64,000 bases of DNA from NCBI GenBank assembly GCA_946894095.1, contig OX335642.1:10985021-11049020 (forward strand), given 5' to 3'. This DNA comes from Incurvaria masculella. Lineage: Eukaryota; Arthropoda; Insecta; Lepidoptera; Incurvariidae. Both the position numbers and the translations under genes were made by a program. Below are positions 1-64,000 of the stretch, in pieces (position 1 is the stretch's first letter; every line of letters begins with the position of its first letter). Below the pieces are notes generated by a model that saw only the letters and a program-made list of their open reading frames with translations, made no database searches and was not told where the DNA came from.

Positions 1-699
1 AACAATGCAACTTACTCTATATACACCCCTTATAGATGTATTATTAGTATGGATATCCTAACGGATATCTTTTCCTTTCATTTTCAACGAACGTGTGTGA
101 TATCAATAGAAGAACGCCTTTTTGAGGAATCGCTAAAAAAGATCGATGAAACGATCATATGAGAACGCTGCTGCTACGCAATTCGGAACGGTCGTGTACG
201 CGTACATACGTTGTGAATTCCACAGAAGATATAATATCCTAGTGAATTCTCCGCAATATACGCATTGTGGAATGCAGTGTTATGTTCTGTGACACAATAA
301 CTTTGATTATAACAGCACCAGTATTATATTCAGTGATTATAAATATCTGTTTTTGCATAAGACAACGTTTACGGCAAATTCATTAACTGTAATCAAATAA
401 GTTTATAGTACAAAACCCTGGAACCTGTTTCAATATAATATTTGGCTCTTTTACATCTCACTCCAGTGTCCATGCATAACAACGGCCCCGATTCAAGCGT
501 AAGCCCTTATCTCACAATTCTCTCGACACAAAATTGTTCTTTTTTGAAGACAAGAAATTTTAAAGAAGAAATAACCGGAAATGAAGAATTCTTGAACAAA
601 AAACCTTTGCTTTTGACAAGTGCCCCATAGTCTAAACTGGCCTTCCTAACGTCGATGCCTTCCTATAATTAATAATTTAGATATTTGAGGCATACACTT
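1..699. other. no gene recognised
   Basis: AT-rich sequence. A 62-codon open frame at 442-630 has no recognisable motif and I do not call it. If the zinc-finger gene beginning near 1276 has earlier exons, they would lie here or left of the window; I could not find them. Confidence 0.4.
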
Positions 700-1080
700 G
701 CCTTTTTTTTTATGTGACTGGACATGGATGGCTAATACCACACCATTCTGTCATGGTATTAGCCCAACACACCACATGGGAGCTAGGTGCCATGCCAGGA
801 CCTTCCTTATATTGCACGGCTACATTGAACTGGATGGAAAACACGGACAATTTTTCATTGCCGCTTCGACCATCGTTTATCCAATGCGATGGTACCAACT
901 CGGGCGGGATTAACCCTACCACCTAGTAAGTAAGGAAGGGGACCTACAGTTTAACGTGGAATCCGAACCACGGCCAGCCTCTCTCAACGGTCGAATGGTC
1001 ACCCATCCAAGATCAGACCGGACCCAGCGTTGCTTAACTTCGGAGAGCGATCGCCGAAGTGTCGCGCCACTGGGCCATTG
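700..1080 (-). mobile_element. SINE with tRNA/5S-like head
   Basis: This is a minus-strand copy of a SINE family present at least nine times in the window. The poly-T at 703-713 is the reverse of its poly(A) tail. The body matches the copy at 4597-5011 (shared blocks such as TGCCATGCCAGGACCTTCC). On the minus strand, the head at 997-1043 resembles the 3' half of animal 5S rRNA: GAAGTTAAGCAACG (box A region) and CTTGGATGGGTGACC (box C). It is preceded by a tRNA A-box-like stretch, GGCCCAGTGGCGCG. Open frames in all directions here are shadows of the repeat. Confidence 0.8.
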
Positions 1081-1137
1081 CCTGCCCATGGTGTAAACCT
1101 ATGGAATCGATGAGCTTAGCGATTTATAACTCGTAAT

Positions 1138-1211
1138 AAACCGGTTTATGTATGGTTAGTCCGGTGCTAATCCCGTACTGAGTTTTGACAGGTTCACCCT
1201 GAATACGACTG
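1138..1211. repeat. partial MITE, ATTCAGAGT family
   Basis: A partial copy containing TATGGTTAGTCCGGTGCTAAT and ending near CACCCTGAATACGACTG. Related copies lie at 6905-7022, 8822-8940, 17728-17832 and, most complete, 55591-55704. It sits just upstream of the first zinc-finger exon. Confidence 0.6.
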
Positions 1212-1275
1212 AAAAACTTATAGGAAAACAAAAATATTATTTGTTTTTTATTTTTTTATTTCTTGTGTTGCATAG

Positions 1276-1545
1276 ACTCCTTTCGGGTCAAAGCTCAGAG
1301 GACATGTAGTGGTGAGGTTGTCGTATCGCAGAATGTTCGCACCGGAGCCCGTTACACGAGCAGCAGCAGTACGGGCGGCGCTGGGTGGAGCGCGCGGCGC
1401 TTGCCGGCTGTGTCTGCGCGGGCCGCTACCGCCGCGTGCCCGCGTGCGGCTCGGTGACTTCGTGGCGTTGGAGCGTGGCTACTGCCCCGCCTCTGTGCTG
1501 CTCACAGACATCCTCTCGGCTGCCGCCGGCGTGGACCAACCACAA
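1276..1545 (+). CDS. gene 1 exon: ZAD first half
   Basis: It carries the first ZAD cysteine pair (CRLC) and ends in phase 0 at CAA|GTTAGT. ATG 1333 has A at -3. The frame is open from the acceptor at 1275, and Met 1333 aligns with an internal Met of gene 2 exon b, so the true start may be further upstream. Confidence 0.8.
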
Positions 1546-4500
1546 GTTAGTGAGCTGAACCTGGCAACATTTATACAATTGGAGGGGAAGAATGTGTGTA
1601 GTATGAAAAGTGTGATTAATTATTTAAAAATGAAGGATTTTTTTCCACACAAAAATATTTCTATCTTGAGTTCCTTAAAAGCCAATTTTTCATCATATCC
1701 ATACAGCAAGCATTCACGAAGGAGTCCGAGTACTACTGCGCGCTCCATTTTGAACTGTAAATGATTACAGTGCTTATCCCGCTCAACCCCCCATACAAAC
1801 GGGGAAAGAAGATCACGCCTATAAAATTCGCATTCGTGGTATACAACACCTCTGAAAAAAATATACCTATTATATGTATATGTTTTCCATTTACCTGCTT
1901 GCAAACTCCCAAAAAGATTATTCTATGCATATTTACCTACCCGAATATATCCAGTGAAATCATTGATAGCTCCGACCATTAACCTTCATAGAAAAGCAAT
2001 GTGTGTCTACAAAAACATATTAGCAGCATGTAATGTTAAATGTCCAGCAATGGATGCAAACACCCTGGCTGACTGTAATGTTAAATATTTAAAAAGATTA
2101 TTCAATGCCTTTTTAACTTAATAATAATGATACTTCTGGCTCTAAACATTTTGACTGAATAGGAACCTTCATCTTTTATTGTACTTACAATACTATATAT
2201 ATATATTTTATTTTTGTGTGCAGTTTAGACAACTCTGTCTACTATATCATTCAGTTTTGACGCGCCATTCTGGTGGAAGGGTACAGCATCGTCGATGTGT
2301 CATGATGGATTAGACTGACTTTTGCACTATTTCTATGACCATCCGACGCAAATGTCACCTTCCCTCTTTTTCATGCTATAAATAATTCAGTTTCACAGAA
2401 ATTTTGGCTTATTCTATTCTTCTGCGATAAGATAAATCTATTTGTCACTTTTTCGCATGATACTTCCGTATAGCTTGGTCCTGCTCTGTTACCCTTTACG
2501 TAGTAGAGATTGATGTGCATGTAAAACTATAGGTGTGAGTTTTTTTTAAATGTGGACTGCCTTTGAACTGTAGTCACTGTGGAGGTAACATATCCATTCC
2601 TTTTTCATCTAAGGTCAAACTCAAATAAGAAAGAAGAATGTGTTTAAACTAGTTTTAAACCTGCATTACCTAACTTGTATCGCTCGTGTTGCAGATAGAG
2701 AGAGATGAGCAGCTGTCGGAATTCCTGTGCATGGCGTGCGCTGACAGCGCCATCGGCGCATACATCTTCCGCCAGTACTGCCAGCACGTGGAGCGGGAGT
2801 GGGACGCGGCGCGGCGTGCGCTCGCTACTCTGCCCCTCCCCGCGCACCCCGCGCCCGACACACGCACTTCCACGCTATTCCTAGTGCTCCAAGGTACAGC
2901 TTTGACAAATATAAAGCGATATTTTTATACTTCAACCCGAATGCACAAGGCTCGCTAAATGTTAATCTGTTATTGTTACATTTAACTATGATGTGACGGA
3001 TAATCGTCCGTTATCTGCAATTGAATTGCAACATATTTTCATCAAAATTAAATTGCGAGGCGTTAATAATCCATAAATCCTTCTTCTATATGGCATCTCT
3101 CAGCAGCGCCTAAACTGACATAGTACTGTACCATAGTTTATAATAAATCCGGAATAGTCAACCAATGGAAGCGCCACCTAGCGTCAATTATTAATATTCT
3201 GTTGACCGGTAAAATCTGTAGCCGGTACATCGGTAGCAACAGTGTCGGATGAAGCTCCTTTTAATTTCTTGAGCAAAAAGATCACAAGCAGAGGTAAGGA
3301 ACAACTCGCCGATGACTTTTCGATGACGGTGTACCAAACTACTTAGCACTTATGCAAGCGGTGTTTGCCCCTTATTGGGCTGCACACCTAGTTCCTTTTT
3401 ATATTTCAAAACATGTATGTTCTGTTCTGTAGCCTGTCGGCAAACCTTAACAAATAAATAAAAATACTTAGTAGATGATGGAAGTTAGAAGAAGATAAAG
3501 AGGTGATGTTGACTTTGATTCTATTTTTTTTTATTTATTTTCGGACAACATAACAGATTACAGAAAATATAACAATAAATAAATCAACAAACTGAACAAT
3601 ATTTTAAATCTTAATCCAACAACTGTTGCCACAAAGTACATATGTTTTAATGCATACGGCATTTTTATTACTTACCTAGAAAACTTATAGTAGAATATAT
3701 ATCTATGTTAATTATTTTGTAACAGAATGAGATAAAACCGACCAAGTGCGAGTCGGACTCGCACACGAAGGGTTCCGTACCATCGTAAAAAAAAAAAAAC
3801 ACGTTTTTTGTATGGGAGCCCCCTTTAATTTTAATTATTTTTTAATCTTACCTATTTGTTGTTGTAGCGGCAAAATAAATAGACACTCTGTGAAAATTTC
3901 AGCTGTCTACCTGTTACGGTTACTGAGATACAGCCCTGTGACAGACGGACAGACGGACGGACGGACGGACGGACGGACAGCGGAGGCTTAGTAATAGGGT
4001 TCCATTTTCACCCTTTGGGTACGGAACCCTAAAAAAGATATATATAAGGTGAGTTTATAATAATCTACAAGCCTTATAGGGTTGATTCAGTATCTGATAT
4101 AGAACAACTTTCGCTAAGAAAGTAGATATGTAAATTTTTTGGTTCCATTTAATTTTTGAGAAATTTAAACATTTCATTCTTCCCAGTATTGTCAACAACT
4201 TTTGCGAATAAACTATGCATCTATCGGTGACGGTTTCCGTGAAAATAATTTATTAAAGTGCACTAACTCTTCAATAGCTGTCTTATTGAAAAATAGGTCA
4301 ACCATAGGTAGGGGCGTTGACCCTACTGTGACCCACTGACGCAAGACACAATTTACCCCGGCCGCGCCGCGTGCGCAGACAGGTCAGCCTAGGACGTTTG
4401 TTTTCGTTGTGAAAGCCATTAGTAGAGTACCTATCAGCTCTAGGTCGGTCGGACACGAGCGAGTGCCGATCGGGCGGAAAAGGATGCAAATATGGTTAGG

Positions 4501-7500
4501 TACATCGACCAAAAATAGAGAAGCTCGATATGTACATACCTGCCTACATTACAGCTGCGCCGCTATGGATTTGTTCGGGACGGGGCGTCAAAGTGGCTCG
4601 TAGCCTAGTGGCGCGGGGACTGGCCTAGCGTACCAGAGGCCCGAGTTCAATACCAACTTGCACCACTGTCTTTCTCTTTCAGAGTTCGATAAGTGCATTT
4701 CGTCACGAATGCGAGCTGCTCCATGGTTCGGAATCCATGTAAAACTGTAGGTCCCCTTCCCCTACTAGGTGGTAGGGTTTAAGCCCGCCCGGGTTGGTAC
4801 CATCGCATTGGATGAAAAGATGGTCGAAGCGGCAATGAAAAATTGTCCGTGTTTTCCATCCAGTTCAATGTAGCCGTGCTCATAAAGGGAAGGTCCTGGC
4901 ATGGCACCAAATTCCTTCGGGAATGTGGTGTATTGGGCTAATATCATAACGCTAGTTGTGTGGTATTAGCCATCCATGTCAGGTCGCATAAAAAAAAAAA
5001 AAAAAAAAAAAGTGGGAACGAAACAAAACGGTTCGGGTAGGTAGGTAAGTAGCATGTCGCCCCGCCTTCCCGCGACGCCGCGCCGGGGCCGCCTAACGAA
5101 GTTCGCGCGCATTATTTATTTTGAAAAAATAATTATTTCTTGGAAACCATTACCGATAGGTACATAGTTTCTTCGCAAAAGTTGTTCACAATACTGGGCA
5201 GAACGTACTGTTTAAATTTCTCAATAATTAAAATGGAACAAAAAAAATTACATGCCTACATTCTTAGCAAAAGTTGTTCTATATCAGATAATGAATCAAC
5301 CCTATAAGGCTTGTAGATTATTTTAAACTCACCTTATACACGGTGTTCGGTAATAGGTACTACAACCCGAAAACCTCATGTACAGTTTCACGAACTGAAT
5401 CTTTTGCGGTATGTCTTTTTTTTATTAAAGGTAATTTTTTTCCAGAACTTTCAAAATCATAAGTTTAAGTTTTTGTGTCTAACTGTATCAATATTTTCCC
5501 TCATTCATCGCCTACTAGTAGCACAGCATGGCAAAGAAATACACAACATTGCGATAGACCCAGAGCTAACTTTACGTCTGCAGAGACAAGTTGCCATTTC
5601 GGGACTTCGGTAAGCGGCTTCGGCTAACACTAAATAAATATGAAAAACAAAATTATTTTCATAGCCGTTTCATTCAGTGCAGTTATGTGCAGTGCTCCCA
5701 ACTCGGGCATGATTAAACCTACCAACGTAGGTAGCAATTTTAGGTAGAGGGAATTACATCTTTAAATGGAATCTGATCCATGAAACAGGTCCCGACGTAG
5801 AATCAATAATTTAACAAGAGTCTTAACAACCCTAGGATTAAAACCCGACCCCTTTTTATGGAAAGCTCGACATTTGGCTCCGTACACGCGTTGCATGTAT
5901 CAGTGAAGTAAGAATACATTATTTAAAGAAAGAAAGCTAAAAAAACACCTACTTTTATACTTTCATTAATTAATGTATCCTTGCTTCACGGTGGATTCTA
6001 CAAAGATATCATATTCGTTTAAAAAACTTGCTTTGTGCGAAAAAAAAATTTGACCTGTGAATAAATTATGGCCAAATGTAAAACTCAATCTGTGAAATGT
6101 GAATTATTTGGAAAAGCAACATTCACAATGAATAATTTAAAAATTATGTCCTTCGCTCATCTATCTACCCATTCATTAGGGGATTTCTCGGACTCCCTGT
6201 TACCTACCTAGTGCGTAGTGCCGTAGTAACAAATTGACCCGGTCGAATTCATTCATGCAACACAACGCACGTGCAGGAGCTGAGTCTGCTTTATGCACGT
6301 AATTCACTTGTTGTTGCCAGCTACTCACTCCAAAAGTCGGTTCTCTCACATAAACTTTAATCCCTTACTAATTTTGACACACTGAGGTTGAGATTAATAG
6401 ACGAATCAGAAACTAAGACTAACGAAAAGTAGTACTTTGTGACGTCACTTTGAAACATTTTGTATGGACGAAATCTCAAAGCAATGCAAATTGACGTCAC
6501 AAAGTACTACTTTTCGTTAGTCTTAGTTTTTGTTACGACTATTTATCTCAGCCTGAGCATTAGCGTAGCAAGGCGAGAAGCCAGTGCAACGAGCTTTTAT
6601 TTTTGTATGTGACTTGGTATGGATGGTTACTACCACACACACTGTCACATTAGCGCAATACATCGTATCACCGAAAGGTGCAATTTCAGGACGTTCTCCG
6701 TAATGAGCACGCCTACATTTAACTGAATGGAAAACGCGAACAATTTTTCATTCCCGCTTGGACCAACTTTTCATTCAATGCGATGGTACCAAGTAGGGGA
6801 AGGGGACCTACAGTTTTACATGGATACAGGTTTTCATATTATCATCAAATTACTATTAGCGGTAACCTGCGATTAAAATTATTTTGTTACAGGCCAAATT
6901 AAATTCGGAGTAAAGTATCAACATTTAGTACGCGGATTAGCACAGGGCTAATCATACAAATTGCTATTTAGTCCGGCGATCATCCCCGTATTAAAATTAG
7001 TCTGCCCACTCTCAATACTACTGCTAGTGTATCTCTCATATGAGATGGGCGATGTGATCGAAAAGCAATGAAAAGGTACGTATAGGATAGGTATGGCTAA
7101 AAACGAATAACACCCATAACTCAATACGATATTCTAGATAACTACCCACTTAGACTGTTTTCTAACAATAATTCGGAAAACCAATACTATCCAATATTAA
7201 TGATTTAAAAGTAATAGTAGAAGCTCTTTTACCTCACCTTGAATACACCATTTCTGGGAATTTCGTCGGCTTTAGCGTAAGCTCTTTTACTTTTCTGCGG
7301 GCCTGGTAAAAAGTATTGTTTCTCTTCTCCACTGCATCAAACCTCACATAGAGGGACAAAGAAAGATAATTTGACTTTACAAGCGCACGTGTATTAACTA
7401 CTATTACTCAACTTGTTTAACATGGAGTTTCACAACGTAAAAAGATTAGGAGAACTTGCCGAGATAAATGGCGACATACTGCCAAACTCTCACCATTGCT

Positions 7501-10500
7501 AGGTATTATTTACAAGCAGTGTGGCAATGGTAACGTAAACAAATCCTGCTTGATCTATCTTGTCCGAATATCTTGCTCAACTTGGTAAGTTCCGTTGTCT
7601 ACGGAATTCGGTTAAGACATTACAACATAAGTAATTATCCTTTTTTTTGTTACCTAAAAATTTGTATTCCTTTACCGGGCGACGTGATAGGTACCTACCT
7701 AGATGGATCACAAACCTGCGCGCCTCATCGATGAGCGAATCGGCTAGTCAAGTCTTCCCGTGCATGTCTAAAGATGTAACTTAGGGTTTAGAGCTCATTG
7801 CCTTAGGCCAAGGTTACTTGTCACGCTCTTTCTACTAAGTCTAACAGTGGATCAACGTCTTCGTGCTTGCTGCATGATTTATCTTTGGATATTTGGCTGA
7901 AGGCAGTGGTCGGTGTTGTGCAGCATTTTGTAATTTAATCTTGCGGTAAAATATTCATTATTCTGCTTACACTGGTAACCGGTATTATAGCTTGATATGT
8001 GCACGTATGTAGACATATTAACATTGCAAAGTTATAATTTTCATAGCTTAGGTGATTATCTTGAACATCAGTACATTCTTTTAAATAACTTTGAAGAGGT
8101 CCTCTTCATTTCGTCGGGTAATAAACAAAACTTTTGCGTCGTACGCATGCAGGTGTTCTCGCTGCTCGGTAGTTCAGTACCTAACATGTCTAGTCACGTG
8201 GCGCGGCGCGGGGCGGCTGCTCGATTTCATGTGATTGAGATTACGCGAAAGGTTGTGTTTTGTATTGTTTTCGTGAAGTGCATTTAATTTTTATGTATCG
8301 GTGCTTGAAAGGATCAAATACTGTGCGTTTCTAGCGATTGGAAGCTGGCTAATAACACACTCACCGTCTGATATTAGCCCAACACAACGCATTCCCGAAT
8401 GGTGCCATGCCAAGACCTTCCCTTTATGAGCATGGCTTCATTTAACTGGATGAAATACATTTTTCCATTGCCGCTTCGGCCATCTTTTCATCCAATGGGA
8501 CCTAGTTTTACATGGATTCCGAACCATGGAACAGCTCGCACGCATTCGTAAAAAATGTTAACTCAGAAAAAGAAAGAAAGTGGTAGGTACATTAACGGGG
8601 CCGGGCGGAGATTTGCACCCAGATATCTGGAATGGAAGGCAAGTAAACCCGTCGCGCCCCTAAGCCACGAGCCTTTCAAACTTTTGTGACTGTTTTGTGA
8701 TTATTCATTAATCATATCAAATGCTCATAGTCCATTAATACCTATGTTAGAAGCTTATTTAACAAATAACAGAAATTACCTAAGTAGGTATGCAATTGCA
8801 AATGACATACCTACTGTCGTTTTCAGAGTGGGCGGACTAACTTTAGTGCGTGAATTATTGCCGGACAAACCCGGTTTTTATGGTTAGTCCAGTGCTTATC
8901 CCGTACTAAGTTTTGACACGGTCACTGTGAATAAGACTGTAAGTACCTACATATGTTTACGCCGTCGCGCGTCGGACAGAATCATAACAGGATTATTGGG
9001 CGTTTTTTATGTGTAGGGATGAATCAGCAGTTCCAATGGCGGACGATATGACCTAGGTAAGCAGTTTAAGTGCGCATCGGACGCTTGTGAATGTGTATTA
9101 TTATGTTATTATTTATACCGACCGGCATGGTTTTGCAGCCCCCCTAAAAGTTAGAAATACCATGATCCTAGTCGGTCGGGAGTGGGACAAATGATGATAA
9201 AATAGGCCCCCCTGCCCCTCCCTGATTAATTTCGTGTTGTATGTACCTACCCTGAGTCGTTATATGGGAATGTTGATAATGGGAAACCTATAGGTACTAC
9301 CTACCTACTTGTAGCTTGCGCGGCGTGTCGAGGCGCGCTGTTTCCAAGCTCCCTACCAGGCGCACTTTTAGGCGCGCAAGGTATGCAAAGGTGTGTGTCC
9401 ATTCATAAAACGCGGGCAAATCTTAGTACACTGACACGATAAATTGATCTGGATTTATGATTTTGAAAGCGGTAAAAAAAAACCTTTAATAAAAAAAAGA
9501 CATACCGCAAACGATTCCCTTCATGAAACTGTACATGAGGTTTTCGGGGTGTAGTACCTATTTCCGAACACCGTGTATAATAAATGTAGTATATTACATA
9601 AAAGATATCTTAAAAATCTACACATTGTTTATTTATAGTGTTATATATAAATGTCTTAACTCACTATTCATTATAATTTACAATTTTCAATATTTTACTT
9701 TTAAATGTGGACTGATTATGTGGAAAAGGGTCAAATAAATTAAATTTTACATTGTAAGTCCTAAACATTCGGAAGAAAGGTTTACGTTTACCAGCATTAT
9801 TTCTACTAAGCGGAAGATGAAATAAGTTAGAGCTGCGAGTGGCTCGTTGATTGGGTACATGTATATTAACTTGCGATAATAACTCGCTACAATTGATCTT
9901 ATTGTGTAGTATCTTATATATAAACATAACATCAGCAATTTCTCGTCGTTGACTTAAAAGTAATAGTTTTTTCATGACATAGTCTTGTCTTCTGAGTCTA
10001 AATTGCAACACTCTGTAAAAGTAATTTTTGAGTGCGTTTCAAAGCATGAATGTTTTTTGTGTAATAAGGATTCCAGATTTCTGACGCATATTCTAATTGA
10101 GACCTTACTAATGAGTTAAATAGTATGACATAGCTGTTGGAGTTTCTGAAATCCTTCGAGTTTCGTAGCACAAATCTCATCATTTTAAACGCTTTATTTA
10201 TAATATTTTCAATATGCTCTTCAAAATGCCGTTTATTGTCTAAAACTATTCCCAGGTCTCGAATACTGTTGACACATTCCAATTCCTCACCTCCTATTTT
10301 ATATGCGAAATCAGTAATGTTATGATTTTTCGTTATTGTCATTTTTTTACATTTTAAACGTTCAATTGCATCTTATACCACTGACAATAAGAGAAAAACC
10401 TATTAAGATCTTCTTGGACCTTTAAACAATCATCCATATTAGATATTCGATAAAATATTTTCAAATCGTCAGCGTATAATAGATATTTACAAAACCTGAA

Positions 10501-13461
10501 ACATTTACCAAAGTCATTGAGGAAAATAACAAATAAAAAGGGACCCAAAATAGACCCTTGAGGGACACCGGAGGTAACTTCAATTGTAGAAGAACTGTAA
10601 CCATTTATTGTAACCCTCTGTAGATGAATTGTAAGGTATGATATAAACCATCTTAGTAAGTCACCCTTTATTCCATTATATGCAAATTTTTCAAATAATG
10701 TAACATGATCGACTTTGTCAAAAGCCTTCTTGAAATCGGTGTATATAATATCAACCTGTACACTGTCGTTGAGAGCTGCGAATAAAAAAATTGTGAACAA
10801 CATCAGATTACTTACTGTTGACCTATTCCTAACAAATCCGTGCTGTTCAGCCAGTATTCTTTCGCGCAAAAAGTTATATACCCTTTCGTGCACAAATTTC
10901 TCAAATACCTTGGCTATACATGACAGTATCGATATTGGTCGATAATTTTCTATGTTATTAACAGTGCCATTCTTGTGTACTGGGGTAATATTAGCCACTT
11001 TCCGGAAAAATACCAGATTCCAAGGACTTATTGAAGATTAAAGATACAGGTAAAGCAAGGGAATGATATGTTTTTGTCCAAAATATGGGCTCAATGTCAT
11101 CCGGTCCAGGACCCTTGGTGGCATCAAGCAGTTTTAGGGCTTTGCTGATTTCAATCTCAGTTAATACTATTGAGGTTATGATAGGATTAGGAGTATCTGT
11201 TTTATTTATATATTCAAAGTTTACCGAGCCGGCCGAGGATCTTTCAAAGGTGGACTGAAAATATTTATTGAAGCTAGCACATATCTCATCATTTTAAGGT
11301 GGTCTACCACATGAGAGCAAAATGACGCAGGGTTGAGACAGGACATGTGGTGGGTGCAGGCATAGGTAAATGATAGCAGGTAAAGATTGCTAACGTCTTA
11401 CAAGTGTTAAATAGTGATAATAAAATTCAGTACAAACCAATGAATGACAAATGACATTTTTTAAACAATTATATTTTTATTTTATTTATTTTCGGACAAC
11501 GTAAACACATTACAGACAATATATATTAGTTTAATGACAATGTAACTAGTTCTGACAGTGGTGGGAGATGGCGCTGGTAAAAAATCTATTTTGTACGTTG
11601 TATGACGTTAGCAGTCTATCCCCACTATCCTTTGTATATGCAGGCGAGCAGAGTGTGGTGGTGTCGAGCGGGCCCGGGCGGCTCGCGGGCGCCGGGCGCG
11701 CTGCGCGCCGCCTTACGGCGCTACTGCGGCGCAGCGAGCGCGCGTCGGCGAGGGCGAGCGGGGGTGGGAGCGAGCAGCAGGTGGTGTGCGCGCGCTGCGG
11801 CCGGCTCGTGGCGAGCGAGCGCAAGCTGCGCGCGCACCTCGCGGCGCACGCGCGCGAGCTCGCCTGCGCCGAGTGCGGCCGCGACTTCCCGAGCCGCTTC
11901 AAGCTACAGGTGCACCGAGACCGCGCGCACTCGCACAAGACTATCCAGGTTACCGCTGCTCGCTCTTACATTTCTGATGGCGCGTGGAAGAAAACCCTCT
12001 ATTCTGGTAACGGGACGACGCTCCACTGGTCGGCGGGTTCTGCTAGCGGCGGTTTCTCTTCCACGCACAATCGCCGACACCACCGTAGCGCTACTCAAAC
12101 CTCCAGGGCATATGTCGACGGTTTTGAAATATGGCTCTAAAACAGAACCAGCTCATGCCTGTGTCGAAGTCGGAGTTCTCACCTAATGTGGCGTTTGCGC
12201 CAAACCGATCGACTAGCATTTTCAAATGTATGGAGACTTTCACTCTTCAAGTGCACATTTGCGAGTCTGAGTTTGATTTGACAGCTAACGCATCATCGCC
12301 GTAAATACCTTGCCATTGCCGTTTACGCCGACTTCGCGTTTTCATTTATACCATCAAGAAGTAAAACCACAGAATAGGTAGTGAAAACTTGTATGGGTTT
12401 GAAATTTTTTGACAAGGCCAATTTAGGTGAGAACTCGGACTGATCATACTGTCATAAACAGACCAGAAAATACCACTCACAAGTGTAATGGTAGGCCAAT
12501 GACAGCTATTTATTATTTACAGGTTTCCAGTCCCTTTGCTTGTTTTGCCAATTCAATAGTTTAATTTGAAAAAAATTAATATAAGCTGTTTGAAGCTGTT
12601 GCATGCCTCCGTTGCGCTTCGGTGTTGTAACTTGTTTTGCGTGTGCAGTGCGCGGAGTGCCCGCGACGCTTTGCGTCGTCGTTCCTCGCGGAGGAGCACC
12701 GGCGCGCGATGCACTCGAGCGGCGCGTGCGCCGTGTGCGGCAAGCTCTACTCCAGCCGCAAGGGGCTGCGCGACCACGAGGCGGCGCACACGCTGCGCTT
12801 CGACTGCGCCTGCGGCCGCCAGTACCGCTACCGCGAAGGGCTCCGCCTGCACGCGGCGCGCTGCCCCTCCGCCGCCCGCGCCGGCCGCACCGCCCCGCTG
12901 CCCCTCTACACGTGCCACCAGTGTGGCGCCGCCTACCGCCACAAGCACACGCTACGCGAGCACATCCGCTTCGCGCACAGCGACGCGCCGCTCGCGTGCC
13001 CGCACTGCCCCAAGAAGCTGCGCAACCCGACCTCGCTGCGCAACCACCTCGCCGTGCACACCGGCCACAAGCGGTACGCGTGCGCGACCTGCGGCGCCGC
13101 CTTCATGTCCTCCACGACGCTCGCCTACCACGCGCGCGCGAAGCACACGGGCGAGCGGCCGTACGCGTGCGACGCGTGCGGCGAGCGGTTCATTACGTCG
13201 TTCCGGCGCACGGAGCACGCGCGGCGGCGGCACGGCGCGCCCGGCCCCGCCTGCGCCGTCTGCCGCCCGCCCCGCACCTTCACCACGCTCGCCTGCCTCC
13301 GGCGGCACATGCGCCGCCACGCCGCACCTGCTCCTGCAGACGCACCCACACTCGCACCCGCACGCACACCCACACCCACACCCGCACCCGCTCCTCCCGA
13401 CCGCTGGCTCGACGACGGCTTCCTCGACAAGATGTACGACGACACCATCCTTGGCACATAG
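1276..13461 (+). CDS. ZAD/C2H2 zinc-finger protein gene (gene 1)
   Basis: Four exons join in frame: 1276-1545 (possible start ATG at 1333), 2695-2893, 11644-11948 and 12649-13461 (stop TAG). Junction phases are 0, 1 and 0 at GT-AG sites. From ATG 1333 the product is about 509 residues. An N-terminal ZAD (CRLC in exon 1, CMAC in exon 2) is followed by ten C2H2-type fingers, two in exon 3 and eight in exon 4. Finger 5 is atypical (C-x-C, H-x3-C). The tail is Pro/Thr/Ala-rich and ends in an acidic patch. ZAD domains mediate protein dimerisation and the fingers probably bind DNA, so a nuclear regulator is inferred; the target is unknown. The reading frame stays open upstream of ATG 1333 to a good acceptor (pyrimidine tract then GCATAG, ending 1275), so earlier coding exons are possible. 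Exons are very GC-rich and introns AT-rich. Gene 2 (16441-32733) is its convergent paralogue. Confidence 0.88.
1769..1833 (+). repeat. fragment of TTAA-flanked MITE
   Basis: A piece matching the left part of the elements at 13490-14020 and 15045-15586 (shared CCCCATACAAACGGGG and AAGAAGATCACGCC). No ends are preserved. It lies in intron 1 of gene 1. Confidence 0.65.
2695..2893 (+). CDS. gene 1 exon: ZAD second half
   Basis: It begins after GTGTTGCAG in phase 0. It encodes the second ZAD cysteine pair, LCMACADSAIGAYIFRQ, and an Arg/Ala/Pro-rich linker. It ends CAAG|GTACAG, leaving one base (G) that pairs with GC of the next exon to make Gly. Gene 2 has an intron at the same ZAD position. Confidence 0.85.
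3734..4036 (+). mobile_element. interspersed element with GACG array (copy A)
   Basis: It runs from CCGACCAAGTGCGAGTCGG to a terminal hairpin (AGGGTTCCATTT...GGGTACGGAACCCT) followed by an A-run. An internal GACG tetranucleotide array lies near 3946-3977. The family recurs at 17875, 40645, 41815, 56092 and 58028. No transposase is encoded. The 3' hairpin followed by CTAA is Helitron-like, but I cannot assign the class. Confidence 0.75.
4045..5336. mobile_element. inverted-repeat element, ~210-bp arms, TA flanks
   Basis: The left arm, about 4045-4257, is repeated in reverse complement at about 5118-5336 (shared blocks: CTACAAGCCTTATAGGGTTG, CTATCGGT, AACTTTTGC). Ends read TAAGGTGAGTTTA, flanked on both sides by TA, as for Tc1/mariner-type insertion. 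A SINE (4597-5011) is nested inside and copy A of the GACG element abuts it on the left. No transposase is seen. Confidence 0.7.
4597..5011 (+). mobile_element. tRNA-headed SINE, most complete copy
   Basis: The A-box-like TAGCCTAGTGGCGCGG is followed about 40 bp later by a B-box-like GAGTTCAATACC, a ~300-bp body and a ~22-bp poly(A) ending at 5011. A short direct repeat AAAGTGG lies on both sides and may be the target duplication. It is nested in the inverted-repeat element 4045-5336. Confidence 0.85.
5340..5415. repeat. dispersed repeat, inverted partner at 9508-9590
   Basis: The block CCGAAAACCTCATGTACAGT and its surroundings recur in reverse complement at 9508-9590. In the second copy the sequence corresponding to the TA insertion site of the 4045-5336 element continues without that element, so it approximates an empty site. 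Confidence 0.55.
5690..5900 (-). mobile_element. degenerate SINE fragment
   Basis: Diverged remnants of the SINE body (AACTCGGGCATGATTAAACC, TGGAATCTGATCCATG) in the minus orientation. Confidence 0.5.
6380..6562. mobile_element. hairpin MITE
   Basis: A perfect 38-bp inverted repeat (6410-6447 against 6492-6529, starting AAACTAAGACTAACG) with a 44-bp loop. Weaker pairing extends it to about 80-bp arms. It has no coding capacity. Confidence 0.75.
6595..6840 (-). mobile_element. SINE fragment
   Basis: A minus-orientation SINE body from GGTATGGATGGTTACTACC to TTTTACATGGAT. The head is missing. Confidence 0.65.
6905..7022. repeat. MITE, ATTCAGAGT family
   Basis: A copy with TAGTCCGGCGATCATCCCCG and a terminus near CTGCCCACTCTCAATACTAC. 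Confidence 0.55.
8340..8680 (-). mobile_element. SINE copy
   Basis: The minus-strand head at about 8600-8680 has an A-box-like GTGGCTTAGGGGCGCG and a B-box-like GGGTGCAAATCTCC. The body (8350-8540) matches the family. The poly(A) end is eroded. Confidence 0.7.
8822..8940. repeat. MITE, ATTCAGAGT family
   Basis: It begins TTTCAGAGTGGGCGGACTA and ends GTCACTGTGAATAAGACTG. The ends are imperfect inverted repeats of each other. Confidence 0.6.
9508..9590. repeat. dispersed repeat, partner of 5340-5415
   Basis: Reverse-complement match to 5340-5415 (CTGTACATGAGGTTTTCGG, CCGAACACCGTGTATAA). It lies directly downstream of the LINE 3' end. Confidence 0.5.
9600..11293 (-). mobile_element. jockey/CR1-type LINE, 5'-truncated
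   Basis: The central minus-strand frame at 10354-10998 is a reverse transcriptase: ENYRPISILSCIAKVFEKF, the catalytic IYTDFKKAFDKVDH, SGVPQGSILGPF and YADD. The thumb/C-terminal part continues in other frames (9998-10342, then 9664-10011), so the copy carries frameshifts; one is just after QWYKMQL near 10350. Upstream coding sequence can be followed to about 11293 (KGPGPDDIEPIFW), where the copy is truncated; no endonuclease remains. It belongs to the same family as the copy at 26520-28850. It lies antisense in intron 2 of gene 1 and is inactive. Confidence 0.85.
11644..11948 (+). CDS. gene 1 exon: fingers 1-2
   Basis: It begins after TATATGCAG and ends CCAG|GTTACC in phase 0. It encodes a basic, Ala/Ser/Arg-rich linker, then fingers CARCGRLVASERKLRAH and CAECGRDFPSRFKLQVH. 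It is extremely GC-rich. Confidence 0.85.
12168..12441. mobile_element. MITE with ~19-bp TIRs
   Basis: The ends AGTCGGAGTTCTCACCTAA and its near-perfect reverse complement enclose 274 bp with no coding. It lies in intron 3 of gene 1. Internal pieces recur at 17995-18150 and 18790-18905. Confidence 0.65.
12649..13461 (+). CDS. gene 1 last exon: fingers 3-10
   Basis: It starts after GTGTGCAG, in phase 0. Eight fingers follow, including CAECPRRFASSFLAEEH, CAVCGKLYSSRKGLRDH, CHQCGAAYRHKHTLREH, CPHCPKKLRNPTSLRNH, CATCGAAFMSSTTLAYH and CDACGERFITSFRRTEH. Finger 5 is C-x-C with H-x3-C. The C-terminus is a (Thr-Pro)/(Ala-Pro) stretch over a CACACC microsatellite, then a final acidic DDGFLDKMYDD. Gene 2 has four introns inside the homologous fingers and this gene has none. 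About 125 bp at 13136-13262 is nearly identical to gene 2 exon j. Confidence 0.9.
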   Translation, partial: CAECPRRFASSFLAEEHRRAMHSSGACAVCGKLYSSRKGLRDHEAAHTLRFDCACGRQYRYREGLRLHAARCPSAARAGRTAPLPLYTCHQCGAAYRHKHTLREHIRFAHSDAPLACPHCPKKLRNPTSLRNHLAVHTGHKRYACATCGAAFMSSTTLAYHARAKHTGERPYACDACGERFITSFRRTEHARRRHGAPGPACAVCRPPRTFTTLACLRRHMRRHAAPAPADAPTLAPARTPTPTPAPAPPDRWLDDGFLDKMYDDTILGT

Positions 13462-13489
13462 TTCTGTTTGCATCGACATTCGTAATTAA

Positions 13490-14020
13490 GGTGGGCCATC
13501 CCGCTCAACTCCCCATGCAAACGGGGAAAGAAGATCAAGTCCATATTTCTTGTCAGAAATTCGTAATGTTCCAGAGATGCCAAATTTTGCTCAAAATAGT
13601 TTTATTTGATCGAACTAGATGTCTGATGAAGGGTCATTGTAAAATTGTGTTTGGTTTCTAAGTTATAAGGTCCGAAAGTTCGATTTTTTCGCGCGTTTTA
13701 AACAATAACTTTGTAGGTGGATTACGCAATGATAAAGTAAGAACATCTTAAAAAGATTAGCCATTAGACATAGCTTATTTAATCAAGATTTATAATCTAT
13801 TTGGTTTTTGATAGATTTTTGACTACAGCGGTCGTGGTTTACTTTTAGCTATAAGTTGTTTTGAAATCAAAATTTTCGTAAATCTTACCAAATCATACAC
13901 TATGTTCATTGTCTTTTTTGTGGATATGTTGTATCTTCCTCATCACGGAGCCTGTCTTTTGCAACAGCACGGTTTTGTACCGTGCCCGCGAATGAGTTAG
14001 TCCCGCCGGGTTGGGCCACC
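13490..14020. mobile_element. TTAA-flanked MITE, copy 1
   Basis: It is flanked on both sides by TTAA. Ends are GGTGGGCCATCCCGC and the partial inverse GCCGGGTTGGGCCACC. The TTAA target is typical of piggyBac-type elements. There is no transposase; the open frames inside are chance. Confidence 0.8.
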
Positions 14021-15044
14021 TTAAAAAATTTTTTCACACATACATTACAAATTTTCTGCATATACTTCTGCTTAACTATAGCTCTAACCACTGAGGAGAC
14101 TGTCGCCGTCGTATGGTCAAAGTGACCATATAATTGTATGGGAATCGGGCGGCGCTTCATTTGCCCACACAAGTGGAAACATCGCAACCGCACGCGAATG
14201 TTCTCGAAAAATGAATAACATAGCGCGGTGCTGGTGCAGTCAACTGACGCCGCCCCTGTGTGCAATATGTTGATACTTCGCATTTAAACGTTTGCGTCTA
14301 ATTTGCACACTTGAACTTTGATAGAAAATTCCATGCAACTTTTTAATTTTGTAAGTCCTGTTTTAAACGGTTATCTGCACATTTTCGGAATTTTGTCCTC
14401 ACTGTGATTGTGTCATCTGCTCAGGAATTTAGTTGACCACAGACTAAAATGAATTAGGACATAATATGCGGGTATGCCGGACATATGCTATGTGGTATGG
14501 GGGGAAAAACTGATAGTGCATCTTGTAGTTTGTATTGATGATTGTATACAACACAATGTGTATCAGTTGCTTTGTAGAGCTCGCCAGCGAGACACATTTA
14601 AAAAAAATATATATTTAAAAAGCAAATGTGTTATTTTCGATATCATATAAAAAATGCACTTCTGTAGGTCATGAAACAGTATAAAAAGACGAATGATGTT
14701 ATAGGGTGAAGGGCACCCTATTGATTTTTTACCTTATTTGATATTTCATGAAGTAAACTTAGCTAGTTCATGTTTTAAAAATAAAATAGGCGATCACTTT
14801 TTTTGTAAGCTCAAAAAAATGCTGGCTTCATCTTATATCAAAAAATCATAACTTTTGATATAATAACTTTAGGATTTATTACAGCAATTTATGAATTAAA
14901 ATAAAATGCAAAAAGTGCTCTGAGCAATCCAACATTTTTGCAATATGTGATGTGATTAAATGTGACTAAAGGCTGACGAGCGCTAAACGGTTGATAATAC
15001 CTTAATACTAAATGTGGACCGCAAATAAAAATCGATTGCGTTAA
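14021..15044. other. convergent intergenic stretch, no gene seen
   Basis: AT-rich spacer between the two TTAA MITE copies, downstream of both zinc-finger genes. I see no gene or repeat. Confidence 0.5.
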
Positions 15045-15586
15045 GGTGGCCCATCCCGCTCATCTCCCCATACAAAAGGGGAAGAAGATCACGCCCATAT
15101 TTCTTGTCAGAGATCCAAAATTTTGCTCAAAATAGCTTTATTTGATCGAACTAGATGTCTGATGACCATTGGCATTGTTGTTATTGTGTTTGGTTTCTAA
15201 GTTATAAGGTCCGAAAGTTCGAATTTTTCGCGTGTTTTATACAATAACTTTGGAGGTGGATTACGCAAAGATAAAGTAAGAACATCTTAAAAAGATTAGT
15301 CATCAGACATAGCTTATTTAATCAAGATTTATAATCTATTTGGTTTTTGTTAGATTTTGTCTACAGCGGTCGTGGTTTACTTTTAGCTATAAGTCGTTTT
15401 GAAATTAAAATTTTCGTAAATCTTACCAAATCATACGCTATGCACATTTGTCTTTTTTGTGGACATGTTGCATCTTCCTCATCACGGAGCCTGTCTTATT
15501 CTTTGAAACAGAGAAGGTCCCAGAGCGCAACAGCACGGTTCTGTACCGTGCCCGCGAATGAGTTAGGCCCGCCGGGTTGGGCCACC
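15045..15586. mobile_element. TTAA-flanked MITE, copy 2
   Basis: Same orientation and structure as copy 1, again with TTAA on both sides, ends GGTGGCCCATCCCGC and GGGTTGGGCCACC. Internal differences are small indels and substitutions. Confidence 0.82.
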
Positions 15587-15879
15587 TTAAGGTTCCCTTT
15601 TATCACATATTTTGTCACTTGCATGCATTTGGTACTGAGCATTTTTTTGGCAATTCAATTATATTTCATAGAATTGTCTAGTTGTGAGGATGAGAGATGT
15701 GGAATTTTTCAATTGAATTGAATTTTAAATCTAATTCTATGTATTTCTACTTTCAAGATTTACGTTAAACATGTTTCCAAGGTTCTAAATAATTAGACGA
15801 TTCATATAAAATAAAACATGCTTATTTGACAGCACCACCTAGTAAAGCTGTTCAAGCTAGTTCAATATTTGCAGTCGAT

Positions 15880-16215
15880 GTCCGTAATGCAGATGAAGTG
15901 TTAAATAAATGTATGTAGGTATAATCTTAAACACTGTGTAAGTCGGAGGCATTGATTATGGAAGGAGGGACTGTACGAGAATTCCAAATTATGGGTATAC
16001 AGCCGGTGGCGAAATTGGTAGACGCAATACCCGCGAATGGTATATTTTGCTGGTTTGGTTCCAGCCTTGCAGTATATTCGTTAAGTAGTTCTTTTTACTG
16101 GGCTTTTTCTTTTATTAATGTGTCCTTACTTCACGATCGACTATCGGTCGCGGATCAATCAAATTGTGACATGACTTGGGTGTAGTTTGACTACCAAAAG
16201 TTGAATAAATAAATG
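15880..16215 (+). repeat. dispersed repeat with tRNA-Leu-like motif
   Basis: The segment 16001-16070 reads like a tRNA core: GGTGGCGAAATTGGTAGACGC (A-box/D-arm-like) and, ~35 bp later, TGGTTTGGTTCCAGCC (B-box-like). The 3' end is A-rich (AATAAATAAATGAAATG). Related copies: 21240-21470, 22413-22840, 32762-32840 and 58170-58440. It is probably a SINE-type element. Confidence 0.6.
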
Positions 16216-16440
16216 AAATGAAATACAAACTGAGCTGAAAGCATGTCGAATGGTATTATTTATTGCAATTGAATTAGTGAAACACCAAAGGCACCTATGC
16301 TATTCATAGACCTGACTTGTGTAAGGCTTAGCCAAAGTATAGTTTCCGACTGTCAAATTCGTCATCCATTTTATGTAAAACTGACGGTCGGAAGGCATAC
16401 TTTGGCTTAGCCAAGTACAAGTAATCTATGAATCTCAGCA

Positions 16441-16690
16441 CTAGTCTCCGCGTCCGACATCGGCGTGCCCTCCGCTCGAGTGGAGCGGTGCGGTGTCGGC
16501 GACGAGCGGGTGGTGTCGCGCGAGGTGCTTGGTGAGGCGCGCGCGCGTCACGAAGGTGGCGCCGCAGACGGCGCAGGCGGGGCCGGGCGCGCCGTGCCGC
16601 CGCCGCGCGTGCTCCGTGCGTCGGAACGACGTGATGAACCGCTCGCCGCACGCGTCGCACTCGTACGGCCGCTCGCCCGTGTGCTTCGCG
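16441..16690 (-). CDS. gene 2 exon j: fingers 8 (end) to 10
   Basis: The acceptor GTTACAG precedes it. The joined i/j codon is CG+C (Arg), giving LVYHMRAKHTGERPYEC, a canonical finger linker. Fingers CDACGERFITSFRRTEH and CAVCGATFVTRARLTKH follow, then a short tail. The first ~127 bp differ from gene 1 at only three positions I can count. Confidence 0.88.
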
Positions 16691-19600
16691 CTGTAACATG
16701 TCCAATGTCTAAACGTGACAAATCATGAGTGCAGGGTAGATGGTACGAGGAGCGTTCAATAATGTATCTACCTAGACAAGAAAAAAAAACCTTAGAGTAA
16801 AAATTATTTCTAGCGTAGGTATCTCCCTTTATGGCAGTCTTATTTGGCATTAACTCAAAAGTAAAAATCTTTTCTCATCCCAAAATACAGTGGCCATGAC
16901 CTTGCCTGCAGATTTTTCAACTTTGAACTTTTTAGAAGTGGGTGACGTTTGTGCTTCCACTGCATGGACTCTGTTTTATACTCAAGAACTCTATAGTAAG
17001 CCCATCTTTCATCTCCTGTCACCAACCGTTAAAAAAAACTTGATGGGTCCTCACCCATCAGGTCCAAGTTCTCTTGGAAACATTCGCGTCGGGCATCCTT
17101 CTGAAGTGGTGTCAGATACCCCGGGATCCATATGGAGCTGACTTTAGTAATTTGTAAATGTTCATGAATTATATTCCAAACTATGCCTGCCGAGATGTTC
17201 ATTTCTTAAGCTATCCTGCATATAGCATATCGCCTATCAATCAAAATGAATTCTGCTTCCTTTTGATAAATTTCTGGACTCGTTGCCATCACGAGGCGCC
17301 CCATGTAAGGGTCATCTTCTATGGACTCTCGTCCCCATGTAAACTGCTTGCTCTAATGTTTGACTTTATATTCAGAGGGCGCAGACTACCTATATATTGT
17401 TGCCATGCGTTCAAATATTTCTTTAGGCTTCTTTTCCTCTTTAGTGAGGATTTTAATAACCTATCGCTGCTGTAATTCAAGCAAATTTTAAGTAGAGTCA
17501 GACATCGATGCACTTGTCATGCTGTCACTCTGAAAGTATGAATCGGACTAAATTAAAATTTAGAATGCATTACATAAAGAAACATAGCTATACATGTACA
17601 CATGTCTCAACTTGTTCAGCGGAGTTCTTTACCCTTAGGTAGATAAATTATTGAACGCTCCTCGTACAATCTGTTCGGGCAATCAATACTGAATACAAAA
17701 TTGGGCTTCTACATGTATTTACATAGTAGTATTCAGAGTGGGAAGACTCATTTTCATACGGGGATTATCGCCGGACTAAATAGCATTTTTTATGGTTAGT
17801 CCGGTGCTAATCTGCGTACTAAATTGATCTGTACCAACAAAAAGACTTGGGAGTCCCACATCACGAGGATAGTAAAAACCGGCCAAGTGCGAGTCGGACT
17901 CGCACACAAAGGGTGCCATACCATACAATATTTTAACACAAAAAAATCTTCATCTTCAAATGTAAGGAGAAATTGAAGAGCACGTGCAGCGGGCATTAAG
18001 CAAACTAACATTTGCGAGTCCAAGTTTAATTTGACAGCTTACTCACCGTCGCCGTAAATACTTTGACATGGCCGTTTATGCCGACTTCACGTTTTCATAC
18101 AATCGAATATCTAGTAAAAACTTGTGTGGAGTTTGACGTTTTTACGTAACTTCGAAGTTCCGTAAACGCCAATTTTTGTGGATCTGTCCATCGGTTTGTC
18201 AAAAACAAGCGGATCTTTTATTTACAAGTACGGCGAGCAAGAGGAACTCAGCAGCAGTCTTCTCGTATATAGAGCATAGCTTCACATTTGGCTCCCAAGC
18301 TCGAGAACTATGTGGTGCTCAAGTCGTCTGACGGTTTTGTAAGCATTCCTTGTAATTTTCGATGAGTCGTCTAATCTTCTCTTTTATAGTGGGGACAGCA
18401 TTCGCTATGTTAAGCAGTATTTTGTTTTGAAATTGTTGCAAGATTTTAATGTTACTGTTACTAGCAGTCCCCCACAGCTGTATGCCATAGATCCAAAGCG
18501 GTTTTATTATGGCATTGTACAGAAGTTCGTTGTACCTTCTCATGAAGGCTTACCACAGTGATCTCACTTCTAATGTTGCTGTGTTACAGGCACACACCCT
18601 TATACTGGATATTATCCAAACGATCTGTCACAGCACTGACGGACCAATACCAAAGACAACTCTAATGTTTTTATCAGAGGGTAGGAAAGGACCTTTCCAT
18701 AGAGACGTCATGCAAACCAAACAAACATACGACACATACGATACATTGCTAAACATACCTGTTTAACCTTCAACCTGTTTAAACTCAGACAACCTTCGAT
18801 TCATATGAAAATGCGAAGTCGGCGTAAAAAGCAACGTCAACATATAGTTGCGAATCTGAGTTTGATTTGAAAACTTACGCATCTTTGCCGCCAACTTGTA
18901 AGTGTTAGTTCGACTTACGCCTACTGCTGCGCTCTTCAATTCTACTTACTTTTCAAAACCCTATGTGAAAACATGTGAGTGTAGTGTACTGACCGCATGT
19001 GGTAGACGAGCGTGTTGGCTTGCTTGAAATAGGCATCACAGAGCAGGCACTGGAAACTCTTGGTGCCGGTGTGTTCTGCCGCGTGCCACGCCAGTTTGTT
19101 CTTGTCCATGTACTTCTTGCCGCAGACAGTACACTGCAGTGGATTGTCACCGTGTGCGTAGCGGTAGTGCTGACTCAGCGTGCCCTGCATGTTACATTAA
19201 AACAGACTCTTAACAAAATATAATAAATAGAATGGGGAAAACACAAAACTCATTGTAGGTGTGGCATGAGCAATCCCACCTTAGAAACGTCAAAACTGTT
19301 ATTCCTGTCAATTTTTGACAGGAATAACTCCATGATGCGGGAGAATAAGGTTTCGAGGAAAAGAAGAGCTTCTGTTTGTCTTCAAACTCATTTAAATGTA
19401 ATTGAATTTTTAATGAAATAATATAGGTGACGTTTTTTAATATTTTCTTTCCCACATAATTTGATTAGCATAATTTGGAGCCATTTAAGAATATGGAGGA
19501 AATTTAGTCATTATAGTCGACTAATGTTGGTCACGTTTCATAATTGTTTTTAGGTTTCTGTTTCTTAAAAGGAAAAAAGAGAACCCTTATAGCAGCCTTA

Positions 19601-22600
19601 TTGGATCACTCTATTGTCCGTATGTTTTTAGTGTGCAACTTTTTATTGGTTATCAAAAGATTAAATTTTAAGTTTAAAGTTTAAAGGAAATAAGCACAAA
19701 TAAAAAGTTTTTTTTTATGTAACTGGACATGGATGGCTAACACCCAACTGACCGTTAGATATAGGGATTGCAATATCGTTCTCGCGAGATCTCGTTTTTG
19801 CGAGATCTCGGTCTTTTTTAGCGAGATTGATCTCGGCCGAAAAATGGGTGCGATCTCGCGAGTTTAACGAAATTGCATTCGAGCACAAACGAACCGCGGC
19901 AGCGCGCGAACCGACACGGAGCTGCAATCGGTTTCGGTGTGCGATCGGCGGCGGTTGAATCTGAAAGGGCGGTTGGATAACTGGCCAGCAAAATAATTAG
20001 CTGTTCAGCAAACAATTCTTTGGACATTTTCTGCTTCTTAAGGTGATGTGAACTGAACAAAGCATTTCATTTGATTGGTATATTTTGTTAATTAATCTCT
20101 CATTTCTAATAGATCTCTGAGTAGGTATAGTTTTCTTTCGTTGATAATAATATCTCAGTTTAATAGTCAACTCAACTTAGATAATGAGTTTCGTTTGAGT
20201 TTTCGACTGTTTTTTTTTGTTATAAATCAACTGTTTTATTATTAAAAGACTTTTGTTTGATATTAGAAGAGAAGACTGGTTGTTTATTTAATTTCTCATT
20301 TGATTAGATACGTCAAAGTTTATTACATAAAAGTTCATAAAAAAATAATTATATGTCAAACAATGTTAAATAAATAAAAGTTTATTGAAAAAATTCGTAA
20401 AAATAAATGTTTATTTTATAATACTAATATTTACCTTATTATATATATTATCTTATGATTTAAATAATAAACTTATTATTTTTTTCCTCATTTATTCAAA
20501 TTATTGTGACTATTTGCATGAATACACACAAAACTGCCAATCTCGAAATTGGCAGGATGTCACGGTATGGTTATTCTTAAGCTCGCCGAGATCTCGCCTG
20601 AGCCCCAATCTCGCGAGATTGCATTCCCTAGACAAATATAAGCCTAACACACCATATGGGAACTAGGTGCCATGCCAGGACCTTCATTATATTTCTCGGC
20701 TACATTGAACTGGATGGAAAACAAACAACAATTTTTATTGCCGCTTCGACCATCGTTCATTCAATGCGATGGTCCCGACATGGGCGGGATCAAGCCTACC
20801 ACCTAGTAAGACCTACAGTTTTACGTGGAATCCGAACAACGGCGGACCTTAACAGCTGATAATGGTTACCAATCCAGAACCCAACCGCCCTCAGAGGTGC
20901 TTCACCCAGTTAATCGAATCACAAGGCGTCGCGCCGCTGGGCTACGGAGGCTGAGAATAAACTGGAAATAAAACGTTTGCTTTAAATGTGTTCGAATGTT
21001 AAAAATAATTCGTTAGCCAAAACCAGATTTTTTTATTATCAGTGGTGTAAAATTTTCTCCTTGTAATATCAGGAGTTGGGAGTTGAATTGGTATAACAGA
21101 GTTATACATAAATCCATATTGCATTCCTTGGAATAAGCGATGTACTTGCTTAGTACGAAAAAGTATATCCACTTAAGGCAACCTAGGAATAATAGCACCA
21201 AATACGATTTTGGTAACAACAATATGTTAATGTTCAATCTTTGCAGTCAATTTTCGTAATGCAGTTATTGGGTTGAATCAATGTAATATATGTAGGTATA
21301 ATCTTAAACACTGTGTTAGAAGGAGGCATTGGGGACAAAAGGAGGGGGTGTAGGAGAATTCCAAATTATGGGTATACAGCAGGTGACGAAATTGGTAGAT
21401 GTAATAGCCGCGAATGGGATATTTTGCTAGTTCGGGTCCAGCCTTGCAGTATTTTCGTTAAGTAGTTTTTTTTTATGCGACCTGACATGGATGGCTAATA
21501 CCACACAACTACCGTTATGATATTAGCCCAATACACCACATTCCCGAAGGAATTAGGTGCCATGCCAGGACATTCCCTTTACGAGCACAGCTACATTGAA
21601 CTGGATAGAAAACACAGAGAATTTTTCATTGCCACTTCGACCATCTTTTCATCCAATGCGATGGTACCAACCCGGGCGGGCTTAACCCTACCACCTAGTA
21701 GGGGAAGGGGACCTACAGTGTTACATGGATTCCGAACCATGGAGCAGCTCGCATTCGTGACGAAATGCACTTATCGAACTCGGAAAGAGAAAGACAGTGG
21801 TGCATGTCGGTATTAATGTGTCTTTGCTTCACAATCGGTTATACAATACATATCGCATTCCTTAAAACTAGTGCCGTGCAATTCGGGCTGATTCTGACCT
21901 ATAGTGGGCAGCGTACCTTGCAGGAGTAGGTGTTCCCGCACACGCCGCACTCCACCTTCTCGCGGCGTCCCTCCACGCAGCGCAGCTGATGCACCCTGCA
22001 CCGACCACCACACGTCACTCTCCGACATCGTGCCAGACTTGCTTTGCCAATGTTTGCACTAACATTTATCCCGAATATTTAATTAAATGTTTGATTTATT
22101 CTTTGTTATATATTGCAATTAAGTATACTACATTTTACGCCCTGGTTTACTGTTATGTGAAATGTATTGTGTCATGTGTACAAATATAAACCGTCACAAT
22201 CCTACAACAGTTTCCAAACATTATGAATGTTTGCGAGTGGAGGGGACCGCCAACATCAATCCCAACAATCCTACAACAGTACCCAAACTTTATGAATGTC
22301 AGTTCAGTATCTTTTTCAGTATCAGTATGTTTTATTGTGATCCATGCACGGTAAGTTTGACTTAATTTTATGGTGCCTACTCAACTTGTATGAGCTTTTT
22401 ATTTATTAAGTAAATATACTTTTTCGTACTAAGCAGGTACGTCGCTTATGCCAAGGAATGTGATATGTATGTATGTATAATCGACCGTGAAGCAAGGACA
22501 CATATTTGCAGTCAATTTCCGCCATGCAGCTGAAGCGTACATACATACACACGTACGTACATACATGTATGTGGGTATAATCTTAAACACTGTGTTAGTA

Positions 22601-25600
22601 GGAGGCATTCATTACGGGAGGAGGGACTGTAGGAGAATTCCAAATTATGGGTATACAGCTGGTGGCGAAATTGGTAGACGCAATACCCGCTAATGGTATG
22701 TTTTGCTGGTTTGGGTCCAGCATTGCAATATATTTGTAAAGTGGTTCTTTTTACTGGGCTCTTTCTTCAATTAATGTGTCCTTGCTTCACGGTCGATTAT
22801 ACATACATACATACATATCACATTCCTTTTTATTTATTATTCATTATAGAGATTTTGATGATTCTTGACGTCCCAATGAATTTTGAAAACTCAAAACCGC
22901 ACAAACAAAAGTTTTGTGACAGTTTTTGATAATTATTCAAAATGGCTCCACCATTTTTAAGAATTTTCAAATCCTCTATCGACCAAAAAATTGCATATAA
23001 CCTGCTCACAAAATTTCAAGAGAATCGGTCGAGAATTGCGACCTACAGAGGAGAACAGCCGGACAGACATACGAAAGTATTTTTGCCCAAGCTGAAACAG
23101 GGATGGTTCGGTCAGTCAATAAAAAAAATCCAGTCAGTTGGATAAATGGGTGCCTGTCACAATCTGTAAAGTTTGCATGTGGTGAGGCACAGGGTTATAT
23201 ATTTTGGGTGGTGCTTGTTGCAGGTGCGGGCGCAGTGCAGTGTGCTCTCACCACAACCTACCGACTATATAACAAGCGACGACCCCTACCGCAGGTTGTC
23301 CTTAGACTTGAAGAGGCGCTGGCACTTGTGGCAGGCCAGACTCAGGCCGTGGTTGGCTTCGTGCTTGTTGTAGGTGGGGCTGCAGTGCGCTCAGGCGGCA
23401 TACGTGTGCGTCTCCTTGCGGTGTGCTCTCACCAGTACCTGCCACCTATATAGCGAGCGACGTTACCCACCGCAGGTTGTCCTTAGACTTGAAGAGGCGC
23501 CGGCACTTGTGGCAGGCCAGACTCAGGCCGTGGTTGGCTTCGTGCTTGTTGTAGGTGGGGCTGCAGTGCGCTCAGGCGGCATACGTGTGCGTCTCCTTGC
23601 GGTGTGCTCTCACCAGTACCTGCCACCTATATAGCGAGCGACGTTACCCACCGCAGGTTGTCCTTAGACTTAAAGAGGCGCTGGCACTTGTGGCAGGGCA
23701 GACTCAGGCCGTGGTTGGCTTCGTGCTTGTTGTAGGTGGGGCTGCTGTGCGCTCAGGCGGCGTACGTGAGCGTCTCCTTGCGGTGTGCTCTCACCAGTAC
23801 CTGCCAACTATATAGCGAGCGACGTTACCCACCGCAGGTTGTCCTTAGACTTGAAGAGGCGCTGGCACTTGTGGCAGGGCAGACTCAGGCCGTGGTTGGC
23901 CTCGTGCTTGCGCAGCGAGTGCTTGTTGTAGGTGCGGCCGCAGTGCACGCACGCGGCGAACGTATGCATCTCCTTGCGGTGAGCTCTCACCAGCACCTGC
24001 CATCCACACATTTATTGACTGACTAAGGGCAAATGGCTGATATAATGAATATATTTATTTTTATTTATCCAAACTGAAATCTGTCTACTATTGACATAAA
24101 TCAGTTCTTGTGTCTGTAGGGTAGAAGTTAGACTTGCGTGTGGCAAATGTTCACTAATATTTCCACTATTTCACTATAATTTTATACGACCTGCGGCTGC
24201 TGCAAAATTACTGCCAATACATTTCGCATGAAACAAGGGGAGGATTCAAGCAGTCTGGATAAAATCCAAACAGGAAAGTGTAATGGGTTTGGTTCTTTAC
24301 TTGTTATTCAGACCTTCCCCTGTCTGACGATGTCCTAATTGGAACGTTCGCCGATGACACCGCAGCTTTGGTAATTCACAAGAACCCTACAAATGCTTCC
24401 CTTATACTGCAAAGAAGTCTTAACAACATAAAGTGGCTAATAGAGTGGAGAATCGAACCAAATGAAAGCACATCAGTTCAGGCGACCTTCACAACCCGAC
24501 GGGAGACATGCCCATCAGTAACTCTTAACGGCATACAAATTCCCCAAGCAAATGAATATTTGTAAAAAGTTCTCGGAGAAATTTCAGGTTGACCATATAA
24601 CCACTTCTATGGTTTCTATGGTCTTCTATTTCTGTAGTAAAATAGCTTAATTTGAAGAAAAATATATAATAAATGATGAGCCATGACTAAACATGAAATT
24701 TTAAGTGCACGTGCTTAGCTTGGGGTCGCAATATGTTGCAGGACGGATAAAAAACATTGGCCACTACTGCAGCTAACCCGTGGGTCCGACCTTAATATTG
24801 GAGGCCGAAGAGGGAGCGAAAAGGCTTGCAGCAGGCTGGACCTCCATTTGGCAAGGGGACGGTGGTGTGTAGAGAGTATGATGCTGTTACCGGTGAGGCG
24901 AACATCTTGGGGCAGTCGGGGCAGGCGAACTCCCTGCGGCCGTGCATTCGCGTTATGTGCATGTTGAGCGCCGAGATGGACCGAAAGAGCTTGCGGCAGG
25001 CGGGGCACGGCAGGCGCCGCGCGTGCGCAGCGCGGTGTCGCTCCAGGCGCCGGGCGCTCACGAATGTGCGCCCGCACTCCTCACACTGGCAACACGAGCT
25101 AGCAGCCTGCTCCTTGTTTTTCTTTTTTCTTTCCTTCAGGTGAAGACTCCGGGCTCTTTTCAACACCTGGATTAGTTTGATAGTTAACCACAGCTAGGAA
25201 ATTGAGGGAGATCATTGATGTTCTTGTTCGCATGTATGATATTTTTTGTGGTCACTCAATTAACATGAGCTGGACTAGAAACATTTAACCAGAACACAAT
25301 TCCTCATGGCAATAACAAATTGAGTAACAACGGAATTTCCAAAGTGGCAAATATGAATGTCCTTTGAATAGTTTCATAGACTAAATCAAAAATTGCACAT
25401 CATGTTCCACTCGTAGTGAGCGCCGCCGCTCGGTTACCTGAGTATTGTTGGTGTAGGCGGCATCGTGTGACGCATCCCACACTACGCTAATCTCCGCACC
25501 CATAAAGATATAGAGTGCCTGGCCGGCCGGCTCGGTGACAGCACGCTCGTGCGCCGCCCTCACGGCCTCGTGCAGGGAATGCCATTTGTTTGCAGAATGA

Positions 25601-28600
25601 CGCATGAACTACAACCATAATATTAGAAATATATCCCTAGTTTGTATCGCATGGCAACACATACACAGCAATGGAAACACAGCAGTGCGTTAGCGAAACA
25701 ACTAGCATAAATAAGTGACCTGTGGGTACACTTAGTGGATGCGAATGTGTTCGGGGAAAGAAGTTAATGTTTAAGCATTCAAACAGAATATGCAACATTT
25801 ATAACCCTTTCGACTGCCTTTCTTTCGCCTGAACATTTAGTTATTTGACTGGCAATGGACAGCCCGGTCACCTGTGACTGACATTTCATGTGAATATTAG
25901 TCCTGCGCTTGGCATTTTTTTTATTTGTATGCACCCTACTTTATTGGCACACAGAAACATATCGACGACGGAAGATGCAACATGATTTTGTCAAATACTA
26001 GTTGATGGCTCATACCAATATTTTTAAAAATAATTTATTTCATCTAGTGCTTTTTGCCCACCAGCAAAGGTATGAAAAAAATGTTGAAGAAAGGGTTGAG
26101 TCATCATTCATTTAAACAATTGGTTTCCTTATCCAGATGGTTTCGATTGAAACCAAATGTTTTGTGTGATAAGAGTTGCTGCAGGAGGGACACTTGCTTC
26201 TTCTAGCAGCCATGACATTTGCAGCAGCTGCAAAAGCAGAACTCTTGGTAAGGTCTATATGTACACACCTGCAGGAAGACGTATGCGTCGACTGCTGAGT
26301 TGGCGCAGGAGAGACACAAGCACTCCGGCAGCCCCGACCCCTCTTGCAACTACGGTAAGAGCAAAACTTGTGTAACGACACCACTGCAATCATCACTGAC
26401 AGGCATCGTCACGGACACATCATTCTATATGGGTACACATCATTCAAACGGCCATGGTATTGAATGAATTAATTAATTACAATTATAAATTGTATGAACA
26501 GCTTCTGTGGCAGGAATGTTTGGGTGCGCTCCACTCAATTCTGCTATTCTTACGTATTCTCGATCTCGTGTTATGCGACCGCGAATGTACGCTCGTTGCT
26601 GCGCCAACCCCACTGCTCCCCGCGGACCGCCATCATCCGCCGCTCGAAATATCACTATCGTTGGCCGTTGAAACTAGCCTACCCAATATTAGAAAGGCGA
26701 ATTATGACATAATTAACGACCAACTATTATCTGTTGATTGGGATCTCCTAATTAGTGGTGGGTCAATAGATAACTCCTTAAGTAAATTCTATTCTATTAT
26801 TAATAATGTTATTTCTAAACTAATCACACCTAAAAGAAATATATGCTCCAGGTATCCTACTTGGTTTACTAATGAGCTAATTTCTATTGAAAAACGTAAA
26901 CTTAAAGCCTGGAAAAAATGGAAAAACTATAATAATATTTCAGATTATATACATTTTGGTAAACTAAGATCAAAATTTAAATTTAAATTAGATGAGCAAT
27001 ACACTGCTTACATACATAACGTTGAAACCTGTTTACAAAATAATATTAAAAGTTTCTGGTCATATATTCATAGTTTGAAAAAAACAACGGGATATCCTTC
27101 TTCGATGACTTTCAGTGACACTAAATTAAATAATCCAACTGATATATGTGAAAGTTTTAATACATATTTTCATTCAACTTTTGAAACATCGGCTTCGAAT
27201 AACAATTTTGATTTTAAAACCCTAAATAGCTTACACTCTAATTTCCCCATGATATCCTCTTTAACTTTCAGCCCGGTAGAAGTCGAAAAACATCTCGAGG
27301 CTCTTGACCTAAATAAAGGAGCGGGTCCCGATGGCATTGAACCGATTTTTTGGGCAAAAACCAGTCATTCTTTATCAAAACCTATATGCCTCATTTTTAA
27401 CAAGTCTCTAGGTGAAGGTGTTTTTCCAAATCACTGGAAACTGGCCAACATAACTCCTGTGCACAAAAGTGGCCCACATAAACAAATCGAAAATTATAGA
27501 CCGATATCAATTTTATCATGTTTAGCAAAAGTGTTTGAGAAATTGGTCCATGATAAGCTTTATAATTACATGAAGGATGGAATCTGTCCCGAACAACACG
27601 GTTTCATAAGAAATAAATCGACAGTCAGCAATCTTATGCTTTTTTCAAATTTTCTTTTTGATGCGATGGATAGTGGTGACCAAGTAGACGTAATATATAC
27701 TGATTTAAAAAAAGCTTTTGACAAAGTTAACCACAATATATTATTTCAAAAACTGGCTTTTAATGGCATTAAGGGTGATTTGCTTCGTTGGACGATATCA
27801 TACCTCACAAATCGGTTACAGAGAGTAACAATAAATGGATACGTATCGCAAACCGTTAATGTTACCTCGGGTGTCCCTCAAGGATCCATTTTAGGCCCAT
27901 TTTTGTTTGTTTTGTTTTTAAATGATATTGGTAAATGCTTTAAATTTTGTAAATATCTTATTTACGCAGATGATCTGAAAATATATGTTAAAATTAATTC
28001 CACAAATGATTGTTTGTTGCTTCAAGATGATCTTAATCGATTATATGGTTATTGCCAGTGGTATAAAATGCAGCTCAATATTCTTAAGTGTAAAAAAATG
28101 ACTATTACTAAGAATCACAACATTTTTGATTTCACGTACACTATTGGAGGCGAACCACTTGAAAGTGTTGAAAGTATGTATGAGGGATCATGGGATTATC
28201 ATCGACAAAAAGCTACATTTTGAAGCACACGTAGAAAATATTAAAAATAAAGCATTCAAAATGATGGGTTTTGTGCTTCGTAACACCAAGGACTTTAATA
28301 ATGCTGACAGTTATATTTTACTTTTTAACTCACTGGTAAGGTCTCACCTAGAGTATGCTGCTGAAATATGGAACCCCTTCTACTATAAATATGTCACATC
28401 TCTGGAAAGCATACAAAAGTACTTTTACCGTGTTATGCAGTACAGACTCCGCCGGAAAGGTATATCTTGTACCGTGAACCCTATGACTCTAGCTAATAGA
28501 AGATGTCTAGGCGATATGATGTTCCTGCACAAACTTCTTCACAGCAAAATCACATGTAGCGAGTTGCTTGCTCAAGTGGATATTCGTGTTCCCAGCAGTC

Positions 28601-31600
28601 GCGGCACTCGTAACGCTGTTCTCTTTCTTCTTCCGCGAACGCGTACCAACGCAGGCAAAAGAGAACCGTTCTACAGAATGTTCCAGACATACAACCAGAC
28701 TTTTAGTAACGTTGATATTTTTAATTGCAATCATGGTTCGTTTAAAAAATATATTAAAAACATTTTGGAATGACAGTCCTCTTTATTGTTTGTTTATTTT
28801 ATTGTTTGTTTATTTATAAAGGTTTATTTTTTGTTTAAATATATCAATAATAATATAATAACAATATGTATAAATATACTATATAATCTTTATATGAATA
28901 CTTATATGTTTAGTGGTTACATATACAAATGCATCGCAGTCTAATATCGCAGTAATAATGTTTAATGTTTTTTGCATGTTATTGCAGGTATTTTATTCAG
29001 TGCACAAGAAAACAATAAAATAATACATGGACACCTAGGTACTTTGTCAGCTATTTAAATACCATATTTTTGAACTCTGTGGCATCTGGTGTTGTGTAAT
29101 GACTTGTTGTATATTTTATTGTAATACTATGCTTGTTTTTGTGTCATTACATGTTAAGATGCTCTAAATAAAGAAAAAAAAAAGTATTTTGTCAGCTGGA
29201 GTCAGGTGGTCGTTCAGGTATATCTGCTTTTTGTCTCCTGGAAGCCTGACGTCACCGGTATTAATGCCGAGCCGCTTGCAGATGGCTCTCAGGACCTCGT
29301 CCTTAAGGGGGCGTCGATAGAATTTGACAACGATTAGCTTCGGTCGGTTGTTCGGTTGGGACGAGAAATGAGCAATCGGTTCGTGGAACTGATAATTTTG
29401 CCTACAAAGCAGGTCAACGGCCGCGGCGCAGGTTGCACGCTTGCGAACTTGTGTAATTCAGTGTTCAATATAATATCATCAAAAACAGTCGCATTTTATT
29501 ATTTGACGCTCAATAGATGTAGACGAAATGGATTTTGATTGTGTGTAATAAAAAGGTCGTTTTGGTCGTAGTCGGTTGTAAAAGAAAGGGTGATAAATAA
29601 TACAGACCGGGCAGTGCGTGAGGGCTACAAGGAGGTCAGCAAGAGTGAGCGGTCCAACACAGTACGGCAGCAACTCCAGCTGCACGCGTTCCGCTAGCCA
29701 CAGTCGACCCTCCGCCGTGCCGCCAAAGCACAACCTGAAAAAACCACCTTCACTTGCAGGTAGCCAGAGCGGACAATGAGAAGGTCGCAAGAATGAGCGG
29801 TCCACCACAGTTGGCAGCAACTCATGCTGCGCGCGCCCCGCCAAAGCACAACCTGAAACAACCACCTTCACTTGTAGGTGGCCAGAGCGGACAATGAAAA
29901 GGTCGCAAGAATGAGCAGTCCACCACAGTTGGCAGCAACTCCATCTGCATGCGCTCCGCCAAAGCACAACCTGAAACAACCAACTTCACTTGTAGGTAGC
30001 CAGAGCGGACAATGAAAAGGTCGCAAGAATGAGCGGTCCACCACAGTTGGCAGCAACTCCAGCTGCATGCGCCCCGCCAAAGCACAACCTGAAACAACCA
30101 CCTTCACTTGTAGGTAGCCAGAGCGGACAATGAGAAGGTCACAAGAATGAGCGGTCTACCACAGTTGGCAGCAACTCATGCTGCACGCACTCCGCCAGTC
30201 ACAGTCGTCCCTCCGCCGTGCATACTGTCTTCAGTCTTGGAGATGTGCTTGATTAGCACATCAATCAGTCTTGGGTTTTATCCAGAATAGGGTTTTATCT
30301 AGAAGGTTATTATAAAGTGTTTCAAATACCGTGCTGTACATAAGGGATTCTCCGGATGGTTCTTAGGATGTAGGTTACAAGTGCGACATCAGGTCCAAAA
30401 TCCAGAGAGATGTGGAAACATTGAACGTTAACGCGGCGAGTCGCTACGCATGATAGCCCCAAATAATACATCCTTATCTAGGCTTAATTCTCTTTTCTCT
30501 CCATTTACGCTCTAAAAGCTCTGTCAATGTTGACCTCCCTTCGCCTTTTGCAAACACTTGGTTGATATTAACCAAACAGAAGCCCAGAGTGTCAAATATC
30601 CACTTCTATCAATAAAATGGCTCTTAAAATGTTACTACATCGATAATTTACTTTTGAAATCATCACATGTTTAAACATTTTAAGGATTTTTTTACATGTT
30701 ACAATAATAAAACCATATTATTATAATTTTACTAGTAAAACTGTAATTTTGAAGATTACTGGGAAAAAATTTACAAGAGTGCGCCATTCTTAGCTTCTAG
30801 CTGGATATCAGGGATGGTAGAGTGGATTTTTAGAAGCATTTTTGGTCAAGGAACATGGGCGCGGAAACGAAGTTTTCTATCTAAAATATTTTTTTGAAAA
30901 TATGAAATCCGCTTAATAATTTCCACCCAATTGCGCCACTTACTAATCACCTGCCAACATTACAACCGAAAAGTGTTGCCAGACGCCAAATGATATATTC
31001 CATGAGGTTCTAACTCTAATATAAGCTAAATAAGCTTAAAAAAAGCCTTTTTTAAATGCACCTCGAAGCCCAGGCAGGTAAGTTGATGGCTACGCCGAAA
31101 GACTCGCTTGGTCGGCCCTTTCGCTACGCGAGCGCATGAGTCTCGCTCTCATACCTCTCGCTCCGCTCAGGACCTCCTGCGCGAGCTTTCGTCTCCGCAC
31201 TTCTAAAAAACACTCTAGGGATGACGCACACCAACATGTAATGTCGGGGCGGCTAAGTCGGTTTTGGAGCAATACGAGTACAGGAATTGTTAATTTTACC
31301 CTAAATTATGGGAAATTACACTATTGCATCGCGCGCCGCCATCGTCGTCGCATCGACGCATATAGTATCGCGTCGGAATACAGAACGAACGTTAATATTG
31401 CTGACGGGATTTCATATTTTCAAAAAAATACTTTAGATAGAAAACTTCGTTTCCGCGCCCATGTTCCTTGACCAAAAATGCTTCTAAAAATCCACTCTAC
31501 CATCCCTGATATCCAGCTAGAAGCTAGGAATGGCGCACTCTTGTAAATTTCACCCGATTACTGTCAACCAATACTATCTCCTTCAATGAACCTAACCAAA

Positions 31601-32733
31601 CCTGTTCATACTCACCTCACCTAATCTAACAATTTTGCTAGCACAATTATAGAAATCCGGATTTGACAATATAACCACGGCAGATATAAATAAAAACCAT
31701 AACTTTCACGCTCCAAGTGTTTGGTTTCCTAATTTTTCCCTCGCAAGTCACATGAAATCAAACCTGGGTCACATCATGCCATCAAACATTTCGCAGAGCT
31801 AATCAACATTATGGAGATGATTGACGGACGGCAAAGTGGTATCTAGTCAGTTCATGGAAACTTGCATGGAATAGAACATAAACGAATCCAATACACTTGC
31901 CTGCAAATACCGTCGGCGTTACCCAGGAACACGTCCTGGACCATTGACTTCAAGTTCAACTGCCTGTTCAACATCTTCAGCTGGGACAGGTAAACAATAC
32001 GGTTCTACAACACGCTCTAAGAAATAAAATAGTTTTATATATCCAGCTTTCCAGTAACTTTTCAAACCGATATCCACAGAAAATAAGGCTTGAATAAATC
32101 AAATCATTATAGAATATTGTGATATTTTGCAGCTGTCAAAAGTCACAGGTGCCCTGCATCTACATCGCCAATGTCTACGTTGCCAAGCTTCATCGCCAAT
32201 ATGTGCATCACCAACATATGCATCGCCAATACCTCCATTGCCGGCGGGGCGCTCCTAATTTACATTTCACCATACTTTGGCGACGCATCTGCGCCTCCTA
32301 TTTTTGGCGACGCATATGCGTCTCCGGTCGTTGGCGACGGATCTGCGGTCCGGCCGCAACTCCGTCGCTGACGATGGAGATATTGGCGATGCATATGTTG
32401 GCGATGCAGATATTGGCGAGGCAGATGGTAGCGATGCAGATATTGGCGATGAACATATGGACTACCAAAATCACCGACTATATACTTGACGACTCATTAA
32501 CTATCAAAAGTATTTTGCTAAAATACATGTCCAAAACCACAACATAAGTTTTAGAACTTTCGCTTTACATTTTTGAACGCCTCTTTGAGCTTTCCTGTCA
32601 TTCGGTTGTACCCATAGAAATAGGATGTCGCGCATGCTAGGTCTATGGTTGTACCGTATCTGTGCAGGTCATTGATATAGCCCCCCGGGGCGAACCGAAT
32701 CCTTCCCCTTCCAAGCACCGCCCCCAGCAGCGG
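16441..32733 (-). CDS. ZAD/C2H2 zinc-finger protein gene (gene 2)
   Basis: Exons in transcription order: a 32733-32569 (tentative), b 31980-31901, c 29734-29608, d 26349-26269, e 25608-25438, f 25166-24891, g 23996-23833, h 21995-21917, i 19184-18994, j 16690-16441 (stop TAG). All joins keep frame; a through j give 527 residues. The ZAD starts across the b/c join (CRLCFGG) and ends in d (CLCLSCANSAVDAYVFLQ). Ten C2H2-type fingers follow in f-j. Four introns (f/g, g/h, h/i, i/j) cut inside fingers and each restores C-x2-C-x12-H spacing. Intron b is GC-AG. The product is probably a nuclear DNA-binding regulator with unknown target. It is a paralogue of gene 1 with the same finger order, including the H-x3-C finger 5, and is convergent to it. 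Decayed tandem copies of exons c, d and g lie in its introns. The start codon is unresolved: exon a begins at an acceptor. Confidence 0.82.
16746..17664 (-). mobile_element. mariner element, decayed
   Basis: The ~30-bp inverted ends (CGAGGAGCGTTCAATAAT) are each flanked by TA. The minus strand encodes broken mariner transposase with recognisable RRECFQENLDLMGEDPSSF, TGDERW and MATVFWDE (second catalytic Asp). Stops and frameshifts occur throughout. It is inserted in intron i/j of gene 2. A fragment of the same family lies at 32846-32935. Confidence 0.85.
17728..17832. repeat. MITE, ATTCAGAGT family
   Basis: It begins ATTCAGAGTGGGAAGACTC and contains TATGGTTAGTCCGGTGCTAAT. The right end is truncated. 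Confidence 0.6.
17875..17945 (+). mobile_element. GACG-array element fragment (copy B)
   Basis: Only the first ~70 bp of the family (CCGGCCAAGTGCGAGTCGG) is present; the tetranucleotide array is absent. Confidence 0.65.
17995..18150. repeat. internal fragment of 12168-type MITE
   Basis: Shares TTTGCGAGTC, GCCGTAAATAC and GTTTATGCCGACTTCACG with 12168-12441; no TIR is seen. A second fragment in the opposite orientation lies at 18790-18905. Confidence 0.5.
18300..18545 (-). mobile_element. LINE C-terminal fragment
   Basis: The minus-strand peptide contains YNAIIKPLWIYGIQLWG and SNIKILQQFQNKIL, typical of the region after reverse transcriptase in jockey-type LINEs. It is 5' and 3' truncated. 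Confidence 0.7.
18790..18905. repeat. internal fragment of 12168-type MITE
   Basis: Opposite orientation to the copy at 17995-18150. It carries CGAAGTCGGCGTAAA and GCGAATCTGAGTTTGATTTG. Confidence 0.5.
18994..19184 (-). CDS. gene 2 exon i: fingers 6 (end) to 8
   Basis: It continues finger 6 after CSCK as GTLSQHYRYAH, then CTVCGKKYMDKNKLAWH, then CLLCDAYFKQANTLVYHM. The acceptor is ATGCAG (phase 0) and the donor GTCAGT leaves two bases. Less GC-rich than exon j. Confidence 0.88.
19708..20950 (-). mobile_element. SINE interrupted by hAT-like insert
   Basis: The minus-oriented SINE tail side lies at 19708-19761 and resumes at 20631-20950 with its body and a degenerate 5S-like head. The 869 bp between them is a separate insertion. 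Confidence 0.75.
19762..20630. mobile_element. hAT-like non-autonomous element
   Basis: Terminal inverted repeats TAGGGATTGCAAT and ATTGCATTCCCTA (one mismatch) fit the YAGNG start of hAT elements. Subterminal regions repeat the palindrome CGAGATCTCG. The flanking octamers GTTAGATA and GACAAATA agree at 5 of 8 positions, an eroded 8-bp target duplication. The interior is AT-rich and non-coding. Confidence 0.75.
20951..21239. other. intron sequence, small reversed repeat
   Basis: At 21113-21175 there is a reversed copy of the start of the 22413-type repeat. Otherwise nothing is recognised. Confidence 0.4.
21240..21470 (+). repeat. dispersed repeat with tRNA-Leu-like motif
   Basis: Copy of the 15880-16215 family with TATGGGTATACAGCAGGTG and GCGAATGGGATATTTTGC. 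It abuts the poly-T of the next SINE. Confidence 0.6.
21471..21812 (-). mobile_element. SINE copy
   Basis: The poly-T at 21471-21478 is followed by the full SINE body in the minus orientation. The tRNA-like head is truncated after GAAAGAGAAAGACAGTGGTGC. Confidence 0.8.
21917..21995 (-). CDS. gene 2 exon h: finger 5 end, finger 6 start
   Basis: A 79-nt micro-exon between acceptor GGTGCAG and donor GTACGC. It completes finger 5 as VHQLRC (H-x3-C) and starts finger 6 as CGVCGNTYSCK. It reads through only when joined to exons g and i. Confidence 0.88.
22413..22840 (+). repeat. dispersed repeat with tRNA-Leu-like motif
   Basis: The longest copy of the family, including the 5' section (ACTAAGCAGGTACGTCGC) and an ACATAC-rich microsatellite at 22535-22570. 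Open frames here are artefacts. Confidence 0.6.
22841..23212. other. dispersed-repeat-like intron sequence
   Basis: Contains a 67-codon open frame (22942-23145) that I judge non-genic, with GAGAACAGCCGGACAGACAT, which looks like interspersed-repeat sequence. No ends found. Confidence 0.35.
23213..23820 (-). pseudogene. decayed tandem copies of gene 2 exon g
   Basis: Three full units and one partial unit, repeat length 181 bp, lie downstream (in transcription) of intact exon g. Each full unit is exon g minus 15 bp (five residues lost between two GTGCTT direct repeats, taking out the middle of finger 4) plus 32 bp of intron. All three share a TGA replacing the Cys codon of the first finger-4 pair. 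Only 32 bp separates donor from next acceptor, too short for an intron. So they are pseudo-exons, not alternative cassettes. Confidence 0.85.
23833..23996 (-). CDS. gene 2 exon g: finger 3 end, 4, finger 5 start
   Basis: Acceptor GGATGGCAG, donor GTGGGT. It completes finger 3 (VLVRAHRKEMH), encodes finger 4 (CVHCGRTYNKHSLRKH) and opens finger 5 (CHKCQRLFKSKDNLR). It is the one intact member of a tandem exon array. Confidence 0.88.
24290..24570 (+). mobile_element. jockey-type LINE reverse-transcriptase fragment
   Basis: The plus frame reads FADDTAALVIHKNP and SLNNIKWLIEWRIEPNE, the catalytic ADD segment of a jockey-type reverse transcriptase. It is a short fragment in intron f/g of gene 2. 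Confidence 0.75.
24891..25166 (-). CDS. gene 2 exon f: fingers 1-3 (start)
   Basis: Acceptor AATCCAG, donor GTAACA. A basic linker (LKERKKKNKEQ) precedes CEECGRTFVSARRLERH, CPACRKLFRSISALNMH and the first half of finger 3, CPDCPKMFASP. Confidence 0.9.
25438..25608 (-). CDS. gene 2 exon e: end of ZAD and linker
   Basis: After acceptor GGTTGTAG it encodes FMRHSANKWHSLHEAVRAAH, which aligns with the end of the ZAD in gene 1 exon 2, then a linker to CAG|GTAACC. Phase 0 on both sides. Confidence 0.8.
26170..26250 (-). pseudogene. decayed copy of gene 2 exon d
   Basis: A diverged ~76-bp duplicate of exon d. On the minus strand one frame still reads SKCPSCSNSYH against LCLSCANSAVDAY of the intact exon. 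It lies just downstream of exon d. Confidence 0.6.
26269..26349 (-). CDS. gene 2 exon d: ZAD second cysteine pair
   Basis: An 81-nt exon, phase 0 on both sides, between CTTACCGTAG and GTGTGT. It encodes LPECLCLSCANSAVDAYVF, aligning with LSEFLCMACADSAIGAYIF of gene 1 exon 2. The intron position on its 5' side is shared with gene 1. Confidence 0.82.
26520..28850 (+). mobile_element. jockey/CR1-type LINE, 5'-truncated
   Basis: A long frame (to 28223) carries the last part of the endonuclease (LLPADRHHPPLEI), a linker, and reverse transcriptase with AGPDGIEPIFW, IENYRPISILSCLAKVFEKL, YTDLKKAFDKVNH, SGVPQGSILGPF and YADD. A frameshift near 28170-28190 moves the C-terminal domain into the frame ending at 28773. 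Same family as 9600-11293 but less decayed. It lies antisense in intron c/d of gene 2. The exact ends are uncertain. Confidence 0.85.
29053..29183 (+). mobile_element. poly(A)-tailed LINE 3' end with 14-bp target duplication
   Basis: A 131-bp insert ends AATAAAGAAAAAAAAAA. It is bracketed by GTACTTTGTCAGCT (29039-29052) and GTATTTTGTCAGCT (29184-29197), 13 of 14 identical. It interrupts the 3' end of the remnant at 29185-29457. Confidence 0.8.
29185..29457 (-). pseudogene. FP25K/LINE-ORF1-like remnant
   Basis: One minus-strand frame stays open for about 90 codons, from just after a TGA to the interruption at 29184. It contains RPKLIVVKFYRRPLKDEVL, then IYLNDHLTPADK, the C-terminal signature of baculovirus FP-like proteins and of some insect LINE ORF1 proteins. 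It has no start, and it stops soon after the insertion point. I read it as a retroelement ORF1 fossil; a captured host FP-like gene is the alternative. Confidence 0.6.
29608..29734 (-). CDS. gene 2 exon c: ZAD first half
   Basis: Acceptor TTTTTTCAG; the first base completes Arg with exon b. It encodes LCFGGTAEGRLWLAERVQL and LLPYCVGPLTLADLLVALTH, ending CCG|GTCTGT. The CRLC pair spans the b/c join. The donor is weak, so the exact 3' edge is less sure. Confidence 0.75.
29735..30220 (-). pseudogene. decayed tandem copies of gene 2 exon c
   Basis: Four tandem units at a 118-bp period (the block CTTCACTTGTAGG, CTTCACTTGCAGG in the first, recurs at 29748, 29866, 29984 and 30102). Each is an exon-c copy with internal loss of the GRLWLAER part and a shifted frame. 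They lie upstream of intact exon c. The TTTCAG acceptors survive but the frame does not. Confidence 0.75.
30221..30761. other. intron b/c sequence, nothing recognised
   Basis: AT-rich intron sequence of gene 2 with no supportable gene or repeat boundaries. Confidence 0.4.
30762..31555. mobile_element. fold-back element with 8-bp target duplication
   Basis: Arms of ~145 bp (about 30762-30912 and 31405-31555) are near-perfect inverted copies (ACAAGAGTGCGCCATTC, CTAGCTGGATATCAGGGATG). Both sides are flanked by GATTACTG, an exact 8-bp direct repeat. An 8-bp duplication fits hAT, P or Merlin-type elements; the ends start GG. No transposase. Confidence 0.85.
31556..31900. other. intron sequence, nothing recognised
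   Basis: Intron b/c of gene 2 between the fold-back element and exon b. No gene or repeat recognised. Confidence 0.4.
31901..31980 (-). CDS. gene 2 exon b, GC-AG donor
   Basis: Acceptor TTTACCTGTCCCAG; donor TTTGCAG|GCAAGT, a GC-AG intron. It encodes LKMLNRQLNLKSMVQDVFLG and then NADGIC; joined to exon c it gives NADGICRLC. Gene 1 has LGGARGACRLC at the same place inside one exon, which supports this exon as real. Confidence 0.7.
32160..32460. repeat. mirrored ~15-bp minisatellite
   Basis: Units like CATCGCCAATATGTG on the left half become GATATTGGCGATGCA on the right half, so the array is roughly an inverted repeat around about 32310. The open frames over it (32119-32547) are low-complexity. 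Confidence 0.7.
32569..32733 (-). CDS. tentative gene 2 exon a
   Basis: A strong acceptor (GTTTTGTTTCTGCGCAG) precedes an open frame of 61 codons (RFAPGGYINDLHRYGTT, SYFYGYNRMTGKLKEAFKN). If spliced at AAT|GTAAAG it joins exon b in phase. If not, it ends at the TAA at 32551-32553 as a terminal exon of something else. I do not recognise the peptide. The only in-frame Met (RMTGK) could be the gene 2 start. Confidence 0.45.
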
Positions 32734-32761
32734 CTGCGCAGAAACAAAACTTTATCAGATT

Positions 32762-32840
32762 GTAAGGAATGTGATATGTATGCATGTAGGTATACCTGAC
32801 CGTAAAAAAGGACACATGAATTAAAGAAAGAGCTTTCTAA
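32762..32840 (+). repeat. fragment of 22413-type dispersed repeat
   Basis: Contains GTAAGGAATGTGATATGTATG and AAAAGGACACATGAATTAAAG; truncated. Confidence 0.55.
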
Positions 32841-32845
32841 AGTCA

Positions 32846-32935
32846 GCGCAAGATGGGTCCCACGGTTTCTGACACCACTTCAAAAGGATGCCCGAAGCGA
32901 ATGTTTCCAAGAGAACTTGGACCTGATTCGACACG
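32846..32935 (+). mobile_element. mariner transposase fragment
   Basis: About 90 bp matching the transposase of the element at 16746-17664 (CCACTTCAAAAGGATGCCCG, CCAAGAGAACTTGGACCTGA). No ends remain. Confidence 0.7.
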
Positions 32936-32940
32936 AATCA

Positions 32941-34232
32941 GGTCCGGACTTCCTTACGAATTGGTTTGTTTGTTAATGTTTCAGTTACTGTTACTCTTTC
33001 GTTGTTATACAGATTTAAAGTTTGTGTTAGTTAGCAGCAATGTGCTTTGAAGCAAACCAGTATAACAGAGTTTTTTCGAAAGATTAATTAATTCACATTA
33101 TGAATATGTACATGAATGTACCTCTAAGCTTTTGTCATTGTTAAAGAATAGCAGTTATTAAATAATGATTGATCAACCATTAATCATTCGAAGTTTTAAT
33201 TATTTTCTCTCGAAATTTTCGAACCATTTGATGTTTCAAACACTCGAGAATTCGTAATATTTTAACGGTCCCTCGAGTTTCGAATTACCGAGAGTCTACT
33301 TTATGCTATTTTCTGGACGATACTGTGGTCCCCGTTAGCTTTCTATTTGGAATTCCTCAGGATCAATTGGCTCCCAGACATGCATAAGATGGAGAAGCCT
33401 TTGATTTGAATTGAAGAGATTGAATAATCGTTGTACATATGTACTCACATAGTATAGATTTTAAATAGGACAAGTGTACATTTTTTTTTATTAATGGCTG
33501 CGAAACCGACGCGTGGACCCTGATATGGTCCGTATTATTTTATAGACCACCTTAAACCATTATGAATTCTAATTTGGATTTATTCCATTTTTAACAGTTG
33601 CAATCTTTTGATAGTTTCTACTACGTGAGCCAGTCAGTAGATCTGTATCTACCAACGAAACAGCATAATGACTAATATATTAAAAAATATATAAGTCTGT
33701 TAGTACCATCGCATTAGATGATAACATGGTCGAAAGGCAATGAACAATTTAATCTGTTTTCCATTCAATTATGTAAACAATCTCATAGATGATGGGTCCT
33801 GGCACTTTATTTCTTCGGTAATGCGGTGTTATGGTGTAATATCATGAAATATCATAAATTTATTATTAAATAAATAAATTTCGCCTAAAAAAAATTTTCA
33901 AATTCTGATCAAGAGAAAAACTAGAGAAAATCTGAGATTTTTAATACTTTACGCTGCAAGAATGGTGACTACAATAAATATTACATGAGTATACATAGAA
34001 CCAAAAAATAATTTATTTATCCATATATTTTCGGGCAAAAAAATTAAATAAATATAATGTTATAATATATACATAGGTGGAATTTATATATATTTTATAT
34101 TTATTTATATAGGGTTACATAATGGTATAAATAGAGTATGACTACGTGTAAATAAATAACGAGATCATTGTCCATGTTTCAATTCAAATTATTTCGTGTC
34201 GATAGAAGGTGTCGGCAGATTGGCTCTCCAGG
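32941..34232. other. vitellogenin 3' flank
   Basis: AT-rich. It holds a degenerate SINE at 33700-33860 and a minus-strand AATAAA-type signal around 34104, ~130 nt after the vitellogenin stop, which may be its polyadenylation signal. Nothing else is recognised. Confidence 0.45.
33700..33860 (+). mobile_element. degenerate SINE fragment
   Basis: Remnants ACCATCGCATTAGATGATAA and TTTTCCATTCAATTATG in the same orientation as the 4597 copy. Head and tail are lost. Confidence 0.55.
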
Positions 34233-35208
34233 TTACGCCTTGCATGCGGCAGGCACGTGGAAGGTGCGCTGCTGCGCGTTGTCATCGTGGAGCTGCGGGC
34301 TTTCTCCGCGGCGGATGAGGTCACGGTAGACGCGGTACTGCTGGTCGCGCGCCGGCCGGCAGCTCACCGCCGCCTGCTGCGCTGCCGCCTGCTGGCCGCG
34401 GCAGCGCGCCGTGCACGCCGCCAGCGGCCGCAGCGAGATGCAGATCTGCCCGTCCTTCTCGAAGTACTGCACCTGCTGCTGCAGCTGGCACGGCCCGCGC
34501 TGCTGAGAGTAGCTGCGCGTCTTCAAACCGGAGCCGTGCTCCTCTTCCGACGATGACGACGACGACAAAGACGACGAGCTGTCTGAGCTCGAGCTACTGG
34601 ACGACGAGCTGCTGCTGCTGCTGCTGGACGAGCTGCTAGACGAGCTGCTAGACGAGCTGCTGTCGGACAGGGCGTTGGCGAGCTGGCTGGCGGATCCTGC
34701 GCCGTGGATGACGCTGAAGCGGAGCTGCTTGGGGCTATAGGCGCCGCTTTCGGCCTCGCGCTGCAGTCGCTGCGTGCGCACGTCGTCTGAGCCGGGCGCG
34801 AGCGCGTACGACGCGGCGAACTGCTGCGCGGTGTGAGCGGAGAGCACGGCGCCGCGCGGCGACGTGAAGTCGTCCTGCGGCTCGCCGGAGAGCGCGCCGC
34901 ACAGGCCGGATGTCGTGTTGCGGTACGCGCCGCTCGGCTCCACCGTCAGGCGATGGCCGTCGTAGATGGCGCGGAACTGGCCGCGCTCAATGTCGACCGC
35001 AACGGCGCCGTCGGGCAGCGCGAACGCCACCATCAGGGGCGCGTCGACGGCGTCGGCTTCGCTCCACAGGGCGGCGTGCTGCTGAGCCGACACCTGCTGC
35101 GTCTTGCCGTTGATGGTGATGCGGGCTGCGGGCTTGTCGGCGGTCGCGGACGACTCGCTCACGCCGGATGGCGCCAGCTCGATGCTCAGCTGCTCTCCGG
35201 CCCATGAC
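34233..35208 (-). CDS. Vg: Vg exon 7: vWD end and C-terminus
   Basis: It contains DGHR and, about 18 residues on, GLCG (codons near 34890-34905), the conserved vitellogenin pair. Then follow a polyserine tract at 34550-34665 (mixed AGC/TCG/TCC codons), a Cys-containing tail (CISLRPLAACTARC) and stop TAA at 34233-34235. Confidence 0.95.
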
Positions 35209-38200
35209 CTGCATCCGACACATTCCAACTCGTCACCTCCTCACATCACTTTCGAACCTCGCGGGGGCGTCAAAACAAAAGAACACTCACGTGTAGGAGA
35301 TGTAGACCTCCTGCTGGTCCTTGTTGGGCCTGCGGGCGAGCACTACCAGCTGCTGCTGCGAGCTCTCCTGACCGCGCTTGGTCTGCATGGAACCGTTCTG
35401 CACGACCACGTGCCATGTCTTGCTCAGCTCATAGTCATACGTGTTGTTGCTGAACGTGTTGATCTTGTTGGTGTCCAACGTGCACCACGCTGGTGTGAGA
35501 ATAAAATAAGCAGGTATGATAAAAGTATAATTGTGGTGTAAAAAAATATTAAAAAATAAAAAATTGTACAAATGGTCCCACAGTATAAAAAATTAATGTT
35601 CAAAACTAAGTTCAGAATATACTCACGCTGGTATTGGTCCTGGGTAATGGCATTGCCAAAGCGTTGCGGGAGCTGGCCAGGGTAGGCGATTAACTGGACA
35701 AGTGCGGGGGAGACCGGAGCATCGTTGACACGGATATTTCGGTCCTCACAGGCGATGCTCATGTTGAACGTGTTCCTGAAGTGCGAGACTTGCGCGTTCA
35801 TCTCGATCTCGCCCGACTTGCCACCGTTGTCGACGAGGTTCTCCTGCACGTACCAGTAACCAAGATGGCGCGCCATGCTGTACGCCTGGTACGTCGCATT
35901 TTTGGCCTGCGCTCCGACATTTTTATAGGTGATGGAAACCTTTATTTGATCGGCGGCGCGCGCTTGTTCGGTCATATTGCGACACGCTGGCATCTGATAG
36001 TTGCCCTTCTCCATTTGTCGAGTGCACTGCTTCGCTTCAGGCAGGTTGGAGAGCTGCTCAATGTATTGCTTGCTTTGACTCATCTTGCCCTCGATGTGGA
36101 CTCGGGCGCCGGATTGGGCCTTCTGGCCGTACTTGATGTCAACAGCAAAATTAGTCGTGCAGTCATGTTTCAGAGCCTCGAGGAAGCTGAAGGCAGGCGC
36201 ATTGGGGATCTTGGCATAGGATGCTGCCAGCACTTGGAATTGACCTAACTTGGGTGAATTCTTATTGTAGAAGAACATTGCTTGGACCTTGGGGTCAGCG
36301 GGACTATTAGCAACAGCGACGCTAGCTGTGTACAGGCATTTCTCAGGACCGTCAAACACGGCGGATACATCCACTACTTGAGCCTTGGCCAAACTAATTC
36401 CGGCTGCGACCTTGTTAAGCATTTGTTGACGACGAGCCCTGCTGTCGGGAGAGATATCCGAAGGTTCTGCTGCCTCAACCGAGCTGGATGATGATGAAGA
36501 CTGCTTCTTATAAAGCTTATCTGTAACAAAACATATTTCTTTGAAATGGTAAGAAATCAAAATTCAAAATCAATGCACATATAATATGTTTTCACACTAA
36601 CCGTAGGCGATGTGGAAGGTGACGCTCTTAGCCTGTGACTTTTGTCCCATAATCTTGACATTAAAATTGGTGGGCGCCACGTGCCTCGGGCTTAGGCCAA
36701 AGGCAAAGTTGCTCATCCAGCTATGCTTCTGCAGTACCGAAGCGATGTTGTGGAAGTCGCGAGACTGCGAGTAGCCTTGGACCGCGAAATACATGCCGGT
36801 AGACTTCTGGCCGAATTCGCTGTCTACTTCCGTAGTACTCTCGTCACACTTGACAATCTTGGTACCAGAGTCGTATGATACAGGAACGTTTGCGTCCTTC
36901 TTCTGGTTGGCGGTGTACGGCCACACGCTGTAGTGAGCGACCGTAGTATCCTGGTCGGGTTTCAATGGCGCGAACTTAATTTGGACCTTACCGTTATCGT
37001 AGTTGGCTTTAACCTTGATGGGGATGTTGACCTGGTACTTTGTGACAATACCGGCGGTGGCAACGCGGTCAGAAAGGGTGTCTACGAATCCAACACTGCC
37101 GTCGCGGCTCTTAGCGAACGTAAACTGTACCTCGGCATCCAGAGAAGCCGCCTGTGGGATGGGCAAGGAGGATGACTTGGGCGAGGGCTGCACTTGGCCT
37201 TGAGCTTTGCCGTGCAAGTGGACCAAAGTAGGCTCCTTGTATTTGTAGATAAACGGCATGCCCATCGCTAACGGGAACATAATGGACACTTGCGCCCCGT
37301 GGTACATCTTTGTGTAGTGGTAGTTGACTCCTTTGTTAAGTTTCTGAAGAGCGTAACCAATTAGTTGAGGCGCTTGCTGAAGATCATCCTCGCTAAAGGC
37401 AAACATTCTCTGCTGGTTCATTGTGTCGAATACAATATTGCCTTCTAGCGGAGCGGAGAAGTCACCCTTGATCTTCAGCATATCGGCAATCTTCTTGGCA
37501 TCGAACTTCTGGCTTGCGAAGCTCTTGGGATCTTTGCTGTGTCTCTGTTCAATGATGTCCTCAATAATGCTGGCTGCTTGGCTGACGCTAGAGATAGAAG
37601 CAGAGATCTGAAAATGCAATCAAAATTGATTTTAATTAATTGACAACATACAACAAGTTTATGAATTTAATATATTAACAAAGAGCCTGCTGACCATGTT
37701 CGACTTCATCCAACCTCCCATCTTTTGTATGTACATGTACAAAAACTGCTTTGGCAGCAAACTGTCTTCACTGCCGATGTAGGAAAGATGCTGGAAGTAT
37801 CCCATGTCGTGGTCCTCATCGCCGTAGTCCTTTAGGTACTTAGACGAGTATTGCCTGCCGAAATCTTCTTCAGTCAACATATCCTTAGCTGCCTGGGCGG
37901 CCTTGGCCCTAAAACACAAATGATTTTAGACGGAATTATTCCCAAAGGTAAAACTTGAAAGTCAAGCCATTGGAGTTATAAACAAACAACATGTTAATGT
38001 ACTTACAGTGGTTCATACTGAGGAGGTTTCAATGTAGCAGCTGTCTGAATGGCGGTCTTGATGGCCGAGCGGACCTGGATGCTAGGGTCGTCATGGCTGG
38101 CGAGCGCCATCTCGTGGAGCATGGCGGGCGTGGGATGCGCCTTTATCAGAATGAACACGGCGGCGCAGCGCACCCCGTAGTCCTCTGCGACGTTCTTGTA

Positions 38201-41200
38201 GATATTGTAGAGCACGGGGCGAGTCAGGTGCGGCTGCTGGTGCGCTAGGCGGTCCATGCAGGCGACCATCTGCGTGCGCAGGTACGCGCTCGCCGACTGC
38301 TTGCCCTCGAGGTAGGGCGCGAACACTTCGAGGATAGCTTCGTGTCCCAGATTGCCGATGGCGTGGATGTAGACCTGTGCCTGGTGGGTGTCTCCGCGCT
38401 GCACGGCGGCACGAAGTTCCTTCTTCAGCTCGGGCATGATCTCCTCGCGCACGATCTGGTACTTCTTGGGGGCGAGGCGGCCGTAGGTGTGCGTGGGGTA
38501 CAAGCGGTGGGCAGTCTCGTTGTTCACGTGGCCCATGTTGATGAAGCGCGTGGCGGCCAACAGTGCAGTCGAGTTGAGCGTCTGCTGTTTGCGGACCTCG
38601 GGGCTCATAGCTAACTTGAAGAACTCGGACATGACCTGTTTGGTTGGGTAGCGCAGGCTGTTGGCGAGCATCGCGATTGCTTCGGCGGCCTCCTCTCCCT
38701 GCAGGTGCTTGTTTTTGATCCAAGTCTTCACCTGTTGGAAGGCGGGTGTCGTGCCACACTGCACTACCGCGTCGCGGAAGATCTTCCACGCATCAGCTTT
38801 TGTTGGGTTTTCGGAGTTTTGTCCGCCCTCGAGAGCTTTGCTTGCCTGCTGCATCTGGTTAAGGTTCATTGCGGCTACGACGCGCTCCAGGATGATAAAC
38901 TTGGCAAGGACATCAGTCTTGGGCATGTTGTTAGGGTTCTGAATATGTTGGGCGATCTCCTGAGCGATATTTTGCGCAGTCTGTGGGTTGCTACTCTTTA
39001 CTTTGGAGTCTCCCTGCATGTGAATTGCAGTTATAGATGGCTCGTTCATATCTGGAGTTGACTCGTTTGAGTCTGAAGAGTCGGAAGAGGAGGACGAGCT
39101 GCTGGAGGAGCTGGACGAGCTTGACGAGCTCGACGATGAGCTGGACGACGAGCTTGATGACGAGGAGGCTTCATGCCCCTTCAAAGCATGTTGCGAGTGC
39201 TTGTTCAGACCGTTGGGGGAGGATTTCTTCTCGCTCCAGTCCGCAGGCAAGGCGGAGCGTCGCTGCCTGCTCTTGGGTTGTTGCTGCTCTTCGCTGCTGG
39301 AGGAAGATGAACTCGACGACGAGGATGAGCTCGAGGAAGAAGACGATGAGGAAGAGGATGAGCTCTGTCCAGGCTGCTTGGGCTGTTTAGGCTGCTTTGG
39401 CTTCTGTGGCCCGGGGTGTTTCTCGTTAGACTCGGACGAGGAGCTGCTGGAAGACGATGAAGAGTCGGAAGAGGAAGATGAAGAGGATGAGGATGAGGAG
39501 TCAGAGTCGGAAGACGAGGACGAGGAGGAGGAAGACGAGGAGTCTTGGCCCTTGCGCCTGAGGCTGTAGAGCAGGGAGCCCGCTTCGCGCATGTCGGCGG
39601 GCATCGCCCACTCGGAGCCGGAGTCCTTCTCGAGCTTGGAGAGCGTTGCGTTGACACAGCTGACGACTGTGGCTTTGTCGGCCTCGTACATAGTGGGAGC
39701 CACGGCCACGGTGGTGGTCACCTGCGCCGAGAAGATGGTGTAGTTGTGGCGCGCGGCGACGATGCGCGAGACGGTGGCCCGCTGCAGGAAGGCCTCGCGG
39801 CGCGTGCCGCGGCCGGCGTTGCCGGTCCAGTCGGCGCCGGCGGGCACGCCGAAGTGGTAGGCGACGCGTCGCGAGCAGTGGCCGTAGTCCTTGCTCTTGG
39901 TGATGGCGAGCATGTCGCCAGCTCTGTTGGGAGCGGCGTAGGGAGCGAGCTCAGGCTGGGCTTGCAGCGCGTCCGCCGGCAGCGGCGACACCGAGTACAG
40001 CGTCTCACACTCGCCGGTCACGTCGCTCTCCATGGTGCGGTATACGGCTTGCGAGGAGCGCTCGTCGTAGAAGTCGCGAGAGGAGTGGGAGGAACGCTGA
40101 GCGGAGAGGTCCGCCTGCAGAGCGCTGAGCAGACCCTTGAGCAGGTTCTCCTCGGAGAGGGAAAGCGAGGCGGGCACGCGCAGCGAGCGCATGCGACCGC
40201 CGCTCACGCGCACCTCTATCGGCTGCCGCAGCGCGTCGGACGCGCGCTCGTAGGAGAGGTCGGCTGGCATGGCGGCATCCCAGGCGGGAAGCGCACGGTG
40301 CACGGACGCGTGCGTCGCCTTCTCGAGTCGCACTTGCAGCCTGTCGGGCGAGCGCGCGCGTACGGCTAGCTCTCCCTGCAGGTGCACGCCGCTCCACTGT
40401 CCGCCGGCGCCGCCGAGCGACGACAGCGTCCGTGCGTCCAGACAGTACGTGTACACGTGTCCCGGCTGCCACGGGCTGCGCAGCTTCGAGCCCTCATCGT
40501 GCCCCTTCTGATGCTGCGGACCGCTCAGGGAAGCATTACTGCACACCGCCGCCGCTGCAGACAGAAATACTATTCATGCTATGCTCGGCCTCGTACCTGT
40601 TTACATGTATCTAGTGTAGTGTATATGTGTAATGCACCACTTTTTAGGGTTCCGTACCCAAAGAGTGAAAACGGAACCCTATTACTAAGCCTCCGCTGTC
40701 CGTCCGTCCGTCCGTCCGTCCGTCCGTCCGTCCGTCAGTCCGTCCGTCCGTCCGTCCGTCCGTCCGTCCGTCCGTCCGTCAGTCCGTCCGTCCGTCTGTC
40801 CGTCTGTCCGTCTGTCACAGGGCTGTATCTCAGTAACCGTAACAGATAGACAGCTGAAATTTTCACAGAGTGTGTATTTATTTTGCCGCTATAACATCAA
40901 ATAGGTAAGATTAAGAAATAATTAATATTAAAGGGGGTCCCCATACAAAAAACGTGATTTTTTTGTATACATTTTTTTACGATGGTACGGAACCCTTCGT
41001 GTGCGTGTCCGACTCACACATGGCCGGTTTTTTCATTTCCGAGGTCTAAATGAGCACTTTTATTGAGTGACTCGTGCAAAACTTACTAAACCGTACTATG
41101 TGATAAACCAAGATGTTTATTTTTACATTTAACGAAATATGGTTACGGATGATTAATTTTTCGCGTTTAAGCGTTTTCCGTCCAGTTAAATGCATATATA

Positions 41201-43291
41201 GGGAAGGTCCTGGCATCAGCCAGCCCGATCGCAACGAATCCCTTTAGGGTAATAAGGGCCTTTTTCACCTACTGCTGATTAGCTTAATCACCACACATCA
41301 AGGGCCTTTCTTAGCAGCTTGCAATGAATACCAATACAAGATAATCAGCACTTTACTAATAAAGGCCCTTTAAGTGTTGATTAAAATAAATCGGCACTTG
41401 GTGAAAACCAGGCTAAGTCTATTAACTATTTGTTTGTATGCATCGGTTCCACTGAGGAACATCACCTTGATCATGATAGTCAGCAAGTAGCGGAAGACAT
41501 TGGGTGACTTTCTAATTAACAAAGACAGACGTCGCTTGAAATGAGTAAAGAATTGTTTAACATCTGAATAATTCGTGAAATTTTGTGTCACATACATATA
41601 TATAATTTAAGGGTATCATGTAACTTTTGTATTTGTTAGGTAGCATTAGTAGTCATTTTACCATAATACCATTGTGCATAACCATCGCTCTTTGACCAAT
41701 TTGTAGAAAACCAGTTCTGCATGACCCAAGAGATAAATGTTCTATACCATGGAGATATAAATTGCTGAACTTGAAGTAACTAGGGGTTTATCCTCGCAAG
41801 AAGGTAATCCTTTTTGGGGTTCCGTACCCAAAGGGTGCCAACGGAGCCTCCGCTGTCCGTCCGCTCGTCCGTCCGTCCATCTATCCGACCGTACTTCCGT
41901 CCGTCCGTCCGTCCATCTGTCACAGGGCTGTATCTTTTTTTTTTTTACATATTTTATCATTAGCCATCATTAGCCAGTTCGGCAATCCCAGCGAAGAAGA
42001 ACTGGCAAGAAATTCCGCTGGTTTTTTTTTCAACGTCCACTTAGTCTAAGCTTGGTTTTCACCAACTGCCCATTTATTTTAATTGACACTTAAAGGGCCT
42101 TTATTACTAAAGTGCTGATCATCTTGTACCGGTATTGATTGCAAGCTGCTAAGAAAAGCCCTTAATATGTGGCGATCAAGCTAATCAGCAGTAGGTGAAA
42201 AAGGCCCTAAGTTTCATAAGATCATCAATCGCTCATATTTTGGAATTTGCTACCACTTATCTGATTTGAATGCTAATTGTACCGAAGTATGGCTTGGTAC
42301 TTCCCGCAACTTTAGGACTACTTGGCAACATGCTAAATCAGCAGAGGTGAGACCAGTGGGATAAAATGCTAATTAAATACTTGAGATCCAATAACCCGAT
42401 TCTACTCAAAACGCAGTAGTGAGTGTTAATTTCTTCTAACTTGCCAAGCACTCACCCGATTTACATGCGTATCTTTATACGTTACCGTTTTCGATGTCGA
42501 GGCTGGCTGCGGTTTGGAGTCCACGTAAAATTATCCCTTCGTTACTTACTTACTACGTATGTAATATTGCAGTGCAAGTGCAGAAAGGTTCTGGCGACAC
42601 ATGCCCTTAATTGTTTTTTTTTTCTTTAAATAGCAACCAAATGTTTCCGAAGCTCTTAATGGGAAAGATTTGATGTTTCTCATTAATTCTTACGATCTTG
42701 ATAAAATTTGGTAGATGAATACATTGTCCTGGACCAGCCTTTTAAGCAACTTTTTATCCATGTAATAATTCAGTCCGACATTAACCCGAGCGGAGCCGGG
42801 TACCGAAGCTAGTTTTACACAAAAATAGAGACAACATGTTACTATGGTAAAACAACTGGCCGGGTGAACAGGCAAGTAAGTAATTTAATCTGAAATTGTC
42901 TTGCATGTGACATAAACGTCAGGTGACTCGCTTGCCTGTTCACGCGGTGAGTTAATTTACCATTGTACAGTAACCACCAAGAGGCATTACGAGTTACAAA
43001 TCAACTATCGAAATTTCGCTGAGCTCTTCGTTTCCACAGGTTTTCACCATTGAATAGAGCAAGCATTTAAAGCATACACAAAATCGCCCGTCCATGGATT
43101 TATATATTTGTGTTGAAATATGAAATAATATAAATGTGTTGAAAATATGTATCTAAACAGATATAACTCCGTTCAGCCCAAAGTAGGTACGTGTGAGAAC
43201 ATAACAAGAGCAGAGAGACGGGAGACACAAAATAAGAAGTGGTTATGGTTAAGAGCTCACCCAAGAAGGCGACCAAGAGGAATGCTCTCAT
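34233..43291 (-). CDS. Vg: vitellogenin, yolk precursor
   Basis: Exons: 43291-43261, 40554-38007, 37908-37695, 37607-36602, 36520-35627, 35489-35291 and 35208-34233. All junctions are GT-AG and keep frame, giving about 1955 residues. Vitellogenin is the large lipid-transfer phosphoglycoprotein secreted by female fat body and taken up by oocytes. Seen here: a signal peptide (MRAFLLVAFLAAAVCSNA) split by intron 1; the N-terminal lipovitellin domain; polyserine linkers (about residues 349-505) around an RQRR cleavage site (~440); a DUF1943-type region in exon 4; and a von Willebrand D domain from late exon 5 into exon 7, with DGHR and GLCG motifs. A further polyserine tract (~1812-1850) precedes a Cys-rich tail. 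From memory, lepidopteran vitellogenins are nearer 1750-1800 residues; the expanded serine tracts probably explain the excess. The frame is intact and a TATA box lies at 43369-43375. Confidence 0.96.
35291..35489 (-). CDS. Vg: Vg exon 6: von Willebrand D start
   Basis: It reads PWCTLDTNKINTFSNNTYDY after joining exon 5 (C+CG, Pro), the usual start of the vitellogenin D domain. Donor TACAC|GTGAGT. Confidence 0.95.
35627..36520 (-). CDS. Vg: Vg exon 5
   Basis: It opens with a short serine run (DKLYKKQSSSSSSS), then a conserved mid-protein region, and ends QRFGNAITQDQYQ at C|GTGAGT just before the D domain. Confidence 0.95.
36602..37607 (-). CDS. Vg: Vg exon 4: DUF1943-type region
   Basis: Acceptor GCATTTTCAG, donor TACG|GTTAGT. 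It encodes the middle, open beta-sheet part of the lipid-binding module. Intact. Confidence 0.95.
37695..37908 (-). CDS. Vg: Vg exon 3
   Basis: Acceptor TGTGTTTTAG; the first base completes Leu from exon 2 (CT+G). It encodes AKAAQAAKDMLTEEDFG through GGWMKSNM, with donor GTCAGC in phase 0. Confidence 0.95.
38007..40554 (-). CDS. Vg: Vg exon 2: lipovitellin N domain and polyserine linkers
   Basis: The acceptor is the outer TCTGCAG at 40555, not the nearer GTGTGCAG. Only the outer one keeps frame with exon 1 and completes a signal peptide ending in AAAVCSNA. Three serine-rich tracts lie between 39070 and 39550, with PKQPKQPKQPGQ and RQRR between them. The helical lipovitellin region follows to CCACT|GTAAGT. 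Confidence 0.95.
40645..41033 (-). mobile_element. interspersed element with GACG array (copy C)
   Basis: A full-length minus copy in Vg intron 1, from AGGGTTCCGTACCCAAAGAG to CACATGGCCGG. Its tetranucleotide array is the longest in the window. Confidence 0.8.
40690..40818. repeat. (GTCC)n tetranucleotide microsatellite
   Basis: About 110 bp of GTCC repeats with interspersed GTCA and GTCT units, inside copy C. The Ser-Val-Arg-Pro open frame over it is not a gene. Confidence 0.9.
41160..41235 (+). mobile_element. SINE fragment
   Basis: A short match, TTTTCCGTCCAGTTAAATGC and GGGAAGGTCCTGGCATC, from the SINE body. Confidence 0.6.
41256..42207. mobile_element. Harbinger-like fold-back element in Vg intron 1
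   Basis: Arms of ~170 bp (about 41256-41420 and 42040-42207) are inverted copies. Ends GGGCCTTTTTCACCTACTG are flanked by TAA on both sides, a three-base duplication with GGGCC ends as in PIF/Harbinger elements. The interior holds GACG-element fragment D (41815-41936). No transposase. Confidence 0.75.
41815..41936 (-). mobile_element. GACG-array element fragment (copy D)
   Basis: Contains GGGTTCCGTACCCAAAGGG, a short imperfect array and CACAGGGCTGTATC. Truncated and nested in the fold-back element. Confidence 0.7.
42208..43260 (-). other. remainder of Vg intron 1
   Basis: No gene seen. A Helitron-type 3' end may lie at about 42770-42815. Confidence 0.5.
42770..42815 (+). mobile_element. possible Helitron 3' terminus
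   Basis: A short hairpin-like GAGCGGAGCCGGGT followed by a GCTAGT end resembles lepidopteran Helitron termini (hairpin then CTAG/T). Only the end is recognisable. Confidence 0.45.
43261..43291 (-). CDS. Vg: Vg exon 1: signal peptide start
   Basis: A 31-nt coding part, MRAFLLVAFL plus one base, before TTGG|GTGAGC. The ATG is the first after the probable start site. Confidence 0.93.
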
Positions 43292-43368
43292 GGTGTGTCT
43301 GTGCTCGGCGCCGCTGAAGGAGTTCCGCTGCCGCCGGTGACTCTGGCCATGTCCACCGCGCCGACCCC

Positions 43369-43375
43369 TTTTATA
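43369..43375 (-). promoter_or_regulatory. Vg TATA box
   Basis: On the minus strand CCGTATAAAAGGGG lies 78 bp upstream of the ATG. This predicts a transcription start around 43340-43345 and a leader of about 50 nt. I did not identify ecdysone, juvenile-hormone or GATA sites with confidence. Confidence 0.8.
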
Positions 43376-44627
43376 CGGAACTTTTCGCTGATCGGAGATG
43401 TTTGTGGCTCGAGATGTGACCCGAGCCAAGGGGCAATCTCCGATAAGAACATTGATGTTTTCATATTTGCGTGTGCGAATCAAAAGCTGAGTAAGCTTAA
43501 TTGAGAGCATAGAATCGATCTCTGTTTAGACACGTTTACGTATGCAGGTTCAGATGTTCAATGATTATTGACATTTTAGAATATGTAGGTAACGATATTA
43601 AGCCATTTGAAATATTTCTAGCATTTGCAGCCAAAATCTTTTTACCAACTATTTGTTCTGTCACCGTATCAGAACTTTTGAATGTACATAGAATTATAAC
43701 AAACATATTGATTGAATTAGAATTTAGAATATATTAAGAAAATAAAATTCTGCAATTTTGAATTATCATCTTTTTAAATATGGCAGTGGCGGTTATCGCG
43801 TTGCATCGGTGCGGTTTCGCGCCAAATCAGCCAAATTTCGAACTACATACTTTCAAAAAATTTATAAATGCAAAATATTCGTTTATCGCTCAATGAAAGG
43901 ATATATTGAAGATTCAAGTGTAAAAACAGAAATATAGAAAAGCCAACTTCGTAAAAAAACACTATTAACTAATTAAAACTGAAAAGAAAAAAATAATTCT
44001 ATTAGTTTTAAATTATGTTAAGGAATACACACTAATATTAAATGCGAAAGTAACTCCGTCTGTCTGTTCCGTTTTCACGCCTAAATCGCTGAACCAATTA
44101 AAACGACGAGGAAGAAAAACGACATTGAACCGATCGGAGCCGGTTACCTCAGCTAGTATTAAATAACTGCACCATTCAAATAGTCTCGTGATAAATACAA
44201 CATACATAAAAAAATCGTAAATTCTAATGCGGAACATAGCGATTTTAACAGTCGGGACCAATTATTGGGAAGATTTAGGTGATCGGTTCATACAATTGCT
44301 CGCTCCTGTTCCTTCAGACAAATTAAGAAACATATTTCTGAAATATCGATCAACTGAGAGCTACGCCTGTACGTTTTTTTTTTTATTATTTATCTAATAC
44401 CTGTGATTTGCTTCTAAAGATTTGTATCAAAATGTGGAGGAATGAAGAAAAGAAAATGTGGAAACAGGTACTAGCAACTGTATGGAGAGCTTGAGAACCC
44501 CGTCACAATATCAATGGCAATTGGTTTTCGATCTATTTTGCCCTGCCCATGAAGTGCATCAAATTATGACATCGATTATTCTATTCTGACTCCTACTCTT
44601 GGTCGAATCCTAGATAAACGACCTCCG
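43376..44627. other. Vg upstream region
   Basis: AT-rich. A Helitron-like 3' fragment is at about 44035-44158. No gene recognised. Confidence 0.45.
44035..44158 (+). mobile_element. Helitron-like 3' fragment
   Basis: AATGCGAAAGTAACTCCGTC, then TCGCTGAACCAATT, ending CGGAGCCGGTTACCTCAGCTAGT-like, matches the general layout of short lepidopteran Helitrons. It is about 120 bp long. Confidence 0.5.
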
Positions 44628-44773
44628 GCAGTGCGATTACGAAGCGCGGCTCAGGTGTAGGTGCGGCACCTACGCCAAATTGACAGTAAACTGACGGATT
44701 TCGAGTACAAAATCTGTCAGTTTAGGATACTTACCGCACCTACTTCTCATTTCGCGCTTCGTAATCGCACTGC
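44628..44773. mobile_element. hairpin MITE with perfect 21-bp TIRs
   Basis: GCAGTGCGATTACGAAGCGC at the left is exactly inverted at 44753-44773. A second right-end-like copy (CTTCGTAATCGCACTGCGGG) lies at 44843-44862, so a partial duplicate follows. Non-coding. Confidence 0.8.
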
Positions 44774-45282
44774 GGTTGGCCGGTGCTTCCATTTCGTAAT
44801 CGCAATAGTTGTCAGATACAACCAACCTCCCCCGTTTCGTGCTTCGTAATCGCACTGCGGGTTTGCTGTATTTTGCTCCGTCGACAAGACCGTGGTAACA
44901 TTGAAATTAATTTGCAACATAACTCCATAACGATTCCTCCAGTTCGGTTAAGGTCATCTGAAATATATTATAGACAAGTGTTTCAATTTTTTACCATATG
45001 TCTGCATGTCCATTAAATATTTAGTAGTATTTTCCAGCGAGAATGAGAGGGCGGGATTGAAACCCGTTCGGATGGCGGCAGCGTAGCAAGCGTCGGATCT
45101 AGGGGGGAGGGGGGGGGGCGAGAAGTGCACTTGCCCCGGGCGGAGAAGACTAGGGGGCGGCAGCCCAGCCACAAGTCAGTAGTCAGTACAGCACGCACAA
45201 AAAATCTGTGTAAGCGCTCTGCTCTCCTGCGAAGTGAACAACGATGACAAACGCATCTACGCCCGCGTTGACTACGCGGGTA
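44774..45282. other. spacer before the large fold-back element
   Basis: Holds the solo right-end copy at ~44843-44862 and a GC-rich, G-run-containing patch at 45080-45175. No gene. Confidence 0.4.
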
Positions 45283-45880
45283 TAGTACGAGAGCGGACCG
45301 TCGTCAACCCTACGTCATCGAGTAACACCATGGGACCCATTTGTGGTTGTGCGGATTAGAATAGGCTTCCTAAAAATACTAGGTTGCCTGACCCAAACCT
45401 GGAACGTTTTGTGCAGTAGGTAATATTAAATCACTTTTTTGGTAGAATTTAACGTCATCGAGTAACAACATGAGACCTAGCACAATCGGTAAAGGTCATC
45501 AAGAAAAGCTAAAAAAAAGTAGGTTGGCTCGTCCTACCCTGGCACGTTCTGAGGTTGGCCGGTTTTAAAATGTCGAAAAATAAAAAAAAATACGTCATCG
45601 AGTAACAAGATGACAATACCACCATTCGATAGTCCTATGAACATGCTTCATAAACAAATTAGGTTGGCTGCCCTCAGCCTGGCACGTTTCCTACGCGGCC
45701 ATGTTGAACGTCGGATGCGCCCAGTTCCTATATTCAATCAATTGTTAAATTAATATAATATAACAGTTTTGTGATACGTCTATCTATAAACCGGTGATGT
45801 TTTTATTGATCAGAACTCACCTTGGATAGGTAAAAAAAACAAAATGAAATATTTGTGATATATTGATTGATTGGGTGCAA
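45283..45880. repeat. left arm of composite fold-back element
   Basis: Inverted partner of 52590-53189. Three diverged 140-bp repeats, each with the ACGTCATCGAGTAACA core and an AGGTTGGCT/TGGCACGTT block. Confidence 0.85.
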
Positions 45881-45999
45881 TGGTTGCAAATAATTTAATT
45901 TCAACAAATATTTTTCTTCTGTCGCGCAAGATACAACTAAATACATTCAATAAATTGTAAATCTCGCATTAGAGCAACTCAAAATATTTTTACCACGCA

Positions 46000-46860
46000 A
46001 TAAGAAGTCTGTCACTTTTGAATCTGTTAGCTGTTCTGAGATTCAAAAAGTAACAGACCTTAAGTCCAAAGGACCGCAAGGTTTATGGAACATATTTACT
46101 AATCTGTTAAAGTCCATTTGGGGCAGTATTATAGAACCTATTAGAATTGTATTGAAGATGGCACATTTCCAGACTTATTAAAAATTACTAGGGTAATACC
46201 ATTGCTTAAAAACGGATCTCATAATGATGTTGAAAATTATCGGCCTGTGTCCTTACATTCACAGTGTTATTAATTATGATCAATTTCGTAAGTGCAGGTC
46301 AACAGGAGATGCCATTGCCTTGGTGTTAATATCTATTTTAACTTCTCTGGTTAAATCTATGAGCACCTACGGCATTTTCTGTGATGTATCAAAAGATTTT
46401 GACTGTGTAGATCACAAAATACTTCCAGGAAAACTAGAACACTTATGGTGTTAGGGAAAATAAATGAGGTATTTGTAAATTATATATGTATATTAAATAG
46501 ACAACAAAATTGTGAAGTAAACGTTACTAAGTCTGATGTAGAATCAATCACCATGGGTATACCGCAGGGCTCAGTTCTAAGACCGTGGTTTTATATGTTG
46601 TTATAAATGATATTTCAAGCTGCATCGCAACAGATAATGATATGATTTTATTTGCTGATGACAAATCATAAATTTGAAAGAATCGTATATCGGAACTACG
46701 GGAGTCCTTTATACAAGCTATGAACTCACTTAAATTATGGTGTGAAGCCAATAACCTGCGTTTAAATGACAGTAAAACGAGTTTAATGCACTGGGGACCC
46801 AAATACGTAATGTAAATTGTGATGTATTAAATACAGCAAATGATCTATCTTCAGCTATAA
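46000..46860 (+). mobile_element. degenerate LINE reverse-transcriptase remnant
   Basis: Broken frames carry FRKCRSTGDAIALVL, YGIFCDVSKDFDCVDHK and MGIPQGSVL, reverse-transcriptase segments of a jockey-type LINE, with many stops. Confidence 0.65.
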
Positions 46861-47104
46861 CTAAAGAAATAACCTTACTTGTGATACTTTTGGGATTACC
46901 GTGGTCGTTAAATATATTTGAAAAATGTTACGGCTTTTTACGCGGCGGTAGGAGACATTCGCCGACGTATCGAGCTGATCGTTCAGCCCGTTGTCAAGGA
47001 GGTTATCCGCCACGTTCGTACGCAGCAGACGACTGACAACTAGACTCGCCGTGGTCGTAAGTCATAGGTGTGGGTCAAGGTGGTAGCGGGAATGCGGTGG
47101 TAGC

Positions 47105-47965
47105 GCTTCTACGGTCTTCCTAAAATTCACAAAGACGGGAACCCCCTTAGACCAATAGTCAGCCAGATAAATGCTCCTACCTACCTCCTCGCTAAACATG
47201 TCGCCTCAATATTTCAACCCCTGTCTGGCAAGACGTCGTCCTACGTTAAAGATTCGGCTCATTTTGTGGAATTGTTGTATACAGTGAAGTTGGCATGCAT
47301 GGATCTATTAGTGAGCTTTGACGTCGAGTCGCTGTATGCAGACGTACCAGTCCAAGAGTCCCTCGACATCATCAGAAACTTAGTCATCAGCAACGACATC
47401 GACACTGAGTGCGTCAAGCTCCTGCCATATTGTCTCACTAAGACATACTTTCTGTGGAACGGACAATACTACATTCAGCGAGAAGGTGTCGCAATGGGAA
47501 CACCAGTGACACCAGTGGTGGCAAACCTTTTCATGGAACCGCTGGAACACCGCACATTGCAAACTTCACCTCTTAAGTCAATGTTGTGGGTACGGTACGT
47601 GGATGACGTGATTTCAATCTGGTCACATGGTCGCCAATCACTCGACGCTTTCATCTCTCATCTTAATTAGGTTCACACAAATATAAAATATACAGTAGAT
47701 TGTGAGAAGGAAGGCACTTTGGCGAACTTGGAAGTACTTGTTGCTCGACGATTGGATGGAATCCTAAGCCACACAGTGTACCGCAAGCCGACACACACAA
47801 ATCGTTGTCTACAAGCTACTTCGCATCATGCTCCGGTGCATTTGGAATCGGTCGCAAGAGCATTGAGACTCAGAGCACAGCGGTTGTGTGACAAGGACCA
47901 TATCTTCACCGAAATGGACCCTGTGCTTCGAGAAAATGGGTACAATTTTCGCAATGTCAGTCAGT
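47105..47965 (+). mobile_element. Penelope-like element reverse-transcriptase fragment
   Basis: A single frame, broken by one TAG at 47668-47670, reads GLPKIHKDGNPLRPIVSQIN, then SFDVESLYADVPV (catalytic Asp), EGVAMGTPVTPVVANLFME, RYVDD and YRKPTHTNRC, the Penelope signature. Coding is cut off near 47965 where RTE sequence begins. No GIY-YIG domain remains. Confidence 0.88.
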
Positions 47966-50310
47966 CAGTCAGCGTGTTTGCGTCCACTGCTGGACATACG
48001 CCTCTCCAATCCTTCTCCAATCCTCCCGGCCCTCAGCGGTACGGAACCACTGCTTTCCGCCGACGCACTTGATCTCATCTTCCCACCTGGCGAGTGGTCT
48101 TCCCACACTCCGTTTGCCTGTTCACGGCCGTCAATGTAGCACACGGTTACTCCAACGGTCGTCGTCTCTTCGGCTGACGTAATCAGCCCACTGCCATTTG
48201 AGCTTAGCCACCCGGTGTCCAATATCGACTACTTTGGTACGTCGGCGGATTGCCTCTTTACGTACCATATCCCGTAGCGATATTCCCAGCATGGCTCGCT
48301 CCATTGCTCGCTGGGCAACTTTTAACCTTTGGACAACGGCGACCGTCAGTGTCCACGTTTTACACCCGTACGTCATGTCATAATCGGGAGGAGGCACTGT
48401 TCATATGTTCGGGTCTTTAAATTTTACGGAAGGTCAGACCTCAGAGCGAATTTAAGCTTTCCGAAGGCAACCCAGCCTAGTTAAATCCGTCGCTCAACCT
48501 CCAAAGACAGTGCTTGTATACCAAGCCGCAGGATTTGACTAAGATATACGTACTCTTCAACCTGTTCGATCACTTCTACTTCGATAACGATTTGTCCTCC
48601 CGTCATACCCTCAGTCGCCATGACCATGGTTTTATCCCGGTTCATCTTCAGACCTACCTTTATCGATGCTTTATAAAGGTCTTCCAGCATGGTTTAAAGC
48701 TGAACTCGGGAATTTTACAGAAGAACAATGTGATCGGCGTAGCGAAGATAACTGAGGAAAATTTTCACTAACGTTGATACCCATGTTGTCCCATTCAAAC
48801 GTCTTGAACACATATTCCGATGCGTTTGTGAAGAGCTTGGGTGAGAAAATGTGGGTGAGAAAGTAACGTAAATATAAGATATAAAAACAGAACAAATGGT
48901 ATTTTCGATAACTCTGTATCACGATTATTTGAAACCGATTACGGAGTACCTCAAGGCTCAATCATGGCACCATTGCTGTTTATTATTCGTATTGATGACA
49001 TTGCAAAAGACACTATGCTAGTACTTCTCGCGAAAACCATAGTAATTTACGCTGACGACGCAAATGTAATTGTTACTGATAAAAGTATTGAAACACTCCT
49101 TACAAAAACAACAAAAATAATTTAGGAGTTGGGTAAATGGTTCGCAGCAAATGGGTTAATGTTAAATAGTGCTAAACACACTGTGTACATTTTAAGATGA
49201 AAAATATTAAACATGAAATGAATGATGAGATGTTTATCGAATATAACGATGAAGTCATAACGTTTGCAATATCTACTATATTCTTAGGCTTCACGTTGGA
49301 TCAAAAGTTACGATGGGACAAACACATTCAACGTGTTTGTGATAAATTAACAAAAGCTTGTTATTGCCTCAGAACCCTGTCTAAATGCTGTGACTTAGAT
49401 GCCCTGAAGAGTGCCTACTTCGGTTATTTATACTCTGTCATGACCAATGGCATTGAGTTCTGGGGTTCTTCAGGGGAAGCGGTTTCAGTATTTAGACTAC
49501 AAAAGAAAGCAATTCGGATAATTACACACTCTAAATGGGACGCACTTGTTTGCACGCCTTTGTTTAAAAACCTAAAATTGCATACTAAGTATGATGTGTA
49601 CGTACAAAGAACTATTTTTTATGTGAGAAATTACCCGGAATTATATAATAATTTTGAACACGGATATTCGACGAGAAATAAAAATGTGATCCAGCAAGCT
49701 GCACACTCAACATCAAAATTTGAGAAGGGTGTCCACTTCAATAGTATTAATATGTATAATAAGCTACCAAGAGACTTGCGAGAAGAAACTAACATAAGAT
49801 TTAAAAATAAGTTAAGTACATGGTTGCTTGACAAAACTTTCTACGATTTAAGTTATTTTAATATTATTGTGAAAAACTACGAATTCACATGATTGGTATC
49901 AATATTATAATCTGTTATGCAAATTCTTAATATTGTAAAAACACTGCGAATAAAAATATTTCGATTTGATATTTTTGATTTTATTTGATTTGAGATCACA
50001 TCCCCCTGCCTAACGCTTTTACCAAGAGGGATGGGTTGGGTATTTTCATGGAGCCTCACAGTCATCGTCGCGGACCGATACAGAATTCGGATCACCTCGA
50101 TGTAGCGGTGGTCGATTCTGCACCTCAGAAGGGAGTTTTCGACGGCCCATTTTTCAACTGAGTCGAACGCCTTCTCGTAGTCCACGAAGGCTACAAAGAG
50201 CGGCTTGTTGTACTCCTCCTTCTAGCTAGCTTAGCCACCCGGTGTCCAATATCGACTACTTTGGTACGTCGGCGGATTGCCTCGTTACGCACCATATCCC
50301 GTAGCGATAT
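47958..50310 (-). mobile_element. RTE-type LINE, interrupted
   Basis: Reverse transcriptase at 49993-50185 (DYEKAFDSVEKWAVENSLL, RQGDVIS) resumes at about 48856 (SPKLFTNASEYVFKT) and ends with the RTE C-terminal region at 48131-48397 (CKTWTLTVAVVQ, ERAMLGISLRDMVR). The gap is a separate LINE insertion. An extra 3'-end fragment of the same type lies at 50225-50310. Inactive. Confidence 0.8.
48857..49990 (+). mobile_element. LINE nested in RTE
   Basis: Contains GVPQGSIMAPLLFII, YADD and a 231-codon C-terminal frame at 49197-49892 (LGFTLDQKLRWDKHI, YSVMTNGIEFWGSS, YNKLPRDLRE). It splits the minus-strand RTE exactly between RQGDVIS and PKLF, with TGAGA on both sides. A stop interrupts the reverse transcriptase. 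Confidence 0.78.
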
Positions 50311-50399
50311 TCACCAAGGAAACATGAAGTTGGTTGAGCGCGTTATAGAGGAAAATCGAGACAGTAAAGTGTTTTCCCGTGCCTTCTCTACCGGCGCTA

Positions 50400-51665
50400 A
50401 CTAAATTTCAAAACTCAAGCGAGCGGATGGGGTTGTCACTGCAAAAAAGACGATATACTTGAGGCGGTGGTAAAAAATTATGACGAATTGTACTCCGCAG
50501 CAATTTATGCCCCGAGCCCAAGCAAACCACTCGACTCTGATAGGCGTGCGCCGCTCACTAGATACTACACCGAGGATCTGCCGGAGATTAGTGTCTATGA
50601 GATAAAGGCTGTTTTGAAAGGACTTTTTGAAATGGAAGGAAGTTTTGAAGCCACGTATACAAGGTCTTTTCATGAGTCATCACGAGTTGGCTGACACAGA
50701 GGCTGAATCAGTACCAGCCTCGTGAGCAAGCTGGGTTCAGGAAAGGATACGGCATAATGGATCACATATTTACTGTGAGACAAGTGGTGCAGAAGTGCGA
50801 GGAGTACAACAAGCCGCTCTTTGTAGCCTTCCACTTCTTTTCTAGTCTTTTACGAGAAGGCGTTCGACTCAGTTGAAAAATGGGCTGTCGAAAATTCCCT
50901 CCTGAGGTGTAGAATCGACCACCAGGCGTTCGAGGTACTCCGAAATCTGTATCGGTCCGCGACGATGACTGTGAGGCTTCATTAAAATACCCAACCCATC
51001 CCTTTGGCTAAAGGCGTTAGGCAGGGGGATGTGATCTCACCCAAGCTCTTCGGACAAGCGCATCGGAATATGTGTTCAAGACGCTTGAATGGGACAACAT
51101 GGGTATCAACGTTAATGAATATTTTACTCAGTCATCTTCGCTTCGCCGATCACATTGTTATTCTGTCAAAATCCCGAGTTCAGCTTCAAACAATGCTGGA
51201 AGACCTTTATAAAGCATCGATAGGTAGGTCTGAAGATTAACCGGGATAAAACCAAGGTCATGGCGACTGAGGGTATGATGGGAGGACAAATCGTTATCTC
51301 GGTCAAATCCTGCGGCTTGGTATACAAGGACTGTCTTTGGAGGTTGAGCGACGGATTCAACTGGGTTGGGCTGCCTTCGGAAAGCTTAAATTCGCTCTGA
51401 GGTCTGACCTTTCGCAAAATTTAAAGACCCGAACATATGACCAGTGCGTCCTCCCGGTTATGAGTGGGCTGGTCACGTCAGCCGACGAGACGACGACCGT
51501 TAGAGTTACCGTGTCCTACACTGGCGGCCGTATAGACCACCCGCCAAAGACGGCATCAAGTGCGTCGGGGAAAGCAGTGGGTCCGTTCCGCTGAGGGCCG
51601 GAAGGACTGGAGAAGGATTGGAGAGGCGTATGTCCCGCAGTGGTCGCAAACACGCTGACGGATTG
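50400..51665 (+). mobile_element. RTE-type LINE, deleted copy
   Basis: Carries YTEDLPEISVYEIKAVLKGL, then after a deletion PREQAGFRKGYGIMDHIFTV, YEKAFDSVEKWAVENSLL, RQGDVISPKLF and LRFADHIVIL (the FADD motif reads FADH). It runs opposite to the RTE at 47958-50310, so the pair forms an inverted repeat. Multiple frameshifts. Confidence 0.8.
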
Positions 51666-51934
51666 ACTGACTGTTCTCAAACCATTGTACTCTTATTTTT
51701 TTGAAGGTGGTAGCATTTAAAGGTTTAATATTATGTCGTTTTTTTTTAGCTGTAAGAATAATAAGGTTTTGTAATTTGTCTCTTTGTTTACAGGTCACTA
51801 TAGTAGTTCATGACAGAAATAATAGTATCATTTCTGGATCTAACACTAGACTCATCAGAAGGACTAAATCGTACACAGGTTTTAAAATGTTTTCTTGTTG
51901 CCACTGGAGTGTGCATCGCTTTAAGGTCCTTTCT

Positions 51935-52435
51935 TCAACCCCTATCAGCCCATGTCTACGACATTAGAGGCGCACGCTTTACATTCTGCGACGGAGCTCC
52001 TCATTACATAATTCAAATTAGATTGAATGTTAACCTGATGTAATGAAGAATTTTAATAGTCATAATAAAATGAATCGCCAAAAAGTTAAATCGACTAAAA
52101 GGTCTAAAGTCGTAGGTATAGTTTAAATAATACCTGAAAAGCTCTGTAAAATATTTATGTATTAGTTATAGAAAACATATACATTGAAATGTTTAAATAA
52201 TGGAAATATACACTAGAATATTTACCCTAAATTCATGTGAATTAAAGAATAGTAACTTTGAGATACTTCACTTATGGGTTTAAGTTTTGTGGCGATTTAT
52301 TTTATTATGACTATAAAAAATCTTCATTACGTTATGTTTACATTCAATCTGATTAAAATTTCGTAATAACGAGGGCCGTGACAGAATTTAAAGCGTGCGC
52401 CTCTAATGCCGTAGGCATGGGCTGACTGGAGTTGC
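51935..52435. mobile_element. hairpin element with ~145-bp arms
   Basis: Sequence from GCCCATGTCTACGACATTAG to GTCATAATAAAATGAATCGCC is inverted at 52285-52435 with about 85-90% identity by eye; the loop is ~200 bp. It sits just inside the right arm of the composite element. Confidence 0.7.
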
Positions 52436-52589
52436 GATTCCCTAGAATGATCCATACGGTAGATTCCGAAAGCATATGTATATGAAACTTCCGGTTTTTA
52501 CTCTTCAAGTATGCGGAACTATGTGCATCATAACCTAAAGTTAACTTGAGTTAAACTTAGTTAATAATTAGATACGACAATGCCCTAAT

Positions 52590-53189
52590 ATCACGCAATC
52601 AATCAATACCTATATCACAAATATTTCATTTTGGTTTTTTTTAACCTATTCAAGATGAGCTCTGATCAATAAAAACATCACTGTTTATAGATAGACATAT
52701 CACAAAACTGTTATTTATATTAATTTAACAATTGATGAATATAAGAACTGGGCGCATCCGACGTGCAACATGGCCGCCTAGGAAACGTGCCAGGCTGAGG
52801 CCAGCCAACCTAATTTTTTTATGAAGCATGTTCATAGGACTATCAAATGGTGGTATTGTCAACTTGTTACTCGATGACGTATTTTTTTTTATTTTTCGAC
52901 ATTTTAAAACCGGCCAACCTCAGAACGTGCCAGGATAGGACAAGCCAACCTACTTTTTTTTAGCTTTTCTTGATGACCTTTACCGATTGTGCTAGGTCTC
53001 ATGTTGTTACTCGATGACGTTAAATTCTACCAAAAAAGTGATTTAATATTACCTACTGCACAAAACGTTCCAGGTTTGGGTCAGGCAACCTAGTATTTTT
53101 AGGAAGCCTATTCTAATCCGCACAACCACAAATGGGTCCCATGGTGTTACTCGATGACGTAGGGTTGACAACGGTCCGCTCTCGTACTA
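52590..53189. repeat. right arm of composite fold-back element
   Basis: Inverted partner of 45283-45880 with the same three-repeat, 140-bp organisation. Confidence 0.85.
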
Positions 53190-53837
53190 GTAGGGCAGGG
53201 GTGGTGGAGGCTAGGACCGCCCGCGCGCCGGGTCGGAGTATCGTAAACGAGGGTAAGCAAAATATTTAGAAAGTGGTTAGTGTATCCTAAAAAGCATAAC
53301 GCTCTTTTCTGTACAGAATGTATACTTTTGGACAATTCTCCTAACGCATCGACCCCTTGAGCTTTGGAAACTACTGGTTTTGTAAACTGAAAGAAAAAAT
53401 CGGAGAGATTGTTTCAGAACGAGTTGTCCATACACACACGTTGCATGATGGATAACTCTCACTAACACATCATCATTACTGAAATAAAGGCTGCAAGCAA
53501 ATTACTGTACTCCTGATGCGTCTAACTCACTCATAGATGAGTGAATTAATTAGATACGTATAAAATAATGAAAATCTTTGAGAGATTTATTGATTTCATT
53601 GAGGTTCATGAAAAACCTATACTCATAATTTCTAAAAAGTTAGAGGACGATGGGTTTTCCATAAGCGTCCATAAGTGATTGTTGTGGCTAGTCATATTAC
53701 AACGCCTCGAGTATGTCAGGAGGTTAGAATTATAGGAATAGATAAATACGCTATTTTTGATGTAAATATGTTTAATTTTTTCAATGTCGATCCGGGGCTG
53801 AGCGTAGCCACGAGTTAATGGGAAAAGCCTAACTATA
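53190..53837. other. spacer between fold-back elements
   Basis: No gene recognised; short open frames at 53147-53468 lack motifs. Confidence 0.4.
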
Positions 53838-55496
53838 GCTTAGATGAAAAAGGAATGGATAGGGGACTAAACAAATTTGACGGTCCGTCAAAAGTACGCT
53901 CGGTCAGCTCATATGCTCTCAGTCGGTGTCAGACGTCAGTCATTAATTCAGTTGGGCGAGATTTCAAAGATCAACAAAATACCGTCTTGTGTTGTTGAAA
54001 AATGTGGAAACATTACCATAAAGGACAACAAGAGCAATGGAATCACATTCCACGTATAAGTGCAAGCATATTATTTTTATTTCAGCTGACCTCAAAGCTA
54101 CATGTACAGCAAAGGCGCAAATAGGGTTGGCACAAGATAGATAAAAGGTTAGTTCTAATAATTTTAATTTAGATTTTCATTTAAGTATTTATTATAACTT
54201 AACTATATTTTAAAACAACTAGGGCTGTCAGAAAACAATAGTCTACTGTTTGTAAATATGTTTTTATTTTTATTTTGGGTTTAGTTAATCACATATTAGG
54301 TGACACGTGGAAATAATAAGAATTTCAAAATATGCTTTCCAGGGAACGGAGTATAATTAGTTCTTCACCTGGTTTTCATATAACATGTATTAGTCAACCT
54401 AATCCATCATGACACATCAACGATGCGAGCATGCTCTACCCTTCGACCAGAATGCCGCGTCAAAACTGAATGACAAAGCAGGCAGGGTTGCCAAAACTGC
54501 ACACAAAAAAGTTTGCAAGCAGGAAAATGGAAAACATATTTATGGAATAGCTCTTCAAACCATGTCTAAATTAATCATTTTCCAATCCAAATATGTTTTC
54601 TTCGACAATATTGAGGATAAATGAAGACTCTAAGTCGAATATACAGGATTCATTTTATATTTTTATTAACTAGAGATTTGGTGCACTCCACCTTAAATTT
54701 ACAAAATATATTTTCTGTTTTTTTTTGTTTCAACTTAACTTAATTTGAACACTATTGCATATGGCTTTTAAAATGTTATCATAATGATATTGATACTAAT
54801 AAATTGGATTGATACGCGGAACAGTGATTTTGCAAAATTGAGAATTCGTCTTCCCTTCGCCGTTATATGAAAACCAAGTGAAGAACTCATTTTACTCCGT
54901 TCTCTGGAAAGCCAGTCGTTCGCTTGGCACTGATGTCTTTATAGGAAAATCCATAAATGTCGCTGATTTCGTTCTTGTGGAAATCTGAAATAAGAAACAT
55001 ATTTTTAAATTCTTATCATTTCCACGTGTCACCTAATATGTAATGAACCCAAAATAAAAATAAAAACATGTTTACAAACAGTAGACTATTGCTTTGTGAC
55101 AGCCCTAGTTGTTTTAAAATATAGTTAAGTAATAATAAATACTTAAATGAAAATCTAAATTAAAATTATTAGAACTAACCTTTTATCTATCTTGTGCCAA
55201 CCCTATTTGCGCCTTTACTGTACATGAAGCTTTGAGGTCAGCTGAAATAAAAATATACTGAATATGCTTGCACTTATACGTGGAATGTGATTCCGTTACT
55301 CTTGTTGTCCTTTATGGTGTTATTTCCACATTTTTCAACAACACAAGACGGCATTTTGTTGATACTTTGAAATCTCGCCCAACTGAATTAATGACTGACG
55401 TCTGACACCGACTGAGAGCATATGAGCTGACCGAGCGTACTTTTGACGGACCGTCAAATTTGTTTAGTCCCCTATCCATTCCTTTTTCATCTAAGC
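53838..55496. mobile_element. fold-back element carrying THAP-domain arms
   Basis: Arms about 53838-54385 and 54865-55496 are inverted copies, ends GCTTAGATGAAAAAGGAATG. Each arm encodes the start of a THAP zinc-finger domain, reading outward-in: left IPSCVVEKCGN,...GITFHV (53970-54059); right MPSCVVEKCGN with intact Met. The right arm keeps a possible second exon (FPQERNQRHLW) that a ~95-bp deletion removed from the left. THAP domains occur in P-element transposases and host proteins. No catalytic domain remains. No clear target duplication. Confidence 0.78.
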
Positions 55497-55590
55497 AATG
55501 TCCTTTAATTTTCTATTTTCCAATATAATGTAATAATTATAAAATAGGTATATTTTAATTTATTTACACGGTGCAAAGTACAGCAGTCGT

Positions 55591-55704
55591 ATTCAGAGTG
55601 AACTGTCAATATTTAATACGCAGACTTTTATCGGAATAACCATACATAATGTGATTTAGTACGGACATAATCCGCATATTAAAGTTAGTCCGCCTACTCT
55701 GAAT
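55591..55704. mobile_element. MITE, ATTCAGAGT family, most complete copy
   Basis: Left end ATTCAGAGTGAACTG and right end TAGTCCGCCTACTCTGAAT are inverted repeats over about 9-12 bp. It lies 110 bp from the giant palindrome. Confidence 0.65.
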
Positions 55705-56091
55705 ATTACTGCGGATATTTTTCAAAACACGTTCGCGTATCACCCACGCGGTCGAGATCGAGTTACCGTCAAACATCGTTATATCGATGCCGTCAAAGAA
55801 ATATAAAATTTCATACGTCTGTGAAGTTGGCGGCACACATTACTCCAATTACTCTTTTATAGCCATGGGATGATGGTTTATCGTTAGTTCACGTTTGTTC
55901 ACAAATTTTTTTTTGTTGGTTTACACTTCCTTCCATGTTTTTTTTAAATATCAAAATGTGTGCCGCCAACTTCACGCAACGGCACACAATTTTAATTTCA
56001 TGTCAAATTCTGTGTGGTATTATGCCTCGGGGTTAGTTCAAGTTTGTTCACTAGTTTTCGTCGTTTGTTTACGGCCCCTACCATGTTTTGT

Positions 56092-56407
56092 AGGGTTCCG
56101 TACCCAAAGGGTGAAAACGGAACCCTATTACTAAGCCTCCGCTGTCCGTCCGTCCGTCCGTCCGTCCGTCCGTCCGTCTGTCCGTCTGTCACAGGGCTGT
56201 ATCTCAGTAACCGTAACAGGTAGACAGCTGAAATTTTCACAGAGTGTGTATTTATTTTGCCGCTATAACAACAAATAGGTAAGATTAAAAAATAATTAAA
56301 GTTAAAGGGGGCTCCCATACAAAAAACGTCATTTTTTTGTTTTTTTTTCTACGATGGTACGGAACCCTTCGTGTGCGAGTCCGACTCGCACTTGGCCGGT
56401 TTTTTAG
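56092..56407 (-). mobile_element. GACG-array element (copy E) inside left arm
   Basis: A complete ~316-bp minus copy, AGGGTTCCGTACCCAAAGGG to CTTGGCCGG. The right arm, at the mirror position (about 60185-60200), lacks it, giving an empty site and hence the exact element ends. Confidence 0.85.
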
Positions 56408-58027
56408 GTTCGAATTTGTGTGCCGCCAACTTCACGCAACGGCACACATACGAAATTATACTTCCAATTCTACATGCTATTATGCCTCGAGGTTAGTTCT
56501 CGTTTGTTCACTAGTTTTTTTTTGTTTGTTTCTGCTTATCTATGTGTTATTTTTAAATCCAAAAATCACAACCGTGAAGCTGGCGGCACACATTTGAAAT
56601 TTCAACGAAATTTCTAATTCCTATTATGCCAACTGACTAGTTTTCGTTTGTTCACTAGTTTTTACCGTTTGATTTTGCTTTCTAGTATGTTTTTTTTTCA
56701 AATTGAAAGGTGTTAAGTTGATCACACATTTACGAAATTTCCACTTTATTATTGCATGCTATTATGTCTATGGGTTATTTTTCGTTCGTTCACTGGTTTT
56801 GACCGTTTGTTCTCGCTCCCTAGAGTATTATTTTTTTAAATTATAAAATGAGAATATGGCGGCACTCCCGCAAAATTACGGCGTTTTCACTTGAATTTTG
56901 CATGCTATTATGCCTTTAGATTAGTTTTCACTTGTTCACTTTTTTTTGCTTCCTAGTATGTTTTTTTGGAAAATTAAAAAGCGTGAAGTTGGCGGCACAC
57001 ATGCAAAATTTCCACTTTATTTCCGCATGCTATTATGCCTATAGGTTAGATTTCGTTTGTTCACTAGTTTTTATCGTTTGTTTTCGCTTCCTTGTATGTT
57101 TTTTTTTTAACATTAAATTGTCAAGTTGACGGCACATATGCAAAATTTCCACTATATTTCTGCATGCTTTTGTGCCTACAGGTTAGTTTTCGTTTGTTCA
57201 CTGGTTTTGAACGATTGTTCTCGCTTCCTAGTGTGTTATTTATTTAAATTATAAAATGAGAATATGGCGGCACCCATGCAAAATTACGGCGTTTTCGCTT
57301 GAATTTTGCATGCTATTATGCCTTTAGGTTAGTTTTCGTTTGTTCACTAGTTTTTGTCGTTTGTTTTTGCTTCCTAGTATGTTTTTTTGGAAAATTAAAA
57401 AGCGTGAAGTTGGCGGCACACATGCGAAATTTCCACTTTATTTCCGCATGCTATTATGCCAATAGGTTAGTTTTCGTTTGTTCACTAGTTTTTATCGTTT
57501 GTTTTCGCTTCCTTGTATGTTTTTTTTTTTAAATTAAATTGTCAAGTTGACGGCACAAATGCAAAATTTCCATTTTATTTCTGCAGGCTATTGAGCCTAC
57601 AGGTTAGTTTTCGTTTGTTCACTGGTTTTGACCGATTGTTCTCGCTTCCTAGTGTGATATTTATTTAATAAAATTATAAAATAAAAACATCGCAGCATAC
57701 ATGCATAATTACGACTTTTTCACTTGAATTTTGCATGCTATTATGCCTTTAGGTTAGTTTTCGTTTGTTCACTAGTTTTTATCGTTTGTTTTCGCTTCCT
57801 TGTATGTTTTTTTTAAATTAAATTGTCAAGTTGACGGCACATTTGCAAAATTTCCACTTTATTTCTGCATACTATTGTGCCTACAGGCTAGTTTTCGTTT
57901 GTTCACTAGTTTATATCGTTTGTTTTCGCTTCCTTGTATGTTTTTTTTTAATTAAAATTGTCAAGGTGACGGCACATATGCAAAATTTCCACTTTATTTC
58001 TGCATGCTATTGTACCTACAGGTTAGG

Positions 58028-58168
58028 TGTATTTAATTTGCCGCTATAACAACAAACCATCAAAAATTTAAGGCGGTTCCCATACAAAAAACGTGATAAT
58101 TGTGTTAAATCTTGTACGATGGTACGGAACCCTTCGTTTGCGAGTCCGACTCGCACTTGGCCGGTTTT
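58028..58168 (-). mobile_element. GACG-array element fragment (copy F)
   Basis: The part without the tetranucleotide array, ending GCACTTGGCCGG, in the palindrome spacer. Confidence 0.7.
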
Positions 58169-58169
58169 T

Positions 58170-58440
58170 TGTACTAAGCATATACGTCGCTTATTCCTAT
58201 GAATGTGATTTGTAATCGGCCTTGAAGCATGGACACATTAATTAAAGTAAGAGCCCAGTAAAAGGAACTATTTTACGAACTGTCGGCTAACGATTGGACT
58301 TAGTTACCTCGGACTTAGGAACCTACACCCTGTTGTGCAGAATAGTATTAGGAACGAACACTTACCTATAGGAATGAAACACTGTGTTAGTAGGTGGCAT
58401 TGATTACGGGAAGAGGGACTGTAGGAGAATTCCAAATTAT
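58170..58440 (+). repeat. dispersed repeat with tRNA-Leu-like family
   Basis: Contains ACTAAGCATATACGTCGC, AACACTGTGTTAGTAGG and GTAGGAGAATTCCAAATTAT, joined directly to the right arm. The tRNA-like part is missing. Confidence 0.6.
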
Positions 58441-60472
58441 TCTAGCATGCAGAAATAAAGTGGAAATTTTGCATATGTGCCGTCACCTTGACAATTTTAA
58501 TTTAAAAAAAACATAGAAGGAAGCAAAAACAAACGATATAAACTAGTGAACAAACGAAAACTAGCCTGTAGGCACAATAGTATGCAGAAATATAGTGGAA
58601 ATTTTGAATATGTGCCGTCAACTTGACAATTTAATTTTAAAAAAACATACAAGGAAGAGAAAACAAACGATAAAAACTAGTGAACAAACGAAAACTAACC
58701 TATAGGCATAATAGCATGCGGAAATAAAGTGGAAATTTCGCATGTGTGCCGCCAACTTCACGCTTTTTAATTTTCCAAAAAAACATAATAGGAAGCAAAA
58801 ACATACAACAAAAACAAGTGAACAAACGAAAACTAACCTAAAGACATAGCATGCAAAATTCAAGTGAAAAAGTCGTAATTTTGCATGTGTGCCGCGATGT
58901 TTTTATTTTATAATTTGAATAAATAACACACTAGGAAGCGAGAACAATCGGTCAAAACCAGTGAACAAACGAAAACTAACCTGTAGGCTCAATACCCTGC
59001 AGAAATAAAGTGGAAATTTTGCATATGTGCCGTCAACTTGACAATTTAATTAAAAAAAAAACATACAAGGAAGCGAAAACAAACGATAAAAACTAGTGAA
59101 CAAACGAAAACTAACCTATAGGCATAATAGCATGTGGAAATTAAGTGGAAATTTCGCATGTGTGCCGCCAACTTCACGCTTTTTAATTTTCCAAAAAAAC
59201 ATACTAGGAAGCAAAAACAAACGACAAAAACTAGTGAACAAACGAAAACTAACCTAAAGGCATAATAGCATGCAAAATTCAAGCGACAACGCCGTAATTT
59301 TGCATGGGTGCCGCCATATTCTCATTTTATAATTTGAATAAATAACACGCTAGGAAGCGAGAACAATCGTTCAAAACCAGTGAACAAACGAAAACTAACC
59401 TGTAGGCACAAGAGCATGCAGAAATATAGTGGAAATTTTGCATATGTGCCGTCAACTTGACAATTTAATTTAAAAAAAACATACAAGGAAGCGAAAACAA
59501 ACGATAAAAACTAGTGAACAAACGAAATCTAACCTATAGGCATAATAGCATGCGGAAATAAAGTGGAAATTTTGCATGTGTGCCGCCAACTTCACGCTTT
59601 TTAATTTTCCAAAAAAAACATACTAGGAAGCAATAACAAACGACAAAAACAAGTGAACAAATGAAAACGAATCTAAAGGCATAATATCATGCAAAATTCA
59701 AGTGAAAACGCCGTAATTTTGCGGGAGTGCCGCCATATTCTCATTTTATAATTTAAAAAAATAATACTCTAGGGAGCGAGAACAAACGGTCAAAACCAGT
59801 GAACAAACGAAAACTAACCCATAGGCATAATAGCATGCAATAATAAAGTGGAAATTTCGTATATGTGTGATCAACTTAACACCTTTCAATTTGAAAAAAA
59901 CCATACTAGAAAGCAAAATCAAACGGTAAAAACTAGTGAACAAACGAAAACTAGTAAGTTGGCATAATAGGAATTAGAAATTTCGTTGAAATTTCAAATG
60001 TGTGCCGCCAGCTTCACGGTTGTGATTTTTGGATTTAAAAATAACACATAAATAAGCAGAAACAAACAAAAAAAACTAGTGAACAAACGTTAACTAACCT
60101 CGAGGCATAAAGCATGTAGAATTGGAAGCATAATTTCGTATGTGTGCCGTTGCGTGAAGTTGGCGGCACACATATTCGAACCTAAAAAAAACATGGTAGG
60201 GGCCGTAAACAAACGACGAAAACTAGTGAACAAACGTGAACTAACCCCGAGGCATAATACCACACAGAATTTGACATGAAATTCAAATTGTGTGCCGTTG
60301 CGTGAAGTTGGCGGCACACATTTTGATATTTAAAAAAAAACATGGAAGGAAGTGTAAACAAACGAAAAAAAAATAGTGAACAAACGTGAACTAACGATAA
60401 ACCATCATCCCATGGCTATAAAAGAGTAATTGGAGTAATGTGTGCCGCCAACTTCACAGACGTAAATTTCAT

Positions 60473-61404
60473 CACTGCAGCTCAAAGAGTTCGGAGAAGT
60501 AGCTGAGATTCTCTTTCTATTCCCCAAAGTCAGCGCGCGCCAAAGAGTTCGGTGAAGTCGCTGCGCTCCTACATAGAGTGAACATAAAGTAAGCGTACTC
60601 TCTGACAGATCATTACATCTTTTTCCTTATATGAAGCTATGGCAAGAGTGAAAGAGATGACAAGCTGAAATTTAATGCGTTCAGCAAATCGACCCCGTTT
60701 CCACTAATTGCAATGTTTGACTCACTAGTAAGCCAAACAAAGTTTTGAAGTCCTGCTAAAAAGTTCCTAAACAGCAACCAATCCGCGAAAAAATGTGATC
60801 AAGTTATTTTTGGTGCAGCATGGCGTGCGTTGCGGTGTTCTGTGATAGTCATAGCAGATTTTTAAAAGAGCTTCGTGGATATATATTGTTTTATGTGTAA
60901 GTAGAATATCGAATGATATCGCTGATTCGCCTGTTATTCAGCTTAGGTTACACCTTGCATAGGATGAAGGTTTTATTATTCGAATTTATCGTATTTAACC
61001 GTCGTATTTTCTCGTAATATCCATTTCAACGCCCATAAAAAACCAACAAAAAACAATTATTTTCCACAAATATGTAGAGTCCTAAAATCACATTAAAATT
61101 AGAAAACAAATGTTATTATGAATAAGTTCATTTAACTAGACCATTGGTTTAATATGTATACTATGAGTGATGCTTTTCAGATTCCCAAAAGCATTGTAAA
61201 TTCGGGAAAATAAACATGAAAAAAAGGGAAATCGAAAAATGCGAAATGTTCAGACTAATCGTGTTCTATGATAGTGATAATGCATTCAAAGTAATGCATC
61301 GATACCATCTTCCTCTGTAATTTGTGAAATACATGAAATACAATACAATAATACAAATTGTATTCTTTCTTATTTCAGGAAAAACAGGGTCGGGAAACTT
61401 AATG
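60473..61404. other. no gene recognised
   Basis: AT-rich. A short direct repeat, CAAAGAGTTCGGAGAAG and CAAAGAGTTCGGTGAAG, lies at ~60484 and ~60541. Nothing else seen. Confidence 0.45.
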
Positions 61405-61880
61405 TCTGTCATTCAGTCAGCGTGTTTGCGTCCACTGCTGGACATACGCCTCTCCAATTTTTCTCTCTCAGCGGTACGGAACCACTGCTTTCCGCCGACG
61501 CACTTGATGTCGTCGTCCCACCTGGGGGGTGGTCTTCCCACACTCCGTTTTCCTGTCCACGGCCGCCAGTGCAGGACACGGTTACCTCAAAGATATTAGG
61601 CTGACATAGCCAGCCCACTGTCACTTGAGCTTAGCCACCCGGTGTCCAATATCGACTACTCTGGTACGTCGGCGGATTTCCTCGTTACGCACCATATTCC
61701 GTAGCGATATTCCCATCATGCCTCGCTCTATTGCTCGCTGGGCAAGTTTCCACTTCTGAAAAACGGCGACCGTCAGAGCCCACGTTTCACTCCCGTACGT
61801 CATTACCGGAAGGACGCACTGGTCATATATTTTGGATTTAAAATTTTGCGGAAGGTCAGACTTCAGAGCGAATTATTTAA
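61405..61880 (-). mobile_element. RTE-type LINE 3' fragment
   Basis: The minus frame reads MTYGSETWALTVAVFQ and ERGMMGISLRNMVRNEEIRR, the same C-terminal region as 48131-48397. The 3' end has GTCCACTGCTGGACATACGC, shared with the RTE copies at 47985 and 51640. Confidence 0.82.
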
Positions 61881-62159
61881 TTGTAGGTTCTGATCTGATC
61901 AGAACTACAATGATGTCAAAAACATTGTTTGCTTGTAGGCTAAGCTCTCTCAGCCTTTCTCTTAACGAATTACTTACTGCTCGTTGATGTTATTCAATTA
62001 TCACTTCGAAACATGTATGCAACACTTGTGGTGTATTCACTAGTGTTAAAAATAAGTAAGCTAGCTGTTGACGACAGCTTTAGATCATAAGTAGTGCATG
62101 CCTTAAAGATATTGTTCACTGTAGCTGTAGGTTGTATAGATATATTTAGATGTATGTAT
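61881..62159. other. spacer before LTR element, no gene seen
   Basis: AT-rich, no motif recognised. Confidence 0.4.
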
Positions 62160-62499
62160 TGTGACATGTTTTTATGGGCATCCCTTCTCGCCTTCGTCGC
62201 CACCACCCGCGCAGACAGCGGGTGGGGGTTGCGGGCGCGGGAAGGGTGCGGCCGAATGCCCCGAGCGCACCAGTCGCCGACGAAAGCCCGCCAGGGTTAC
62301 ATTATACAGTTATTTACGAGACACAGTTTTTCATTTCTAAATGAGTACTTGAGTAAATAGTGTAATTGACGCCGAAGTAAGTAGTGGCCAGTACGCAGCT
62401 CCCTCCGAAAGCCTGCATCCTGCTTGCTGGTTGCCTTGTCGATAACGTCAGAAGACACAAGAACCTACCGCACGACGCGACGCGACGCCGATCGTAACA
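62160..62499 (+). mobile_element. probable 5' LTR of BEL/Pao element
   Basis: Candidate limits TGTGACATG at the left and TAACA at the right, the latter one base before the primer-binding site. The left limit is a guess because the 3' LTR lies outside the window. Confidence 0.55.
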
Positions 62500-62500
62500 T

Positions 62501-62518
62501 TGGTCCTTCGAGCGCGGA
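62501..62518 (+). promoter_or_regulatory. primer-binding site, tRNA-Tyr type
   Basis: TGGTCCTTCGAGCGCGGA is complementary to an insect tRNA-Tyr 3' end (ending TCGAAGGACCA) over its first ~13 bases, with two mismatches inside the T stem. Confidence 0.75.
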
Positions 62519-62524
62519 TCTGCG

Positions 62525-64000
62525 ATGTCGACAAGGGAGACCCGAAGCAGGACGAGAGCGGCAACCGAGGAGCCGCCGCCGCCGCTGCCTACCGACTCTG
62601 GCATGGCTGCGACCAGACACACCGACAACCTTACCGCCGGCGGCCCTACATCCGCCGGCGCCCCCGTATCACCGTGCGACCAGCTCAACTCGTCGGTCGC
62701 TACAGTGGTACCGACGCACACACCGACGAACCAAGCGACGCTGACACGTTCTGTCGCTGCATCGTCACGCCGCTCAAATGCTTCTACGGCGAGGCTTCGA
62801 CGCCTTGAAGCAGAATATCAGGCCTCGCTGGAGCTAGCAGAGATGGAGATAAGAGCGGAACAAAGAACAAGGGCGCTGTTGCAGCAGAGAATAGAGATAG
62901 CCCGCGAAAAAGAGCGGCTCGAAGCAGATGACGCCGCGTCCCAACCGCTGTCCGGTGACGCCGCGGCGGAGAGAGGAGCGGGGGCAGAGATATCGTTCCC
63001 GCCAAACACTTGGCGGATCGACGCACCCGCCGCCGCCGCCGCTGCCATCGCATCTCGACCGCTACCCGATTCGGCGAGGGGAAGAGAGAAAGACGATGTC
63101 GCACCATTTTTTTATGGTCAGTCGCCCATACCCCTCGCCCCGCAGCCGGCCGCCGCAGTACCCGGCGTCGCATCTCGAGCGCTGCCAGATGTGGCGCATA
63201 GAACAAAAGGCGCTGTGGGTCGAATTCCGGCGCCAAATGAACCCTCCGCGCCCCGCGCCCCGCCGGCCGCCCCCGCCGCGAGCCGCGCTGCGTCCGATGC
63301 CATCGTAAGGCGCGCCGTCGCCGTCGCGCCGGCGGCGCCCGCCCTCGACACCGAGCCGCCCGCCCAAGATAACACCGCTGCACACGGAGGGCAGGGGCAG
63401 GTACCGCTGGACCCGATGTCCTTGCTCGCCGCAGTACAGGGCGGCGCACAGGGGTGCAGACGCCCGCACCACCGACTACTTCATCACGATGAACGAAAAG
63501 AAGACGCGCTGAATGACGACGAAAACAGCGCGTCGCCCGAGGTCAACGATGTAAACGCAGCCATAATAAGTTCATGTTGCGCACACGACACGGCGAGATA
63601 CGCCTACTTGAAAATCGCACCGGTGATGGTGAAAGGACCGCGCGGAACGTGCGAGACTTATGCGCTTCTCGATGACGGGTCAACTATATCTCTAGTGGAG
63701 TCCATGATCGCAGAAAAAGTTGCGCCTGCACCGTTGCGACTCCACGGGATCGGAGGAGAGATGACGGGCACCGATGCGTCGCGCCGAGTGAACGTGAAGA
63801 TACGCGGCCACTACGAGGACACGTGGCATGAGTTATCCGGTGCCCGCACAGTGGACACGATAGGACTTGGGACTCAGACTGTGGACGCTAGTGTGCTAAC
63901 GGACTGCGCGCACCTGGAGGACATCAGAAGAGATCTGTTGTACCAAGACGCCAGGCCGAAGATTCTAATTGGACAGGATAATTGGAATCTTCTGATGTCG
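62525..64000 (+). CDS. BEL/Pao gag-protease, partial
   Basis: ATG 62525 opens a frame of 492 codons that runs off the window. The N-terminus is Arg/Thr/Pro-rich, followed by a charged predicted coiled coil (about residues 95-135, LEAEYQASLELAEMEIRAEQ). A long Ala/Pro-rich stretch then leads to CRRPHHRLLHHDE, resembling the last Gag zinc knuckle of BEL elements. The protease follows, with the active-site YALLDDGSTISLV and LIGQDNW. The capsid core and the first two knuckles usual in BEL Gag are not visible, although the frame is unbroken. An in-frame internal deletion, or extreme divergence, is inferred. Reverse transcriptase and integrase would lie beyond the window. Very GC-rich compared with surroundings. 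Minus-strand frames over 62784-63472 are shadows. Confidence 0.82.
   Translation, partial: MSTRETRSRTRAATEEPPPPLPTDSGMAATRHTDNLTAGGPTSAGAPVSPCDQLNSSVATVVPTHTPTNQATLTRSVAASSRRSNASTARLRRLEAEYQASLELAEMEIRAEQRTRALLQQRIEIAREKERLEADDAASQPLSGDAAAERGAGAEISFPPNTWRIDAPAAAAAAIASRPLPDSARGREKDDVAPFFYGQSPIPLAPQPAAAVPGVASRALPDVAHRTKGAVGRIPAPNEPSAPRAPPAAPAASRAASDAIVRRAVAVAPAAPALDTEPPAQDNTAAHGGQGQVPLDPMSLLAAVQGGAQGCRRPHHRLLHHDERKEDALNDDENSASPEVNDVNAAIISSCCAHDTARYAYLKIAPVMVKGPRGTCETYALLDDGSTISLVESMIAEKVAPAPLRLHGIGGEMTGTDASRRVNVKIRGHYEDTWHELSGARTVDTIGLGTQTVDASVLTDCAHLEDIRRDLLYQDARPKILIGQDNWNLLMS

What the first reader, a model, noticed from the sequence alone, without database searches (positions are those of the whole stretch)
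55815..60463. Giant Foldback-like element with higher-order repeat arms and a perfect 9-bp target duplication
A 4.65-kb palindrome has ~2-kb arms that are tandem arrays of ~140-bp monomers in a three-monomer order (~422 bp). It is flanked by exact AAATTTCAT repeats. Long arms of tandem repeats plus a 9-bp duplication are hallmarks of Drosophila Foldback elements (established). A moth counterpart with satellite-like trimer arms and no visible transposase is, as far as I know, unusual.
Basis: partly seen in the sequence, partly recalled or inferred. Interest (0 to 1): 0.86.

Follow-up and report, generated by a model that had tools for sequence, protein, structure and literature searches.

The report
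Foldback transposon with higher-order repeat arms
This is a real mobile DNA element whose two long mirror-image arms are built from ordered tandem repeats; ten copies with both ends are scattered through the same genome, nearly all with the expected 9-base insertion scar, so it is a new family of a known kind of jumping gene.

Summary
The element spans 55815-60463 (4649 bp), begins ACGTCTGTGAAG, ends in its reverse complement, and is flanked by exact AAATTTCAT repeats. Its arms are 97.4% identical, nested repeat excluded, and are tandem ~140-bp monomers in a three-monomer order. In the window's own assembly (552 Mb, 31 contigs) ten copies, this one included, have both ends: 9 of 10 have a 9-bp target duplication (8 exact, 1 with one change), 1 has none. 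One copy sits in a dispersed repeat; three empty relatives carry the 9-mer once. All 20 arms of the ten read abcd plus XYZ repeats, about 1.7 to 10 trimers. No transposase domain was found in the interiors scanned, nor this end within about 1.5 kb of nine MULE-domain places. Best reading: a non-autonomous cut-and-paste foldback transposon moved in trans by a transposase that makes 9-bp staggered cuts (MULE- or Rehavkus-like). Tetris and Rehavkus-1_TC are close structural precedents, so this is a new family of a known kind; trimer-ordered arms with a fixed outer block are its distinctive trait. Host order not confirmed.

The parts
55806..55814 (.). left target-site duplication AAATTTCAT
60464..60472 (.). 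right target-site duplication AAATTTCAT, identical to the left
55815..58026 (+). left arm: outer block abcd, then a three-monomer array (13 monomers in all), with a nested repeat inside monomer b
58443..60463 (-). right arm: outer block abcd, then XYZXYZXYZZ (14 monomers in all), reverse complement of the left
58027..58442 (.). 416-bp middle domain shared at 96-98% with copies on C26, C5 and C19; a deletion form of the longer interior of the C6 7.0-kb and C3 13.4-kb copies
55821..55839 (+). terminal box GTGAAGTTGGCGGCACACA, repeated at many monomer junctions; proposed transposase-binding site (inferred)
60439..60457 (-). terminal box at the right end, same sequence
55815..56782 (+). left outer block, monomers a b c d (b split by the nested repeat)
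56783..58026 (+). left higher-order array, called as XYZXYZXZZ
58443..59809 (-). right higher-order array XYZXYZXYZZ
59810..60463 (-). right outer block, monomers a b c d
56090..56399 (+). nested dispersed repeat with (GTCC)n, in a T run of the left arm only, so later than the last matching of the arms there; relatives at 3734-4039 and 40641-41033

Best explanation
A non-autonomous, cut-and-paste DNA transposon of foldback architecture. Shown: defined identical ends; insertion into a pre-existing site with duplication of 9 bp; at least ten two-ended copies, with one interior-deletion form at four loci; variants shared by both arms of a copy. Inferred: a transposase encoded elsewhere (or now lost), of a class that makes 9-bp staggered cuts, recognises the terminal box; further copies of that box along the arms act as secondary binding sites; arm length changes by unequal exchange or slippage, in steps of monomers and of XYZ trimers; and the arms are kept alike by copying between them, for example during break repair.
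For: Own genome, 17-base end pattern: 27 exact places (20 in ten two-ended copies, 7 single) and 8 with one mismatch; reversed-pattern control 1. 9 of 10 two-ended copies have a 9-bp duplication: AAATTTCAT, GATTATAGC, CTTCATGAT, TAAAGATAG, CATCAGACA, TCTCCTGAA, AGTTATTAC, GACTTTATA exact; TTGAAGGCG/TCGAAGGCG with one change. A 1030-bp copy on C24, its right end decayed, has ATTGTTTCG/ATTATTTCG. Empty sites: the C6 copy at 12.64 Mb lies in a dispersed repeat, and three relatives (window 15041-15456, window 13486-13917, L042) read straight through with a single CATCAGACA. Four copies (window, C26, C5, C19) share the 416-bp middle at 96-98%. Of 13 shared alleles in the outer 570 alignment columns, 19 copy-level cases have the allele in both arms, against a mean of 6.0 and a maximum of 17 in 2000 random re-pairings. 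The terminal box recurs in the monomers, and CGGCAC is identical in all 7 monomer types aligned.
Against: The C3 13.4-kb copy has no duplication (AATGCCAAC versus CAATTATTT), and neither 9-mer matches any of the 29 other end-flanking 9-mers in hand within 2 mismatches, either strand; exchange between copies or loss of flank is assumed, not shown. In one search, 13 further copy-level cases have a shared allele in one arm only, and 4 of the 13 alleles are never in both arms of a copy; also, re-pairing destroys relatedness between copies, so inheritance of already matched arms is not separated from repeated copying. No transposase found: no Pfam family at E 0.1 in six frames of C3 element positions 6761-10720 or C6 7.0-kb positions 1763-5127; the nine MULE-domain places show no box at up to 5 mismatches, but only about 1.5 kb on each side was examined. 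Binding by a transposase is untested.
Confidence: 0.88

Rival explanations
1. A satellite array that happens to be arranged as an inverted repeat and spreads by recombination or circle reinsertion, not by transposition.
For: The arms are satellite-like tandem arrays with a higher-order pattern, and array lengths vary widely between copies.
Against: Fixed ends in all ten two-ended copies, 9-bp duplications in 9 of 10, three empty sites with a single 9-mer. The trimer matches listed lie in copies and remnants of the family, apart from one 141-bp piece at C26 68.7 kb (174 matches, the weakest not listed; that search skips very common words, so a large satellite could be missed).
Confidence: 0.03
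2. Assembly artefact: a mirrored or collapsed contig.
For: Long palindromes are hard to assemble, and the exact monomer numbers could be wrong.
Against: The arms differ at 49 of 1874 aligned bases and by a nested repeat in one arm only; the same structure recurs at ten loci with different flanks, arm lengths and private changes.
Confidence: 0.02
3. A foldback element of another superfamily, such as Galileo-like P elements, in which long repeated arms evolved independently.
For: Galileo, of the P superfamily, has long arms with tandem repeats that hold transposase-binding sites (PMC3688188 passages; PMC3573991 abstract and first part of the discussion).
Against: 9-bp duplications at 9 of 10 copies fit the 8-11 bp of MULEs and 9 bp of Rehavkus given in PMC6446971 (passages); that Galileo makes 7-bp and P 8-bp duplications is recalled, not from a call. 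The genome was not searched for a P-type transposase.
Confidence: 0.1

Closest known systems
Tetris, Drosophila virilis and D. americana (PMC4079207: abstract, introduction, first parts of results and discussion)
   Same: Long inverted arms with tandem repeats (~220 bp), an outer flanking domain, an inner domain and a variable middle; no conserved reading frames; 8-10-bp duplications; repeat number varying; no autonomous copy found; the repeats share a 37-bp stretch with the outer domain.
   Different: Here the monomer is ~140 bp in a three-monomer order, the outer block is itself four diverged monomers of the same repeat, and no long stand-alone arrays were listed, whereas Tetris repeats also form long arrays. 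No sequence comparison with Tetris was made.
Rehavkus-1_TC, Tribolium castaneum (PMC10218199 and PMC6446971: passages)
   Same: A satellite unit (164 bp, mostly five and eight consecutive copies) in the inverted termini; 9-bp duplications are given for the Rehavkus group.
   Different: PMC6446971 gives Rehavkus terminal inverted repeats of 26-400 bp, a minisatellite before the 3' repeat, and a transposase with a PHD finger; here the arms are about 2 kb in the window copy and no transposase was found. No trimer order is mentioned in the passages seen.
Foldback (FB) of Drosophila melanogaster (by citation and recall only)
   Same: Long arms of internal repeats and, as recalled, a 9-bp duplication.
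   Different: FB repeat units are far shorter (recalled); no FB sequence was compared.
Tm1, Meloidogyne (PMC3169594: abstract text and passages)
   [quoted passage not shown] 9-bp duplications; most members lack a transposase; one member without duplication is read there as a possible crossover product.
   Different: Units of ~14 bp, asymmetric 7-bp ends, and a Phantom-like transposase is predicted for the family.
Galileo, Drosophila (PMC3688188: passages; PMC3573991: abstract and first part of the discussion)
   Same: Tandem repeats in the arms expand independently at each end, and binding of the transposase's THAP domain to sites in those repeats was shown by experiment.
   Different: P-superfamily transposase; different ends and, as recalled, a shorter duplication.

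Membership tests
Foldback-type transposon (architecture) | Long inverted arms made of internal tandem repeats | tested here: met
Foldback-type transposon (architecture) | Dispersed copies with common ends and target-site duplications | tested here: met
   9 of 10 two-ended copies with 9 bp, 1 without; three empty sites for one of them
Foldback-type transposon (architecture) | Arm length variable between copies and between the two arms of a copy | tested here: met
   9 to 34 monomers per arm over 20 arms
Mutator-like (MULE) superfamily | 8-11 bp target duplication | tested here: met
   9 bp; range from PMC6446971 passages. Other groups share this length, so weak evidence
Mutator-like (MULE) superfamily | MULE transposase encoded in a copy | tested here: not met
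   none of nine PF10551 hits in the genome falls in a two-ended copy; no Pfam family in the interiors scanned
Mutator-like (MULE) superfamily | An autonomous MULE with the same ends | tested here: inconclusive
   no box within about 1.5 kb of the nine hits and no end close to them; more distant or diverged ends not excluded
Rehavkus | 9-bp duplication and tandem repeats in the inverted termini | tested here: met
   comparison from PMC10218199 and PMC6446971 passages
Rehavkus | Terminal inverted repeats of 26-400 bp as tabulated in PMC6446971 | tested here: not met
   window arms about 2 kb
Rehavkus | Transposase with a PHD finger | tested here: inconclusive
   no Pfam family in the interiors scanned; the genome was not searched for such a transposase
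P superfamily (Galileo) | P-type transposase with THAP domain | tested here: inconclusive
   no such domain in the interiors scanned; the genome was not searched for one

The most novel reading that the evidence does not exclude
The arms are a self-contained nursery of higher-order satellite: trimer repeats arise, expand up to ten units and are homogenised between two mirror arms, all inside a transposon and away from any stand-alone satellite. The outer abcd block keeps one of each monomer in 20 of 20 arms of the two-ended copies because it is the platform on which the transposase assembles, while the inner trimer number drifts or is tuned as a set of extra binding sites.
Probability: 0.25. 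Interest if true: 0.62.

Novelty: new member of a known kind. Interest (0 to 1): 0.42.

Why it matters
Most insertions here carry their own target duplication and two arms that are still nearly alike, so ten copies give 20 parallel records of how ordered satellite repeats grow, shrink and stay matched. Higher-order repeats are mostly studied in centromeres (general knowledge), where such a reference is missing. The family also adds a case to the open question of why foldback arms gain tandem repeats, and long palindromes of this kind could promote inversions, as reported for Galileo in Drosophila (PMC3573991 abstract).

Tried and rejected
Autonomous partner. The C6 7.0-kb and C3 13.4-kb copies share about 1.07 kb of core at 96%. 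Among the 40 of 9716 candidates that one search scored, no third copy of that core appeared (two weak partial matches of 69-76%); the rest of that query is an abundant dispersed repeat, so a further core copy could have been crowded out. No Pfam family in six frames of the interiors scanned; in six single open frames one sub-threshold hit to a domain of unknown function, E 0.058. Nine MULE-domain places show no box nearby. Pfam re-scans of 6 of these 9 loci, plus strand only, showed the MULE domain in 3; one of the other three, L054, gave mariner-type domains instead and two gave nothing at E 0.01. L051 has its own unrelated inverted ends.

Other collections: no exact match to the terminal box or a monomer core in viral contigs, none to the box in prokaryote genome contigs, none to a nested-repeat string in viral contigs. 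No insect genomes beyond the window's own were available.

Host: vitellogenin searches (9 and 27 hits) gave one informative name, Anopheles aquasalis; the order stays unconfirmed.

The C3 copy without duplication: its two flanking 9-mers were compared by script with the 29 other end-flanking 9-mers in hand, both strands; none within 2 mismatches, so no reciprocal exchange partner was found.

Print: searches on foldback elements with Lepidoptera or Bombyx terms, with MuDR, Mutator, NOF or Phantom terms, on Rehavkus and on higher-order repeats with terminal inverted repeats. Judged by titles and abstract openings only, no lepidopteran foldback family or trimer-armed foldback appeared; the library lacks most subscription journals. 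PMC5225508 was seen as abstract and outline only; PMC8277862 and PMC4298943 as single passages; none of these three carries a claim here.

Full report

Other copies. After several unanswered attempts, the window's own assembly was searched: 552 Mb, 31 contigs, window at C2:10985021-11049020. That search scored 40 of 62 candidates, so its counts are lower bounds. Ten copies have both ends, counting this one: C2, C26, C5, C10, C7, C6 (two), C19, C3 and C1, from 3361 to 13415 bp. A 17-base end pattern finds 27 exact places (20 in these ten, 7 single) and 8 with one mismatch, against 1 for the reversed control. Twenty stretches were fetched: ten for the nine further two-ended copies and ten for other places.

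Insertion scars. 9 of 10 two-ended copies have a 9-bp duplication, 8 exact and 1 with a single change; the C3 copy has none. A short C24 copy with a decayed right end also has one with a single change. The C6 copy at 12.64 Mb sits in a dispersed repeat; three relatives of that repeat, among the sequences in hand, read straight through with one CATCAGACA where the filled site has two. This shows insertion and the 9-bp duplication directly.

Anatomy across copies. All 20 arms of the ten two-ended copies begin with monomers a, b, c, d in that order (in the window's left arm b is split by the nested repeat), followed by XYZ arrays. The short C24 copy is an exception, called as aabc, and box spacing shows that C19 has lost part of the block in each arm without losing a monomer call. 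Trimer number runs from about 1.7 (C5 right, XYZXY) to 10 (C3 left), and the two arms of a copy can differ greatly: 34 versus 14 monomers in C3, 12 versus 27 in C7. By my reading of the strings, 10 of 20 arms keep XYZ phase (an extra Z at the inner end allowed) and 10 have slips, mainly a missing or doubled Y. Calling used a profile from this window's right arm, so the classes are relative to it.

Interior. The 416-bp middle is shared at 96-98% by window, C26, C5 and C19 (407-416 bp); C10 keeps 156 bp of it, displaced into one arm, and C1 has a related 622 bp; in C7 and C6 (12.64 Mb) the arms meet directly. The C6 7.0-kb and C3 13.4-kb copies have a longer interior in which the inverted repeat runs on (1026 bp at 98.5% in C6, 689 bp at 91.3% in C3). 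The short middle is a deletion form of that interior, and four loci sharing it indicate that the deleted form itself moved. No Pfam family was seen in the interiors scanned.

Age and matching of arms. Over the outer 560 columns, copies differ by 2.0% on average and the two arms of a copy by 1.4%. There are 68 single-arm alleles over 20 arms, about 0.6% per arm, which points to one fairly recent burst; no absolute date is claimed. Two sites separate window, C26, C5 and C19 from the rest and are present in both arms of all four (a third in 7 of those 8 arms); three sites occur only in both arms of C7. Over 13 shared alleles there are 19 copy-level cases in both arms and 13 in one arm; random re-pairing of arms gives a mean of 6.0 both-arm cases and reaches 19 in 0 of 2000. 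A change starts in one arm, so at least some arm-to-arm copying, or regrowth of one arm from the other, must have happened. The test does not say how often, and the one-arm cases show that matching is not complete.

Not a free satellite, as far as seen. The trimer query gave 174 matches; those listed lie in the ten copies or in a few remnants (C26 14.7 Mb, C19 7.6 Mb, C3 27.2 Mb, C11 17.3 Mb, C24), apart from 141 bp at C26 68.7 kb; the weakest were not listed, and the search skips very common words. Unlike Tetris in D. virilis, no stand-alone arrays appeared.

Comparison. Tetris (PMC4079207) is the nearest published anatomy seen. Rehavkus-1_TC (PMC10218199 passages) has a 164-bp unit in its inverted termini; PMC6446971 passages give 9 bp for Rehavkus and 8-11 bp for MULEs, but also Rehavkus terminal repeats of only 26-400 bp. 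Galileo shows by experiment that tandem repeats in long arms can hold extra transposase-binding sites, and the same paper says this is untested for Foldback and Phantom (PMC3688188 passages). That the box works so here is inference. No transposase ties this family to MULE, Rehavkus or P, so it is filed by architecture only.

Verdict. Real, well supported, and a new family of a known kind. The trimer-ordered arms with a fixed outer block are the part a specialist would note.

Noticed in passing
56090-56399; also 3734-4039, 40641-41033, 41811-41935: Dispersed repeat with a (GTCC)n tract and the tail GAGTCCGACTCGCACTTGGCCGG followed by T; nested in the element's left arm, with a related piece in the middle domain (58027-58170, 79%).
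   Followed up: partly
55957-55988 and the matching place 60289-60320: At the a/b junction (and b/c) the box sits inverted within a 9-bp stem, TGTGTGCCG...CGGCACACA; inner junctions carry the loop sequence in the other orientation, as if it had flipped. Window 55940-56010 folds well as single-stranded DNA (z -3.2).
   Followed up: partly
L038-L039 (C3:7630140-7643554): 13.4-kb copy with exact ends but no target duplication, and arms of 34 and 14 monomers; possible product of exchange between copies, no partner found.
   Followed up: partly
34233-40573, - strand: Vitellogenin gene with long serine runs (hits carry PF01347 and PF09172).
   Followed up: partly
47104-48072, + strand: Reverse-transcriptase-like frames resembling Penelope-type elements (label recalled, no call).
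   Followed up: no
23236-23910 and 29720-30197: Two short tandem arrays, 181-bp (3.7 copies) and 118-bp (4.1 copies) units.
   Followed up: no
13486-13917 and 15041-15456: Two members of a dispersed repeat that serve as empty sites for the C6 copy at 12.64 Mb.
   Followed up: yes
L051 (C5:12675990): MULE-domain frame flanked by a 63-bp inverted pair at 98% (929-991 and 2359-2421), unrelated to this family's ends.
   Followed up: partly
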